A stretch of 49,544 nt of DNA from a virus, in the IMG/VR virus record IMGVR_UViG_3300032322_001560, positions 1 through 49,544 of that record. One strand, given 5' to 3'. The notes under the pieces are model-generated. The model was not told the origin of the DNA, did no database searches, and saw nothing but the letters and a program-made list of their open reading frames with translations. Made by a program: the position numbers and the translations under genes. This document shows positions 1 to 49,544 of the stretch, piece after piece; the stretch's first letter is position 1, and the number at the start of each line of letters is the position of its first letter.

Positions 1-12
1 GGTAAATTCGAC
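1..12. repeat. Left copy of 12-bp terminal direct repeat
   Basis: The bases GGTAAATTCGAC open the window and are also its last 12 bases. Joining the two copies makes a continuous circle. The length equals the cohesive overhang of lambda-type cos phages, and the joined sequence has GCGG and CCGC flanking the centre as a short dyad. It may be a cos site or a leftover assembly overlap. Confidence 0.6.
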
Positions 13-88
13 CGCGCACTATCGCTACTTTCCGCACCAATATGGCCCATTGCGGTAGCATTCCAACCAAAACGCGAGGTAATCGACC

Positions 89-892
89 ATGCTTAGCCTG
101 CAAACGCGCATTGACGTGAGCAATGCCAAGGCCTTGTTTGGCGACAAGATGCCCAAGGCCATGCCATACGTGAAGGCTGCGATGCTTTCCCGACTGGGTA
201 GTGGTGGCCGTGATGCTGTCCAAAAGCAAATGCCGGTGGATTTTGACCGACCGACCTCGTACACCATCCGTGGCGTCTGGTTTAAGTCGGCAACCAAAGC
301 CCGGATGCAGGCCGATGTCTACATCCCTGAGAGCCAGGAAGCCGCTGGCAAGGCCCCGCGCGAGTACATGCAGCCTGGTGTGGCCGGAACCACGCGCCGT
401 CGCCAGAAACGGACGGAATACCTTCTGAGCCGCATGGGTTACCTGCCCGGTGGCTGGGTGTCTGTGCCGGGCAGCAGTGCGGTAAAGCTGGGAATGATCG
501 ACGGGTTTGGAAACCTGAAGGGCCGCATCTATGCCCAGGTGGTCAACGTGCTGCAGATCAAGCGCGCAGACACCAAAGGCGCCCGTGGCATCAGTGCCGC
601 CAGCGTCAAGCGCGCCAAGAAGATGGGCGTGCAGACTGAATGGTTCGCTGTGCAGCCCGGAAAGAACACCATGGGCCGCAAAGGATCATGGTTGCCGCCT
701 GGTGTCTACCGGCGAGCTGGCCGCAACGGCGAAGAACTGCAGCAGATTCTGAAGTTTGTCCGTACAGCCGCTTACCGCCCGCGCCTGGACTTTGCCGGCA
801 CCGTCCGCGAGTACGTGGTCAAAAATGCCGAGGCCGCATGGAATGCGTCGGCGTCCAGCGTGTTCCAGAAGTTCAACACGCCAAAGCCATGA
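89..892 (+). CDS. Putative head-tail completion (neck) protein
   Basis: A 267-residue soluble, basic protein. It has an FDRPTSYTIRGV segment near residue 50, then a KSATKARMQADVYI stretch and a YLLSRMGYLPGGWVSVPG segment near 120. I recognise this arrangement from conserved phage proteins in head or neck modules. Lambda-order phages carry a gpZ-like protein between the gpFII- and gpU-like genes, and none is found there in this genome, so this gene, just upstream of the terminase, may fill that role. That assignment is inference. The ATG at 89 overlaps the end of the short frame that crosses the window junction. Confidence 0.5.
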   Translation: MLSLQTRIDVSNAKALFGDKMPKAMPYVKAAMLSRLGSGGRDAVQKQMPVDFDRPTSYTIRGVWFKSATKARMQADVYIPESQEAAGKAPREYMQPGVAGTTRRRQKRTEYLLSRMGYLPGGWVSVPGSSAVKLGMIDGFGNLKGRIYAQVVNVLQIKRADTKGARGISAASVKRAKKMGVQTEWFAVQPGKNTMGRKGSWLPPGVYRRAGRNGEELQQILKFVRTAAYRPRLDFAGTVREYVVKNAEAAWNASASSVFQKFNTPKP

Positions 893-894
893 CC

Positions 895-1176
895 CTACTG
901 CGCCGCCTCAATCTTCGGTGCCTGAGCCGTGTACGCCCACACCAGCGCCACGACCCAGCCGAGCAGCGTCCAGCCCAGCAACGTGTTCAACACGGCAATC
1001 GGCATGCGTTGTGGGTGCTTGCGCCAGTTCGCCAGGATGGCCGGCGCGAAGTACAGCGCAATGATCGACGGCACAAAGATGATGACGGCGACCACCGAAG
1101 CGGTGTTTGTTCCGCTGCCGATAGCAGCCGTGACAGCGACGACAAGCGCCAAGGCCAGGATGGCAAAGAAGGACAT
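895..1176 (-). CDS. T4 Imm-like superinfection immunity protein
   Basis: A 93-residue membrane protein with an N-terminal hydrophobic helix (about 3-20), a second one (about 27-47) and a third (about 63-82). The middle reads NWRKHPQRMPIAVLN, then LGWTLLGWVVALVWAY. The H-P, L-N and GWT-GWxxALxWA pattern is that of the Imm_superinfect family, whose T4 member (83 residues) blocks DNA entry of later phages at the inner membrane. It is the only minus-strand gene in the 26-kb late block and begins after a GGGAG ribosome site, with a TATACT -10-like box further upstream. This fits a separately expressed moron protecting the infected host from related phages. Confidence 0.8.
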   Translation of the reverse strand: MSFFAILALALVVAVTAAIGSGTNTASVVAVIIFVPSIIALYFAPAILANWRKHPQRMPIAVLNTLLGWTLLGWVVALVWAYTAQAPKIEAAQ

Positions 1177-1203
1177 AGCAGGCTCCCAGTTGCGGTGTTG
1201 TGC

Positions 1204-1209
1204 AGTATA
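1204..1209 (-). promoter_or_regulatory. Possible -10 box for the Imm-like gene
   Basis: On the minus strand these bases read TATACT, about 28 bp upstream of the Imm-like start codon. A -35 box at the right distance is poor (3 of 6 matches), so this is only a weak candidate. The same bases lie beside the TerS ribosome site on the other strand. Confidence 0.3.
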
Positions 1210-1223
1210 GGAGGCACAGCCTG

Positions 1224-1721
1224 ATGCAGATAGACCTGTCCAAGCCCTGCACGACCGTGGTGTTTGCCAATTTGGTGGGCATCAGCCGGCAGCGCGTCAG
1301 TGACTTGATGGCTGACGGCACGCTCCCCAAGGGTGCAACTGCGCATGAGTGGCTGACTACCTACGTGACGCAACTGCGCGACGGCGCGGCCGGGCGGAAC
1401 AGCGACACCGACAGCCTGAGTGCTGAGCGTGCGCTACAAGTCAAGGTGGCCCGCGAGCGCGACGAAATCCGGCTTGCAGTTGACCGCCAGGAGTTCGCGC
1501 CCGTCGAGGTTTTGGAGCGTGCGCTTGCCACGCTGGGCGGCCGGATCGTGTCGGCATTGCAGCCGCTGCACCTGAAGTTGCAAAAGCGTTGCCCAGGCCT
1601 GACCCCTGAAGGCGTGGCGCTGGTGCAGTCTGAAGTGGCCAAGGCCTGCGCAATGGCTGAAAGCGCCAGCCTGCAGGCCCTGCAGCCAAAGGTTGAGGAA
1701 GAAGAAGGCGACGGCGAATGA
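1224..1721 (+). CDS. Terminase small subunit (Nu1-like)
   Basis: A 165-residue protein. The N-terminus (TTVVFANLVGISRQRVSDLMADGTLP, written here as residues 9-34) is a winged helix-turn-helix of the Nu1 type that binds cos or pac DNA. The rest is helical (LSAERALQVKVARERDEI) and ends in a glutamate-rich tail. The start at 1224 is chosen because TAGGAGG lies at 1208-1214, 9 bp upstream; an in-frame codon at 1200 lacks a site. Its TGA overlaps the TerL ATG (ATGA), as expected for a co-translated terminase pair. Confidence 0.88.
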   Translation: MQIDLSKPCTTVVFANLVGISRQRVSDLMADGTLPKGATAHEWLTTYVTQLRDGAAGRNSDTDSLSAERALQVKVARERDEIRLAVDRQEFAPVEVLERALATLGGRIVSALQPLHLKLQKRCPGLTPEGVALVQSEVAKACAMAESASLQALQPKVEEEEGDGE

Positions 1722-3862
1722 CTGAAGCTGTACTTGACCGCCCACCATCCGCAGGCTTGGCGTGGTGGGAATTGCTGGAGCGCCCGCTGCAATTGAGCCT
1801 GCGCAAAGCCATCGAGCACGGCCTTGCGTCACTCCGCGCGCCTGAGCCGCTGACCCTGGACCAGTGGGCGGAACGCCACTTTTACCTGTCGGCTGAATCA
1901 AGTCAGGGTGAACAGAAGTGGGAAAGCTACCCATTCCAGCGCGGCATTCTGTGCATGATGGGCGACGACCACATTGAAGAAGTTGATCTTCGCAAGTCGG
2001 CCCGGGTTGGATATTCCAAGATGCTCATGGCCAGCGTCGGGTATGACGCCACGCACAAACGACGTTCACAGTGCCTGTGGCAACCCACCGACGACGACAG
2101 CGACGAGTTCTGCAAGGCAGAGATTGAGCCCATGCTGCGCGACGTGCAAGCGCTGCGCGACGAGTTCCCGGATTTCAACCGCAAGAACAAGTTCAACACC
2201 TTGAACTTCAAGAAGTTCCGCCACGCTGCCCTGTACCTGAAAGGCGGCAAGAGCGCTGGCAACTTCAGGCGCATGACGCTGCAGTCGGCAAAGCTGGACG
2301 AGTTTGACGGGTTTGACCAAAAAGTCGAAGGCAGCGCTGACCCGTTCACGCTGGCTTACAAGCGATTGGAGGGCGCCACCTTCCCCAAGCTGATTGCCGG
2401 AACCACGCCGCGACGAAAAGGGACCAGCCACATTGAAAAGCGCGAAATCGTGGCCGATGTGCGGATGTCGTTTCACGTCCCGTGCAAACACTGCGGCATT
2501 GAACACCCGCTGCTTTGGGGCGGCAAGCATGTGGCCTTTGGGTTCAAGTGGGACAAGGAAGACCCTGAGCAGGTGCGCCACCACTGCCCGCACTGCCTGG
2601 AACCGATCACGCAAGCCGACTACTTGCAGGTTTGGAGGCGCGGCGTATGGGTCAGCGATGACGGGATTTACAGGTGTGAGGCATGGGCGGATCACTACCG
2701 CTGGACAGACGACGCAGGCGAACAGTTGCTCAGACCGCCGCGCCATGTTGCCGTGCACGTCTGGAGTGCCTACAGCCCGCAGACCACATGGACCGCCATC
2801 GTGCGGCAGTTCCTGGGATGCCTGCGCGCCAAAGAAGGCGGCGACAAAGCACCGCTTGAGGGCTTCGTGAACGAAACCCTGGGGGAAACCTGGGAGGACG
2901 AAGCCGACAAAACCGACGTGTCCGAGTTGATCCGCCGCGCGGAGGATTACCCGCTGCGCCATGTGCCAGAAGGCGGCCTGCAGCTTGTGTCTGGTGTTGA
3001 CACACAGGACGACCGATGGGAAGTCGCCACCTATGCCATTGGCCGCGACGAGGAATCATGGTGCGTGGACTACTCAGTGATATACGGCAACCCGGCCGAT
3101 GAAAACGAATGGGATGCCAAAGTTGGCGCCTACCTGATGGCGCCTTGTACGCACGCTAACGGTTCGCAAATGTTCATTCACGCGGCAGGCGTTGACACTG
3201 GCGGCCACTTCACGCACCAGGCTTACCAGTTCTGCGCGAAACATGCCAAAGATCGTGTTTACGCTTGCAAGGGCGACGACAAGCCAAACCAGCCTATCAA
3301 GGGACGTGGCACGCTGCAGGACATGAACTACCGTGGTCGCATTGTCAAGAAGGGCGTTCGGTTGTGGAAGGTAGGAACTGACACAGCCAAAGACCTGTTG
3401 TTTGGTCGTCTTCGCCTTGACCCGCCAGAGCAAGGCCAGCGCCGCAAGGGGTTTGTGCACATGAGCAAGCACCTGCCGCCAGAGTTTTTCCGTGGACTGA
3501 CCAGCGAAGTGCGCCGCATCATCAAGACGCATCGGGGCGGTGCCAGCCGGTGGGTGAAGAAAGCGGCAGGCGTGCGCAATGAACCGCTTGACTGCACTGT
3601 TTATGCCATGTTTGCCAGTCACGCCAGCGACCATCACAAGCACTCTGAAGCGCAGTGGCTGCAGCTTGAAAGCGCAATCGGCGCCATGGTCCCGCCATCA
3701 CCGGCACGGTTGGCGCCCGGTCAAGTCGAAGTGCGAGACGCACCAAAACCCGCAACCCCTGAACCCGCAGCGCTTGACAAGCCGAAGAAGTCCCGCCTTG
3801 GCCCGGTGGCCTCCAAACCTAACCCATATGCGAGCGACGAATGGTTGAACAGACTCCGGTAG
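1718..3862 (+). CDS. Terminase large subunit, lambda gpA family
   Basis: A 714-residue DNA-packaging motor with endonuclease activity. Residues 93-101 (KSARVGYSK) match the P-loop of lambda gpA. LDEFD at 193-197 is the Walker B region, and GTTPRRKG near 228 follows. Two cysteine pairs (C256/C259 and C290/C293) form a likely zinc cluster. GVDTQDDR near 426 is the start of the RNase-H-like nuclease domain, with D428 as the first metal ligand. The length is close to lambda gpA (641) with a proline-rich tail. The gpA family usually cuts cos sites, which supports reading the 12-bp end repeat as cohesive ends. It ends in TAG. Confidence 0.96.
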   Translation: MTEAVLDRPPSAGLAWWELLERPLQLSLRKAIEHGLASLRAPEPLTLDQWAERHFYLSAESSQGEQKWESYPFQRGILCMMGDDHIEEVDLRKSARVGYSKMLMASVGYDATHKRRSQCLWQPTDDDSDEFCKAEIEPMLRDVQALRDEFPDFNRKNKFNTLNFKKFRHAALYLKGGKSAGNFRRMTLQSAKLDEFDGFDQKVEGSADPFTLAYKRLEGATFPKLIAGTTPRRKGTSHIEKREIVADVRMSFHVPCKHCGIEHPLLWGGKHVAFGFKWDKEDPEQVRHHCPHCLEPITQADYLQVWRRGVWVSDDGIYRCEAWADHYRWTDDAGEQLLRPPRHVAVHVWSAYSPQTTWTAIVRQFLGCLRAKEGGDKAPLEGFVNETLGETWEDEADKTDVSELIRRAEDYPLRHVPEGGLQLVSGVDTQDDRWEVATYAIGRDEESWCVDYSVIYGNPADENEWDAKVGAYLMAPCTHANGSQMFIHAAGVDTGGHFTHQAYQFCAKHAKDRVYACKGDDKPNQPIKGRGTLQDMNYRGRIVKKGVRLWKVGTDTAKDLLFGRLRLDPPEQGQRRKGFVHMSKHLPPEFFRGLTSEVRRIIKTHRGGASRWVKKAAGVRNEPLDCTVYAMFASHASDHHKHSEAQWLQLESAIGAMVPPSPARLAPGQVEVRDAPKPATPEPAALDKPKKSRLGPVASKPNPYASDEWLNRLR

Positions 3863-4149
3863 CTCGCCCGCAGGGTGACGAACTGCATGATGCCGTTGTG
3901 CAGGCGCTAAATGGCCCGCTGGTTGCCAAGCTGGCCCACCTGCTGCTGGACGAACTGCGCCAACAGTTGGGCGGCCGGCGTGTCTACATTGCTATCCGAG
4001 GTCAACGGGCGCAGGCCATCAACCCTGAGCGCGACGAGGCCGTTCTGCGCATGTTCAACGGGCGCAACCACCGCGAAGTGGTGAAGCATTTCAGCATCAG
4101 CCGGCGCACGCTGTACCGCATACTGGCAGGCAAGGCAACGCGCAAGTGA
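3841..4149 (+). CDS. Mor-family transcription activator-like protein
   Basis: A 102-residue protein overlapping the end of TerL by 22 bp. The C-terminal half (YIAIRGQRAQAI, then RMFNGRNHREVVKHFSISRR and TLYRIL) matches the Mor/C activator family, in which a FNGRN segment leads into a helix-turn-helix. Mor proteins activate middle or late promoters in Mu-like phages. The position between terminase and the head joiner is unusual for a regulator, and it may instead aid packaging or late control. There is no alternative internal ATG. Family assignment is fairly sure; the target is unknown. Confidence 0.72.
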   Translation: MVEQTPVARPQGDELHDAVVQALNGPLVAKLAHLLLDELRQQLGGRRVYIAIRGQRAQAINPERDEAVLRMFNGRNHREVVKHFSISRRTLYRILAGKATRK

Positions 4150-4156
4150 TGCCACG

Positions 4157-4182
4157 GTGCCACCCCTGCCTAGAAATGGCAC
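4157..4182 (+). repeat. 26-bp structured intergenic element, copy 1
   Basis: GTGCCA at 4157-4162, then CCCC, then TGCCTAGAAATGGCAC ending at 4182. Outer arms GTGCCA/TGGCAC and inner arms TGCC/GGCA compete for the same bases. Identical spacing and loop occur in copies at 6028 and 18697. It lies 23 bp before the gpW-like start codon. CACCC just inside could also pair with AGGGTG further right. Confidence 0.75.
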
Positions 4183-4205
4183 GCGCGCATGGTTAGGGTG
4201 TCAAC

Positions 4206-4466
4206 ATGACGACCCTCGCCACGGCGCAAGCCATGCTCGACGCCTACATTCAGGCGGAAACAGCCATCTTGCTTGGCAAGGAAACCCGCATCGGCGGGGT
4301 TGGCCTGGACCGCTGGCTTCGCATGGAAGACCTGGACATGGTTCAGGCTGGCCGCAAGGAGTGGGAGCGCCGGGTGCAAAGCCTGACCAGTTCCGCAGCC
4401 GGCGTGCCCCGTTTTGGTGGCGCCCGCTTCTCGCTGGCTGACGTGTCTAACCCGCAGGACTGGTAA
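4206..4466 (+). CDS. gpW/DUF6148-like head-tail joining protein
   Basis: An 86-residue protein with the pattern LDAYIQAETAILLGKE, then RMEDLDMVQAGRKEWERRV, typical of small gpW-like or DUF6148 connectors next to portals. Such proteins plug the portal vertex after packaging and form the base for tail attachment. Its TAA overlaps the portal ATG (TAATG), so the two are translationally coupled. It follows copy 1 of the 26-bp structured element. Confidence 0.75.
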   Translation: MTTLATAQAMLDAYIQAETAILLGKETRIGGVGLDRWLRMEDLDMVQAGRKEWERRVQSLTSSAAGVPRFGGARFSLADVSNPQDW

Positions 4467-6013
4467 TGACCGCCAACGCCCTAGACCGCGCCATTGCCTA
4501 CCTGTCGCCACGCGCGGCACTAAAACGCGCGCACGCCCGCACCGTGCTGGCGCGCATGCCTGGATACGATGCCGCAAAGCAGGGCCGCAATCGGCCAGTG
4601 ATCCGCGACGGGTTGAGCCCTGACCAGCTTGTAGAACGCAGCGCCACGCATCTTCGCGCACAAGCCCGTGACCTTGAGCGAAACCACGACATTGCGCGCG
4701 GCATCCTGCGCACGATGCTGAATAACATCGTCGGCGCCAACGGCATCGGCATCGAACCGCAGCCGCGTCGGGCTGACGGAACCATCCACGACGAATACGC
4801 GGCAGCGCTGCGCAAGGCTTACACCGACTGGGCGCGGAAGCCAGAGGTCACCAAACGCCACACCTGGACCAAGGTTCAGCGCCTGATGTGCAAGACTTGG
4901 CTACGCGACGGCGAAGCGTTTGCCCAAGAGTTGATCGGCCCCGTTCAGCTTTACGCCCACGGCAGCCGTATTCCGTTCAGCTTGGAAATGATTGAGCCCG
5001 ACCTGTGTCCGTTTGAGTACACAGACGGCGCGACCATCGTGAACGGCATTGAGCGCAACACCTGGGGCGAACATCGCCGGTTCTGGTTCTGGAAGACGTT
5101 CCCGGGCGACATCCGAGGTGCGATCTTCAGCCGTTCGGACATGAAATCTGTCCCGGCAGACCTTGTGCACCACATTGCCCTGCTTGACCGCATCGGGCAG
5201 ACGCGCGGCGTAACTGAGTTTGCCAGCATCATCACGCGGCTGGCCGACATCAAGAATTACGAAGAAAGCGAGCGCATCGCAGCCCAGATCGCTGCGGCGC
5301 TGACCGCGTATGTCAAGCGCGAGACGCCAGACGGATACGATGGTCCGCTGCTTGACCAAGACGGCAAGCCCATCCCGCGCACCTTGTCTTTGGCGCCCGG
5401 CACGGTCATTGACGACCTTGCACCGGGCGAAGACATTGGCATGATTAACAGCAACAGGCCGAATCCAAACCTGTTCACTTTCCGCCAGGGTCAACTGCGC
5501 GCAGCCGCTGCAGGATTCGGCGTCAGCTACAGCAGCATTGCCCGCGACTACTCAGGCACGTTCAGCAGCCAACGCCAGGAACTGGTAGAGCAGTGGGTCA
5601 ATTACGCCACACTGACCGACGAGTTTGTGGGCATGTTCGTTCAGCCGGCGTGGGAGTCTTTTGTCCGCGCGTGCAGCCTGTCCGGGCAGGTTCCGGTGCC
5701 TGCTGACGTGACGCCAGGAACGGAAGATGACTGCCTGTTTGTTGCCCAGCAGATGCCGTGGATTGACCCGCTGAAAGAGGCCAACGCTTGGCTTACTTTG
5801 GTCCGCGCTGGCTTTGCTTCCGAGGTGGAAGTCATCCGCAAACGTGGCGGCGTGCCGCGCGACGTGCTGGAGCAAATACGCAGCTTCCGCAAAGACAGCG
5901 CCGGCATGACCTTCACCAGCGACGGCGCGAACAGCTTGCAGGGCGGTGCAGCCAATGGCATGGACGCACAAAGCGACCCAGCTTCCGACTCGGTGACAGA
6001 CCCGGATGATTAG
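4466..6013 (+). CDS. Portal protein, lambda gpB family
   Basis: A 515-residue portal subunit (lambda gpB is 533). The N-terminus has RARTVLARMPGYDAAKQGR, then ERNHDIARGILRTMLNNIVG (residues about 72-91), the standard lambda-portal opening. LAPGTVIDDLAPGEDIGMIN (about 310) and a YSSIARDYSGTFSSQR segment (about 354) complete the pattern; the latter matches the YSSAR-type core motif of this family. It forms the DNA channel at one vertex of the head. It ends in TAG. Confidence 0.95.
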   Translation: MTANALDRAIAYLSPRAALKRAHARTVLARMPGYDAAKQGRNRPVIRDGLSPDQLVERSATHLRAQARDLERNHDIARGILRTMLNNIVGANGIGIEPQPRRADGTIHDEYAAALRKAYTDWARKPEVTKRHTWTKVQRLMCKTWLRDGEAFAQELIGPVQLYAHGSRIPFSLEMIEPDLCPFEYTDGATIVNGIERNTWGEHRRFWFWKTFPGDIRGAIFSRSDMKSVPADLVHHIALLDRIGQTRGVTEFASIITRLADIKNYEESERIAAQIAAALTAYVKRETPDGYDGPLLDQDGKPIPRTLSLAPGTVIDDLAPGEDIGMINSNRPNPNLFTFRQGQLRAAAAGFGVSYSSIARDYSGTFSSQRQELVEQWVNYATLTDEFVGMFVQPAWESFVRACSLSGQVPVPADVTPGTEDDCLFVAQQMPWIDPLKEANAWLTLVRAGFASEVEVIRKRGGVPRDVLEQIRSFRKDSAGMTFTSDGANSLQGGAANGMDAQSDPASDSVTDPDD

Positions 6014-6027
6014 CCCTAGCGCTTAAA

Positions 6028-6053
6028 GTGCCAGCCCTGCCTAGAAATGGCAC
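6028..6053 (+). repeat. 26-bp structured intergenic element, copy 2
   Basis: GTGCCA, GCCC, then TGCCTAGAAATGGCAC. Here GCCCTGCC (6034-6041) is also fully complementary to GGCAGGGC (6054-6061). This second stem interleaves with the GTGCCA/TGGCAC stem. The two cannot both form fully without loops, so they are either alternative hairpins or a compact pseudoknot. It lies 24 bp before the ATG of the protease-capsid gene. Confidence 0.78.
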
Positions 6054-6077
6054 GGCAGGGCAGCGAAAGTGCCGGGC

Positions 6078-8150
6078 ATGACGCAATCTGCCCCATGGTA
6101 CAGCATTCGCAAGTTGACGCCCACGGCGTCAGCAGCGCGCGGCGTGCAGTCGGCCGCTGAAATCTTCATTTACGGCGACATCGGCGAAAGCTGGTACGAA
6201 GAAACGACCAGCGCGGCCAGTTTCGTCCGCGAAATCAGCGCCCTAGACGTTGACGCGATCACTGTCCGGCTGAACAGCCTGGGCGGTTCGGTGCCTGATG
6301 GCATCAGCATTTTCAACGCCATGAAGCGCCACAAGGCGCAGATCACAACCGTCGTTGACGGCATGGCATTGAGCATCGCAAGCCTGATTTTCATGGGCGG
6401 CGACGTGCGCGAAATGGCCGAAAACTCGGTGTTGATGGTTCACGCCCCGTGGACCTACGCAGCCGGCAACGCCACGCAACTGCGCGAAATGGCAGACCGG
6501 CTTGATACCTGGGCAAGCGCCATGGCAACAAGTTACGCCACCGAAGGCGGCATGTCTGTTGCTGATGCGCTGGCCATGCTGACGGACGACAAAGACCATT
6601 ACTACAGCGCTGCCGAAGCGCTTGCGGCCGGCTTCTCAACCGCCACCGTTTCGGCCATGCCCATTGCGGCGTCTGCCCGTTTCGACCTGTCCCGCTTCAA
6701 AGACCTGCCGCCCGCTGCCCAAGCGTTTGCGGCGCCCCCTGTTCCCCTGAAGCCCGCACCCGCTGCGGCAACACCTGCGGCCCCTGCCGCGTCCACTTTG
6801 GAGATTCCACCCATGACGACCATCGTCACCACCCCGGACGCTGCGGCTATCACTGCCCAGGCGCTGGCTGCAGACAAGACCCGCCGCGAAGGCATTCGCG
6901 CCCACTTCAAGGCCTATGCCGCCCGCGACGGTGTTCCGGCCCTGTTGGAAGCCTGCGAAGGCGACCACAGCGTTACCCCGGAAGCCGCTGCTGCAAAGCT
7001 GCTGGCCCACCTGGGAAGCCAGTCTACCCCGATTCAGGGTGGCGTGGTGACCATTGAAGACGAAGGCGACAAGCGCCGTGACGCCATCGTCGCAAGCCTG
7101 ATGGCCCGTGCCGGTGTTGCTACTCCTGAGCAGCGCAAGCACATCAATGCCAACCCGTTCCGCGCCATGCGCTTGACGGAAATTGCCCGCGCCAGCCTGC
7201 AGCGTGCCGGTGTGCGCACGGAAGGCATGGACCAGATGGGCATGGTTGCTGCGGCCTTCACGCAATCGACCAGCGACTTCCCGGTGCTGCTTGAGAACAC
7301 CATGAATAAGACGCTGCAGGCGGCATATGCCGTGGCGCCTGATACCTGGTCGCGCTTCTGCGCACGCGGCACCGTGAGCGACTTCCGCGCAAGCAACCGC
7401 TACCGCGTGGGCTCACTTGGCAACCTGCAAGTGGTCAACGAGTTGGGCGAGTTCACCAACATGACAATCCCGGACGGCGAGAAGTCCAGCATTACCGCCA
7501 CCACGAAGGGCAACATCATCAACCTGTCGCGCCAAGCGGTGGTGAACGATGACCTAGGCGCGTTCGTCGGCTTGTCTGCATCGTTGGGCCGTGCTGCCCG
7601 CCGCACCATCGAGGCCGATGTCTACGCATCGCTGGCCTTGAACAGCGGCGCTGGCCCGACCCTGCTGGACGGCAACCCGCTGTTCCACAGCTCGCGCAGC
7701 AACATCACCACCAGCGCCGCACTGAGCGTTGAGGCCATTGAGCTAGATCGTGTGGCTATGGCTTCACAACGCGACGTGGGCGGAAACGACTACCTGGACT
7801 TGCGCCCGCAGGTGCTGCTGGTGCCGATCAGCCTGGGCGGTCGCGCCCGTGAAATCAACGGCGCTGAGTACAACGACGAAACCAGCAAGAACCAGCGCCG
7901 GCCCAACGTGGTGCGCGGCCTGTTCAGCGACATCGTGGACACCCCGCGCTTGTCTGGGAATCGCCGCTACATCTTTGCAGACCCGTCCGTCGCCCCGGCG
8001 ATGGAAGTCGCCTTCCTGGACGGCAACGACACGCCTTTCCTGGAAATGGAAAACGGCTTCACGGTCGATGGCGCTCGCTGGAAAGTCCGCCTTGACTACG
8101 GCGTGGCCGGCATCGACGGGCGCGGCGCAATCACCAACGCTGGCGGCTAA
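6078..8150 (+). CDS. ClpP-like prohead protease fused to major capsid protein
   Basis: A 690-residue fusion; a GTG at 6069 would add three residues. Residues 60-180 are a ClpP/S14-type serine protease: LNSLGGSVPDG, nucleophile S99 in GMALSIAS, and H122 in LMVHAPW. A proline/alanine linker (about 220-245) is followed by a helical scaffold-like part, then a HK97-type capsid domain from about residue 385 (FPVLLENTMNKTL, RNITTSAALS-like loop, LLVPISLGGRAREI). Such protease/capsid fusions are known in phages, and self-cleavage should release scaffold and capsid. An in-frame ATG at 6813, 9 bp after GGAG, could make the scaffold-capsid part (445 residues) directly. Confidence 0.93.
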   Translation: MTQSAPWYSIRKLTPTASAARGVQSAAEIFIYGDIGESWYEETTSAASFVREISALDVDAITVRLNSLGGSVPDGISIFNAMKRHKAQITTVVDGMALSIASLIFMGGDVREMAENSVLMVHAPWTYAAGNATQLREMADRLDTWASAMATSYATEGGMSVADALAMLTDDKDHYYSAAEALAAGFSTATVSAMPIAASARFDLSRFKDLPPAAQAFAAPPVPLKPAPAAATPAAPAASTLEIPPMTTIVTTPDAAAITAQALAADKTRREGIRAHFKAYAARDGVPALLEACEGDHSVTPEAAAAKLLAHLGSQSTPIQGGVVTIEDEGDKRRDAIVASLMARAGVATPEQRKHINANPFRAMRLTEIARASLQRAGVRTEGMDQMGMVAAAFTQSTSDFPVLLENTMNKTLQAAYAVAPDTWSRFCARGTVSDFRASNRYRVGSLGNLQVVNELGEFTNMTIPDGEKSSITATTKGNIINLSRQAVVNDDLGAFVGLSASLGRAARRTIEADVYASLALNSGAGPTLLDGNPLFHSSRSNITTSAALSVEAIELDRVAMASQRDVGGNDYLDLRPQVLLVPISLGGRAREINGAEYNDETSKNQRRPNVVRGLFSDIVDTPRLSGNRRYIFADPSVAPAMEVAFLDGNDTPFLEMENGFTVDGARWKVRLDYGVAGIDGRGAITNAGG

Positions 8151-8173
8151 GCCACACACCTGGAGAACTGAAC

Positions 8174-8530
8174 ATGGCAGCAAATTACGTACAGCCTGGC
8201 GAAACCCTGACCTTGATCGCGCCGTCCGGTGGCGTGGTGGCCGGTCTTGGGTACGTCATCGGCTCGCTTTTTGTGGTGGCGCTCACCACCGCAGCCGCTG
8301 GCGCAACCTTCACCGGCCGCACAGAAGGCGTGTTCCGCATGACCAAAGCCACGCACGCCAGCACCAAGGCCTTCACGGCAGGCGAAGCGATCTTCTGGGA
8401 CAACACCACCAAGCAGTGGGACAAGACCGCAACGGGCTTTTTCCAGATCGGTGTTGCAACCGAGGCCGCCGCGTCAACGTCCAACGTGGTGCTGGTCGAA
8501 ATCAACGTGCGCGCCCTGGCCGCAGTCTGA
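8174..8530 (+). CDS. Capsid decoration protein, DUF2190 family
   Basis: A 118-residue protein: YVQPGETLTLIAPSGGVVAG, then GSLFVVAL, then GEAIFWDNTTKQW and FFQIGVATEAAA. This beta-rich pattern is that of DUF2190 proteins, which follow capsid genes and are thought to decorate or stabilise the head, like lambda gpD. It sits 23 bp after the capsid gene with a GGAG ribosome site. Confidence 0.82.
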   Translation: MAANYVQPGETLTLIAPSGGVVAGLGYVIGSLFVVALTTAAAGATFTGRTEGVFRMTKATHASTKAFTAGEAIFWDNTTKQWDKTATGFFQIGVATEAAASTSNVVLVEINVRALAAV

Positions 8531-8537
8531 GCCTGAC

Positions 8538-8831
8538 ATGGCCTGGGCCGCGCTGCAGACTCGCGTGAACACCGCTGTTTTGGAGGTGTTTGGAGAAACT
8601 GTGCGCGTTGCCGGGGTTGATGTGCAGGGCGACTTTCACGAGCCTGACGAAGCAATCGACACCGGGGACGGCTTGGCCGTCTGCCGCGTCCCTCGCGTTG
8701 TGATGCAAAGCGCATTGCTTCCTGCCGCCCCTGTTGGCAAGCCAGTGTTTGCGCGGTCGCGCGCCTTCACGATTGCCGATGCCCGCCACGATGGGCGCGG
8801 TATGGCCATCCTTGAACTGGAGGCGGCGTGA
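8538..8831 (+). CDS. Head-tail attachment protein, gpFII-like
   Basis: A 97-residue protein: LQTRVNTAVLEVFGETVRVAG, VDVQGDFHEPDEAID, DGLAVCRVPRVVM and a DARHDGRGMAILEL ending. The layout matches lambda gpFII (117), which caps the head and receives the tail. The ATG at 8538 is chosen over an upstream in-frame codon at 8451 because the latter lies deep inside the decoration gene. Its TGA overlaps the GTG start of the next gene. Confidence 0.68.
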   Translation: MAWAALQTRVNTAVLEVFGETVRVAGVDVQGDFHEPDEAIDTGDGLAVCRVPRVVMQSALLPAAPVGKPVFARSRAFTIADARHDGRGMAILELEAA

Positions 8832-9268
8832 ATTCGCTGCACTACGGTTTCCGCGACTTGTTTGCATCGCGCATCGGCGCGGCACCTGCATTGGTCGATG
8901 GCGGCGTGCTGGCCGGCAAACGTAGGCCCATGCCTGAAGCTGTCAACGCGCAGATTTTTGTTGACCTTGACGACAGCCCAGCGCTGCCGGTGACCGTCTC
9001 AAACATCGTTGAGTGGAACACCCGCATTCGCGTGCGCGTCCTGGCCCGCAGTGCTGGTGGAGTAGCAAGCGACACGCTGGCAGATCGTCACATGACATCT
9101 GCTTACGGGCGCGTGATGGCCGATCCGTACTTCAGCGGCGCTGCATTGCAGACAGACCCCGCAGGCATCGCCTGGAACACGCAAGACGAAGCCGACACCA
9201 CGGTTTCGGAATGCACCGCAGTTTTTACCGTCCGTCACCGCACGCCACGCGCGTCTGTGGCTGCTTGA
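8828..9268 (+). CDS. Tail terminator/minor tail protein, gpU-like
   Basis: A 146-residue protein starting at GTG in a GTGA overlap. ALPVTVSNIVEWNTRIRVRVLAR, ADRHMTSAYGRVMADPYFSG and a final SECTAVFTVRHRT strand resemble gpU-type tail terminators. These cap the tail tube and join it to the head. Position between the gpFII-like and tail-tube genes agrees with this role. Confidence 0.66.
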   Translation: MNSLHYGFRDLFASRIGAAPALVDGGVLAGKRRPMPEAVNAQIFVDLDDSPALPVTVSNIVEWNTRIRVRVLARSAGGVASDTLADRHMTSAYGRVMADPYFSGAALQTDPAGIAWNTQDEADTTVSECTAVFTVRHRTPRASVAA

Positions 9269-9288
9269 ACTTTTTATAGGAGCCAACC

Positions 9289-9750
9289 ATGGCCGTTCGT
9301 ACATCAGCCGGCAGCCTTCTCAAGATCAGCGCTGGCGTGCCTGCCACCTTCAACACTGCTGGCTATTCAGCACTGACCTACACAACCATCGGCGAAATCA
9401 CGGACTTTGGTGAGTTTGGGCGGGAATACACGCTGGTCACGCACAACCCGGTTGCTAACCGTGGAACCGTCAAGTTCAAAGGCAGCTTCAACGAGGGCAC
9501 CATGACCCTCCAGCTTGGCTTGGACACAGACGACGCCGGACAGATTCTTGCCAAGTCTGCTGTCAACAGCGACAACAACTACGCCTTTGAGATGACCACT
9601 CAGAACGGCGACAAGTACTACTTCCAAGCTCAGGTAATGAACTTCAAGGTGGGCGTCGGTGACGTGAACAAGATCACCAGCGCCACCATCATGGTCGAGA
9701 TCACCACCTCGAACACTGGTGTCGGCATCGTTGAGTCGTTGGCCGCCTGA
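9289..9750 (+). CDS. Major tail tube protein, gpV-like
   Basis: A 153-residue beta-rich protein with IGEITDFGEFGREYTLVTH, GTVKFKGSFNEGTMTLQLGLD and DKYYFQAQVMNFKVGVGDVN followed by a final ITSATIMVEITT strand. This is the tail-tube fold of gpV-type proteins, which stack as hexamers around the tape measure. A strong TAGGAG site lies 7 bp before the ATG, as expected for a highly expressed protein. Confidence 0.85.
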   Translation: MAVRTSAGSLLKISAGVPATFNTAGYSALTYTTIGEITDFGEFGREYTLVTHNPVANRGTVKFKGSFNEGTMTLQLGLDTDDAGQILAKSAVNSDNNYAFEMTTQNGDKYYFQAQVMNFKVGVGDVNKITSATIMVEITTSNTGVGIVESLAA

Positions 9751-9762
9751 TAGGGGAACAAA

Positions 9763-10269
9763 ATGCCTGCAACCGCTACCCTATCCGCCAGTATCGTCGG
9801 GCTGCTTTCTGGCACGGTTGACATCGGTGCTGTCGAGCATTCGCTGTCATACGGGCCAACCATTCCATTCAGCGACGGCACAGGCGCCAACCAGATCAAC
9901 CGCATCTGGGCCGACACGCGCACACTGGCCGCCAGCGCTACCGAAGACCTGGACCTGGCCGGCTCGCTGGTTGACGCCATTGGCCAGACGGTCACCTTTG
10001 CCAGGGTAAAGGCCATCCTGATTCGCCCGTCTGCCGCGAACACAAACAACGTCATTGTGGGTGGCGCTTCTGCCAACCAGTTTGTGACTTGGGTTGGCGG
10101 TGCTACTCACACCGTCACCGTGCGCCCTGGCGGCCTGTTTGCCATCGGCGCACCGGATGCCACCGCTTACGCAGTGACCGCTGGCACTGGCGACTTGCTG
10201 CGCATCGCAAACAGCAGCAGCGGCACGTCTGTCACTTACGACATTGTGATTCTCGGCGCCACAGCCTGA
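9763..10269 (+). CDS. Beta-rich virion protein of unknown role
   Basis: A 168-residue protein, all-beta in appearance: SANTNNVIVGGA, VTVRPGGLFAIGAPDATAY and SSGTSVTYDIVILGA. This C-terminal layout is common in small phage proteins next to tail-tube or capsid genes, and a surface or tail-tube decoration role is plausible. No catalytic motif is visible. It begins 12 bp after the tail tube gene with an AGGGGA ribosome site. Confidence 0.6.
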   Translation: MPATATLSASIVGLLSGTVDIGAVEHSLSYGPTIPFSDGTGANQINRIWADTRTLAASATEDLDLAGSLVDAIGQTVTFARVKAILIRPSAANTNNVIVGGASANQFVTWVGGATHTVTVRPGGLFAIGAPDATAYAVTAGTGDLLRIANSSSGTSVTYDIVILGATA

Positions 10270-10290
10270 CGCCACAACCCGCACCGACCT

Positions 10291-10324
10291 GGCGGGTGTC
10301 TCCACGTTGCGGTGGAGCGCCCGC
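10291..10324 (+). other. Intergenic two-part hairpin before the tail chaperone gene
   Basis: GCGGG (10292-10296) pairs with CCCGC (10320-10324), and CTCCAC (10300-10305) pairs with GTGGAG (10312-10317) around a 6-base loop. No T-run follows, so it is not a standard terminator. It may slow transcription or protect mRNA ends between the abundant tail-tube message and the scarce chaperone message. The rest of the 100-bp gap shows nothing else. Confidence 0.5.
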
Positions 10325-10369
10325 TAGGCACGGGCAAATAGCTTTACCCCACCGCAACGGAGAAGCACC

Positions 10370-10786
10370 TTGACTGAAGAAACCAAGCCCTTTGACCTGT
10401 CGGCGTATGAAGCGGCAGAAGTCGGCATCCTGTCTGTGGAAACGCCATCAGGTGAACCCATGCTGCACGCTGGCCAGCCTGTCCGCTTTCATCTGTACGG
10501 CCCTGGCAGTTCGCAGGCCGTAAGCATCACCGCCAAGCTGGACGCAGCAGCCCAGGCCCGCACTTTTGCGGCCCTGCGCGGCAAAGCCAACAAAGGCGCA
10601 GCCGACGAACAGAAGGCCGACCAAGTGACCAAGCTGGTGGCCTGCACCCGCGAAGTCGAAAACTTCCCGGTCCCTGGCGGCGCACGCGCCATCTACGAAA
10701 ACCCGCGCCTGGGCTACATCACGAACCAGGTGCAGCGTTTCCTGGATGACTGGGCAAATTTTCCGCCGCAGTCAGCGCAGAGCTGA
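10370..10786 (+). CDS. Tail assembly chaperone, gpG-like
   Basis: A 138-residue protein starting at TTG after CGGAG. The mid-part (VSITAKLDAAAQARTFAAL, KVTKLVACTREVENF-like) and the end (YENPRLGYITNQVQRFLDD) fit gpG-type chaperones, which wrap the tape measure during tail assembly. Lambda gpG is 140 residues. A slippery AAATTTT at 10756-10762 near the end allows a -1 shift into the T frame. Confidence 0.82.
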   Translation: MTEETKPFDLSAYEAAEVGILSVETPSGEPMLHAGQPVRFHLYGPGSSQAVSITAKLDAAAQARTFAALRGKANKGAADEQKADQVTKLVACTREVENFPVPGGARAIYENPRLGYITNQVQRFLDDWANFPPQSAQS

Positions 10787-11235
10787 CGCTTTACGCGCGG
10801 CAACTGGCATGGCTCAATGCAACACCCGAAGCCCCAGCAGGCAGCAGGCAGCAAGGCAGGCGCGCAGAGCGCCAGCCCACACGCCTACGCAGGCTCACAG
10901 AAGCCGGCGCTGACCCACCGTTGCCGCCAGTGCACAACGCTGGCCGGCTGCTTTCCATGTTGCTTGAGCTTGGTGTCGCCGGGTCCGGTGGCATGGGTGC
11001 CGCGCCCGTCTCCTGGGCCGAGATTGCTGAATGGCAACGGCTCACTGCCCATCCTTTGCAGCCCTGGGAAGCCCGCGCGATCAGGCTTGCCAGCGTTGAA
11101 TACGTCGGGCAGCTATCCAAGTCAACCGATCCCGGATGTCCGCCGCCATGGGCTGCAGAGCCAACCGAGGATGACCGCGAGCGTATTGCCAGCGGGCTGC
11201 GGGCCATGCTTTCCGCAAGCGCTAAACGAGGCTGA
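10370..11235 (+). CDS. Tail assembly chaperone gpGT-like -1 frameshift fusion
   Basis: The zero frame reads to AAATTTT (A AAT TTT, 10756-10762), a canonical -1 slippery heptamer. After slippage the ribosome reads TCC GCC GCA from 10762 in a frame open from 10750 to the TGA at 11233. The product would be about 288 residues, against 279 for lambda gpGT. The T part includes LTLYARQLAWLN, HNAGRLLSMLLELG and EAGADPPLPP. As in lambda, a minority GT product would link gpG to the tail tube protein. The downstream tape-measure ATG follows 3 bp after the T stop. Confidence 0.85.
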
Positions 11236-11238
11236 GGC

Positions 11239-14200
11239 ATGAGCACAAACATCGGCGTTACCCTTACCGCTGACGATCAGCAGTTGCTTGCGGTGCTGCG
11301 CAGCGTTGACGGGAAACTCGACGCGCTGGCGGCGTCAGCAAACGGCAGTTTCAACAGCGCTGGTACGGCTGCAGCGCGTGCGGCTACGCAAGTCAAAGCG
11401 CTTGAAGCGCAAACCGGCATGACTGCCAAGGGCATGAATGCTGCGCTGCGTACAGTGCCCGCGCAGTTCACCGACATTGTGACCAGCCTGCAAGCTGGCC
11501 AGCCCGCGCTGCAGGTTCTGTTGCAGCAGGGTGGACAACTGAAAGACACGTTCGGCGGCATTGTCCCGGCTTTCAAAGCCTTGGGCGGGTACGTGCTGGG
11601 CTTGCTGAATCCGTTCACCATCCTGGCGGGTCTAACCGCTGTGCTGGGCGGCTCGTTTCTGGCCGGTCGATCAGAGATGGAGAAAACCGCACGGCAGTTG
11701 ATCCTGTCCGGTGAAGCCGCTTTTGTTACCGCTGGTCAGATGCAATCCCTGGCGGCAGAGATAGACAACATTGGCGGCGGCACGCAGGGCAAAGCTGTTG
11801 AGGTACTGAATCAACTTGCTGCTGCAGGCATCAAGGGCACTACGGCGCTGCGCGACATGACCATGACGGCCATTGAGCTTGAGCGCGCGGGCGGGCCTGC
11901 GGTTGAGGAAACCGTCAAGGCAATGGCATTGCTTGGCAAAGACCCGGTGCAGGCCAGCATCGAACTGAACAAGACGACGAATTTCCTCACCCTGTCGCTG
12001 TTCAATCAGATCAAGGCATTGCAAGATCAGGGCCGAGCTACAGAAGCCGCAGCGCTTGCGCAGCGCGCGTACTCCGAAGAAATGAACCGCCGCATTCCTG
12101 CGCTGGAAGGCCATCTTGGATTGCTGGAGCGCGGATGGCGCAGCGTCACGACCGTTGCAAAAGAGACATGGGACGCGATGCTAGGCGTCGGGCGGCCCGA
12201 TACCACGCTGACAAACCTGGAACTGGCACAGCGCAAGCTGCAGGCGTCACAACAGGGCATCTACAGCCGAGACAAGGTGCCTGAGCGCACGCAAGAGGTC
12301 CGCGACCTTTCACGCCGCGCCGTTGTGGAAATGGAAGTGGCCGCCGCCCGTGGCCTGCAAGCCGAGCAGACACAGGCCGCCATCAAGGCAACCGGCGAAC
12401 TGAGCAAGTTCAACGAAAAGGCACTCACTGACCAGCAGAAGCTGACCCGCGAACTGACCGAGTACCGCCGCAATGTTGAGGCTGTCCGGGCCGGTGGCGG
12501 GACCGTTGACCCTGACCAAATCAAGCGGGTTGAGGCTGCAATCACGGAGAGCTACACCAAGAAGACCGCTGCGGCCAAAACCAACAACCAGGAAATCGAG
12601 CGCCAGATTGCGCTGATGCTGAAGCTGTCAGGCTTCACGACCAACTACGCGCAGGATGCGGCTGACATTGATGCCGCCGCAAAAAGCGGTTTCATCTCCC
12701 GCGAACGCGCCATAGAGCTTCAGCGCGAACTGCTGGAAATGCAGCCGCGTATGCGCGAGGAAAGCGAGCGCGACCTGAAGATGGCGACCGAGCGTGCTGC
12801 TGCGCGCAACAAAGAAAACCAGCAGATCGAGGACTACATTGAAAAGCAGCGCAGCGCAGAAAAGGCCGCTGCTGCATCGCTTGCGGCGCGAATCTCTGGG
12901 CTTGAGGACGAGGAACGCGCGGCGCAGTTGTCGGCAGCGCAGAACATTAGCCTTGCCCTGGCAATTGAAATGGTCGCCATCGCCAGGGCAGAAGAAAACC
13001 TTGAGAAGTTCCTGCCAGGGTCAGAGCCTTACATCGCCGTTGAGCGCGAGATTGAGGCCCGCAAGCGGCTGGCATCCATTGTCAGCAGCGCCGACGTGCG
13101 CGAGGCAAACAAGAAGGCAGCGGAAGACAGCGCCCGTGAGTGGGAGCGCGTCACAGACCAGATCGGCCAGACCCTGACTGATGCCATCTTCAACGGCGGC
13201 AAGTCGGCAAGCCAGTTGCTGAAAGACCTGTTCCGCACCTTGGTCCTGCGGCCCACTGTCCAGCCGATCCTGAACAACGCCGTCAAGACGATCATGGATA
13301 CGGTCCAGAAATGGATGGCGCAGGCATTCCAGTCCAGCGGCAACATGGCCGGCACGGGCGGCAACAGCATGGGTGGTTTGCTGCAGTTGTTTGGTGGCGG
13401 TGACAGTGGTTCTGGAATGCTGGGGACGATACTGAAGCAGTACGGCAGCAGTGCAAAAGCATTCCTTGGCATCGGACAAGGAACAGCGACAGGCGCCACC
13501 AATGCCGCTTTGGCAGAGTCTGCTGTAGGTACAGCCGGATACGGCGCCAGCAGCGCCAGCGCATCGGGCATGAGCGTTGCCGGGTACGCTGCAATCGCAG
13601 CAGCGGCTTACATCGGCGCCACGGCAATTGCACAACTCATCGGCCGTGGTGCGCCACAGGTTGAGGGCCGCAACATTGTCGGCACTGTCGGCGGTGGCGG
13701 GTTTGATGGCACCTTCAATGAGCGTGTGCGCGAAAAAGGCGGTTGGCTGCGCAGCGACAAGGTTTACACCATCACGAGCGGTGTATCTGACCAAGTTGTC
13801 GCAGCCATCAACGACATGGCCGGCAAGGTCCGTGAGACTGCCAGCGGCTACGCTGAGGCGCTTGGGTTGCCTGCTGACGCAATCAAAGCCTTTTCAAAAG
13901 CCATCGACGTTGATGTCACCTTCAGCACCCCAGAGGAATCCGCAAAACGGGTTGAGGAAGCCCTGCGCGGTTACGCCGATGGTGTGTTCGCCACCTTTGA
14001 CAGCGCCGTCGAAAAGTTCCGCCGCCTGGGTGAGACAAGCGAACAAGTATTGTCCCGCCTGGCCACGCTGCAGAACTTCAGTACCGACCTAAACGCCCTT
14101 GGCGGCGTGTTCAGCCGCGTGGCCGGGCTAAGCGTGTCGGCACGCGAGGGTTTCATCGCCATGGCAGGCGGCATGGATGCGCTGCGCTCGCAGGCAAAGA

Positions 14201-14664
14201 GCTTTGTAGAAAACTACTACAGCCGCGACGAAGTGGCCGGCGTCAAGGCCCGCGAAATCAAGGACGCGCTGGCAGCGGTTGGGATCACAGGCGACATCAG
14301 CACAAAAGACCAGTTCCGCGCGCTTGTCGAAAACAGCGGCAACACGCCCGAGCAGTTGGCTACGCTTCTGCAGGCGCAAGGCAGCTTTGCAGACGTGGCC
14401 GCGTACATTGAAGAAGTGGGCGGGTCGCTTGCATCGCTGTCAGCGCTGGCACCACAAATGGGCGTCATCGGGGGGCTGTTCACACCCGCAGAACAAGCCC
14501 AAGTCGCAGCAACAAACGCAGTCCAAACCGCTGTCGAGCAGGTGCGTGACGCCATCGTAGAGCTTGGCAATTCGATGACCACCGGAACACCAAGCTACGG
14601 CTCTGCCGAGTATTGGGAAACGACCGTCGATGATGGCAGCCGCACATCAACAGGTGGCGACTGA
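11239..14664 (+). CDS. Tail tape measure protein
   Basis: A 1141-residue protein whose length sets tail length (lambda gpH is 853, so a longer tail is expected). The N-terminal part has TAAARAATQVKALEAQTGM, then AQFTDIVTSLQAGQPALQVL and a hydrophobic stretch (about 113-142), the usual lambda-type tape-measure opening. The middle is long charged coiled coil (about 340-640). A glycine/alanine-rich hydrophobic region follows (about 690-800). It likely exits with the DNA to help cross the inner membrane. Confidence 0.93.
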   Translation: MSTNIGVTLTADDQQLLAVLRSVDGKLDALAASANGSFNSAGTAAARAATQVKALEAQTGMTAKGMNAALRTVPAQFTDIVTSLQAGQPALQVLLQQGGQLKDTFGGIVPAFKALGGYVLGLLNPFTILAGLTAVLGGSFLAGRSEMEKTARQLILSGEAAFVTAGQMQSLAAEIDNIGGGTQGKAVEVLNQLAAAGIKGTTALRDMTMTAIELERAGGPAVEETVKAMALLGKDPVQASIELNKTTNFLTLSLFNQIKALQDQGRATEAAALAQRAYSEEMNRRIPALEGHLGLLERGWRSVTTVAKETWDAMLGVGRPDTTLTNLELAQRKLQASQQGIYSRDKVPERTQEVRDLSRRAVVEMEVAAARGLQAEQTQAAIKATGELSKFNEKALTDQQKLTRELTEYRRNVEAVRAGGGTVDPDQIKRVEAAITESYTKKTAAAKTNNQEIERQIALMLKLSGFTTNYAQDAADIDAAAKSGFISRERAIELQRELLEMQPRMREESERDLKMATERAAARNKENQQIEDYIEKQRSAEKAAAASLAARISGLEDEERAAQLSAAQNISLALAIEMVAIARAEENLEKFLPGSEPYIAVEREIEARKRLASIVSSADVREANKKAAEDSAREWERVTDQIGQTLTDAIFNGGKSASQLLKDLFRTLVLRPTVQPILNNAVKTIMDTVQKWMAQAFQSSGNMAGTGGNSMGGLLQLFGGGDSGSGMLGTILKQYGSSAKAFLGIGQGTATGATNAALAESAVGTAGYGASSASASGMSVAGYAAIAAAAYIGATAIAQLIGRGAPQVEGRNIVGTVGGGGFDGTFNERVREKGGWLRSDKVYTITSGVSDQVVAAINDMAGKVRETASGYAEALGLPADAIKAFSKAIDVDVTFSTPEESAKRVEEALRGYADGVFATFDSAVEKFRRLGETSEQVLSRLATLQNFSTDLNALGGVFSRVAGLSVSAREGFIAMAGGMDALRSQAKSFVENYYSRDEVAGVKAREIKDALAAVGITGDISTKDQFRALVENSGNTPEQLATLLQAQGSFADVAAYIEEVGGSLASLSALAPQMGVIGGLFTPAEQAQVAATNAVQTAVEQVRDAIVELGNSMTTGTPSYGSAEYWETTVDDGSRTSTGGD

Positions 14665-15179
14665 TGCGAACCCTATCCACGGCACACAGTAACGCACTCA
14701 CCGGACCCGTACAGCGCCCGGCGTACTTGATTCAACTCAACTACTCCACTATTCAGCGATGGTCTTCGCACGACACGGTTAGCTGGAACAGCCAGACGTG
14801 GACAAAGTTTGACATCACGGTCGAGGGATTGCAGGTGCAGGCCCTGTCTGTGCGCGGAACCTTGGTTGCAGGCAATGCCGACGACGTGGCCGGTGCGTTT
14901 GTGATTGCACAGGGCATCCAAGACATTCCAATCACGATCTACGGGTATGACGCTGCGGCCACATCATCCGGCGATGTTGTGCTGCTGGCGTCAGCAGTTG
15001 GCGGCACCGCAGAAGTCGGCTTGTCCGAGGTTCGTGTGTCTCTGCGCCATCGGTCTGAGTTTCAGCAGTCCCCACGCACCTACGTCAACGCGGCAAACGG
15101 GTTCACCGTCTTGCAGTCCCCTGGCACTGTGATCCGTGTGAACGGCCAGGACATTAAGCTAGCACGGAGGGACAGGTAA
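14664..15179 (+). CDS. Minor tail/tail-tip assembly protein
   Basis: A 171-residue beta-rich protein. RPAYLIQLNYSTIQRWSSHD, then WNSQTWTKFDITVEGLQVQ and a repeat of strands ending VSLRHRSEFQQSPRTYV. It sits where lambda has M/L-type tail-tip proteins and overlaps both neighbours by one base (ATGA-like junctions). A distal-tail or hub adaptor role is inferred from position and from the dual-strand pattern seen in such proteins. No zinc-cluster cysteines are present. Confidence 0.6.
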   Translation: MRTLSTAHSNALTGPVQRPAYLIQLNYSTIQRWSSHDTVSWNSQTWTKFDITVEGLQVQALSVRGTLVAGNADDVAGAFVIAQGIQDIPITIYGYDAAATSSGDVVLLASAVGGTAEVGLSEVRVSLRHRSEFQQSPRTYVNAANGFTVLQSPGTVIRVNGQDIKLARRDR

Positions 15180-18100
15180 TGGCTATCCGTGCCCTTCCGT
15201 GGGCGACCCTCACCATCCCTGCAGCCAAGCGCCTAAACGGCGTGGCCAGCGATGCCGACAAGCGCCAGATCAGCGTGGCCGGCGCCAACAGTGTTGTGCC
15301 GCTAACCTACGGGCAGGACCGAATCGGCGCCTTGATTTTGAACGTCGGTGCGCCTGAGCCTGGCGACACTACCACGCTCCTGATTCAAGTGCTGTGGGGC
15401 TTTGCGGGCTCTGCGTTGTCTGATGTCAAGTTGAACGGCCAAGCCTTGCCTGGTGGCGCGACGGTCACGACCTACCTCGGCACGCAGACGAGCGCAGACT
15501 CCACGGTTGTCGCTGCTTTTGCCGAATACGGCATCACGTACACCGACACCCTGGAAGGCTATGCCTACAGCGTGATAAGCGTGCCGCAGTCTGCTGTGAG
15601 CACCGAAATTCAAGTGACCGGGTTGTTTTCTGGCCGCAAGCTGTACGACCCACGAAAAGACAGCACCGCAGGCGGCAGCGGATCACACCGGCTGGCCACG
15701 CCAAGCACCTGGGAATACAGCGACAACCCGGCCCTGGCTCTGGGTGACTTTCTGCGCTCTACGGTCTACGGCGCGAGCGAAACCGTCAACTGGGCAACGG
15801 TGGCCACAACAGCCGATGCCAACGATGCATTGATCGGAAGCCCAAGCGAAAAGCGCCGCACCGTAGGCGTCACGTTTTCGTCGGTGTCTGGCGTTACGGA
15901 CATTGCTGAAGCCCTGCGCGCCTATGCCGGGTGTTTTCTGCTGCCAGGCCCCAGCGGAATCAAGCTGGTGCCAGATCAGGATGACAGCTATGTGGCCACG
16001 TATGCCCACGCTGACGGCACGATTGCAAGCATTGCGCCGCTGACCCTGCGCGACCTTGGGAACAGTCCAACGGTGGTCGAAGTCATCTACACCGACACCA
16101 CCGAAACGCCCTGGCGCGATGCGTCGGCCTATGCTGAACTGGCTGGCGTTGGGTCAACGAAGCCATACCGGCTGTCGCAGGTGCGAATGCCTGGGGTGAA
16201 GCGATTCAGCCAAGCCAAGCGGGAAGCCATCGAGCGCCTGAACAAGCTCACGCTCCAGGACGTGTCCACGCAGATTGAGGTTTTCGACATCGGCGTGCGC
16301 CATGAAGTCGCGGACATCATCCGGGTTACGCACCCCATCGGCCTGAGCCTGAACAAGTTTCGCATCACAGAGATTCAGAACCCTGCCGCTGGCCGGTGGC
16401 TGTTGTCGTTGATTGAGCACGACGCGGCAAGCTACAGCGACAGCGTGACCACGGCGCCGACGTACAACGGATTCCCGCCAGACATCAGCGGGCCGGTTGC
16501 CCCGGTTGAAGGACTGTCCAGTCTGGTGCTGACGATCTACGCGCAGTACCCGACTGTTCCGGTTTGCCCCACGGGTGGCACCTACACCTTCACGGGCGAT
16601 GTCTTTGTGCCGCCAAGCCCATCGGCAGGATCAACGGTTGCATGGACGGCAGCAAGCGGCACAACTCTGACCTTGACGGACAGCGGCAGAACGGCAGAGG
16701 TCGCATCCGGCACAGGTGTCCGCACTTTTGGCGGCAGTCCAAGCTATGCCACCGGGGCCAGCGACAAACGTTATTTTGAAATCGTCTACATCAACTCTGG
16801 ATCTTTTGGGGATGGCGTCCGCGACGAGTACGGTCTTGCGACGGTAGGCAACATTCCTGGCAACGAACCATCAAATTCAGGCATCGGCTACCGGCGCGCA
16901 GGCAATGTGCGAGTAAACACGTCGGTGGTTGTTTCTGGTGCCGCGCTGGCTGCAAACGATGTCATCGGGTTTGCGTTTGACCTATCCAGCCGCAAAGTCT
17001 GGGTGTCGCTCAATGGGGTCTGGCTAGCATCAGGCGACCCAGCGGCAGGAACTGGGCAACAAGGCACGCTTAGCGCTGGCACGTATCAGCCGCAAGTGTC
17101 TTCAGAATCTGGCAGCGCGTGCAAAGTAACGCTCAACGCCAAGACATCGCAACTGACATACGCGCCGCCGACCGGGTTTGTCGCTTGGGGCTTAGATGAT
17201 GGCCCTACGTGGTCAAGAGAGCAGCCGGCATCCAGCACGACGCCCACATGGAAAACCGACGTGCTTGTCGCCACGCGCACGCCCGGCACTGCAATACCAA
17301 TCGGCACCAGCCCTAATGCAGACTGGACATGCCCGCCAGTCAGGAACGCGCAGATTGCACCCACTACCGCCACCGTGACCCTGGTTCGTCGCACGACGAC
17401 ATCAACGCCACCAGCGTTGCCATCGGCTGATGTGACCTACACCTTTGCCACCGGGGTAGCCACGGGCCTGACGGAATCGTGGGTGCAGACCCTGCCGACA
17501 AGCGGAGGCTCTTACAGGTGGGCGACTACCGCCACTGCATCGTCAACTACGGCCACTGACTTGATTGCACCGTCTGAATGGAACGGGCCGCGCATCACAT
17601 CGCAGGACGGCGAAAACGCCGACACCTACGAGGTGTCATTTAGCCCAGCGACGATCATTGCAGAGGCGCATGTGGGCGGGTTCGTGCCGTCGTTCGCTGG
17701 CCTGACCACGACAGCTACGCTCAAGCGCAATGGGACCACGGAAACGGGCGACTGGACCGTGACCGTGCTGTCGCATCCGCACGCTGCGGCTTCGGTGGCC
17801 GGCGCGCTTATCTCGCTTACGAGCATGGCGGCCTTTATCAGCGCCGTAACGCTGACGGTCGAGTTCACGCGCTCAGGCTTCCCGAAGTTGATCCGCAGCC
17901 TGGGCGTGTCCAAAGTGCAGAACTTGGGCGTCAACGGCATCAACCCGCTTGTGCTGACATCCCCTATCGGCGCATCGTCCTACACGACATCCGCCAGGTA
18001 CATCGGTTGGAAGTTCCAACCAAATGGGCTGTTATACGGCGGCATCAAAACAGGGGCCGGTGCGTGGTCTTGGGGGGCGATACACGACTACTGGGCGCTG

Positions 18101-18355
18101 CCTGTTACCAGCGGGTTTGGTGATGACTACTCGCTGCTCATTACTGAGGAATACAACTACAGCACGGTCAACGAGCTAATAGGCATTGACCTTGCGGACC
18201 CTGTGCCGTTGTCTAGCGATGTGATCTTTGGTTGGCGGCTGGCTGAAGGGCCATCTGTCTTGCGGGTGGGCTTCCGAATTTTCATCATTGATTATTTAGG
18301 CGTGTCTGTTGACATAGGGGTAATGAAGATGAGTTGGACCATGGACGGGCCGTGA
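15179..18355 (+). CDS. Central tail tip (gpJ-like) protein with inserted SPRY domain
   Basis: A 1058-residue protein. The first 430 residues (NSVVPLTYGQDRIGALILN, LLIQVLWGFAGSALSDVKLN, and a baseplate-hub part with DIAEALRAYAGCFLLPG and VKRFSQAKREAIERLN) are gpJ-like tail tip. Residues about 515-670 read KRYFEIVYIN, GIGYRRAGNVRVN, NDVIGFAFDLSSRKVWVSLN and GVWLASGDPAAGTG, a clear SPRY/B30.2-type beta sandwich that probably contacts a surface ligand. The rest is fibronectin-like beta repeats, with the last 120 residues in lower-GC DNA. It likely decides host recognition. Confidence 0.85.
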   Translation: MAIRALPWATLTIPAAKRLNGVASDADKRQISVAGANSVVPLTYGQDRIGALILNVGAPEPGDTTTLLIQVLWGFAGSALSDVKLNGQALPGGATVTTYLGTQTSADSTVVAAFAEYGITYTDTLEGYAYSVISVPQSAVSTEIQVTGLFSGRKLYDPRKDSTAGGSGSHRLATPSTWEYSDNPALALGDFLRSTVYGASETVNWATVATTADANDALIGSPSEKRRTVGVTFSSVSGVTDIAEALRAYAGCFLLPGPSGIKLVPDQDDSYVATYAHADGTIASIAPLTLRDLGNSPTVVEVIYTDTTETPWRDASAYAELAGVGSTKPYRLSQVRMPGVKRFSQAKREAIERLNKLTLQDVSTQIEVFDIGVRHEVADIIRVTHPIGLSLNKFRITEIQNPAAGRWLLSLIEHDAASYSDSVTTAPTYNGFPPDISGPVAPVEGLSSLVLTIYAQYPTVPVCPTGGTYTFTGDVFVPPSPSAGSTVAWTAASGTTLTLTDSGRTAEVASGTGVRTFGGSPSYATGASDKRYFEIVYINSGSFGDGVRDEYGLATVGNIPGNEPSNSGIGYRRAGNVRVNTSVVVSGAALAANDVIGFAFDLSSRKVWVSLNGVWLASGDPAAGTGQQGTLSAGTYQPQVSSESGSACKVTLNAKTSQLTYAPPTGFVAWGLDDGPTWSREQPASSTTPTWKTDVLVATRTPGTAIPIGTSPNADWTCPPVRNAQIAPTTATVTLVRRTTTSTPPALPSADVTYTFATGVATGLTESWVQTLPTSGGSYRWATTATASSTTATDLIAPSEWNGPRITSQDGENADTYEVSFSPATIIAEAHVGGFVPSFAGLTTTATLKRNGTTETGDWTVTVLSHPHAAASVAGALISLTSMAAFISAVTLTVEFTRSGFPKLIRSLGVSKVQNLGVNGINPLVLTSPIGASSYTTSARYIGWKFQPNGLLYGGIKTGAGAWSWGAIHDYWALPVTSGFGDDYSLLITEEYNYSTVNELIGIDLADPVPLSSDVIFGWRLAEGPSVLRVGFRIFIIDYLGVSVDIGVMKMSWTMDGP

Positions 18356-18356
18356 C

Positions 18357-18680
18357 ATGGCTGCATATCCCACACTGATGACACTTCGTACCAGCAACAC
18401 CGAGAGGGACGCTGGAATCCAGACCGGGCGCGCAACAAACGGCGCGCTGCGGGTGCGCAGCCTTTACCCGTCAGACAAGGCAGACTTCACCATCGTTCAC
18501 TGGCTAAGCCGGACCGAAAAAAACGCGCTGGACACTTTCTACGCTACGAATCGCCTTTTGGACGTGACCTACACGGATCCGGGCGACGGCGCAACTTACA
18601 CCGTGCGCTTCGCTGCCGCCCCGCTGCCGGTGGACATGACGCCATGGTGGGAAGTGCGCGTTAGGCTGCGCGAGATCTGA
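18357..18680 (+). CDS. Conserved small tail protein
   Basis: A 107-residue protein: YPTLMTLRTSNTERDAGIQT, ATNGALRVRSLYPSDKADFT, SRTEKNALDTFYATNRLLDV and WWEVRVRLREI. I recognise this layout from phage tail proteins near the tail tip, whose biochemical role is not settled. It begins 1 bp after the tail-tip stop and ends just before copy 3 of the 26-bp element. Confidence 0.65.
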   Translation: MAAYPTLMTLRTSNTERDAGIQTGRATNGALRVRSLYPSDKADFTIVHWLSRTEKNALDTFYATNRLLDVTYTDPGDGATYTVRFAAAPLPVDMTPWWEVRVRLREI

Positions 18681-18696
18681 TTATGTTCCGTGCGTT

Positions 18697-18722
18697 GTGC
18701 CGCTGTTGCCTAGAAATGGCAC
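18697..18722 (+). repeat. 26-bp structured intergenic element, copy 3
   Basis: GTGCCG, CTGT, then TGCCTAGAAATGGCAC. The outer stem now ends in a G-T pair (G-U in RNA), a change that keeps the RNA stem but not a perfect DNA palindrome. It starts the only sizeable gap of the tail module, 84 bp before the next gene. No other gene is visible in that gap (18681-18805). Confidence 0.72.
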
Positions 18723-18805
18723 GGCAGGCCCCGCAGACTGCGTGAATTAACCATCGGCGGGTTGCTGCGCCATCGGCGCTCCTTGCCGCCTGAAAGGCAC
18801 GCAGC

Positions 18806-19090
18806 ATGTCAGTCATCACCAACAGCAACCAGACGCTTGCCATTGGCACGCCAGGCAACTGGTGGACCCCGACAACCACAAGCATCACCGTTGACGTTGA
18901 CAACGCGGCAATGGTTACTTTGGAAACCCGGCGCGGCAGCGGCGATGCAGCACCAAAGCCGGTGTTCCTCGGGGATCAGAAGACAACCATCCTCAGAGGC
19001 CCGTGCTCGCTGTTGTTGCAGGTGGTGGTCGGGCGTGACTACAGGTTTAATGCCGCAAATGGCGCCCCTTCTGTCGCTGCGTTTGATTGA
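18806..19090 (+). CDS. Small beta-rich tail-fibre-associated protein
   Basis: A 94-residue protein (SVITNSNQTLAIGTPGNWWT, SITVDVDNAAMVTLETRRG, ILRGPCSLLLQVVVGRDYRF) with short beta strands and no catalytic motif. It opens the fibre block after copy 3 of the structured element. Probably a virion surface or fibre-linking protein; function unknown. Confidence 0.6.
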   Translation: MSVITNSNQTLAIGTPGNWWTPTTTSITVDVDNAAMVTLETRRGSGDAAPKPVFLGDQKTTILRGPCSLLLQVVVGRDYRFNAANGAPSVAAFD

Positions 19091-19109
19091 CGCCCAGTAA
19101 GCCCCCGCC

Positions 19110-19265
19110 ATGCTCGCATCCCCCCTTGGATCTCCGCTACAGCCCGCACTGCGCAGCCCGCTTGCGCCTGGGGTGGGTGGGGCGCCGCCAGAGTACGTCG
19201 GCAACGATCTGACGCTAGACACCGATCTGCTGTCCCTGGACGCAGACACATTGACCCTGGAGTAA
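19110..19265 (+). CDS. 51-residue protein before the tail fibre
   Basis: ATG at 19110 to TAA at 19263-19265. The product has a proline-rich start ([20 protein letters not shown]) and an acidic repeat end ([18 protein letters not shown]). Similar tiny LGSPL/LRSPLA proteins occur next to fibre genes. It fills the gap exactly, ending 2 bp before the fibre ATG. The ribosome site is weak, so expression is not certain. Confidence 0.5.
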
Positions 19266-19267
19266 GC

Positions 19268-21214
19268 ATGGCAACCCTAAAACGTGGTGGCGTAAACGTC
19301 ACCAGCCAAGACAAGATCGACATTCGAGCGGGGCTTGATCTTGGCGCCCTTGCAACCGTCACCCCAGGCACTGGCGTCGCAACCGCGCTGGCCGTCAACG
19401 TCGGATCAGCCGGCGCCCCTGTGTTGTTGGACGGCGCGGGTGGCACTCCATCATCGCTGACCCTAACCAGTGCAACCGGCCTGCCGCTGAGCACGGGTGT
19501 CACCGGAACACTGCCGGTGGCAAACGGCGGCACCGGCATTACCTCGCTGGGGACTGGCGTTGCCACGTTCCTCGGCACGCCCAGCAGCGCCAATTTGCTG
19601 GCCGCAGTGACGGACGAAACAGGCACAGGCGCTCTGGTTTTCGCCACTTCTCCAACTCTCGTCACACCGGCCCTTGGAACGCCCAGCAGCGCCACGCTGA
19701 CCAACGCAACAGGGCTGCCCATTGCAAGCGGCGTGAGCGGCCTGGGCACAGGCGTTGCCACATTCCTGGCCACGCCATCAAGCGCCAATCTGGCGGCAGC
19801 CTTGACGGACGAAACCGGAACGGGGGCTGCGGTATTTGCTAACAGCCCGACCCTGGTAACCCCCGCGCTTGGAACCCCCTCGGCTCTTGTGTTGACGAAT
19901 GCCACCGGGTTGCCAGCAACAACCGGAATCACAATGTCCACGGCGCGACTGCTGGGTCGCAGCACGGCAGGCACCGGCGCAGTTGAAGAAATCACGCTCG
20001 GTACAAACCTCAGTTTCTCCGGCACGACTTTGAACGCCACGGGCGGAAGCGGCGGCGGTGACGTAACAGCAGTTGGACCGCCGTCATCCGGCCAGGCTGC
20101 AGAGTGGACAAGTGCAACTGCGATTCAGGGCGTTGCGACCACTGGAACGGGGAATTACGTTAAGGCCACAAGCCCGACGTTTGTCACCCCGGCATTGGGC
20201 ACCCCTGCTTCTGGGGTACTCACAAATGCAACCGGCCTGCCGCTGTCAACCGGCGTCACTGGCACGCTGCCCGTGGCAAATGGCGGCACTGGCTTGACTG
20301 CGCTTGGCACGTCTTTGCAGATTCTGCGCACAAATGCAGCAGCGAATGCGCTGGAATACGCAACGCTTTCGGGCGGCGGCAATGCTCAAACTGCGGACCC
20401 GCTGAGTCAATTTGCCGCGACTACCTCTGCGCAGCTTGCGGGGGTTATCAGCGACGAAACAGGCACAGGTGCGCTTGTATTCGCAAACTCTCCGACGCTT
20501 GTCACGCCGGCACTCGGAACACCGTCTGCGCTGACGCTCACGAACGCAACCGGGCTACCCGTAGCTGGCGGCGGCACGGGTGTTGCCACCCTGACGGCTT
20601 ACGCTCCGATATTCGGAGGCACGACTACTACGGGGGCTGTGCAAAGCGGTGGAGTCGGCACAGCCGGGCAAGTGCTAACGTCAAACGGCGCGGGTGCGTT
20701 GCCGACATTTCAGGCGGCATCTGGCGGTGGCAGCGGCACAAAAACCCTGGCCTGGTTCACCCCGATGACCAGCCAGCCACCGGCGAGCAACTTCGCGACG
20801 TTGGACACCCGCAACTCAATCGCGGTACTGGATTTTGACGACGCGGCTGTAGAGTCCACGACGTTTGTCGGCGTCATCCCGGAAGGCGCTAATCTCTCCA
20901 GCGGGATTAGCGCCCGAATTCATTGGATGGCGACGACTGCAACCAGCGGCAACGTGCGGTGGCGTGTTGAGTTTGAGGATGCCGGCACCGACAACGATTC
21001 TGACAATTTTGACACAGCCACCGAAGGCACTGGCGCAGCGAACGGCACAAGCGGAATTGAAACAGCCACGGCGATTACATGCACCACGATTGACAGCATT
21101 GCAGCAGGCGACCAGTACCGCGTGCGAGTTTCCCGAGTCGGCAACGACGGCACCAACGACACGATGAGCGGAGATGCTGAATTGATCGCTGTGGAACTGC
21201 GGCAGGTGGCGTGA
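19268..21214 (+). CDS. Repeat-rich tail fibre protein
   Basis: A 648-residue fibre. After a short head (residues 1-30) it has repeated modules of the form [13 protein letters not shown] then LTNATGLP (near residues 135, 195, 297 and 400), and a [15 protein letters not shown] module seen twice (near 78 and 323). These beta repeats build trimeric shafts. The last 170 residues ([16 protein letters not shown] to RQVA) are a non-repeat C-terminal domain. The repeats are also visible in DNA, so slippage and recombination could change shaft length. Its TGA overlaps the next ATG. Confidence 0.85.
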
Positions 21215-21843
21215 TGGCAAGCAATGCACAAAACAATCAACGTTTGCACGGTACATGGACTGCCGCTAACAATAAAACATATTGTACGTTGTCGGTTTGG
21301 ATGAGAAGAAGTGCGAGCAGTACAGTTCAATGCATTGGCTCAAATTCATCAGTTACTCAACGGCTAGCCTTTTATCACGCAGCGGATAATATTCTATACA
21401 TAGTGTGCGGAAACGGCAGTAACAGTTTTGGCTCTGTAGATTCAAACATCACTGGATGGAACCATTATGCGTTGGCTTTTGACGGATCGGCCGGAACAAA
21501 CGCAACACGCTTAAAAGCGTATATCAACGGCACCCAACAAACATTGTCATTCAACCTCACAGTCCCTAGTACAACGTCTAACAGCATGCCGGATTTCAAC
21601 TTAAACTATTTACCTTTATTGCCGGAATTTGGAACTGGGGATTATGCAGAATTCGGCGTGTGGGAACAAACGCTATTGTCGGCTGAAATAGCAAGTCTAG
21701 CGAAAGGCTTTAAATGCCATAGGGCACGACCGCAGGGGTTGAGAATGTATCTTCCGCATGTCAGAAGCATTATTGACCCAGTTGGCCGCATCGCATTGAC
21801 TGATGTAAACACAACAGTCGCAAATCACCCGAGGGTTTACTGA
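21214..21843 (+). CDS. LamG/concanavalin-like lectin domain protein, low GC
   Basis: A 209-residue protein starting at ATG 21214; a GTG three bases earlier is also in frame. TYCTLSVWMRRSASSTVQCI, ITGWNHYALAFDGSAG, TRLKAYINGTQQTL and YAEFGVWEQTLLSAEI AS form the LamG-type jelly roll pattern with its conserved W-H-Y and GVW strands. The DNA is visibly AT-richer than its flanks, with different codon choice (AAA, ATA, TTA), suggesting recent acquisition. It is probably a fibre-tip glycan-binding module. Confidence 0.7.
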   Translation: MASNAQNNQRLHGTWTAANNKTYCTLSVWMRRSASSTVQCIGSNSSVTQRLAFYHAADNILYIVCGNGSNSFGSVDSNITGWNHYALAFDGSAGTNATRLKAYINGTQQTLSFNLTVPSTTSNSMPDFNLNYLPLLPEFGTGDYAEFGVWEQTLLSAEIASLAKGFKCHRARPQGLRMYLPHVRSIIDPVGRIALTDVNTTVANHPRVY

Positions 21844-22010
21844 TGAGCTACTCAATTGAACATCAGACGGATGCCGACAGCGAAGACGGGTTCCGCGAAT
21901 GGTGGTACATCTCGAACGGCGAGCGCTCGTTTAAGGCCGACAGTGAAGAAGATGCAAAGTGGTTGTGCGAGTTGCTGAACGCCTACCATCAATCCAAGGA
22001 GCCAACATGA
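21843..22010 (+). CDS. 55-residue acidic protein
   Basis: ATG at 21843 overlaps the lectin gene stop (TGATGA) and its TGA overlaps the next ATG (ATGA). The product (YSIEHQTDADSEDGFREWWY, SFKADSEEDAKWLCELLNAY) is acidic with paired tryptophans. Tight overlaps on both sides support translation. Function unknown; similar short proteins sit beside phage fibre genes. Confidence 0.6.
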   Translation: MSYSIEHQTDADSEDGFREWWYISNGERSFKADSEEDAKWLCELLNAYHQSKEPT

Positions 22011-22414
22011 GCTACTACGCAAACGGCGCCAGCGTGCGCGAGATCGACTCAACGCTATTCGCGGCATGGGTCGCAGCAAACAATCCCAAAGCCACCGGCT
22101 GGACGCTTATCGCGGACCCGCCGAGCACGCGGCATTCGTGGAGCGGCAGCGCGTGGGTCGGCCCATCACTCGATACGCTGAAAGCTGAGCGCATCGCTGC
22201 TATCAACGCCGAATGCACGGCGCGCATCCTGGCCGTGTGGCCGATGGAAAAGCAGATCAGCGCAACCCTTGGCATTTACGGCGCCAATGAACTGGCAGTG
22301 ATGACCGATTTCATCGACGCACACATTGCAGCCAGCAACACCGCCACCAGCGCGGTATTCGATGCCCCCAACCAAGCATCGATGGAGGCGGTCACGGTAA
22401 CGTGGCCGGTGTGA
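22007..22414 (+). CDS. Putative tail fibre assembly-like protein
   Basis: A 135-residue protein. An N-terminal WT-rich part (ANNPKATGWTLIADPPSTRH, WSGSAWV) is followed by a helical part (TLKAERIAAINAECTARILA, PMEKQISATLGIYGANELAV), as in fibre-assembly or fibre-proximal proteins with DUF4376-like ends. The ATG at 22007 follows AAGGAG and is preferred over an upstream in-frame codon lying inside the preceding gene. Confidence 0.55.
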   Translation: MSYYANGASVREIDSTLFAAWVAANNPKATGWTLIADPPSTRHSWSGSAWVGPSLDTLKAERIAAINAECTARILAVWPMEKQISATLGIYGANELAVMTDFIDAHIAASNTATSAVFDAPNQASMEAVTVTWPV

Positions 22415-22415
22415 T

Positions 22416-22634
22416 ATGCCAATTGCGCACAAACGCAGCGCGGCAGTCGTCGCAGCAAAGGCCGCAGAAAAGACCGAAAAGCAGGCCGTCAAGGCGTTGC
22501 AAACCCAATTGCAAACCATCGTTGACGGCATCACCGGCGCGACGACGCTTGCCGACCTTCGCGGTTACGTCAAAGACTTGGCGCGCACCCTGCGCCGCGT
22601 CGTGAGGCTTGACTCTGTTAGCGGCACCTTTTGA
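22416..22634 (+). CDS. 72-residue helical protein
   Basis: An alanine/lysine-rich helical protein (AAVVAAKAAEKTEKQAVKAL, LADLRGYVKDLARTLRRVV). It starts 1 bp after the previous stop. No domain recognised. It may belong to the fibre or lysis module. Confidence 0.55.
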   Translation: MPIAHKRSAAVVAAKAAEKTEKQAVKALQTQLQTIVDGITGATTLADLRGYVKDLARTLRRVVRLDSVSGTF

Positions 22635-22653
22635 GCGTTATGCGAGAATACAC

Positions 22654-23010
22654 ATGACAGAAGCCGAAGAAAAGACCATCGCGGAGCGTGAGGCCCTGCT
22701 TTCCGCGTGGCGCAGCGGTGTCTTTTGTGACGATGTGCTGCAGCGTGTGGACCAGTTCGTCGCAGTTTTCGCAACGCTCGCTACAGCGCAGCGCGGAGCG
22801 GCACAAAGCGTGGCGGATGATGCCGCGCAGATGCGCTTGGCAGCAGAGCGTGCACCCGCAGCGCAGCGGGCCAGCGACATTGCACGGGATGCTGTGGTGC
22901 TTTTTGCCGACCGCTACACCGTTAGCACAAAGGGCGACCCCGCTATCAAGGGCATGGCCGAGTGCGTGGAGCTTGCGCGATTAGCCCGCAAGCTGGCAGA
23001 GACCCCGTAA
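22654..23010 (+). CDS. Unknown helical protein before the sigma factor
   Basis: A 118-residue helical protein (EAEEKTIAEREALLSAW, FCDDVLQRVDQFVAVFATLA, AERAPAAQRASDIARDAVVL). The ATG at 22654 is preferred; an upstream TTG at 22609 lies in the preceding gene. It ends 1 bp before the sigma-like gene, so the two are probably co-expressed. No known domain seen. Confidence 0.55.
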   Translation: MTEAEEKTIAEREALLSAWRSGVFCDDVLQRVDQFVAVFATLATAQRGAAQSVADDAAQMRLAAERAPAAQRASDIARDAVVLFADRYTVSTKGDPAIKGMAECVELARLARKLAETP

Positions 23011-23011
23011 T

Positions 23012-23791
23012 GTGGCCAGCGACCAAGCCGTCCGCGACCTTGAGCCGCTTGTGCGCCGAGTCGCGGGCTCTGCGCACCGGGGCATGCCGGCAAGCGCCGA
23101 CATCGAGGATGTACGGCAGGTTGCGCGGATCGCCGGCTGGGAAGCGGCGCAAAAGTTCGACGGGCGCGGTACGTTGGATGGATTCGCAGCGCAGTGCATG
23201 CGTTCCCGCATCATCGACTGGCAGCGGACGCAGACGCCGGGCGGGCGCAACAGCCCCGGCTACCAGTTTGCCGACGTTGACGATGATGCACTTGACGACG
23301 TTGCAGCCGAGACAGACCACGCACGCGACATTGAGCGCGCCCAGCAATTCGATGCGCGCATTAGACAGATACCCGTCAAGCATCGCGCCCTTGCAAAACG
23401 TATCCTGGCGGGTGACACCATGACAGCCATCGCGGCCAACATGGGCGTGAGCGAATCGCGGGTCTCCCAGAAACTCGCCGAGACAGTCGCGCACTTGCAA
23501 GTGGTGCCGCCGCGCGTGTCGGGCCACTTTGACCCTGCCGCTGTCATCATCCGCATGGGCTCGATGCCCAGGCCAAAAGTCCGAGTCAACAAGTACCGGC
23601 AGTTGCTTGAGCGCATGCCTGCAACTGGGTCCGTGGTGCTGCACCCAGCGGCGGCATCTGCGCTGTGCAGCGAATTCAAACGGGCGAGCATCCCATACAT
23701 GCGCCACACCCTGCCGTCTGGGCAGGTAGAAGTCTGGCGTGAGCCATCACCCGAGCAACGCGCAGCCGCAAGGCAAAGGACGGCCAAGTGA
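23012..23791 (+). CDS. Phage-encoded sigma-70-family factor
   Basis: A 259-residue protein starting at GTG. Residues 29-72 (ADIEDVRQVARIAGWEAAQK, FDGRGTLDGFAAQCMRSRI and IDW) match sigma region 2 of FliA/SigF-type factors. Residues 131-162 (LAGDTMTAIAANMGVSESRV) are region 4 with its helix-turn-helix. The C-terminal 90 residues add an unassigned basic domain. It should direct host RNA polymerase to phage promoters, probably late ones. Its position between fibre and lysis genes suggests a link to lysis or late timing. Region 3 is very short or absent. Confidence 0.8.
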   Translation: MASDQAVRDLEPLVRRVAGSAHRGMPASADIEDVRQVARIAGWEAAQKFDGRGTLDGFAAQCMRSRIIDWQRTQTPGGRNSPGYQFADVDDDALDDVAAETDHARDIERAQQFDARIRQIPVKHRALAKRILAGDTMTAIAANMGVSESRVSQKLAETVAHLQVVPPRVSGHFDPAAVIIRMGSMPRPKVRVNKYRQLLERMPATGSVVLHPAAASALCSEFKRASIPYMRHTLPSGQVEVWREPSPEQRAAARQRTAK

Positions 23792-24237
23792 CCGAGCAAG
23801 AACGCGCCAATGCCTTCGTCACAGTGCTGACTAAGCTGACTGTAGGCAATGTGGCGTTGGGCCTTGCCTTGGCCGCTGGCGCCGTGCTGGTGTGGGGGCA
23901 AATCTACGACGTCAAAGCAGGTGCCACGCTGCTGCTGGGCGCCATCGCCATCGGGTCTTGTTTTGTCGCAGTTGGTGCGGGCATGTGGACAAAACTTGAA
24001 GCAATGCAGCTTGCATCTATCGAGCATTGGCGGGATACCGTCAACGATCTAAAGGCCGAAGTCGAAGAAATGCGCAGGCGTGCCGATGAAGGCGCAAAAG
24101 ACCGGGTGGAGTTACACGCAAAGCTGGCCGCCTGCGAAACGCGGGACAGAGCGTCACAAGCGCGAATGAGCCGACTCGAAAAGCAGCTTGAGCAGTTGGG
24201 TCTCCCGACATCAGACTTTGGAGATTTTGGTGGATAA
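23788..24237 (+). CDS. Two-helix membrane protein with coiled coil (holin/spanin-like)
   Basis: A 149-residue protein starting at GTG in a GTGA overlap. Two hydrophobic segments (about 18-38 and 43-66) are followed by a long charged coiled coil (about 75-138; EHWRDTVNDLKAEVEEMRRR). A holin or membrane anchor of the lysis system is suggested by the neighbouring lysozyme. No lipobox or signal-arrest motif is clear. Confidence 0.6.
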   Translation: MTEQERANAFVTVLTKLTVGNVALGLALAAGAVLVWGQIYDVKAGATLLLGAIAIGSCFVAVGAGMWTKLEAMQLASIEHWRDTVNDLKAEVEEMRRRADEGAKDRVELHAKLAACETRDRASQARMSRLEKQLEQLGLPTSDFGDFGG

Positions 24238-24679
24238 AATATACGCCACGCGCATGTTTGCGGCAGCCGCGATGACGTTCGTTGTCAGCGGAATCCTAGT
24301 TGTGCTCGGGGCGATGATCATGTTTTTCGGCTCTGAGGTTGAGTCGGAGTTGTGGCCCGTTACGACAGACTTTGAGCTGCATGCCGTAACGGCTGACGGC
24401 GACAACATCGTGATCGTTGGCGCTGCGAAAACTGCGCGGTCGTGCAAGTACATCCCGCCGCCGGTGTGGGTTTCTGAAACAGGGGCAGTGGGCGCTGTGC
24501 GCGCCCTGACTTCAAACCCCAGCCTGACCTACCCGCAGCTTGATACACCCATACCGCGAGGCCCTTGGGTTGTAGCCGGCGGGCGGTGGCATGTGATCAC
24601 GATCAAGCAGCGCCATGAGTGCCACCCGCTGTGGGACACATGGAGCGAAGTCGTGACCATTGACGCGCGGGCGCTGTGA
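24230..24679 (+). CDS. Single-pass membrane protein of the lysis region
   Basis: A 149-residue protein starting at GTG 24230 after GGAG. One membrane helix (about 9-33; MFAAAAMTFVVSGILVVLGA) precedes an exported-looking domain with two cysteines (SCKYIPPPVW and HECHPLW). It overlaps the previous gene by 8 bp and the lysozyme by 1 bp. It may act in lysis as a spanin-type or antiholin-like partner; this is inference from context. Confidence 0.55.
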   Translation: MDKIYATRMFAAAAMTFVVSGILVVLGAMIMFFGSEVESELWPVTTDFELHAVTADGDNIVIVGAAKTARSCKYIPPPVWVSETGAVGAVRALTSNPSLTYPQLDTPIPRGPWVVAGGRWHVITIKQRHECHPLWDTWSEVVTIDARAL

Positions 24680-25827
24680 TGACCACCCGCGACCAGGGCA
24701 TCGCAGCAATCAAAGCACACGAGGGCCTGCGGCTGCAGGCGTACCCTGACCCTGGCAGCGGCGGTGAGCCTTGGACCATCGGGTGGGGTCGAGCGCACGG
24801 CGTCAAGCGTGGCGATGTCATCACGATTGAGCAGGCTGAAAAGTTTCTGGCCGAAGACATTGCAGAAGCGCAAGCCGGCATCCGCGCGCTGGTGAAGGTG
24901 CCGCTGACCGATGGCCAACTCTGGGCGCTGACATCGTTCGTGTTCAACCTGGGCGCTGGTGCGCTGCGCAAGTCCACCCTATTGAAGCGGCTCAACGCTG
25001 GCGACTATGCAGGCGCTGCTGGGCAGTTCGGGTTGTGGGTAAACGCAGCCGGGAAGCCAATGCCGGGCCTGGTGCGCAGGCGGGCGGAAGAAAAGGCCAT
25101 GTTTCTTTCTGGCGGTGCCCTACACACATCGCCAGCAACTGTACAAACAACGCCCAAAACCGAACCCGTCAAGGAGGCCCCCGTGGCACCAATCCTCGCA
25201 GTCGCTGGAAAGTCCCTGTTGGCAGGCCTGGCCAAAACGCTGATTTCCGCCTTCGTTCCTCTTGCCGCTGAGAAGATCGAGCGCGAAATCGGCCGGCACA
25301 CCGACCGGCCCGAGGTGGCGGAACAGATCACGGATGCTGTCATCGGCGCAGCCAAAGCCGCCACGGGCCTGGAAGACCCGATTGAAGCGGTCGCTGAGGC
25401 CCGCAAAGACCCGCAGGTGCTGGCGCAGGTGGAAGCCAGCGTATTGGACAAGCTCACCAGCATGGCGCCGCTGCTGGAACGCATGGCGGCGCTTGACCTT
25501 GCCGACAAGGCCGCAACCGAAGCGTCCTACGATGCAGCAGCCAGGCGCGCGGCAGGTAACCCCAACGACCAAGACACCTACCTGACGCGATCCATCGTCG
25601 GCATGACGATAGGCCTGATGGTGGTGGCGGCGGTGCTTACTGGCGTGCTGGCATGGCTCAAAGTCGGCGACACCATCCTCATGGCCGTGTTCGGCTTGTT
25701 CAATGCCGGCGCGTTGTTGGTGCTGAGCAAGTTTGGCACGCGGTATGACCACCGCTACGGCAGCAGCACCGGCAGCGCGGCTAAGGATGTCGTGATCCGC
25801 AACCTCACCAACGGAAAGCAGCCATGA
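24679..25827 (+). CDS. GH24 lysozyme fused to holin-like membrane domain
   Basis: A 382-residue fusion; a GTG at 24676 is also in frame. Residues 1-145 are a T4/P22-type lysozyme with E15 (KAHEGL), D24 (YPDPGSGGE) and T33 (WTIGWG) as catalytic positions. A short PVKEAPVAP linker leads to a helical part (about 168-295) and two membrane helices (about 305-327 and 331-350), resembling three-TM or gene-transfer-agent holins. An AAGGAGG at 25171-25177 sits 5 bp before an in-frame GTG at 25183, so the membrane part (214 residues) can probably also be made alone. No N-terminal export signal is seen. Confidence 0.85.
   Translation: MTTRDQGIAAIKAHEGLRLQAYPDPGSGGEPWTIGWGRAHGVKRGDVITIEQAEKFLAEDIAEAQAGIRALVKVPLTDGQLWALTSFVFNLGAGALRKSTLLKRLNAGDYAGAAGQFGLWVNAAGKPMPGLVRRRAEEKAMFLSGGALHTSPATVQTTPKTEPVKEAPVAPILAVAGKSLLAGLAKTLISAFVPLAAEKIEREIGRHTDRPEVAEQITDAVIGAAKAATGLEDPIEAVAEARKDPQVLAQVEASVLDKLTSMAPLLERMAALDLADKAATEASYDAAARRAAGNPNDQDTYLTRSIVGMTIGLMVVAAVLTGVLAWLKVGDTILMAVFGLFNAGALLVLSKFGTRYDHRYGSSTGSAAKDVVIRNLTNGKQP
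25171..25185 (+). promoter_or_regulatory. Internal ribosome site and GTG start within the lysozyme fusion
   Basis: AAGGAGG, a 5-base spacer and GTG, in frame with the fusion (residue 169). It is the strongest Shine-Dalgarno match of the lysis block and falls exactly at the junction between lysozyme and membrane domain. It would allow separate synthesis of the holin-like part. Confidence 0.65.
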
Positions 25828-26030
25828 GCCTGAACATCGACCAGATCATCGAGCGCAACAGCTACCGCTACGAGCGCACCATTGGCGACAAGACCACATC
25901 GGGCACTGGCGTGATGATCCAGCGCTACAAGGCCAAGAACGGCTGGCACATCATCCTGCACGACGCCAGGAACAAAAGGGCGCCCACGCTGCGGCTGGCG
26001 CACATCAAGGGGCCGGCCCGGGTGCGGTAG
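25824..26030 (+). CDS. 68-residue basic protein
   Basis: Overlaps the lysozyme stop (ATGA). Product is basic and beta-rich (RNSYRYERTIGDKTTSGTGV, MIQRYKAKNGWHIILHDARN). Last gene of the rightward late block; it overlaps the convergent minus-strand gene by 26 bp. No domain recognised and no terminator seen at this junction. Confidence 0.6.
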   Translation: MSLNIDQIIERNSYRYERTIGDKTTSGTGVMIQRYKAKNGWHIILHDARNKRAPTLRLAHIKGPARVR

Positions 26031-26370
26031 ACCCGCCAGCCTGCGCCAGCGCTTGCCGCGCATCCTCAAGCCTGTGCCAGAGCCTGCCCGCGTCGTCATC
26101 CGGCAGTGTTCCGGCCACATCCACCAGCGCGGCCAGCGCATCGCGCAGCATGTCAATGCGCACGCGCTCTGCAGCCACACCTCCCGCACGAAAGTCGCGC
26201 ATCTGTTCAGCGCTCCAAGCGTCCTCATACGGGCGCGGCCCGGTTCCAGCCCACACCCATCGCGGTTCTGGCAGCGTGTAGCAACCGCACCCTGTCGCCA
26301 GGCACGGCAGCGTGTGGGTCGTGTTGTGGCTGCCGTAGCCGTTGCTTGGATCGTTCGGGCAATCGCTCAT
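26005..26370 (-). CDS. Unknown protein, last gene of the leftward operon
   Basis: A 121-residue protein starting at ATG after AAAGGAG, in an ATGA overlap with the gene before it. CLATGCGCYTLPEPRWVW has three cysteines near the N-terminus, and a helical C-terminus (AERVRIDMLRDALAALVDVA) follows. No known domain. Confidence 0.6.
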   Translation of the reverse strand: MSDCPNDPSNGYGSHNTTHTLPCLATGCGCYTLPEPRWVWAGTGPRPYEDAWSAEQMRDFRAGGVAAERVRIDMLRDALAALVDVAGTLPDDDAGRLWHRLEDARQALAQAGGSTAPGPAP

Positions 26371-26711
26371 GTCGGCTCCTTTGTGGCCACGTCGGGCCGG
26401 TATTCCGCTTCTGCTGGTTTGCGCAGCCCCTTCACGTTGCCGTGATGAGCGTTTGCAAGCTCAAGTTGCCGGCGCTTTGACTGCACAGAAAGCGCTGCGT
26501 GCTCCAGCAGGTTTTCATGCGCGTCTTCCCAGGTTGCGTGATACATCGCCTGAGAGCCACGCCGCGCGGCCTTGGTTTCCACGGGCGGCAAGTCAGCGCT
26601 ACCAATCTGAAACTGGCGCTTCATAAACCAGACGCTGGCGCTGGTTACCCGCGTGCATTCGACGCACTCAATCCTGGCGGTGCCGCGCTCTGTCTTCCAC
26701 ATCACGATCAT
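26367..26711 (-). CDS. Unknown 114-residue protein
   Basis: Starts after GAAGGAG. The N-terminus (KTERGTARIECVECTRVTSA) has a CVEC pair, possibly half a zinc site, and the C-terminus is a charged helix (WEDAHENLLEHAALSVQSKR). Part of the leftward accessory operon read from the promoter near 28.1 kb. Confidence 0.6.
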   Translation of the reverse strand: MIVMWKTERGTARIECVECTRVTSASVWFMKRQFQIGSADLPPVETKAARRGSQAMYHATWEDAHENLLEHAALSVQSKRRQLELANAHHGNVKGLRKPAEAEYRPDVATKEPT

Positions 26712-26717
26712 TGTTCG

Positions 26718-26764
26718 GCTCCTTCGCCGGTTGGTTGCTGCTGTTGGTGGGCGTCATGCGCAGG
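26718..26764 (-). repeat. Repeated intergenic leader, copy 1
   Basis: About 45 bp that recur, with small changes, at 26947-26990. On the minus strand each copy starts at a gene stop (CATGACGCCCACCAACA) and ends in the next gene's ribosome site (GGCGAAGGAG here). The copies lie directly before two successive genes and probably arose by duplication of an intergenic linker. Confidence 0.55.
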
Positions 26765-26939
26765 CCACCAGTGAAAGCGCCTGCATTGCGCGTTCCATAA
26801 CCAGATACCACGGGTACGGCGGGAACAGGAACGCGGCTAGCTTCCACCACCCTGGCGCCAACACTGTGCCAGCTATCCAGGCTAGCACGGCTGCCATCAC
26901 CACTAACAGTGATACAAGATCGTCAATGAGTTGCTTCAT
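26754..26939 (-). CDS. Small two-helix membrane protein
   Basis: A 61-residue protein. Two hydrophobic stretches (about 8-29, LVSLLVVMAAVLAWIAGTVL; and 33-48) flank a GWWK turn. The ATG at 26939 has AAAGGA at good spacing; an ATG two codons upstream does not. Function unknown; small membrane proteins of this kind are common among phage early morons. Confidence 0.6.
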   Translation of the reverse strand: MKQLIDDLVSLLVVMAAVLAWIAGTVLAPGWWKLAAFLFPPYPWYLVMERAMQALSLVACA

Positions 26940-26946
26940 TTGCATC

Positions 26947-26990
26947 CTTTCCCGGCCGGTTGCTGGTGTTGGTGGGCGTCATGCTTCCAT
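26947..26990 (-). repeat. Repeated intergenic leader, copy 2
   Basis: Second copy of the linker described at 26718. On the minus strand it begins with CATGACGCCCACCAACA, holds the preceding gene's TGA and ends in GGGAAAGGA before the small membrane protein. Confidence 0.5.
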
Positions 26991-27377
26991 CTGCGCCGCT
27001 GCGGCGTGCGCTTCGTCGCGTGCTGTGTAGCCCTGCGGCATTGATGCCAGCATTTCAAGCGACGGCGCGCGGTGCCACTTGTCTTTCAGCAGTGCCCACA
27101 ACCGCGTCAGGCCAGCCGCGTCGGTGACCTGCTGGCCGTCTATCCATGCTGCCCACTGGTCAGACCTATGGGCCGGCAGGCGCACAAGCTCCATGACCAC
27201 GCAGCGACCGTTGATCCTGCCGCCCAGCCAGTCACCCGTGATCGGCGCATCCGCTGGATACACAGGGCACGGCGCAGCCATTGAGGCGGCTTCGCGCGCA
27301 AGCTGGCGGCGGCGGAAGCTGCCTGGCCTGGCGTTGTAAGCGGCCCAGCGGTTTGGGGAACTTTGGAAGGTTCTCAT
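26979..27377 (-). CDS. Unknown 132-residue protein
   Basis: Arginine-rich N-terminus (SFRRRQLAREAASMAAP), then DWLGGRINGRCVVMELVRLP and a helical end (LLKDKWHRAPSLEMLASMPQ). No known domain. The start codon lies 9 bp after the previous stop with a poor ribosome site, suggesting coupling. Confidence 0.55.
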   Translation of the reverse strand: MRTFQSSPNRWAAYNARPGSFRRRQLAREAASMAAPCPVYPADAPITGDWLGGRINGRCVVMELVRLPAHRSDQWAAWIDGQQVTDAAGLTRLWALLKDKWHRAPSLEMLASMPQGYTARDEAHAAAAQMEA

Positions 27378-27386
27378 AACGACTCG

Positions 27387-27569
27387 TTAGGGCGCACGCG
27401 GCGGGCGCAGCTTGTGCGCCTTCAGCAGTGCTGCTTCAATCAACTCTGCGGGCGTCTTAGGCTGCGCTGCCATCCACTGCACCAGCCATTCCGGCAAGCG
27501 CAGCGGCACGTTTACCCGGCGCAGGCCGGGCGGTGCTGGGGGGCGACCCCCTTTGCTCTTGTCGTTCAT
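27387..27569 (-). CDS. Small ribbon-helix-helix-like protein
   Basis: A 60-residue basic protein: GGRPPAPPGLRRVNVPLRLP, then EWLVQWMAAQPKTPAELIEA. A short strand (RVNVPLRLP) followed by two helices is the layout of Arc/CopG-type DNA-binding proteins, so a regulatory role is plausible. It overlaps the upstream gene (ATGA). Family assignment is tentative. Confidence 0.6.
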   Translation of the reverse strand: MNDKSKGGRPPAPPGLRRVNVPLRLPEWLVQWMAAQPKTPAELIEAALLKAHKLRPPRAP

Positions 27570-27817
27570 TGCGTGTAGTCCGCATACTTTTGGTTTGCCA
27601 GCCGCGCAACCTCTGCGGCAAAAGCCTGCATGTCGTTGTTGCGCTTGCGCACATGCGCCTCAAGCTCGGCAATTCGGCGCTTCAGTTCGCCGACCTTGCG
27701 TACCTCGGCCAATAGTGCCTGCATGTCAGCCTGCGCTTCTTCAAACGTCAGCCGCGCGTACCCCTTTGTCACGCCATCCCATCTGTGCGCCAGATCGGCA
27801 AGTTCTCTATCGTTCAT
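27566..27817 (-). CDS. Coiled-coil protein
   Basis: An 83-residue helical protein; residues about 28-75 (QADMQALLAEVRKVGELKRR, IAELEAHVRKRNNDMQAFAA) form a clear coiled coil. Located 11 bp after the amber-interrupted gene and translationally linked to the next small gene. Function unknown. Confidence 0.6.
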   Translation of the reverse strand: MNDRELADLAHRWDGVTKGYARLTFEEAQADMQALLAEVRKVGELKRRIAELEAHVRKRNNDMQAFAAEVARLANQKYADYTQ

Positions 27818-27828
27818 GGCAAAAGGTC

Positions 27829-28059
27829 TTACGCCCGGAGGTAGAGGTGGGAGAAGGTGGCGGCATCGTCGCCGCTGAGGGTGATGGTTTTGTAACCCCC
27901 ATCCACGTAGTTGAGTGCGACGATGGTGTCGTCAGGGTAGACGTAGAAAGATTGGCGGACGGTAAGCCCGCGGTTGTGGTCATAGTAGGAATTGCCGGCC
28001 TAAGCCACCTCGGTGAGGCAGCCGGTGTTGATGTCGGAGAAGAGTTGGCTAGCGTTCAT
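27829..28059 (-). pseudogene. Small gene interrupted by an in-frame TAG at codon 20
   Basis: From ATG at 28057-28059 (GGAG ribosome site 8 bp upstream) the frame reads MNASQLFSDINTGCLTEVA, then TAG, then AGNSYYDHNRGLTVRQSFYV and YPDDTIVALNYVDGGYKTIT to a TAA at 27829-27831: 76 sense-plus-amber codons. The part after TAG looks like intact coding sequence (balanced composition, no further stops) and has no start of its own. TAG also ends TerL and the portal gene, so general recoding is unlikely. It is either a recent nonsense mutation, a sequencing error, or a readthrough gene. It is the first gene behind a strong promoter. Confidence 0.65.
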
Positions 28060-28095
28060 GTTGCTTGCTCCGGGTTGCGTGTTGCGATGGGTGTT

Positions 28096-28123
28096 ACTGT
28101 AGCACAGCAACCGCCAGCGTCAA
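28096..28123 (-). promoter_or_regulatory. Sigma-70 promoter for the leftward accessory operon
   Basis: On the minus strand TTGACG (28118-28123) and TACAGT (28096-28101) are 16 bp apart, with TGC before the -10 (extended -10). GTGTTAC (28091-28097) and GTAACAC (28134-28140) form an inverted repeat that spans the promoter and overlaps the -10, a possible operator. It would drive the genes from 28.06 down to 26.0 kb. Confidence 0.75.
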
Positions 28124-28169
28124 CAACTATTTTGTAACACGCAAACATGGTCACGCTACGGGGCCAGCG

Positions 28170-28232
28170 CCCTAACACGCCGGTCAACTTGACCGGCCCT
28201 GGCGGGCCGGCAAGTTACCGGCAACGTTAGGC
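28170..28232 (+). repeat. attC site A
   Basis: R'' CCCTAAC (28170-28176), left box TCAACTTGACCGG, right arm CCGGCAAGTTACCGG, R' GTTAGGC (28226-28232). The left arm carries the extra C and extra A relative to the right arm. 63 bp with a short loop. R' contains, on the minus strand, the TAA stop of the adjacent gene. R'' departs from consensus at its first base. Confidence 0.85.
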
Positions 28233-28553
28233 CCAAGACGCCCGTTTGTAGTTTGTGTGCACCGTCACCGTGCGCTCGCAGCCTTTGCACTGCTCATGCC
28301 TCGTCGGCGCCACGTACTCACAGCTTGCGCAGTCCATGCTGGACGGGTCTTCCAATCGCGCCCGCTCGGTCGCATGCGCCTTGAACAGCAGCGCATAGGC
28401 TTCCTTCAACTCAGCATTCTCCGCTGAGTCGGCGGCGCTGGCTTGCGCAGCAGCCTGTAAAGCCACCGAGCGCCCGAAGGCCAGCGCGTCGAACGCCTCG
28501 CCTTGGCTGGGCAGCATCTCGTCGCGTATCCACAGAATTTCGCTGTCAGTCAT
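28227..28553 (-). CDS. Cassette gene A-B: unknown cysteine-rich-tail protein
   Basis: A 108-residue protein from ATG 28553 (TDSEILWIRDEMLPSQGEAF). It has an alanine-rich helix (AQASAADSAENAELKEAYAL) and a zinc-ribbon-like tail (CASCEYV, CKGCERTV: two CxxC pairs). An in-frame GTG two codons upstream is closer to GGA and may be the true start. Its TAA stop lies in the R' core of attC A. Function unknown. Confidence 0.68.
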   Translation of the reverse strand: MTDSEILWIRDEMLPSQGEAFDALAFGRSVALQAAAQASAADSAENAELKEAYALLFKAHATERARLEDPSSMDCASCEYVAPTRHEQCKGCERTVTVHTNYKRASWA

Positions 28554-28585
28554 CGTCACGGTTTTCCTGCTTCGTTTAACTCCGG

Positions 28586-28643
28586 GCCTAACCCCGCCAA
28601 TCAAGCGGACCGGAGTACCGGCCGCTTATCGGCAACGTTCGGC
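28586..28643 (+). repeat. attC site B
   Basis: R'' GCCTAAC (28586-28592), left box TCAAGCGGACCGG, right arm CCGGCCGCTTATCGG, R' GTTCGGC (28637-28643). Extra C and A in the left arm as expected. 58 bp, close to the shortest known attC. It also encodes, on the minus strand, the last residues (NVADKRPVLRSA) of the next gene. Confidence 0.87.
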
Positions 28644-28996
28644 CCCGAAACCGCGTTCGGCGTGCCAGGGCCACCAAACGGGCCGGGCTTCTGCCGCTGT
28701 TCTTCGGCCAGCCCCATGATGTCGTAGCCTTCGCGTTCAGTTCGGAGCGCGGCACGCCACCGCTCGCGCTCTGCGGCCACCATTGCCACGGCCTGCGCCA
28801 GCGTCACCAGCGGCGTTTCATTGCGCAGTGTCGGGCGTCTGTCTGCGGCCAGCACCAGCATCGTGGAGTGCAGCCACGGGTGTGCATCTTCGGCCGTCTG
28901 CGCGTCGTGGTACAGGTACGCAACAACCGTGCACTCCGGCAGCGGGCCTAACCCGTCAGTCAACCGGACCTTGGCCGGCGTAGCTTCTGTGGTCAT
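28601..28996 (-). CDS. Cassette gene B-C: phage accessory protein with LGPLPE motif
   Basis: A 131-residue protein from ATG 28996 with AAAGGA 6 bp upstream. Both the start codon and the ribosome site lie in the terminal loop of attC C, and the R'' core of that site encodes part of GLGPLPEC (residues about 16-23). The rest (ETPLVTLAQAVAMVAAERER) resembles small variable phage proteins with xPLPEP and TPLxTxAQ motifs. The C-terminus runs into attC B. Function unknown. Confidence 0.72.
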   Translation of the reverse strand: MTTEATPAKVRLTDGLGPLPECTVVAYLYHDAQTAEDAHPWLHSTMLVLAADRRPTLRNETPLVTLAQAVAMVAAERERWRAALRTEREGYDIMGLAEEQRQKPGPFGGPGTPNAVSGPNVADKRPVLRSA

Positions 28997-29040
28997 TTCA
29001 AATCCTTTCGCGGCCAAGGCCGGTTACTTCTGCGTTAGGC
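28946..29040 (+). repeat. attC site C
   Basis: R'' GCCTAAC (28946-28952), left box TCAACCGGACCTTGG, right arm CCAAGGCCGGTTAC, R' GTTAGGC (29034-29040). The arms pair over about 16 bases except for the extra C and extra A in the left arm. The loop holds a ribosome site and ATG for the minus-strand gene to its left. Confidence 0.9.
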
Positions 29041-29042
29041 CC

Positions 29043-29414
29043 TTAAAGTCCAGATACTACGCCGCGCATCACCCGCAGAGCAATTTGCGCATCTGCGACC
29101 ACCGGCTGATGAAAGGGGCTTTTTTGTGCGTGCGCTTCAATGAGTCTGTGAAACGCTTCGCACATTGCCTCAAGGTCGTGGCCGCCAAGCAGCCGCACCA
29201 GTTCTGCGGCCACCTGATCGGCAGCGTAGGCGCGCATCTGGTCGGCCAGATACAGGCCGCGAGGTGTCCCGTATAAGCGGGTTTCGCCAGCCCCCCACAC
29301 ATGCCGGATGTGGCGCGGGTGGCCATCATTCCCAATCGTTGCCACGGGCTCCGGCAGCGGGCCTAACATTTCGCTCAAGGCCGACACATCGCGGCGGGTT
29401 GCTTTATCGTCCAT
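29043..29414 (-). CDS. Cassette gene C-D: phage accessory protein with LGPLPEP motif
   Basis: A 123-residue protein from ATG 29414, with GGAG 7 bp upstream; both lie in the attC D loop. The attC D left arm encodes ALSEMLGPLPEPV. The body has HIRHVWGAGETRLYGTPRGL and YLADQMRAYAADQVAAELVR, resembling variable phage early proteins with a DQMRAYA segment. Its TAA lies 3 bp beyond the attC C core. Function unknown. Confidence 0.75.
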   Translation of the reverse strand: MDDKATRRDVSALSEMLGPLPEPVATIGNDGHPRHIRHVWGAGETRLYGTPRGLYLADQMRAYAADQVAAELVRLLGGHDLEAMCEAFHRLIEAHAQKSPFHQPVVADAQIALRVMRGVVSGL

Positions 29415-29464
29415 TGCTGTTCTCCAGTAGCGCCGCGCTGTGCGGCTTAGCTCGATTGTTAGGC
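29361..29464 (+). repeat. attC site D
   Basis: R'' GCCTAAC (29361-29367), left box TCAAGGCCGACACA, right arm TGTGCGGCTTAG, R' GTTAGGC (29458-29464). The arms closely resemble the classical aadA-type attC. The loop of roughly 60 bp contains the start region of the minus-strand gene to its left. Confidence 0.9.
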
Positions 29465-29466
29465 CT

Positions 29467-29610
29467 CTAGCTGCGCACCAGCGCAACCCATAACCAGCAC
29501 ACCGCAAATACCGCGCCCATGCAGGCCAGCGCCACGACGGCAATTGCAAACGCGGCGGGCCAACCGCCAGCGGCTTCGCTCTCGGCCAACTTCAGCAGCA
29601 CCTGTTCCAT
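29467..29610 (-). CDS. Cassette gene D-E: 47-residue membrane protein
   Basis: ATG at 29610 with AGAGGA upstream; TAG at 29467-29469, 3 bp outside the attC D core. One hydrophobic helix (residues about 17-44, AAFAIAVVALACMGAVFAVC) follows a short charged head (EQVLLKLAESEAAGG). A single-pass membrane peptide, possibly an exclusion or toxin-type moron. Unlike its neighbours, its start is outside the attC. Confidence 0.65.
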   Translation of the reverse strand: MEQVLLKLAESEAAGGWPAAFAIAVVALACMGAVFAVCWLWVALVRS

Positions 29611-29639
29611 GCTTAGTTCCTCTCGCTTCGGCACCAGAG

Positions 29640-29737
29640 GCCGAACTACTCGCTCAACGCGAGCCCCACGGCAGCCGGCCGTGTAGCGGGTTCAAGCACC
29701 TCACGGCCGTGGGGCCGCGTTAGCTCGAACGTTAGGC
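29640..29737 (+). repeat. attC site E
   Basis: R'' GCCGAAC (29640-29646), left box TCAACGCGAGCCCCACGGC, right arm GCCGTGGGGCCGCGTTAG, R' GTTAGGC (29731-29737). Extra C and A in the left arm, otherwise 16-bp pairing. R' overlaps the TAA of the gene to its right. Confidence 0.9.
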
Positions 29738-29947
29738 GGCTTGGCGTCCATCGTCGCGCAACACCTCGTAGTCGCCAGATCGCACCATTGAACCCCCCCA
29801 GTCAATCGGCTCGCCAGCGCGGGCCTGCGCTACGACGCGCGGAAGCCGTTGCCGCCACATGATCGTGCGCTGTTCGCCGGGCACCGAGTCGTAGCGAGTG
29901 CCGCGCACCGGCACGCTCAGGCGCAGGATGGTCACATTGGTCTTCAT
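29732..29947 (-). CDS. Cassette gene E-F, second: 71-residue protein
   Basis: ATG at 29947 overlaps the stop of the partner gene (ATGA). Product: TNVTILRLSVPVRGTRYDSV, then RQRLPRVVAQARAGEPIDWG. Its TAA is inside the R' core of attC E. No known domain. It is the second gene of a two-gene cassette. Confidence 0.68.
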   Translation of the reverse strand: MKTNVTILRLSVPVRGTRYDSVPGEQRTIMWRQRLPRVVAQARAGEPIDWGGSMVRSGDYEVLRDDGRQAA

Positions 29948-30198
29948 CCGCAAAGCTCCATCATCACGTTGAACAGGTATCCATCGCGCAGCACTTCGAC
30001 GCCGTTCAGGCGCGCAATCCATGCAGTGCCCTGCTTGCGCAACGTCCAGCCGCCTGGCGCAACATAGCCGCCGCTGTCTGCGCCACACTGCCATGCCGCC
30101 AGGCAAACACGCCGCCTAACACTTCGCTCAACCTGACCCGCCACAGCGGGCCTTGGCTGGGCGTCGGTCGGTGCGTCCTGGGTTGCTTGGTCGGTCAT
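29944..30198 (-). CDS. Cassette gene E-F, first: 84-residue protein
   Basis: ATG at 30198 lies in the attC F loop; the attC F left arm encodes QVERSVRRRV. The C-terminal half (GGYVAPGGWTLRKQGTAWIA, RLNGVEVLRDGYLFNVM) is a compact beta-rich piece. The ribosome site is weak. Function unknown. Confidence 0.65.
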   Translation of the reverse strand: MTDQATQDAPTDAQPRPAVAGQVERSVRRRVCLAAWQCGADSGGYVAPGGWTLRKQGTAWIARLNGVEVLRDGYLFNVMMELCG

Positions 30199-30234
30199 CG
30201 CGCTGTGTCGGTCAGGTTAGCTCGGGCGTTCGGC
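30114..30234 (+). repeat. attC site F
   Basis: R'' GCCTAAC (30114-30120), left box TCAACCTGACCCG, right arm CGGTCAGGTTAG, R' GTTCGGC (30228-30234). The left arm has the extra C; the second extra base is less clear than in the other sites. 121 bp, the longest of the array. Confidence 0.84.
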
Positions 30235-30235
30235 C

Positions 30236-30424
30236 TCAAGGCTCCAGCACCAACGGAACGTCTTGCCAGTCGGTCCACTCGGTGTAGTTGCCGCTCATCA
30301 TGTCCTCGACCCGCTGCAGTTTGCGCCACTGCAGCACGCGAATCGTCTTGCCAACGCCATCACCAAACTCCGGCGCCGGCACGCAGCGTTCAACGAACCT
30401 CAGTTCAACGTCTTCTATTCGCAT
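30236..30424 (-). CDS. Cassette gene F-G: 62-residue protein
   Basis: ATG at 30424 after AAGGA. Product RIEDVELRFVERCVPAPEFG, VGKTIRVLQWRKLQRVEDMM, then a short acidic end WTDWQDVPLVLEP. Its TGA starts 1 bp beyond the attC F core. The start lies about 37 bp outside attC G. It has a phage-like beta strand pattern; function unknown. Confidence 0.68.
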   Translation of the reverse strand: MRIEDVELRFVERCVPAPEFGDGVGKTIRVLQWRKLQRVEDMMSGNYTEWTDWQDVPLVLEP

Positions 30425-30461
30425 TTCGTCTGTCCTTAAAAACATCACGCTCCGGCACCAG

Positions 30462-30550
30462 GCCGAACCATTCACTCAAGCGGAGCGCCCTAAGCATCAC
30501 TCCGCGCCGTCGCGCCCGTGCGGGGCGCCCGCTTAGTTCAACTGTTAGGC
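30462..30550 (+). repeat. attC site G
   Basis: R'' GCCGAAC (30462-30468), left box TCAAGCGGAGCGCCC, right arm GGGCGCCCGCTTAG, R' GTTAGGC (30544-30550). Extra C and A in the left arm. 89 bp. Confidence 0.88.
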
Positions 30551-30903
30551 CCTGAAACCCAATACTGTCGTGGCGTCGTTGCTTTGTACTGGTCGCTGTC
30601 CACGCATTGCACCGTGGATGTGCAGCCTCCACTCTGCGTCGTGAACTTTGCGCACAAGCGGCAGTCTCGCGGCCACAAGTTCAGCGCGGCATCAATTGCA
30701 GCTTGGTCATACAGCGGCACCATTGAGTGCGCATTCGGGTACTCTCGCGCAGCGCGCATGTCGGCTTTAAGGCGCGCCGACTCCGTGTTCGTGTGTACTG
30801 CCACGGCCCCGGCTACGCTTGTGTACAGCCACGCCCGGGGCCTAACATTGCGCTCAAGCGGAGCAACGCCGGCATCAGGCAGTGTCTCTGGTGGCGTTGT
30901 CAT
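30538..30903 (-). CDS. Cassette gene G-H: cysteine-containing protein
   Basis: A 121-residue protein if started at ATG 30903; an in-frame ATG at 30948 would overlap Exo by 28 bp. The half attC H encodes PLERNVRPRA near residue 18. The C-terminal part has four cysteines (RDCRLCAKF, GGCTSTVQCVD), a possible zinc knuckle. Its TGA lies inside the attC G right arm. Function unknown. Confidence 0.65.
   Translation of the reverse strand: MTTPPETLPDAGVAPLERNVRPRAWLYTSVAGAVAVHTNTESARLKADMRAAREYPNAHSMVPLYDQAAIDAALNLWPRDCRLCAKFTTQSGGCTSTVQCVDSDQYKATTPRQYWVSGPNS
30840..30870 (+). repeat. Half attC site H
   Basis: R'' GCCTAAC (30840-30846) and left box TCAAGCGGAGCAACGCC are present with the extra C and A positions, but no CTTA/GTTA right arm follows; Exo coding sequence begins instead at 30921. 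It marks the right end of the array, as if the last cassette was joined to phage DNA with loss of half a site. Confidence 0.7.
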
Positions 30904-30920
30904 TTGATCTGTATGTGCAG

Positions 30921-31628
30921 TCACGGTGCAGTCTCGTTCATGTCGCATGTTTCGACACGCTCCGGCGGAAATACTTCGGCGCCTTCGTCCATCCACGGCG
31001 CTGGCTTAAGCCGGTCGCTCAGCGCCTTGAAGTAATCCTCGACCACGGCGTCAAAGTCCATCAGGTCGGCGGCCAACTTCTTGATTGCGGCTTCTTCGCG
31101 CTCGATGCGGATGATCGTCAGCGCGCCGATGGGCAAGTCTGGCGCCCACAGGATCAGGTCGCACCACTTGCGGTCCAGCAGCCACAAAGACCCGTTGATC
31201 TGGTCGATGTAGGCGCTGTAGTCCTGATGCACGACGGCAGTAAACAGGGTGTCGCTGCTGACCATGGTCTTGATTTCGACCATGCCATCCGTGCCCACAA
31301 GGCCGTCAACGCTGGCGCCAAAGCGACCGTCAGCGGTGTAGGCAAAACCGGCCTCAAGCACAACGTTTCCAGTCTCGGCCTCGTACTGCATCCGCGCGAT
31401 GGGCTCCTGCTCGGTGCCGGTCCGCATGGCAGCGTTCACGTAGTTCGGGGCCGCGCTGCCGCCAAAGCGCTCGCGTGCCGTGTCCAGGGCGTACAGCGTT
31501 GCCTTAGACGACAGCGCGCCTTTGGCAGTGCGGTCGCGGGCATCCTTGAAGCGCGAGCCGGTGATCCTGCCTTTGCGGGCCAGAAGCCACGCCTCAGAGC
31601 CTTGCGGTGATGTGTCGAAGGTAATCAA
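30921..31628 (-). CDS. exo: Lambda-type exonuclease, YqaJ family
   Basis: A 235-residue 5'-3' exonuclease (lambda Exo is 226) that resects double-strand ends for Bet. QGSEAWLLARKGRITGSRF and TEQEPIARMQYEAETGN are the family opening, and D108, E118 and K120 (SVDGLVGTDGMVEIK) are the catalytic residues. It starts at TTG in a TTGA overlap with Bet, so the two are coupled. The 3' end abuts the attC array. Confidence 0.93.
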   Translation of the reverse strand: MITFDTSPQGSEAWLLARKGRITGSRFKDARDRTAKGALSSKATLYALDTARERFGGSAAPNYVNAAMRTGTEQEPIARMQYEAETGNVVLEAGFAYTADGRFGASVDGLVGTDGMVEIKTMVSSDTLFTAVVHQDYSAYIDQINGSLWLLDRKWCDLILWAPDLPIGALTIIRIEREEAAIKKLAADLMDFDAVVEDYFKALSDRLKPAPWMDEGAEVFPPERVETCDMNETAP

Positions 31629-32476
31629 AACGGCACCTCGTCAGCGTCAATCTCAACAGCGGGGGTTTCGGCGGTATCCACCGTGCGCGCCTTGTCTGCG
31701 GCTTCGGCCTGCGCTTTGTTGGCGTTGTGCTGGGTAATCCCGATCAGTGCGCGCTGCTCTTTGGTCGCAGCCTTCCACCATGCGCCGTAGCTCTCCACGC
31801 CCTGCGCTGCGGCTTGTGCTGCGCCGGCCAGCAGCTCAAGCGGTGCGGCTTTGACTTCTGGCCGGCCGTCTGCCGCGTCGTCTGGGTGGATCTGCTTGCC
31901 TTCCATTTCGTCGGCAGTGGCAGCGCTGGCGATTTCAGGGAATGCAATGCGCAGCGCCTGAGCGGCGGCGCACTTGGCGATCTGGCCGCGTGGGCGCTTG
32001 GTCCACATTGCATTGGGGGCGATGCTCTTTTCCTTGCCGCCCTTGACTGCGTAGTTCTCGGTCCAAAACTCGCGGGCCGTGAACTCGGCAATCACGCCGT
32101 TGGACAGCAACCGCTTCACAGTAACTCGGCACCAAGACGGGAACGTGATGGTTTGCCCGCCCAGCGCGACAGTTTCATCCGGCCCAAACTCTGGTTCTGT
32201 CATGCCGGCAAACTGCCCGCTGCGCGCCGCCTGGGTGCGGTACAGGTTCACGCCAGGCATGACCACATCGCGCATCGCGCCGGCCTTGGCGTCCCACATG
32301 GGCACGATGTGGACAGGCTTCTGCATTGGATCCAGGCCAGCGGCTTTGCAGTACCCGATGACCAGCTTGATGCTGGCTGGGTTGGCGCCAGGGTACAGGC
32401 TGGATTGCAGGACGTTCAAAAGATCGGCTTCGCTCAACGAAAGAGCGGAACCTTCGTGTTTTGTGATCGCGTTCAT
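31625..32476 (-). CDS. bet: Single-strand annealing protein Bet (RecT/Redbeta-like)
   Basis: A 283-residue annealing protein (lambda Bet is 261). YPGANPASIKLVIGYCKAAG, LDPMQKPVHIVPMWDAKAGA and GVNLYRTQAARSGQFAGMTE are the family core, followed by KCAAAQALRIAFPEI. The C-terminal tail is acidic (EIDADEVPF), as in proteins that contact host SSB. With Exo it forms a Red recombination pair that repairs or recombines phage DNA, including during genome mosaicism. Confidence 0.94.
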   Translation of the reverse strand: MNAITKHEGSALSLSEADLLNVLQSSLYPGANPASIKLVIGYCKAAGLDPMQKPVHIVPMWDAKAGAMRDVVMPGVNLYRTQAARSGQFAGMTEPEFGPDETVALGGQTITFPSWCRVTVKRLLSNGVIAEFTAREFWTENYAVKGGKEKSIAPNAMWTKRPRGQIAKCAAAQALRIAFPEIASAATADEMEGKQIHPDDAADGRPEVKAAPLELLAGAAQAAAQGVESYGAWWKAATKEQRALIGITQHNANKAQAEAADKARTVDTAETPAVEIDADEVPF

Positions 32477-32477
32477 T

Positions 32478-32795
32478 TCATCCCCAAAAGTGAAAGTACG
32501 CCCACACGGCAATCCAGAACACAGCGCCGAGCGCAAATGCCACAGCCACCCAGCGCCCGCCGTTTTTCATCTGGCACTGTTCGGGGTGCGGGCAGTGCTC
32601 ACCGCCCAGCTGCTGGCAGTCGCCAACGCATGAAGGCATCGAGCGCAGCGCTGGGCCGTAAATCTCTTGGTTCGTCATCGTGCCAAGCGGCGTGCGGCTT
32701 TTGCTTTGATCTGGCACGACAGCACCTCGGCGGTACGTGAAAAACGGAGTGGTATCGAACCATGCCGGTTCGCGGTTCTCGTGGCGGGCGCTCAT
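32478..32795 (-). CDS. Membrane protein with cysteine cluster
   Basis: A 105-residue protein from ATG 32795; a shorter start at residue 40 (TNQEIYG) is possible. CVGDCQQLGGEHCPHPEQC near residue 55 is a compact metal-binding-like cluster, and the C-terminus is one hydrophobic helix (WVAVAFALGAVFWIAVWAYF). It lies directly upstream of Bet in the operon. Function unknown. Confidence 0.6.
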   Translation of the reverse strand: MSARHENREPAWFDTTPFFTYRRGAVVPDQSKSRTPLGTMTNQEIYGPALRSMPSCVGDCQQLGGEHCPHPEQCQMKNGGRWVAVAFALGAVFWIAVWAYFHFWG

Positions 32796-32796
32796 G

Positions 32797-33165
32797 TCAG
32801 TCCATGCGCAGCAATTCAATGCCGCGTTCGTTCATGTGCGTGATGTATGAACCATTGCCCCAGACACGGCTGCACTCGCTTGCGATGGCTGAGCGCAGGG
32901 CTTCGCGGGTTGACTTGTCGGTGTCGAATGGGCCGAACGGGACAACATGGGCCGACCCGGGGTTGATGGTCTTCAGGATCGGCTCGTAGTAGTCTTTCAG
33001 CGTGCCGCGTTTGAACCGTGGCGCCTGGCGCTTGCGCTCAGGCTCAGGTGCTGCAATTGCCAGCGTGCCGTGCTTTGTGCCATCGGCTGTCAGGATGGCG
33101 AACTGCGCACCGGCCGCTGTCAGCAGCTTGATGGCGCGTGAAATGGCTTCGGTTGTGACGTGCAT
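32797..33165 (-). CDS. Unknown 122-residue protein
   Basis: ATG at 33165 follows AGCAGGAG with good spacing. N-terminal helix and strand (AISRAIKLLTAAGAQFAILT), a basic middle (ERKRQAPRFKRGTLKDYYEP) and a C-terminus with SRVWGNGSYITHMNERGIEL. The basic linker suggests nucleic-acid contact, as for other genes of this recombination operon. No family recognised. Confidence 0.6.
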   Translation of the reverse strand: MHVTTEAISRAIKLLTAAGAQFAILTADGTKHGTLAIAAPEPERKRQAPRFKRGTLKDYYEPILKTINPGSAHVVPFGPFDTDKSTREALRSAIASECSRVWGNGSYITHMNERGIELLRMD

Positions 33166-33188
33166 GGTTGCTCCTGCTGGTTGCGTGT

Positions 33189-33542
33189 TCATTGCTTGCG
33201 CTCCTGCGGCTTCAGGTCCACCACCCACCCGCGCGCAGTGCTGCGGACAACGCTGATAGCTCTCAACAGTTCTTGGCGGTTGCGCTCCCAGTGCGCCAAG
33301 TGTTCCGGGTAGGCCTTGGCCAACAGTTCGTCGGGCACGGTGGCCTGCTGCTTTGCCGGGCGCATCTTCACAGCGGCCAGCGCGCAGTGAAACACCGCAA
33401 CATCGCAGGGCGTCACAAACTCGAACAGCGCAAAGGCAAGCGCAACACCGATCAGCACGGCAAGCCCGATGCCCTTGGCTGCGTCCAGGTCGCTGGCGCC
33501 TTTGGTGGGCGCAACGTGGTTGTCGTCGTGGTGGTAGATCAT
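33189..33542 (-). CDS. Single-pass membrane protein
   Basis: A 117-residue protein starting at ATG 33542 in an ATGA overlap. One membrane helix (about 23-43, GIGLAVLIGVALAFALFEFV) is followed by a cytoplasmic-looking helical domain (LLAKAYPEHLAHWERNRQEL). Function unknown. Confidence 0.58.
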   Translation of the reverse strand: MIYHHDDNHVAPTKGASDLDAAKGIGLAVLIGVALAFALFEFVTPCDVAVFHCALAAVKMRPAKQQATVPDELLAKAYPEHLAHWERNRQELLRAISVVRSTARGWVVDLKPQERKQ

Positions 33543-33934
33543 TCGCCCACCCCTTGGCTTGCCAGATACCTGGTGCGCAACTGACCGCCAGCGGCAGCGC
33601 GAACGTCGGGCCGCTCGTGCATCACAAGGCACAGCAACTGCGGCACCGTCGCCTGTTCCAGATCGCAGGCCAGGCTCAAGGCATCGCGGCTTAGGGCCGG
33701 CAGGCTCACGTCGTACTGATACGCGCAGTGCCCGGTGATCCAGTCCTGCATCGAGTCAGCGCAGCGCATCGCGGCGTCACGGCGCGCATCGGCGTCGTCG
33801 TTGGCGGCAGTGTCAGCGGCGATTTCTTCGGAAAGGGTCGGCTGGCGGAAGCGGTCAAACTGCACGCAGCCTGCTGGCCAGACTGGGCGCGGCACGGCGT
33901 CTGTGCGCGGTGCGACTTGCGGCCAATGTGTCAT
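33539..33934 (-). CDS. Unknown 131-residue helical protein
   Basis: Starts after AAGGAGT. ADTAANDDADARRDAAMRCA, then LSRDALSLACDLEQATVPQL and LCLVMHERPDVRAAAGGQLR. Mostly helical, no motif recognised. Third or fourth gene behind the TTGACT promoter at 34.05 kb. Confidence 0.6.
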   Translation of the reverse strand: MTHWPQVAPRTDAVPRPVWPAGCVQFDRFRQPTLSEEIAADTAANDDADARRDAAMRCADSMQDWITGHCAYQYDVSLPALSRDALSLACDLEQATVPQLLCLVMHERPDVRAAAGGQLRTRYLASQGVGE

Positions 33935-34023
33935 CTTGCGACTCCTTGCCCCGGTGCCGCGCCTTGTGGCGGGCTGTCGTCAGGGCATGTTTGTATTTTC
34001 GGCATCCAGGCGCGGAAGTACAT
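33931..34023 (-). CDS. Possible 30-residue leader peptide
   Basis: ATG at 34023 to a TGA overlapping the next gene's ATG (ATGA). The peptide opens MYFRAWMPKIQTCPDDSP; the frame just upstream of the neighbouring 34270 gene also opens MYFQ, hinting at a repeated leader. It lies right behind a strong promoter. The ribosome site is poor, so this is tentative. Confidence 0.35.
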   Translation of the reverse strand: MYFRAWMPKIQTCPDDSPPQGAAPGQGVAR

Positions 34024-34033
34024 CAGGACAAAC

Positions 34034-34062
34034 CCTATATCCGCATCACTTTCCGCAGTCAA
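34034..34062 (-). promoter_or_regulatory. Sigma-70 promoter for the Red/accessory operon
   Basis: On the minus strand TTGACT (34057-34062), 17 bp, TATAGG (34034-34039). The -10 overlaps an AAACCCTA motif (34030-34037, plus strand) also found near other leftward promoters, a possible operator. It should drive the genes from 34.0 kb to Exo and possibly through the cassette array. Confidence 0.7.
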
Positions 34063-34270
34063 GCCGCAGCGGTTGCCTCAGCTCGTCGGGCGGCGGCCTG
34101 AGCACAGACTCCACCGGCTCCCCCGTGCCAGGGTCATATGTCAGCACCTCGCGGCACTCGTAGTCCCCACGGTGGCGGTGCTGGATGCCCCAGCGCTCGC
34201 GCCAGTGGCACCAGGTGCCGTCTGGAAACACAGCGATAAACCAATCGTCGGGGGCGGGCTTGATGTTCAT
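34046..34270 (-). CDS. Unknown 74-residue protein
   Basis: ATG at 34270; an upstream in-frame ATG at 34306 sits in a palindrome. Product: DDWFIAVFPDGTWCHWRERW, then GDYECREVLTYDPGTGEPVE. Aromatic-rich beta pattern; first gene of the leftward block. Its stop overlaps the -35 box of the next promoter. Function unknown. Confidence 0.55.
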   Translation of the reverse strand: MNIKPAPDDWFIAVFPDGTWCHWRERWGIQHRHRGDYECREVLTYDPGTGEPVESVLRPPPDELRQPLRLDCGK

Positions 34271-34305
34271 CCGGCGAGACTGCCACTTGCAGGACTGAAA
34301 GTACA

Positions 34306-34320
34306 TAGGTAAACTACCTA
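34306..34320. promoter_or_regulatory. Palindromic operator-like site
   Basis: TAGGTA, AAC, TACCTA: a perfect 6-bp dyad with a 3-bp centre, in the gap between the two diverging gene blocks. A repressor dimer site is plausible. No repressor gene lies next to it. Confidence 0.5.
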
Positions 34321-34328
34321 GTGTCACA

Positions 34329-34440
34329 GCCGGCAAGCCATGACAAGATGATTTCCTGAAAGCCCGTAGTGGGCTCATCCGTTTGACATTCATCTTGTCA
34401 TCGCTTGCCGGCACGGATGGGCATAAAGCTACGGGCTTTC
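34329..34440. ncRNA. Candidate structured RNA or origin: two interleaved inverted repeats
   Basis: Arm 1 (34329-34351, GCCGGCAAGC then ATGACAAGATGA) is complementary to 34390-34412 with one mismatch in 23. Arm 2 (GAAAGCCCGTAG, 34358-34369) pairs with CTACGGGCTTTC (34429-34440), and CATCCGT (34376-34382) pairs with ACGGATG (34413-34419). The order 1-2-1'-2' makes a pseudoknot if RNA, or alternative cruciforms if DNA. No coding pattern overlaps. Strand and function are unknown. Confidence 0.55.
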
Positions 34441-34866
34441 GCCTGCCTGGCGTCCGGTCGCGCGGTGGCAATCGAGCCATGCCCTTGCATCGGGGCACCG
34501 GAGAAAGACGGCAGGCCAGCCAACGGCCGCCCGTGTGACCCGCACGCCCGAGTAGGTAACGCCAAAGGGATATACGAGATTCGACGCGAAAGCGTCAAAG
34601 CCTGAACTGCCGGCGATGTGCACGGCCGCTGCTAGCCAAACGTGACGCAGTGACCGCAAGTGCCGGAGGCAGGGGGACTGGCCGCCCATAGCTCCAATCA
34701 ACGGGGCACAGCATCTCGGTAAAGGCTTCGTCAGTCGGCCCCGGAACCCCCGGCAGGCAGGCCAACGGGTTAGGGTTACTTCGTCCAGAAATTCAGCACG
34801 ACCTTTGCGCGTCGTAAGGGTTTTCCATTACCCCGCAGCACCCAAAACGCTGGCATCATTCCAGCC

Positions 34867-35064
34867 ATGGATCACACCACCGACACGCCAGCAACGCCTG
34901 AAGACCTGTATCGCATTCGGCAAAGCGCCCAAGTCTTCGCGCACTATTGCCAGTGGCTGGCCCGCGAGCTTCGTCGCCCGACGCCACACAGGTCTGTGGC
35001 GGATGCTGCTGCTGAGGCGCTGGACTTGATGTCGGCAGGCGCCACTACAGGGCAGGCCGCATGA
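34867..35064 (+). CDS. Unknown 65-residue helical protein
   Basis: First gene of the rightward early block. DHTTDTPATPEDLYRIRQSA, then QVFAHYCQWLARELRRPTPH; helical, with an alanine-rich end. Its TGA overlaps the next ATG (ATGA). Function unknown. Confidence 0.65.
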   Translation: MDHTTDTPATPEDLYRIRQSAQVFAHYCQWLARELRRPTPHRSVADAAAEALDLMSAGATTGQAA

Positions 35065-35270
35065 CCACCCCGCAACTTACCGGCTGGATCAAAGGCCAGC
35101 CGCTGAAAAGCCGGCCAGGCTTCTACGAAGCAGCCGTAGCCGTTCGCCCGTTGACGGGGCGGCACACGTACTTGATGGCAAAGCAGCGCGTTTTGTGGAC
35201 CGGCACCAAATGGGATGCGCCAAGTTGGATGCTTTACACCCACTTTCGCGGCCTTTCCAAAAGGGCCTGA
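35061..35270 (+). CDS. Unknown 69-residue protein
   Basis: TTPQLTGWIKGQPLKSRPGF, then YEAAVAVRPLTGRHTYLMAK and WDAPSWMLYTHFRGL. Beta-rich, tryptophan-rich small phage protein of unknown role. It is followed 54 bp later by a terminator-like hairpin. Confidence 0.65.
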   Translation: MTTPQLTGWIKGQPLKSRPGFYEAAVAVRPLTGRHTYLMAKQRVLWTGTKWDAPSWMLYTHFRGLSKRA

Positions 35271-35273
35271 ACC

Positions 35274-35672
35274 ATGACCGACAACCAGTTGTCTCCTGCC
35301 GCGTTTCGAGAGCGCGCGGCTTCGCCCGGGGCAGCAATGCCTCGGGCTTTTTCTTCCGCAGAGCCCCAGGCGGGGCGCCCATCAGGTTCGCCCGATGGCC
35401 TTGTGCCACGTGGCGCCAGCGTTCGAGTCGCTGGCTCTGCTCCAGACACCCATGCCACCGGCATTGAGCGTGTCGTCAATCGCGCCCTGGCCCGCATGGC
35501 CGCATCTGGCGCTCGCCCGCAGCCGTTCCCGTCCGATCCGTGGCGGGCTGCTGACTGTGGCGGTGTTGGAGTGCATGTTTGCAGTATCCCCCGCGAATCG
35601 GGGGTTGCACAGACTGGGCTTCTAGGGGGTGTGGAAGACGCCAGCCACCTGAATGAGGGGGTTCCGGCGTGA
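35274..35672 (+). CDS. Possible gene containing a terminator-like hairpin
   Basis: A 132-residue frame with neat junctions (3 bp after the previous stop, GTGA overlap with the next gene). Its 5' part is low-complexity (AASPGAAMPRAFSSAEPQAG) and holds the hairpin at 35324-35352; a second C5/G5 hairpin lies at 35588-35604. The middle (GIERVVNRALARMAASGARP) looks coding. It may be a real gene with an attenuator, or an untranslated leader that is open by chance. Confidence 0.42.
   Translation: MTDNQLSPAAFRERAASPGAAMPRAFSSAEPQAGRPSGSPDGLVPRGASVRVAGSAPDTHATGIERVVNRALARMAASGARPQPFPSDPWRAADCGGVGVHVCSIPRESGVAQTGLLGGVEDASHLNEGVPA
35324..35352 (+). terminator. Rho-independent terminator or attenuator
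   Basis: GCCCGGGGCA (35324-35333), loop GCAA, TGCCTCGGGC (35338-35347): a 10-bp stem with one G-T pair and a GNRA tetraloop, followed by TTTTT (35348-35352). A textbook intrinsic terminator. It lies between the first two small genes and the ParB/helicase block, so it could limit read-through early in infection. Confidence 0.75.
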
Positions 35673-35980
35673 ACCAAGCCGAGGTCAACGCCCGAATGCA
35701 GCGCTGGGGCGACCGCGAAATTTCACGGTTCGTCTTCCGCGAGGCATTGTTTCGTCGCCGTGGGCTGAGTTCGAGCGAGGCTGAAACGTTGGCCGATCGG
35801 TTGGCCCTGAGGGACCAGGAACGTGACGATCGCCGCGTATGCGACGAATGCGCCCACCTGCAGCGCGATGGCGGTTGCTTTGCAGCTGCGCAAGGCTGGA
35901 TGCGCGGCGTCAGCAAGAGACATCAACCCGTGCGAGCGCTGCTCCAGCGTTGCGAGCACTTCCAGTTCCAGAGGCCATAG
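35669..35980 (+). CDS. Zinc-knuckle-like small phage protein
   Basis: A 103-residue protein starting at GTG. N-terminal helical part (EVNARMQRWGDREISRFVFR, SSSEAETLADRLALRDQERD), then a C-terminal CDECAHLQRDGGCFAAAQGW and RCEHF: four cysteines spaced as in the small zinc-binding proteins found near phage replication genes. DNA binding is plausible but unproven. Confidence 0.65.
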   Translation: MNQAEVNARMQRWGDREISRFVFREALFRRRGLSSSEAETLADRLALRDQERDDRRVCDECAHLQRDGGCFAAAQGWMRGVSKRHQPVRALLQRCEHFQFQRP

Positions 35981-35985
35981 CCACC

Positions 35986-36960
35986 ATGACGATCATCCGC
36001 ACCATTCCCCTGACAGCCATCCGCATTGATGGAAACACACAGTCGCGCACCGCGCTGCACGACGCCACGGTGGCCGAGTACGCCGAAGCGTTGACCGATG
36101 GCGCAACCCTGCCGCCTGTCGTGGTGTTCTTCGACGGCACCTCGAACTGGCTGGCCGATGGCTTCCATCGGTTCCTGGCCAACAAGCGCATCGGCGCCGT
36201 CAGCCTGGACGCCGACGTGCGCGCCGGCTCGCTGACCGATGCACAACTGTTTTCCTACGGCGCCAACCAGGCGCATGGCCTGCGCCGCACCAACGAGGAC
36301 AAGCGCAAGGCTGTGCTGGGCACGCTGGCGCTGCGGCCTGACTGGTCGGACCGGGCCATTGCCAAGCACGTCGGGGTCAGCGACAAGACGGTTGCGGCAC
36401 AGCGCGAGGCTCACTGCGGAAATTCCGCAGTGACGACTGACCGCACCTACACCACGAAGCACGGCACCACGGCCACGATGGATACGTCTGGCCAGAAAGC
36501 CGCCGGCAAGGCCAAGAAGGCGCAGCCAGAGGGCACAAGCACTGCCACTGCGACGGCCGCCAGTAGCACGCCCGAGCAGCGAGCGCCTGGGCCGGCGGCA
36601 ACGACCAAGACCGCAGCAGAGGCCGAACGCGAGCAGATTGCCGAAGACGCCTACGGCGACACAGACATTGCAACGATGCTGGACGACCTCCAGCAGGAAA
36701 ACCGCGTGCTTCAGATGCGCGTGGAAGCCCTGACCGCCGACGACACCAAGAAAATGTTGGATGAGTACGTGCTTCGCTACGAGGCGGCACGTCGGTCTGC
36801 GGATGAGAAGCAGGATGCCGCGGCGCGGTATCAGCGCGAACTGCAGAAGTTGTCCGACCGCCTGGTACGCATCGGCAAGTTGTTCAACGAACGCGACACG
36901 GCCAAGATTCCTGCGCTGGTTGAGCGTTTGTTCCGCAGCCAATCCAAGGAGGCCGCATGA
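35986..36960 (+). CDS. ParB/RepB-like nuclease-domain protein
   Basis: A 324-residue protein. Residues 1-85 (RTIPLTAIRIDGNTQSRTAL, LPPVVVFFDGTSNWLADGFH and RFLANKRIGA) are a ParB/Srx-type domain, and WSDRAIAKHVGVSDKTVAAQ at 120-139 is a helix-turn-helix. A low-complexity linker and a C-terminal coiled coil (about 240-310) follow. ParB-like phage proteins bind DNA or act as nucleases, and partition is unlikely without ParA. The ATG at 35986 is used, not the in-frame codon at 35839. It overlaps the helicase gene. Confidence 0.82.
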   Translation: MTIIRTIPLTAIRIDGNTQSRTALHDATVAEYAEALTDGATLPPVVVFFDGTSNWLADGFHRFLANKRIGAVSLDADVRAGSLTDAQLFSYGANQAHGLRRTNEDKRKAVLGTLALRPDWSDRAIAKHVGVSDKTVAAQREAHCGNSAVTTDRTYTTKHGTTATMDTSGQKAAGKAKKAQPEGTSTATATAASSTPEQRAPGPAATTKTAAEAEREQIAEDAYGDTDIATMLDDLQQENRVLQMRVEALTADDTKKMLDEYVLRYEAARRSADEKQDAAARYQRELQKLSDRLVRIGKLFNERDTAKIPALVERLFRSQSKEAA

Positions 36961-38510
36961 ATCTTGAGCTTCGCGCCGAGCAGCAGCAGGTGGTCGATGA
37001 CGTTTCCGCCGCGTTCCGCGCCGGCCATCGCCGCGTGATGATTTCAGCGCCCTGCGGCTTCGGCAAGACCGAGCTTGCAACCGCTGTGCTGGCTGCCGCC
37101 AAGAACAACGGCAAGCGCGGCGCTTTTGCAGCTGATCGGCAGTCGCTGGTGACGCAGACCGGCGAGCGATTTGACAAGTACGGCTTGGATCACGGTGTCG
37201 TGATGGGCGATCACTGGCGGCATCGCCCGCACGAGTCGGTGCAGATCGTCAGCGTGCAGACCGTGCAGCGCCGCGGCAACAAATGGCCAGAAGTGGACAT
37301 GCTGGTGGTAGATGAGGCCCACAACCTCAATGGGGCCGTGCGCGAAAAGCTGGCCTCGAAGGACTGCTACGCCATCGGCCTGTCCGCTACCGCAATCACG
37401 CCGGGCCTGGGGAAATTGTTTGACGCGGTGGTCAACGCTCCTTCGACCAACCGTTTGATTGAGAAGGGTTTGCTGGTCCCGCTGCGCATCTTCTCCTGCG
37501 CAGAGCCCGACATGAATGGCGTCAAGGCCGGCACCAACGGTGAGTTCAACACCGATGAATCCACCAAGAGATGCCTGCAGGTTGTGGGTGACGTTGTGGA
37601 CGAGTACGTCAAGCATGGCGGCGGCAAAAAGTTCATTGGCTTCGCCGCCAGCATTGCCCACGCTCAGGAACTTGAGCGACAGTTTTTGGCTGTTGGAATC
37701 AACGTCGCAACCTACACCGCCGACGACTTACCAGAGAGCCGGCATGAGGTGGTGCAGGAGTTCCGAAAGAAGGAAAGCAGTTTGCGCGGTTTGCTGAGCG
37801 TTGCAGCATTGACGCGCGGCTTTGACGTTGCCGAGGTGGAGGTGCTCATCATGGCCCGCCCGCTTCGCAAGAGTGTGGCTGAGTTTGTGCAGATGCTGGG
37901 CCGCGTTATGCGTACCTCTCCAGGGAAGACAGAGGCGCTGGTGTTGGACCACTCTGGCAACACGGCGCGCTTTTGGCACGAGTTCAACGAGCTTTTTGAA
38001 AACGGCGTCACTGAGTTGGACGACGGAAAAAAGAAGCCAAAGAAGACGTTGCAGAAGAAGGCTGAAGCCGAGCCCATAAAGTGCCCGCAGTGTCGGCACA
38101 TGCACAAGCCGATGCCCTTCTGCCCATCGTGTGGCCACGAATATCCCAAGCGCGCCGCTGTTGAGCACGTTCCAGGAACACTGAAGGAGCTTGTGGCGAC
38201 GGGAGACAAGAACCTAATGCGCCGTGAGTTGTGGCCACAAGTTTGCTGGTATGTGAAGCACAAGCGCAACCCGCGCGACGACTTTCACGCGCAGAAGATG
38301 GCCCAGGCCATTTACGCCGAATTGACTGGCGGCACAGCGATGGCGCGATACGAAACAACTACGCCGAAGCCATGCTCTTCAGAGGTTTCAGGCCGCATTC
38401 GTGCGAACCAGCAGCGATGGGTGATTGCTAATCGAGCCCGGATGGCCAAGGGTGCGCAGAGACAGATGCCAGAAAGCTGGGGCGAAACGCGCGAAGGAGT
38501 GCCCGCATGA
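36957..38510 (+). CDS. SF2 DEAD/DEAH-box helicase with zinc ribbon
   Basis: A 517-residue ATP-dependent helicase. Walker A APCGFGKT (31-38), DEAH box VVDEAH (117-122), SAT motif (143-145) and motif VI QMLGRVMR (near 313) are all present, as in RadD/XPB-like phage helicases. A C-terminal CPQCRHMHKPMPFCPSCGHE zinc ribbon follows (about 375-395), then a basic tail. It likely opens or remodels DNA in replication or recombination. Confidence 0.93.
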   Translation: MNLELRAEQQQVVDDVSAAFRAGHRRVMISAPCGFGKTELATAVLAAAKNNGKRGAFAADRQSLVTQTGERFDKYGLDHGVVMGDHWRHRPHESVQIVSVQTVQRRGNKWPEVDMLVVDEAHNLNGAVREKLASKDCYAIGLSATAITPGLGKLFDAVVNAPSTNRLIEKGLLVPLRIFSCAEPDMNGVKAGTNGEFNTDESTKRCLQVVGDVVDEYVKHGGGKKFIGFAASIAHAQELERQFLAVGINVATYTADDLPESRHEVVQEFRKKESSLRGLLSVAALTRGFDVAEVEVLIMARPLRKSVAEFVQMLGRVMRTSPGKTEALVLDHSGNTARFWHEFNELFENGVTELDDGKKKPKKTLQKKAEAEPIKCPQCRHMHKPMPFCPSCGHEYPKRAAVEHVPGTLKELVATGDKNLMRRELWPQVCWYVKHKRNPRDDFHAQKMAQAIYAELTGGTAMARYETTTPKPCSSEVSGRIRANQQRWVIANRARMAKGAQRQMPESWGETREGVPA

Positions 38511-38755
38511 GCCAGCGTGAGCCGGTCCGCGAACTGCGCTTGTCGCCCAGTTTGCGGCTGTACGTAAGTGACATGGCTTGCGTAGTTATTGAGCAAGACA
38601 TGGGTGAGTGCAGCCATGTGTTTTTTGACCCGGATGAGGTTGACGAATTGCTTGGTGCTTTGCGCGTTCTGGCGGAATCGGCTGCTGCCAAGCGCGCCGC
38701 ACTTGATGCAACTACTGCAGCCCAGTACCGCGCTGCTTTTGGGGAAGATCTGTGA
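38507..38755 (+). CDS. Unknown 82-residue acidic protein
   Basis: ATGA overlap with the helicase. VRELRLSPSLRLYVSDMACV, then VFFDPDEVDELLGALRVLAE. Beta then helix layout; its TGA overlaps the GTG start of the primase-like gene. Possibly an accessory factor of the replication proteins. Confidence 0.62.
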   Translation: MSQREPVRELRLSPSLRLYVSDMACVVIEQDMGECSHVFFDPDEVDELLGALRVLAESAAAKRAALDATTAAQYRAAFGEDL

Positions 38756-39657
38756 GCTTTGAGGAAGCCCTGCGTTCCGCTGGTTTGCGACCGCGAGAGG
38801 TGGCTGCCGATGGCCGCATTCGCCGCTGCGACACTGCGTCAAAGCCAGGACGTCGCAATGGCTGGTATGTGCTGCACCCGGATGGCCACGGCGCATGGGG
38901 CGACTGGGGCAGCGGCGGCGGAGAAGCGCTGGGGCACTGGCGCGACGAGCGCACCCAGGTTGACGCTTCTGCCGTGGCGCGCATGGAAGAAAAGACCCGC
39001 CAGCAGCGCGAGCGTGACCGCGCCTACCGGGTACAGGCTATGCGCAGCGCCCGCGTCTTTTGGACCGGCGCCCGGCCGCTGAACCGCCCGCACAAGTACA
39101 TCGCCGACAAGGGATTGACACCCCTTGGTTGCGCTGGCCTGCGCACGCACGACGGGCTGCTGGTGGTGCCGGTGTGGCACGGCGAATGGCTCATCAGCGT
39201 GCAGACCATCACCGCCGACGGCACCAAGCGTTTTTGGCCAGGCGCACCAGTGAAGGCTGGGGCCTACGTGATTGACCGGCCGCGCGCTGCTGTCACTGTG
39301 CTGTGTGAGGGGCTGGCTACGGGCCTGGCGCTGTACCAGAGCATGAAGCTGGCCCGGGTGGTGGTGTGCTTCGACGCCGGGAACATTCTGCCGGTGGTGG
39401 ACCGCTTGCGTCCGACCGGCAGCGTTGTGATCGGCAGCGACAACGACCACGCCACGATGGCCCGCCGCGGCTTCAACCCAGGCATCGACAAGGCCCGCAA
39501 TGCGGCCGACCTGATTGGATGCGGCGTGGCCTACCCCACGGGCATTGAAGGCAGCGACTGGGCCGACTTCCTCAAGGAGTGCGGCGAGGGCGCCGGTCGC
39601 CGGCTGGAGCGCGCGGTTCTAGCCCAGGCGAAGTACGTGCTGGAGCCTGCCCTATGA
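38752..39657 (+). CDS. Toprim-domain primase-like protein
   Basis: A 301-residue protein starting at GTG. NGWYVLHPDGHGAWGDWGSG in the N-terminal part and YIADKGLTPLGCAGLRTHDG are typical of phage primase/helicase N-terminal modules. VTVLCEGLATGLALYQSMKL (about 184-203), CFDAGN and GSDNDHATMARRGF form the Toprim core (E, then DxD-like acidic pair). It should make or organise primers at the fork. No zinc finger or helicase domain is in this chain. Confidence 0.85.
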   Translation: MSFEEALRSAGLRPREVAADGRIRRCDTASKPGRRNGWYVLHPDGHGAWGDWGSGGGEALGHWRDERTQVDASAVARMEEKTRQQRERDRAYRVQAMRSARVFWTGARPLNRPHKYIADKGLTPLGCAGLRTHDGLLVVPVWHGEWLISVQTITADGTKRFWPGAPVKAGAYVIDRPRAAVTVLCEGLATGLALYQSMKLARVVVCFDAGNILPVVDRLRPTGSVVIGSDNDHATMARRGFNPGIDKARNAADLIGCGVAYPTGIEGSDWADFLKECGEGAGRRLERAVLAQAKYVLEPAL

Positions 39658-39887
39658 CACGACCTCGATGTCTTGCGCGGACGCCCAACAGCACCAGCGC
39701 GCAGGACACGACACCCGGACTGGGGGGCAGACGCGGAGGCACGGGAACGAACTGGCGAAGGCAGCGGTTCAGCGTCGAAAGGCTACCGGGTCATGTGACG
39801 CGACGGGTGATGTCGGCATGTGTGAAGGCCAAGCCCAGGTGGCTAGGTCTGCCCGCTCAAGGTGAGATTAAGAAAGCCGTGTCTTAG
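39654..39887 (+). CDS. Possible 77-residue basic protein
   Basis: ATG overlaps the primase stop (ATGA) and the frame runs to TAG at 39885-39887. Arginine- and glycine-rich (TPGLGGRRGGTGTNWRRQRF) with weak codon pattern, and a competing overlapping frame. It may be a real basic peptide or a chance frame in a linker. Confidence 0.4.
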   Translation: MTRPRCLARTPNSTSAQDTTPGLGGRRGGTGTNWRRQRFSVERLPGHVTRRVMSACVKAKPRWLGLPAQGEIKKAVS

Positions 39888-39897
39888 GAGTCTTTGA

Positions 39898-40377
39898 ATG
39901 CAGAAGAAACCAATGTTTGCTGGAGAGGTGCAGTTTGCGGGCTACGCAGACGGCAGCCGCGGCGGCCCGCGCGTGACGCTGCGCCTGGCTGACCGCTCCG
40001 AGCTTGAGAAGTTTGTGGGCATGGAAGGAAAGCGGTTCATGGCGGTGCTTGTGGAAATCGGCGACGACGAACAGCCTGTTGCTGCGCCAGCTCCAGCGCC
40101 GACCATCCGGCGTGAGCGCATGGCCCCGCTGTGCGAGTGGTCCGTGATGCGCTGCGGCGAAGCACCGTTCCAGCGCTGGGCGGCTGGCCACCCTGAAGCG
40201 CCGAAGTACCGCAAGGAAACGCCGGCTGAAACGGCCAAGGCAGCAATTCTGTTCTTCACAGGCGTGCAGTCGCGGCGCGACCTGGACACCAACGAGCGAG
40301 CGGCCCAGGCGCTGCATGTGGCGGTGCGCAGGCCCTACGCGGCATGGCTGGCGCTGCAGAACGAGGTGACGGCATGA
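39898..40377 (+). CDS. Unknown 159-residue protein
   Basis: N-terminal beta part (FAGEVQFAGYADGSRGGPRV, TLRLADRSELEKFVGMEGKR, MAVLVEIGDDE), proline/alanine linker, then a helical part (GEAPFQRWAAGHPEAPKYRK). The gene sits in the replication block and overlaps the HNH gene (ATGA). A DNA-handling accessory role is possible. Confidence 0.62.
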   Translation: MQKKPMFAGEVQFAGYADGSRGGPRVTLRLADRSELEKFVGMEGKRFMAVLVEIGDDEQPVAAPAPAPTIRRERMAPLCEWSVMRCGEAPFQRWAAGHPEAPKYRKETPAETAKAAILFFTGVQSRRDLDTNERAAQALHVAVRRPYAAWLALQNEVTA

Positions 40378-40892
40378 GGCCCGACGAAAGCCACGAAAAG
40401 ACCCCGATCTTTGCCGCCCTGAGCCACCTGATGAAGGAGGACGGCGACTGCCTGCTTTGGACTGCTGGCGTCAACGGCAACAAACACCCAATGTGGCGCA
40501 TCAACGGAAAGAGCCAGGCCGTGCGCCGGGTGTTGTGGGAAGAAGCAAAGGGCCCAATTCCAGATGGTCGCGTGCTGCGCCTGACATGCGGCATGTACCG
40601 ATGCCTCAACCTGAACCACTGCAAGCCGGTGACGCGCAAAACGGTGGCCACGGAGTGCGGCCGCCTGGGGCTTATGAGCGGCGCCGTGCGCAGCGCCCGC
40701 ATTGCTGCGTCCAAGCGGGCCCACCCAAAGGCGAAGCTGACCGCCGACATCGTGAGTGCGATACGGGCCAGCGAAGAAACGCAAAGCGTGCTCGGCCAGC
40801 GCTACGGCATCTGCCAGAAAACCGTGTGCAACATCAAGCGCGGGCTGCTTTGGCGCGACTACAGCAGCCCGTTCGTGAGGGGCTTGACTTGA
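40374..40892 (+). CDS. HNH-like endonuclease, possibly degenerate
   Basis: A 172-residue protein. DCLLWTAGVNGNKHPMWRIN, VRRVLWEEAKGPIPDGRVLR, LTCGMYRCLNLNHCKPVTRK follow the layout of phage HNH proteins, but the first histidine of the usual H-x-C is replaced (LRLTC). The C-terminus (GQRYGICQKTVCNIKRGLLW) is the DNA-binding helix-turn-helix seen in homing-type HNH enzymes. It is probably HNH-derived with doubtful catalysis. Confidence 0.68.
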   Translation: MRPDESHEKTPIFAALSHLMKEDGDCLLWTAGVNGNKHPMWRINGKSQAVRRVLWEEAKGPIPDGRVLRLTCGMYRCLNLNHCKPVTRKTVATECGRLGLMSGAVRSARIAASKRAHPKAKLTADIVSAIRASEETQSVLGQRYGICQKTVCNIKRGLLWRDYSSPFVRGLT

Positions 40893-41254
40893 GCGAACAC
40901 CAGACGCAAGCCGCTTTCGTGCGCTGGCTGGAGCTCCAGCGCATCGAGGGCTTGGACACGTCCCACGCCATCCCCAACGGTGGCGCGCGGCATATCACCG
41001 TGGCACGCAAGCTCAAAGCCGAAGGCGTCAAGGCCGGGTCTCCCGACTGGCAGTGGCCAGCAGCCCGCGGCGGGTTCATAGGCCTGGCCATCGAGTTCAA
41101 GGACGGCGCCGGGGTGCCAACCAAGGAGCAGCGCGAGCGCATCGACGCCCTGCAGCGTGCCGGGTGGTGCGTGGTGATCTGCTGGGACTGGACTGCAGCG
41201 GCGCGCACGGTTCAGGGGTATGCGGGCATGTTGCGGGTAGAGGTTCCGGCATGA
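40889..41254 (+). CDS. VRR-NUC domain nuclease
   Basis: A 121-residue protein starting at TTG (TTGA overlap). EHQTQAAFVRWLELQRIEGL, GARHITVARKLKAEGVKAGS, PDWQWP, IGLAIEFKDGAGVPTKEQRE: the G-x-PD, E-x-K and Q-rich tail pattern of VRR-NUC (PD-(D/E)XK) enzymes. These cut branched DNA such as Holliday junctions or flaps, fitting late resolution before packaging. Confidence 0.85.
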   Translation: MSEHQTQAAFVRWLELQRIEGLDTSHAIPNGGARHITVARKLKAEGVKAGSPDWQWPAARGGFIGLAIEFKDGAGVPTKEQRERIDALQRAGWCVVICWDWTAAARTVQGYAGMLRVEVPA

Positions 41255-41733
41255 GAAAGCGCAGCAGCTACCGCCCCTACGGCGTGAACCACACGGCCCA
41301 CCTGATGGCCATGATGGGCGCAGCCTGTACCAAACTGGACGTGCTCAAGCGCGGCATGAACCTGAGCGATGCTGTGGAGCGTGCCAGCCGGGCCCAGGCC
41401 ACCAAAGACGACTGGCGCCTGATCTTCGACTGCATCAACGTGGTCGAGCAGCTGGCGCGCATGAAGGTGGTGCAGGGCCTGGACGTGCTGGAAGCCCTGC
41501 AGGCCACCGTCCTGCAGATCATGGACCGCCAGCGCTCGGCAGGTATCAAGGCCCTGCGCTCCAGCGAACTGGCGGATCTGCGCGGCTTCGCGGCCGACTA
41601 CGCCACGGTCTTGAGCGGCGTCACGCAGCAGCAGTACATGAATGCCCAGCGCGCCGTCGAGGACCGTATCCGGCGCCTGTTGTCCAGCGAAACGATTCCG
41701 GCCAGCGTGCATGTGGTGGAGGCTGTGGGATGA
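41251..41733 (+). CDS. Unknown 160-residue helical protein
   Basis: An all-helical protein with a basic N-terminus (RKRSSYRPYGVNHTAHLMAM). Later parts: VVEQLARMKVVQGLDVLEAL and RSSELADLRGFAADYATVLS. Overlaps both neighbours by 4 bp. Similar small helical proteins occur in Burkholderiales phages next to VRR-NUC genes; function unknown. Confidence 0.65.
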   Translation: MRKRSSYRPYGVNHTAHLMAMMGAACTKLDVLKRGMNLSDAVERASRAQATKDDWRLIFDCINVVEQLARMKVVQGLDVLEALQATVLQIMDRQRSAGIKALRSSELADLRGFAADYATVLSGVTQQQYMNAQRAVEDRIRRLLSSETIPASVHVVEAVG

Positions 41734-42293
41734 CGCAAACCGTAGCCGTCCTGTGCGTTGCGCCGAACAGCATTTACAAGACGATGCCGGGCGTCGATGT
41801 CTATGACAAGGCACGGGATGTGCGCAGCTTCGCTGGGGGTATGCCGGTTGTCGCGCACCCACCGTGTCGGGCCTGGAGCGCCTACACCGCCCACCAAGCC
41901 AAACCAGAACCCGGCGAAAAAGCGCTGGGCCTGCTTTGCGCCGACATCCTGAAGCGCGAGGGGGGGGTACTGGAACATCCGGCGCACTCCAGACTGTTCG
42001 AGGCCGCGGGCCTGCCGATGCCGGGCAAGCGCAAGGGCGACCTGTTCACTGTGCCAGTGCTGCAAGCGTGGTGGGGCTACCCGATGCGCAAAGAGACATG
42101 GCTGTGCTTTTCTCGGGTGGACGTTCGAATGCTTGAGTACCCCTACACCGAGCACGACTCGCGTGCCGGGATTGGCGACCGCCGGCGGCAGCAGCTGATG
42201 AGCAAGCACCAACGCGCCGCAACGTGCGAGCCACTTGCGTACTGGCTGGTATCGGCCGCCCGCATGGCCGCACCGATTTTGGAGGCGGCATGA
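41730..42293 (+). CDS. Protein with PPC motif (methylase-like)
   Basis: A 187-residue protein. GMPVVAHPPCRAWSAYTAHQ, then GGVLEHPAHSRLFEAAGLPM. The HPPCR and EHPxHS segments recall motif IV and an ENV-like position of cytosine-5 methyltransferases, but motif I and the target region are missing. It may be a degenerate or specialised DNA-modification enzyme. It sits one gene before a clear N-methyltransferase. Confidence 0.58.
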   Translation: MTQTVAVLCVAPNSIYKTMPGVDVYDKARDVRSFAGGMPVVAHPPCRAWSAYTAHQAKPEPGEKALGLLCADILKREGGVLEHPAHSRLFEAAGLPMPGKRKGDLFTVPVLQAWWGYPMRKETWLCFSRVDVRMLEYPYTEHDSRAGIGDRRRQQLMSKHQRAATCEPLAYWLVSAARMAAPILEAA

Positions 42294-42493
42294 AGTGCGA
42301 GCGCTGCGGCCGCGCCATCACCAACCCCGAAAGCCAGAAGCTGGGCATCGGCCCCACCTGCCTGGAGCGCATGAGGGAGCGCGGGCTTGTTGTGGGCGGG
42401 AAGACGCGCCTGTTGCCGAAGCCCAAGGAACGGCTGGCGCGCAGCAGAGCGACGGAAGTGCCCGAGTCGCAGCTGGCGCTGGAGTTCGCATGA
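42290..42493 (+). CDS. Small zinc-ribbon protein, DUF6011-like
   Basis: A 67-residue protein: CERCGRAITNPESQKLGIGP, then TCLERMRERG. The CxxCgrxLtxPxSxxxGxGPxC pattern is that of DUF6011-type zinc ribbons common in phages and actinobacteria. Overlaps both neighbours by 4 bp. Likely a DNA or protein contact module. Confidence 0.75.
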   Translation: MKCERCGRAITNPESQKLGIGPTCLERMRERGLVVGGKTRLLPKPKERLARSRATEVPESQLALEFA

Positions 42494-43599
42494 CGATTCG
42501 ACTTCTTCACGGGGACTGCCGCGAGGTGCTGAAGACGCTGCCTGATGCGTCGGTGCATTGCTGCATCACGTCGCCACCGTACTGGGGGCTGCGCTCATAC
42601 CTTCCAGAAGGCCACGCCGACAAGCCGCTGGAGATCGGCAGCGAGCCGACCCTGCAGGAGTGGGTGCAGACCATGGTAGAAGTGTTCCGCGAGGTCAGGC
42701 GCGTGCTGCGGGACGATGGCACCTGCTGGGTGAACCTGGGTGACTCCTATGCCGGGGCCGGCTGCGGCGGCCTGAAGCCCAAAGACCTGGTGGGCCAACC
42801 TTGGCGCGTCGCCTTTGCGCTGCAGGACGACGGCTGGTGGCTTCGCCAAGAAATCATCTGGGCCAAAAAGAACCCGATGCCAGAAAGCATTCGGGACCGC
42901 TTTACAAAGGCCCATGAGCATGTGTTCCTGCTGACTAAAAGCGAGCGCTACTATTTTGACTTCGACGCCGTGCAAGAGCCGGTTGAAGGTGGAGCACACG
43001 CCCGCCGACCTGGAAACAAGGCGCACAAAGGCACCAATGCATACGAAGCGGGCGACGAGAAGCACCGGACAAAAGCCTGGTTGGTAGCCTACGCAGAGCG
43101 GCAACGTTACAAGACGCCAGACGGCTGGGACACCCGCAAGGGTCAAGGCGGCCATGGCTCATACCACTCTGAAGGGCGCGAAAAGGGCAAAGTGTTGCCG
43201 CAAGGCGTCGGCCGCCGCCAAGGCCCGCCCGGCAACCCTGCCGAACGCAAGCTCGCCAACGGCGACGACGCCACCAAGAACAACAGCAGCTTCAACGACG
43301 CGATGGCCGTCATGCCGGCCACGCGCAACCCGAGAAGCGTGCGCCACATCGCCAGCGAGCCTTTCCGCGGCGCGCACTTCGCCACCTACCCGCCAGCGCT
43401 GATCGAGCCCTTTGTCTTGGCCGGCTGCCCTGAAGGCGGAACGATTCTGGATCCGTTCGGCGGCAGCGGCACGACCGGCATGGTGGCAGACAGGCACCAC
43501 CGGCACGCGGTCCTGATTGACCTGGACGAGCGAAACATCCCGATGGCGACAAGCCGCATCTCTGGCGACTCACCGCTGTTTGCCGAGGTCGAATCGTGA
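42490..43599 (+). CDS. DNA N-methyltransferase (N4C/N6A, beta class)
   Basis: A 369-residue enzyme. Motif IV SPPYWGL (28-34), motif I DPFGGSGTTG (321-330) and motif order IV before I place it in the beta class (N4-cytosine or N6-adenine). GWWLRQEIIWAKKNPMPESI is the common phage-type middle. No restriction partner is nearby, so it probably protects phage DNA or controls phage genes. The target base cannot be told from sequence. Confidence 0.92.
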   Translation: MTIRLLHGDCREVLKTLPDASVHCCITSPPYWGLRSYLPEGHADKPLEIGSEPTLQEWVQTMVEVFREVRRVLRDDGTCWVNLGDSYAGAGCGGLKPKDLVGQPWRVAFALQDDGWWLRQEIIWAKKNPMPESIRDRFTKAHEHVFLLTKSERYYFDFDAVQEPVEGGAHARRPGNKAHKGTNAYEAGDEKHRTKAWLVAYAERQRYKTPDGWDTRKGQGGHGSYHSEGREKGKVLPQGVGRRQGPPGNPAERKLANGDDATKNNSSFNDAMAVMPATRNPRSVRHIASEPFRGAHFATYPPALIEPFVLAGCPEGGTILDPFGGSGTTGMVADRHHRHAVLIDLDERNIPMATSRISGDSPLFAEVES

Positions 43600-44120
43600 A
43601 CCGCACCAAGCCCATGGCCCGCACCGGCTTCGCCCCCAAGTTCCCGCCGCGGCCGGTCAAGACCATCGGCGACGGGTACACCCTGCGCCCGCGGGCTGTT
43701 GCTGTCGCGGTGGCCGATGGAAATGCCAGGATGGTGGTTCCGGTGCCGAAGCGCCCAGCGGTGCGCAACCAAGCGCTGCGTGAGGCCTACAGGCTGCTGC
43801 CGTGCCAGTTCCAGTGGCCAGGCATGCTCACCATCTGCGGCGCAGAAGACGGCACCGTCGCGTGTTGCCACGCCAACTGGGCAGTCTACGGCAAAGGCAT
43901 GGCACGCAAGGCCGACGACACGGCCGGCGCCAGTGGGTGCATTTACTGCCACCGGAAGCTCGACCAAGGCAAGACCTACAACGCCGAGGAAAAGCGGCAG
44001 GCCTGGGAAACGGCTCACGCCCGGTCTGTGGCGCTGTTGACGTTCATGGGGCTATGGCCTGATTGTCCAGAGCGTGGCCGCCGACAGGGGCGTGACTTTG
44101 CTGATGAGGTGCCAGCATGA
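43596..44120 (+). CDS. DUF1364-like nuclease-domain protein
   Basis: A 174-residue protein starting at GTG. After a basic head, residues about 83-140 (ACCHANWAVYGKGMARKADD, then CIYCHRKLDQGKTYNAEEKR) match DUF1364 HNH-like nucleases found near phage replication or lysis genes (H, C-x-x-C-H and Q-G-K residues). A second, shorter relative lies at 45741-46163. It ends 3 bp before a convergent small gene. Confidence 0.72.
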   Translation: MNRTKPMARTGFAPKFPPRPVKTIGDGYTLRPRAVAVAVADGNARMVVPVPKRPAVRNQALREAYRLLPCQFQWPGMLTICGAEDGTVACCHANWAVYGKGMARKADDTAGASGCIYCHRKLDQGKTYNAEEKRQAWETAHARSVALLTFMGLWPDCPERGRRQGRDFADEVPA

Positions 44121-44123
44121 TCG

Positions 44124-44300
44124 CTATGCCGCAGCCTTTGGCCGCCCAACAGGCTTTGCCGGCACCCCGGCAGCGCGTAGCCGCATTGCAAGGGCTCGCA
44201 CGCTACACCCGGCCGCGCGTGCAGCCTGGGCCTGGGTGTGCGACCCGGCAAGGACTAGGCGCACGGCGCGCAGGACGTGGGGGGCGGGTTTGCCGCTCAT
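44124..44300 (-). CDS. Small helix-turn-helix protein
   Basis: A 58-residue basic protein (ATG 44300): APHVLRAVRLVLAGSHTQAQ, AARAAGCSVRALAMRLRAAG. A compact HTH of the resolvase or HigA-like kind, with a close relative at 49181-49357. It is the last gene of a leftward cluster and probably regulates it. Confidence 0.68.
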   Translation of the reverse strand: MSGKPAPHVLRAVRLVLAGSHTQAQAARAAGCSVRALAMRLRAAGVPAKPVGRPKAAA

Positions 44301-44542
44301 TGCTTGACAAGCACAACAAAACGAAACGCCCCGGTGCAAAGTCTCCAGTTTTGCTGGAACAACTCCAATTCAGCGTGGCCGGTCCAAATCGCTTTTTCGG
44401 CGGCATCGCGCGAAGCGTAGCGGGTCGGCAGGTCGATTTGCTCATCGCCACACCGAGAGCGGATGAAAAAGGTGTTTTGCTTCGGCCCGGCTGCAATGCG
44501 CGCCGCTTTGCGTTCGGCGAATGTGTGGGTTGCGTTTGCCAT
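44297..44542 (-). CDS. Unknown 81-residue protein
   Basis: ANATHTFAERKAARIAAGPK, then FFIRSRCGDEQIDLPTRYAS and WTGHAELELFQQNWR. It begins like its neighbour at 44864-45127 (ANATH), so these genes share a leader. Ribosome site GGAG before a GCATGGC start. Function unknown. Confidence 0.65.
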   Translation of the reverse strand: MANATHTFAERKAARIAAGPKQNTFFIRSRCGDEQIDLPTRYASRDAAEKAIWTGHAELELFQQNWRLCTGAFRFVVLVKQ

Positions 44543-44584
44543 GCTGTTTCTCCTATACGTGGGTGGCGGGTTTGCCGGCCATCT

Positions 44585-44839
44585 TCAGCCCCAGCTGCGG
44601 ATAACGCGCCAGTCAGAAGGCGTCATGACGGCGTTTGCAGCCGCGTAAAGGGCTTTGCACGGCTGGCCCGCAAGTTCGGCTCTGGCGCCAAGGGAATTGA
44701 GCGCAAGCCCGAAAGTAGTTTTGCTGTGCAGTTGGATCGCTGCGTTACGCTGCGATTCGCCCCATTTGGCGACGTCAGCTTCGACCAACGCTGCGATTGC
44801 TTCGGCTTTGGTGGTCGGTATGTTGGCGCTGTTTTGCAT
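44585..44839 (-). CDS. Unknown 84-residue helical protein
   Basis: IPTTKAEAIAALVEADVAKW, GESQRNAAIQLHSKTTFGLA, then CKALYAAANAVMTP. Helical, no motif recognised. Member of the 44.1-45.3 kb leftward cluster. Confidence 0.65.
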   Translation of the reverse strand: MQNSANIPTTKAEAIAALVEADVAKWGESQRNAAIQLHSKTTFGLALNSLGARAELAGQPCKALYAAANAVMTPSDWRVIRSWG

Positions 44840-44863
44840 GCTGTTTTTCCTGTAGATGGTGGG

Positions 44864-45127
44864 TCAGTTGATCGGCGCGACGTGCGGCAGCTCGTCATAC
44901 AGACGATCAGCCTCGGCATCGTCCAGGTCGCCCCAGTCCTGATCGGCCGGCTCGCAGATCAGCGCGCAGGTGTTGGCCTGCCCCATGCCGTGCGTTTCGA
45001 TGTCGCCCCCCGCAGCGACGACGCGCAGCAGCTTGTGCCAGCCGTGGTCGTCGGCTTCGATGACCAGGCTGCCGTCGCGCGGAAAGCCGTTGCCAGATTC
45101 GCGGAAGAGGTGGGTGGCGTTTGCCAT
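44864..45127 (-). CDS. Unknown 87-residue acidic protein
   Basis: ANATHLFRESGNGFPRDGSL, VIEADDHGWHKLLRVVAAGG, ETHGMGQANTCALICEPADQ, DWGDLDDAEADRLYDEL. Acidic with beta strands. The ANATH start repeats that of the 44542 gene. Function unknown; acidic DNA mimics are possible in this setting but not shown. Confidence 0.65.
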   Translation of the reverse strand: MANATHLFRESGNGFPRDGSLVIEADDHGWHKLLRVVAAGGDIETHGMGQANTCALICEPADQDWGDLDDAEADRLYDELPHVAPIN

Positions 45128-45139
45128 GATCTTTTTCCT

Positions 45140-45319
45140 TCAGCGGACCCAAGGGGCCGCGCGCTCCAAAAACCGCCGGGCGTTGCCAGCGAATCCTTTG
45201 GCCTCAACGGCTTCAACGCATGCCCAAAACAGAGCGTTCCGTGCATAGCCGCTTTCAGCGGTCGCGCCGGCTTTCCAAAGCCCGGCGATTTGGGCTGTGG
45301 TGGCGATGTGCAAGTTCAT
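45140..45319 (-). CDS. Unknown 59-residue protein
   Basis: First gene behind the TTGATT/TATTAT promoter, start after AGGAG. NLHIATTAQIAGLWKAGATA, FWACVEAVEAKGFAGNARRF. Mostly helical. Probably an early moron-type protein. Confidence 0.65.
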   Translation of the reverse strand: MNLHIATTAQIAGLWKAGATAESGYARNALFWACVEAVEAKGFAGNARRFLERAAPWVR

Positions 45320-45368
45320 GATCTTTCTCCTGTTTCGAGCCCCGCGACATGCAGAACCCATAACCTGA

Positions 45369-45397
45369 ATAATAGGCATGTTTGCCTGTTAAATCAA
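45369..45397 (-). promoter_or_regulatory. Strong leftward promoter with palindromic spacer
   Basis: TTGATT (45392-45397), 17 bp, TATTAT (45369-45374). The spacer contains AGGCA, TGTT, TGCCT (45374-45387), a perfect dyad that a repressor could occupy. A second dyad, AAACCCTAAGTTT (45415-45427), lies just upstream of the -35 box. Confidence 0.75.
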
Positions 45398-45414
45398 GGG
45401 TGTTTTGTAGGTGG

Positions 45415-45427
45415 AAACCCTAAGTTT
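45415..45427. promoter_or_regulatory. AAACCCTA dyad motif, copy at 45.4 kb
   Basis: AAACCCTAAGTTT. Related motifs occur at 34030-34037, 48590-48602 (AAACCCTAGGTTT) and 49176-49183, each beside a leftward promoter or gene start. Confidence 0.5.
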
Positions 45428-45450
45428 GCGCATTTTGTTGGGTGGGCGGC

Positions 45451-45744
45451 ATGAGACGCGCCGCCAAGGTAGACGCTTCGCAAGCTGCCATCGTGTCGGC
45501 CCTGCGCTCTGCTGGTGCAAGCGTCTGGGTGATAGGCCTTCCCGTGGATTTAGTGGTCGGCGTAGCAGGCACAACGGCCCTGGTGGAGTGCAAGACGCTG
45601 ATTGGACTCCGCAAACCGAAGCCGTCACGCTACACACCGCTGCAGGAAGCGTTCATGCAGGAATGGCGCGGCGGGCCTGTGGCGACGCTGACCGACGTTG
45701 ACGGGGCGCTGCGATTGGTCGCCAGCATGAAAGGTCTGGCATGA
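45451..45744 (+). CDS. Small PD-(D/E)XK nuclease-like protein
   Basis: A 97-residue protein from ATG 45451 (a GTG three codons earlier is also in frame). KVDASQAAIVSALRSAGASV, GLPVDLVVGVAGTTALVECK, then a helical end. The VDLVVG ... ALVECK spacing is that of Holliday-resolvase/VRR-NUC type nucleases. Overlaps the next gene by 4 bp. Confidence 0.72.
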   Translation: MRRAAKVDASQAAIVSALRSAGASVWVIGLPVDLVVGVAGTTALVECKTLIGLRKPKPSRYTPLQEAFMQEWRGGPVATLTDVDGALRLVASMKGLA

Positions 45745-46163
45745 CCCTGCAATCCCGCCCCATGCGCCGGCCAGCGCCAAAGCCAGCAAAGCAGATGGAC
45801 AGCTACACCGTCAAGCCACGCACCCCAGCGCTACGCAGGGACGACGGCAAGGCTAGGATGAGCGTGCCAGTACCCAAGGAACGGCCGGCCAGGGATGAGG
45901 CATACAGGCGCCTTGTGGCCGCGCTGCCGTGCGCGCACTGCGGCATTGAAGGCTACAGCCAGGCTGCACATGGCGATGAAGGCAAAGGCATGGCTATCAA
46001 AAGCAGCGACTACACCTGTTTTCCGCTGTGTGGGCCGAATTACTACTACAACGGATGCCATTGGCTCATTGGAACCAGCGGTAGATTTAGCCGCGAAGAC
46101 CGCAGGAAATTGGAGCGGGAGTACGCAGCCAAGACCCGCGAAACCCTGAAGGCAGCAGTCTGA
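45741..46163 (+). CDS. HNH/DUF1364-like nuclease protein
   Basis: A 140-residue protein related in layout to the 43596 gene: TLQSRPMRRPAPKPAKQMDS, then ALPCAHCGIEGYSQAAHGDE, GKGMAIKSSDYTCFPLCGPN, CHWLIGTSGRFSREDRRKLE. CxxC, H, GKGM, C and CH residues are kept. With the nuclease-like gene in front it forms a two-gene rightward operon. Confidence 0.72.
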   Translation: MTLQSRPMRRPAPKPAKQMDSYTVKPRTPALRRDDGKARMSVPVPKERPARDEAYRRLVAALPCAHCGIEGYSQAAHGDEGKGMAIKSSDYTCFPLCGPNYYYNGCHWLIGTSGRFSREDRRKLEREYAAKTRETLKAAV

Positions 46164-46170
46164 GCCGCTG

Positions 46171-46293
46171 TGTCTTTTGCACGCCAGGGGTATGCACTGT
46201 GTCTTTTGCACGCGAGGGGGTCTGCCGGCTTCCGCCGGAGGGGGCTGTGTCATTTGCACGCCAGGGGGTGCCAGACTTCCGCCGGAGGTGGGG
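46171..46293. repeat. Interspersed A/B repeats, left cluster
   Basis: Unit A (TGTCTTTTGCACGCCAGGGG) at 46171, 46200 and 46248; unit B (core CTTCCGCCGGAGG) at 46229 and 46277. The 134-bp gap between convergent genes consists almost only of these units. More copies lie inside the neighbouring gene. Likely a host-type short interspersed repeat family. Confidence 0.75.
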
Positions 46294-46297
46294 TAGC

Positions 46298-46570
46298 CTA
46301 CAGCCTGGCCTTGAACGTGGACCCAGCCGCCAAAACCGCCCGGCCTTCTGCAATCAAGCGCTGAACCATAGCCCGCGCGTTGTGCCCATTCTTGGGAGTA
46401 AGCGCCAAAACAACCGCATCAGCGTTGTCTACGTCCAGCGTATCGGCGCTTCTTGATGCTGCAGAGCCTGGCACAAAACGGCAGACAAGCCCGGTTTCGT
46501 GTCTTGCTTCGCCTGTTTCAGCGTCCAGCGTCCAGCGCTTTTGCCAAAGATGGTGTCTAGAGTTGGCCAT
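46298..46570 (-). CDS. Unknown 90-residue protein
   Basis: ATG at 46570 with AGGAG upstream, inside the end of the previous gene. HHLWQKRWTLDAETGEARHE, then AVVLALTPKNGHNARAMVQR and LIAEGRAVLAAGSTF. Beta-then-helix layout; function unknown. It ends directly at the repeat cluster. Confidence 0.6.
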   Translation of the reverse strand: MANSRHHLWQKRWTLDAETGEARHETGLVCRFVPGSAASRSADTLDVDNADAVVLALTPKNGHNARAMVQRLIAEGRAVLAAGSTFKARL

Positions 46571-48041
46571 GATGCCGCTCCTGTTGTCGTTGATGATGCC
46601 GGGCCTGTAGAGCTGGAAAAGCAGGCGGGCCGCATATTGGCGCCACGATGCCACGCAAACCCAGCCCTTGGCCAAACTTGCGCGCCTGGCCATGGCATCG
46701 CCATCGGCCCGTGTCTTTTGCACGCCAGGGGGTAAAACCCTGCCAGACTTCCGCCGGAGGTATGCGCCAGCTTTCCACCGGAGGGGGTGCAACGCCGCGC
46801 CACCGGATGCCAGGGTTAGGGCTAGACCTAGCTCGCGCCGCGCGCCTGGGCTTAGGCCACGACACAAGCACTGCCCCAGACTTAGGCGACCCGCCGGGCT
46901 TTTCAGGCTGCGCCGTTTGCGCTGGAGGGGGTCTGCCGGCTTCCGCCGGAGGGGTATACAGACTTCCGCCGGAGGGGGGTGCGACTACTGGCGCGGGCTG
47001 GCCGGGTTGCGATAGCGGCAAGCCATCGTCACTTGCATCGTGATAGGCGCAGTCAATCGCGCCAGTACCGCGCGGCACAACGCCATGCGGTGCTGTGATG
47101 TCGTCGCCTACATTCAGGCCCCCAAAGTCTGGCGCTGGTTCTGCAGCCGCTGCAATGATGTCGGCCATGCAATCGGACATCGGCGCGGGTTCCTGGGTTT
47201 CTGGGGCTTCTTGGGCTTGTTCCTGGGGCTGTGCAGGGTCTTCAATGCCAACCGCGCGACAGTAGGCCGCTCGTGCCGCTGCAGTGTCTGCCGCTTCATG
47301 GTTTGCGATGACGTGCAAGGCATTCGCGCGCCTGTCGTCGTCCATAGCACCCCAGAATGCCAGGGCCGATTCCTCGGCAGCTTTGCGCGACCCGAACCCG
47401 CGCGATTCCATAGCCCTGCCAGACCGGGTGTCTGCAACAACCCAGCGGCCATCGCCACGTCGCACGCTGCACATACCATCGGGCAGGCCTTCGACTTGCA
47501 CGGGCGCGGCAAGCACGATCACAGAATCACGGTTGCCAGGGTAATACTTGGCACCGATGTTTTCAGCCGTAAGCATGGCCCCGGCAAAGTCACGGTCTTC
47601 AATCTGGGCTAACCAAACCTTGATGATGCTGGCCGGCCATGTCACGGCACGCTTGACCGGCTTGTCAATCGCTGGCTTAGGGCCACCGCCGTACAGTGCC
47701 CAGTGCTTGCGTACTTGTTCGGCCATTTCCAGCAGTCTGGGCCGGATGCCAACGACGGAAAACGATGATCGAACCCCGGGTGACGGGGTAAAAGCAAAGG
47801 TCAGCTTTCCCACGCTGTGCCGTTGTGGGCCATGCATGGCAATCACGCCAGTCTGTGCCGGTATCTTTGGCTGATGCCAACCGTTGGCAGTGTGCAGCAA
47901 ATAAACCTCGGTTTGTTCTCCGTCATCGGCCGGGCGCCAGTCTGGCAGGCTGTGCACAATCTGGTCTGTCGGCGCATGTGCTGCAGCATGTTGCAGTGCT
48001 TGATACAGCCCAAGGGCTGAAGTAAAACCGGGTGAAAGCAT
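46557..48041 (-). CDS. Unknown protein with repeat-extended C-terminus
   Basis: A 494-residue frame. The first 320 residues look like an ordinary soluble protein (TSALGLYQALQHAAAHAPTD, GVIAMHGPQRHSVGKLTFAF, YPGNRDSVIVLAAPVQVEGL, ALAFWGAMDDDRRANALHVI). After about residue 350 the sequence is proline-rich and built from the A/B DNA repeats (TPPAEAGRPP, IPPAEVWQGFTPWRAKDTG), so insertion of repeats has probably extended or replaced the original end. It starts after GGAG. Function unknown. Confidence 0.6.
   Translation of the reverse strand: MLSPGFTSALGLYQALQHAAAHAPTDQIVHSLPDWRPADDGEQTEVYLLHTANGWHQPKIPAQTGVIAMHGPQRHSVGKLTFAFTPSPGVRSSFSVVGIRPRLLEMAEQVRKHWALYGGGPKPAIDKPVKRAVTWPASIIKVWLAQIEDRDFAGAMLTAENIGAKYYPGNRDSVIVLAAPVQVEGLPDGMCSVRRGDGRWVVADTRSGRAMESRGFGSRKAAEESALAFWGAMDDDRRANALHVIANHEAADTAAARAAYCRAVGIEDPAQPQEQAQEAPETQEPAPMSDCMADIIAAAAEPAPDFGGLNVGDDITAPHGVVPRGTGAIDCAYHDASDDGLPLSQPGQPAPVVAPPSGGSLYTPPAEAGRPPPAQTAQPEKPGGSPKSGAVLVSWPKPRRAARARSSPNPGIRWRGVAPPPVESWRIPPAEVWQGFTPWRAKDTGRWRCHGQARKFGQGLGLRGIVAPICGPPAFPALQARHHQRQQERHHGQL
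46712..46975. repeat. Interspersed A/B repeats, right cluster
   Basis: Unit A at 46712; unit B cores at 46748, 46771 (degenerate), 46940 and 46963. All lie inside the C-terminal coding part of the 48041 gene and keep its frame open. Same family as the left cluster. Confidence 0.72.
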
Positions 48042-48079
48042 GATCTAGACTCCGTGGAATCACTGGCAACCCGCCAGCA

Positions 48080-48136
48080 TGGGGAAACGGCAAACCGCAT
48101 CCGATAACCCGCACAGCGCGGGCTAGGTGGATGCGG
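48080..48136 (-). other. Intergenic nested hairpin
   Basis: CCGCATCC and GGATGCGG flank CCCGC/GCGGG, forming a nested stem between two leftward genes. The motif GGGCTAGGTG here recurs at 48400-48410 beside another palindrome (AGCCCC-ctgca-GGGGCT). No T-run, so a processing or pausing signal is more likely than a terminator. Confidence 0.45.
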
Positions 48137-48328
48137 TCAAACGGGCAAAAAATACGATGAAACAGGCAGCGCATAGCCGGCCGGTATGTTTTTCACAATC
48201 CGCCCACGTTCAACGCCTGCGCGATCCTTGAAAACTGAGGTGTACGGATAGTTTCCGACTGGGGTAGGGTGAACGTCAAGTTTCCCAACCGATGCAAAAA
48301 ATTCTTCCCTGCTTACTTCTCGTGCCAT
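48137..48328 (-). CDS. Unknown 63-residue protein
   Basis: ATG at 48328 after AAGGGG. AREVSREEFFASVGKLDVHP, TPVGNYPYTSVFKDRAGVER, then PAGYALPVSSYFL. Compact, beta-rich. Similar small proteins (xxREEFFAxVG) recur in phage accessory regions; function unknown. Confidence 0.65.
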   Translation of the reverse strand: MAREVSREEFFASVGKLDVHPTPVGNYPYTSVFKDRAGVERGRIVKNIPAGYALPVSSYFLPV

Positions 48329-48415
48329 GGTGTACCCCTTGAAAGCGCTGCAAACCGTGCAGCATCGGGCGCTGTAGCGCATGCTATAGCCCCCTGCAGG
48401 GGCTAGGTGCATGGG

Positions 48416-48566
48416 CTAGGCGTTGCGAACAAACTCAGCGCGGATGTCGTCATACTTGACGCTCGGCGGGATACTGTATGCCTGCGCATAGAAGCTCCTA
48501 GGAGTGCCAGTTAACCGCCTGGTATCGGTTGCAGCGTTTTGCTGCAGTGAGTGAACTATAAAAGAA
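48416..48566 (-). pseudogene. Coding-like frame without a standard start codon
   Basis: A 49-residue open frame ending at TAG 48416-48418. The end (FYAQAYSIPPSVKYDDIRAE, FVRNA) looks like genuine protein, but there is no ATG, GTG or TTG before the upstream stop; only ATA and CTG are available. A perfect AGGAG with ATG at about 48493 starts a different, short frame. It may be a start-lost gene or use a rare start. Confidence 0.4.
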
Positions 48567-48602
48567 TGTTAGCGTTATAATACTAGGGCAAACCCTAGGT
48601 TT
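48563..48602 (-). promoter_or_regulatory. Repeated promoter/operator block, copy at 48.57 kb
   Basis: Minus strand: AAACCTAGGGTTT dyad, TTGCCC (48586-48591), 17 bp containing TATAACGCTAA, then CATTCT (48563-48568). The block TAACGCTAACATTCT is repeated at 49.15 kb and in part at 49.37 kb, each before a leftward small gene. Confidence 0.55.
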
Positions 48603-48611
48603 CGCAAAAAT

Positions 48612-48848
48612 CTACAGGCCAACGGCTGCGCAATGGATGCCAGCTTCAAAACACAGTTCGCGCAAGTGATCGCGCAACAGTTCGGACACATCATCGGCGC
48701 TAGTGGTGCCGTCGTCGTCGTCAGCGTCAACGCACTCTAGCCCGATCATGTCCAGGTAGATTGTGCGCAGTGTGCGAAGGTCGCCTTCTGCGTCGGCGAT
48801 ACGCTGGACATCGGCGCGCAGTGTGTCTAGTAAGCTGGGTGTGTGCAT
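48612..48848 (-). CDS. Unknown 78-residue acidic protein
   Basis: ATG at 48848 after AAGGGG. LLDTLRADVQRIADAEGDLR, TLRTIYLDMIGLECVDADDD, then SELLRDHLRELCFEAGIHCA. Helical with an acidic loop. Function unknown. Confidence 0.65.
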   Translation of the reverse strand: MHTPSLLDTLRADVQRIADAEGDLRTLRTIYLDMIGLECVDADDDDGTTSADDVSELLRDHLRELCFEAGIHCAAVGL

Positions 48849-48857
48849 GGGCGCCCC

Positions 48858-49073
48858 TTACGCTGAAGCCAGAAACTGAGCATTGGCCGGGTGGTCTGCG
48901 CTCCAACGGTCAGGGTTAGTCTGCAACAATTTGGCATAGAGCGCAGCTTGCGCATAGTTCGCAAAGGCGCTGGCTTTCCCATTGCATTCATACACCCAGC
49001 ACCCGGTACGGGCTTGACACAGGCGCTTTGCAGTGTGGCTTGTGGCGTAGGCGTAGCTGATGACGTGTTGCAT
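48858..49073 (-). CDS. Unknown 71-residue protein
   Basis: ATG at 49073 with GGAG 5 bp upstream, preferred over in-frame upstream codons. QHVISYAYATSHTAKRLCQA, TGCWVYECNGKASAFANYAQ, then YAKLLQTNPDRWSADHPAN. Short beta hairpins and a helix; function unknown. It lies behind the second copy of the promoter block. Confidence 0.65.
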   Translation of the reverse strand: MQHVISYAYATSHTAKRLCQARTGCWVYECNGKASAFANYAQAALYAKLLQTNPDRWSADHPANAQFLASA

Positions 49074-49147
49074 ATCGACTCCGTAGAGTGCCAGGCATCC
49101 GGCCTGTATCGGTGCGCCACTTCTGCAGCGCATGTGTGCATCATCGG

Positions 49148-49183
49148 AGAATGTTAGCGTTATGGGAATAGGTACAAACCCTA
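49148..49183 (-). promoter_or_regulatory. Repeated promoter/operator block, copy at 49.15 kb
   Basis: Minus strand: TAGGGTTTG (AAACCCTA on the plus strand at 49176-49183), TTGTAC (49172-49177), 18 bp with CATAACGCTAA, CATTCT (49148-49153). Matches the 48.57-kb block. The stop of the upstream HTH gene lies inside it. Confidence 0.55.
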
Positions 49184-49357
49184 ATCCTTGGGCTTTTGTG
49201 CTTTCCTGCCGACTTGCAGCTTGACCCCGCGCCGTGCCAGCGCACGCGACAAGGTGACCCAATGACAACCGCACTGTAAAGCTGCAGCGCGCGCCGTCAT
49301 GCCCTGGCCCATGACTAGGGCGATTGCATTGGATACGGCCGCAGACTCGGTGCGCAT
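49181..49357 (-). CDS. Small helix-turn-helix regulator-like protein
   Basis: A 58-residue protein (ATG 49357, TAG 49181-49183): TESAAVSNAIALVMGQGMTA, RAAALQCGCHWVTLSRALAR, RGVKLQVGRKAQKPKD. The helix-turn-helix layout matches the small protein at 44124-44300, so they are probably paralogs. It lies among four copies of the GCGCTAAC/ACGCTAAC motif and may bind them, controlling its own promoter and its neighbours. Confidence 0.65.
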   Translation of the reverse strand: MRTESAAVSNAIALVMGQGMTARAAALQCGCHWVTLSRALARRGVKLQVGRKAQKPKD

Positions 49358-49365
49358 CAATCAAT

Positions 49366-49418
49366 GTTAGCGCATTGCAGGGCCAACGGTTGCCATAACG
49401 CTAACAACAACGCACAAT
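49366..49418. promoter_or_regulatory. Divergent control region with two CGCTAAC motifs
   Basis: GTTAGCGC (49366-49373; GCGCTAAC on the minus strand) lies 8 bp before the leftward HTH gene. TAACGCTAAC (49396-49405) lies within the 17-bp spacer of a rightward TTGCCA (49390-49395) / CACAAT (49413-49418) promoter-like pair. A repressor bound here could control both directions. Confidence 0.5.
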
Positions 49419-49460
49419 AGGCCTGGCCTATAACCAAGCTCGCAGCAATAGGAGTTGTCG

Positions 49461-49544
49461 ATGATCCGCCCCATAGGCAATAGCTATGTGAGTGCCCACT
49501 CTATTAGGTACTCCCTAACGACGGGGTGGGCGGGTAAATTCGAC
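49461..49544 (+). CDS. Start of a 55-residue frame crossing the window junction
   Basis: ATG at 49461 with AGGAG 7 bp upstream. The frame runs IRPIGNSYVSAHSIRYSLTT to the window end and, after the shared 12 bases, continues from base 13 (RALSLLSAPIWPIAVAFQPK) to a TAG at 95-97, overlapping the next gene's ATG. The continuity supports joining the two ends. If the junction is cos, the gene would be split in the linear form, so it may be expressed only after circularisation, or not be a true gene. Confidence 0.5.
   Translation, partial: MIRPIGNSYVSAHSIRYSLTTGWAGKFD
49533..49544. repeat. Right copy of 12-bp terminal direct repeat
   Basis: GGTAAATTCGAC, identical to bases 1-12. See the left copy for interpretation. 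Confidence 0.6.

Follow-up and report, generated by a model that had tools for sequence, protein, structure and literature searches.

What is the function of a short palindromic sequence that stands upstream of virion genes at three places in one phage genome? The window in which we addressed this question is an entire IMG/VR virus record, a metagenomic contig of 49.5 kb (49,544 nucleotides). Family searches identified terS, terL, Mor/C, gpW-like, portal, protease/major capsid, decoration, tail, and tape-measure genes. The record also has an N6/N4 DNA methylase gene (42235-43599, + strand) that adjoins a YbcO-like nuclease gene.

A first-pass annotation of the sequence had reported a repeated element at positions 4157, 6028, and 18697, and exact pattern matching confirmed this observation. 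The pattern GTGCC-N5-TGCCTAGAAATGGCAC occurs exactly three times (4157-4182, 6028-6053, and 18697-18722), always on the + strand, whereas shuffled sequences give a chance expectation of 0.01. No fourth copy is present in the window, even when up to three mismatches are allowed. The variable segment comprises five bases (ACCCC, AGCCC, and GCTGT in copies 1, 2, and 3) rather than the four originally described, and a pattern with N4 matches nothing in the window. Copy 1 lies 8 bp 3′ of a Mor-like gene and ends 23 bp before the gpW ATG at 4206, and copy 2 lies between the portal and capsid genes and ends 24 bp before the protease/major capsid ATG at 6078, just as the annotation had stated for two copies. 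Copy 3 occupies the gap 3′ of a tail gene that ends at 18680, is located 83 bp before an ATG at 18806, and precedes the tail-side block. The relevant features are as follows.

3841-4149, + strand: Mor/C-family late activator gene (102 aa, C-terminal HTH; Pfam Mor, PHROG 532), at the end of the packaging-gene block
4157-4182, + strand: putative operator copy 1, palindrome GTGCCA..TGGCAC with its center at about −36.5 (exact pattern; equivalents in relatives at the same place)
4194-4199, + strand: −10-like hexamer TAGGGT of predicted promoter 1, 11 nt after the operator (fixed NANNNT in relatives)
4206-4466, + strand: gpW-like head-tail adaptor gene (PHROG 118), ATG at hexamer offset 6, predicted leaderless
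4466-6013, + strand: portal gene (PHROG 21), second gene of predicted promoter 1
6028-6053, + strand: putative operator copy 2 (exact pattern)
6065-6070, + strand: −10-like hexamer GAAAGT of predicted promoter 2 (fixed NANNNT in relatives)
6078-8150, + strand: head protease/major capsid gene (PHROG 133), ATG at hexamer offset 7, predicted leaderless
18697-18722, + strand: putative operator copy 3 (exact pattern)
18734-18739, + strand: −10-like hexamer CAGACT of predicted promoter 3 (hexamer spacing)
18806-19090, + strand: first ATG open reading frame 3′ of predicted promoter 3, with a predicted leader of about 60 nt and an SD-like AAGG

The longest open reading frame for the capsid protein begins with a GTG at 6069. 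Because this codon overlaps the −10-like hexamer, the true start is probably the ATG at 6078.

Relatives were collected by profile-based scans of IMG/VR and of bacterial genomes with the capsid protein, which yielded approximately 200 loci. They belong to phages or prophages whose hosts are Burkholderiales or other Proteobacteria, and many have an equivalent hyphenated palindrome of 25-28 bp before the same genes (gpW and capsid). Prophages that carry the element occur, for example, in Variovorax sp. UMC13 (L239), Malikia granosa (L214), and Cupriavidus necator A5-1 (L206). The arms vary among phages and match within one phage. For example, they read GTCTCATT..AATGAGAC in locus L128, GTCCGGTTT..AAACCGGAC in L133, GTCCCGTTT..AAACGGGAC in L233, TTCCAC..GTGGAA in L217, and GTGCAG..CTGCAC in the capsid copy of L125, and the copies in L295 have common arms despite their differing loops. 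When two arm types were searched over whole records, each record bearing that type contained two copies, and therefore the third copy in the window appears to be an addition. Conservation in relatives, with arms that keep pairing, was the test that the first-pass annotation had set for its element, and the element passed. Passing does not imply an RNA structure, because a dimeric DNA operator covaries in the same manner as an RNA stem. Moreover, because the elements were found through arm complementarity, covariation of the arms cannot by itself serve as independent evidence.

The full element pattern has no exact copy in IMG/VR outside the window, and exact 14-mer matches there occur without the arms and look like chance. 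We detected no DNA similarity between the window and phages, no tblastn hits to phages at 1e-5 with the window’s Mor protein alone, and no matches in a single-protein pattern scan using Mor. The window also contains a full-length match (67 bits) to the Rfam Betaproteobacteria-1 RNA (RF02932) at 39670-39791 on the + strand, which suggests that the record carries a phage-borne copy of this RNA. This match and the hosts of the relatives suggest a betaproteobacterial host.

A second conserved feature lies downstream of the palindrome. Among 54 palindromes from relatives that were chosen by arm score only, blind to the hexamer, 42 have the sequence NANNNT at +24 to +26 from the palindrome center (10, 24, and 8 by offset), against a background of approximately 2 of 54 at each other offset. 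Likewise, NANNNT occurs exactly 11 nt past the right end of 43 of the 110 perfect 8-bp-arm palindromes (25-28 nt) upstream of gpW or capsid genes, compared with 30 of 619 such palindromes at other places in the loci (p = 2e-20). The palindromes without it include some that resemble terminators and cases in which the same element was read in another register. Some palindromes in the upstream windows of relatives, such as that of L298, resemble ordinary terminators, have no hexamer, and were set aside. If the hexamer is placed at −12 to −7, the palindrome extends from about −50 to −24 and is centered at about −37.

The hexamer is conserved only at A2 and T6, which are the two −10 bases that sigma-70 flips out, and in most copies it is far from TATAAT. 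The most common versions are TAGCCT, CAAACT, GAAACT, and CACACT. In relatives, gpW-side hexamers tend to TAGCCT and capsid-side hexamers to CAAACT, GAAACT, or CACACT, as if the gpW and capsid promoters were tuned differently. No sigma-70 consensus promoter was found in the region around copies 1 and 2 (3600-6600). Thus, the fixed NANNNT provides a −10 that is recognizable without a −35 consensus, as is characteristic of Mor/C promoters. The sequence TGGCAC resembles part of a sigma-54 promoter, and we rejected this candidate: inspection by eye shows no TTGC at −12 with the proper spacing, and GGCAC varies in relatives. Locus L136 carries a different perfect palindrome with 11-bp arms (CACTGACACGC..GCGTGTCAGTG) before gpW and capsid (3641-3669 and 9932-9960), in which the hexamer is slightly further away (center +26) and the ATG is 8 nt on. 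Perhaps another activator acts there at the same promoter positions.

The first-pass annotation had listed the Mor-like protein among candidate binders, and it is very probably the factor that binds the element, the arms of which track its recognition helix. The window protein scores 37.2 bits against Pfam Mor (cutoff 24.9) and falls within PHROG 532, late transcriptional activator. A profile built from 44 Mor proteins of relatives matches phage Mu Mor (1rr7, 4.8e-11) and Mu C (9l0x, 2.6e-10). A structure model of the window protein shows an HTH, modeled with high confidence, at residues 77-101, and its best fold matches are 9l0x, 1rr7, and 9l0y, with weak whole-chain scores (E values of 0.1-0.7). 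Nearly all loci that carry an element, and in which the region 3′ of the terminase gene is covered, have a Mor-family gene there. At our score threshold, the element was found in 42 of 72 loci with Mor and in 2 of 41 without (p = 5e-9). The other 30 of the 72 have no element above this threshold, which misses weaker elements; the window’s own element scores 6 and would fail.

Further evidence comes from comparing the recognition helix, S-R-x3-x4-L-Y-x7-I, with the arms in the same phage. We retained 52 distinct helix-arm pairs of 67, with filters that demanded a T at arm base 2, presence of the Tyr, and at least 5 of 6 outer pairs. An Arg at x3 corresponds to G at arm base 3 (GTG) in 10 of 10 cases, versus 0 of 42 others. 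At x7, Glu or Asp corresponds to CCGG (arm bases 5-6 = GG; 9/9 versus 0/43), Arg or Lys to C at arm base 5 (26/28 versus 0/24), and Gln, Ser, or Asn to AG (12/13 versus 1/39). Independent pairs on the capsid-protein tree agree with these four assignments in 7 of 7, 6 of 6, about 7 of 7, and about 8 of 8 instances, respectively. A further association, between Ala or Gly at x3 and T at arm base 4, was significant by simple counts, but the tree does not bear it out (3 of 8 pairs agree), and we do not claim it. The stated filters aside, this evidence is independent of how the palindromes were found. The window helix, SRRTLYRIL, predicts GTG and C5, and the window arm GTGCC agrees. The fixed distance between palindrome and −10, together with arm bases that follow the helix, argues for a dyad operator that serves an activator.

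The positions of start codons provide information about where transcripts might begin. For 104 elements, we recorded the first ATG that opens a frame of at least 60 codons. This ATG lies 6, 7, 8, or 9 nt past the hexamer in 10, 22, 4, and 1 cases, respectively (37 of 104, a close class defined by ATG starts only). It never lies at 0-5 or 10-11 nt, and all others are at 12 nt or more. A Shine-Dalgarno (SD) match of at least 5 nt precedes none of the 37 close ATGs and 19 of the 67 ATGs with longer leaders; for matches of at least 4 nt, the counts are 5 of 37 and 39 of 67. Such a distribution is consistent with transcripts that either lack a leader or have one with room for an SD. We infer leaderless transcripts for the close class because the ATG is 6-9 nt past the hexamer and no SD match reaches 5 nt. 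The gpW gene (offset 6) and the capsid gene (offset 7, ATG 6078) of the window fall in this class, and copy 3 has a longer leader with an SD-like AAGG. A 4-nt SD-like GGTG that overlaps the −10 at the gpW start counts against the leaderless reading. The mRNA of capsid genes appears to begin at the start codon, with no ordinary ribosome-binding leader, in the window phage and in many relatives.

From the computed conservation, −10 spacing, helix-arm code, ATG spacing, and lack of SD sequences, we infer protein binding, activation, start sites, and leaderless translation. Specifically, we consider it very likely that the three copies are operators of Mor/C-activated late promoters, centered near −37, that drive leaderless gpW and capsid mRNAs. 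Each copy would act as the DNA operator for a late promoter that requires an activator. The protein encoded at 3841-4149 would bind both arms (GTGCC[A/G]...TGGCAC) in the form of a dimer or a larger oligomer. Bound at about −49 to −24, the activator would take the place of a −35 element and bring RNA polymerase to a weak −10 (TAGGGT, GAAAGT, or CAGACT) located 11 bp downstream. Transcription would start approximately 7-8 nt past the −10. For gpW and capsid, this predicted start is the A of the start codon and would give leaderless mRNAs, and the tail block (copy 3) would have an ordinary leader.

The first-pass annotation had proposed alternative hairpins or a compact pseudoknot, which could make the element a translational operator or an RNA-processing site in late mRNA. 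The arms do pair, single elements fold better than shuffled sequences (z −1.1 to −2.4 in the window, and −4.2 to −4.5 for two elements from relatives), and copies 2 and 3 would be included in read-through transcripts from copy 1. However, an RNA acting in the sense orientation would favor G·T/T·G among arm mismatches, and these number 18 versus 25 C·A/A·C. The A-T to G-T change noted in copy 3 is real, but there is no wobble excess to support the hint of RNA pairing that was drawn from it. The inner complementarity (TGCC with GGCA) can likewise be read in the sequence, yet it arises by chance from the loop: L128 shares the TGCCTAGAAATG loop (TGCC) but has other arms and no inner hairpin, and copy 2 in its context forms another hairpin. 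Furthermore, the element has no Rfam match and lies upstream of the predicted transcription start, and an RNA function would leave unexplained both the fixed −10 spacing and arms that track the helix of a DNA-binding protein. We regard this explanation as very improbable.

Equally little credence can be given to direct recognition by the phage’s own sigma factor, although the annotation was correct in suggesting a promoter. The window does encode a Sigma70_r2 protein (23012-23791, + strand), and the distance from the element to the late genes would suit a promoter. This gene is ECF-like and is located upstream of a lysozyme gene. However, Sigma70_r2 is found in 0 of 13 records of relatives and Mor in all 13 (records that may be incomplete), so that a phage sigma factor does not seem to be needed; a long palindrome would also be unusual as a sigma −35 site, and the arms follow the Mor helix. 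The Mor-like protein might instead use this operator for repression, or transcripts might start elsewhere, so that the capsid mRNAs would carry leaders. Activation, like the start sites, is deduced and the hexamer is weak, which leaves some room for this reading, but we consider it unlikely. The clustering of ATGs at 6-9 nt without an SD match of at least 5 nt, and the frequent presence of an SD in longer leaders, fit a start 7-8 nt past the hexamer. To our knowledge, the characterized Mor/C proteins are activators.

It is reasonably probable that a large group of Proteobacteria phages with lambda-type heads transcribes its virion genes from Mor/C promoters with a geometry that is new (a two-turn dyad of 27 bp near −37), and that these phages share a readable helix code and leaderless connector and capsid mRNAs. 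This would constitute a late-gene switch for widespread, little-studied phages and prophages of Delftia, Cupriavidus, Variovorax, Duganella, Marinobacter, and others. The approximately 50 activator-operator pairs form a natural data set for reading and testing the DNA code of the Mor/C family. Leaderless initiation in Proteobacteria is usually held to be minor and weak. Our analysis predicts that major capsid genes are translated from leaderless mRNAs in these bacteria and, if this is true, synthesis of the most abundant protein of the virion does not use Shine-Dalgarno initiation. A literature search, with most subscription journals outside its scope, found no description of these promoters or of leaderless late phage capsid genes.

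Lambda cI expressed from PRM is a leaderless phage mRNA with its AUG at +1 and no SD. The transcripts predicted here would share these features, but their genes encode virion components that are needed abundantly (capsid and gpW), and such transcripts would occur in many phages. The closest known systems are those of Mu, for which we took promoter geometry from PMC4390567 and PMC4287176. The binding site of Mor is a 16-bp dyad with 5-bp arms that spans −51 to −36 (center −43.5) and replaces the −35 for sigma-70 RNA polymerase (PMC4390567, PMC4287176), and C acts likewise at four late promoters, Plys, PI, PP, and Pmom (PMC4287176).

Both Mu Pm with Mor (PDB 1rr7 and 9l0y) and the promoters predicted here involve a Pfam Mor protein, a dyad operator in place of a −35, and a recognizable −10. 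The dyad is different: it is 25-28 bp long with arms of up to 8-9 bp, extends from about −50 to −24, and has its center, at about −37, 25 bp upstream of the hexamer start rather than at the Mu position. By chain counts, the structures of RNA polymerase with C or Mor (9l0x and 9l0y) each contain four activator chains, which might suit a longer site. In contrast to Mu, the present phages have a lambda-like head module, with the activator gene after the terminase gene. As with the Mu C promoters (9l0x and 9vw8), several late promoters of one phage would be switched on by one Mor/C-family protein acting at a common dyad. However, Mu has its late activator C separate from Mor, whereas here a single Mor/C gene is part of the packaging block and immediately precedes its first putative target, and leaderless late mRNAs are predicted here, with none reported in the literature consulted. 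Thus, the system seems to work like the Mu Mor/C promoters, but its operator length, operator position, and predicted leaderless products would make it a variant rather than a Mu-type system.
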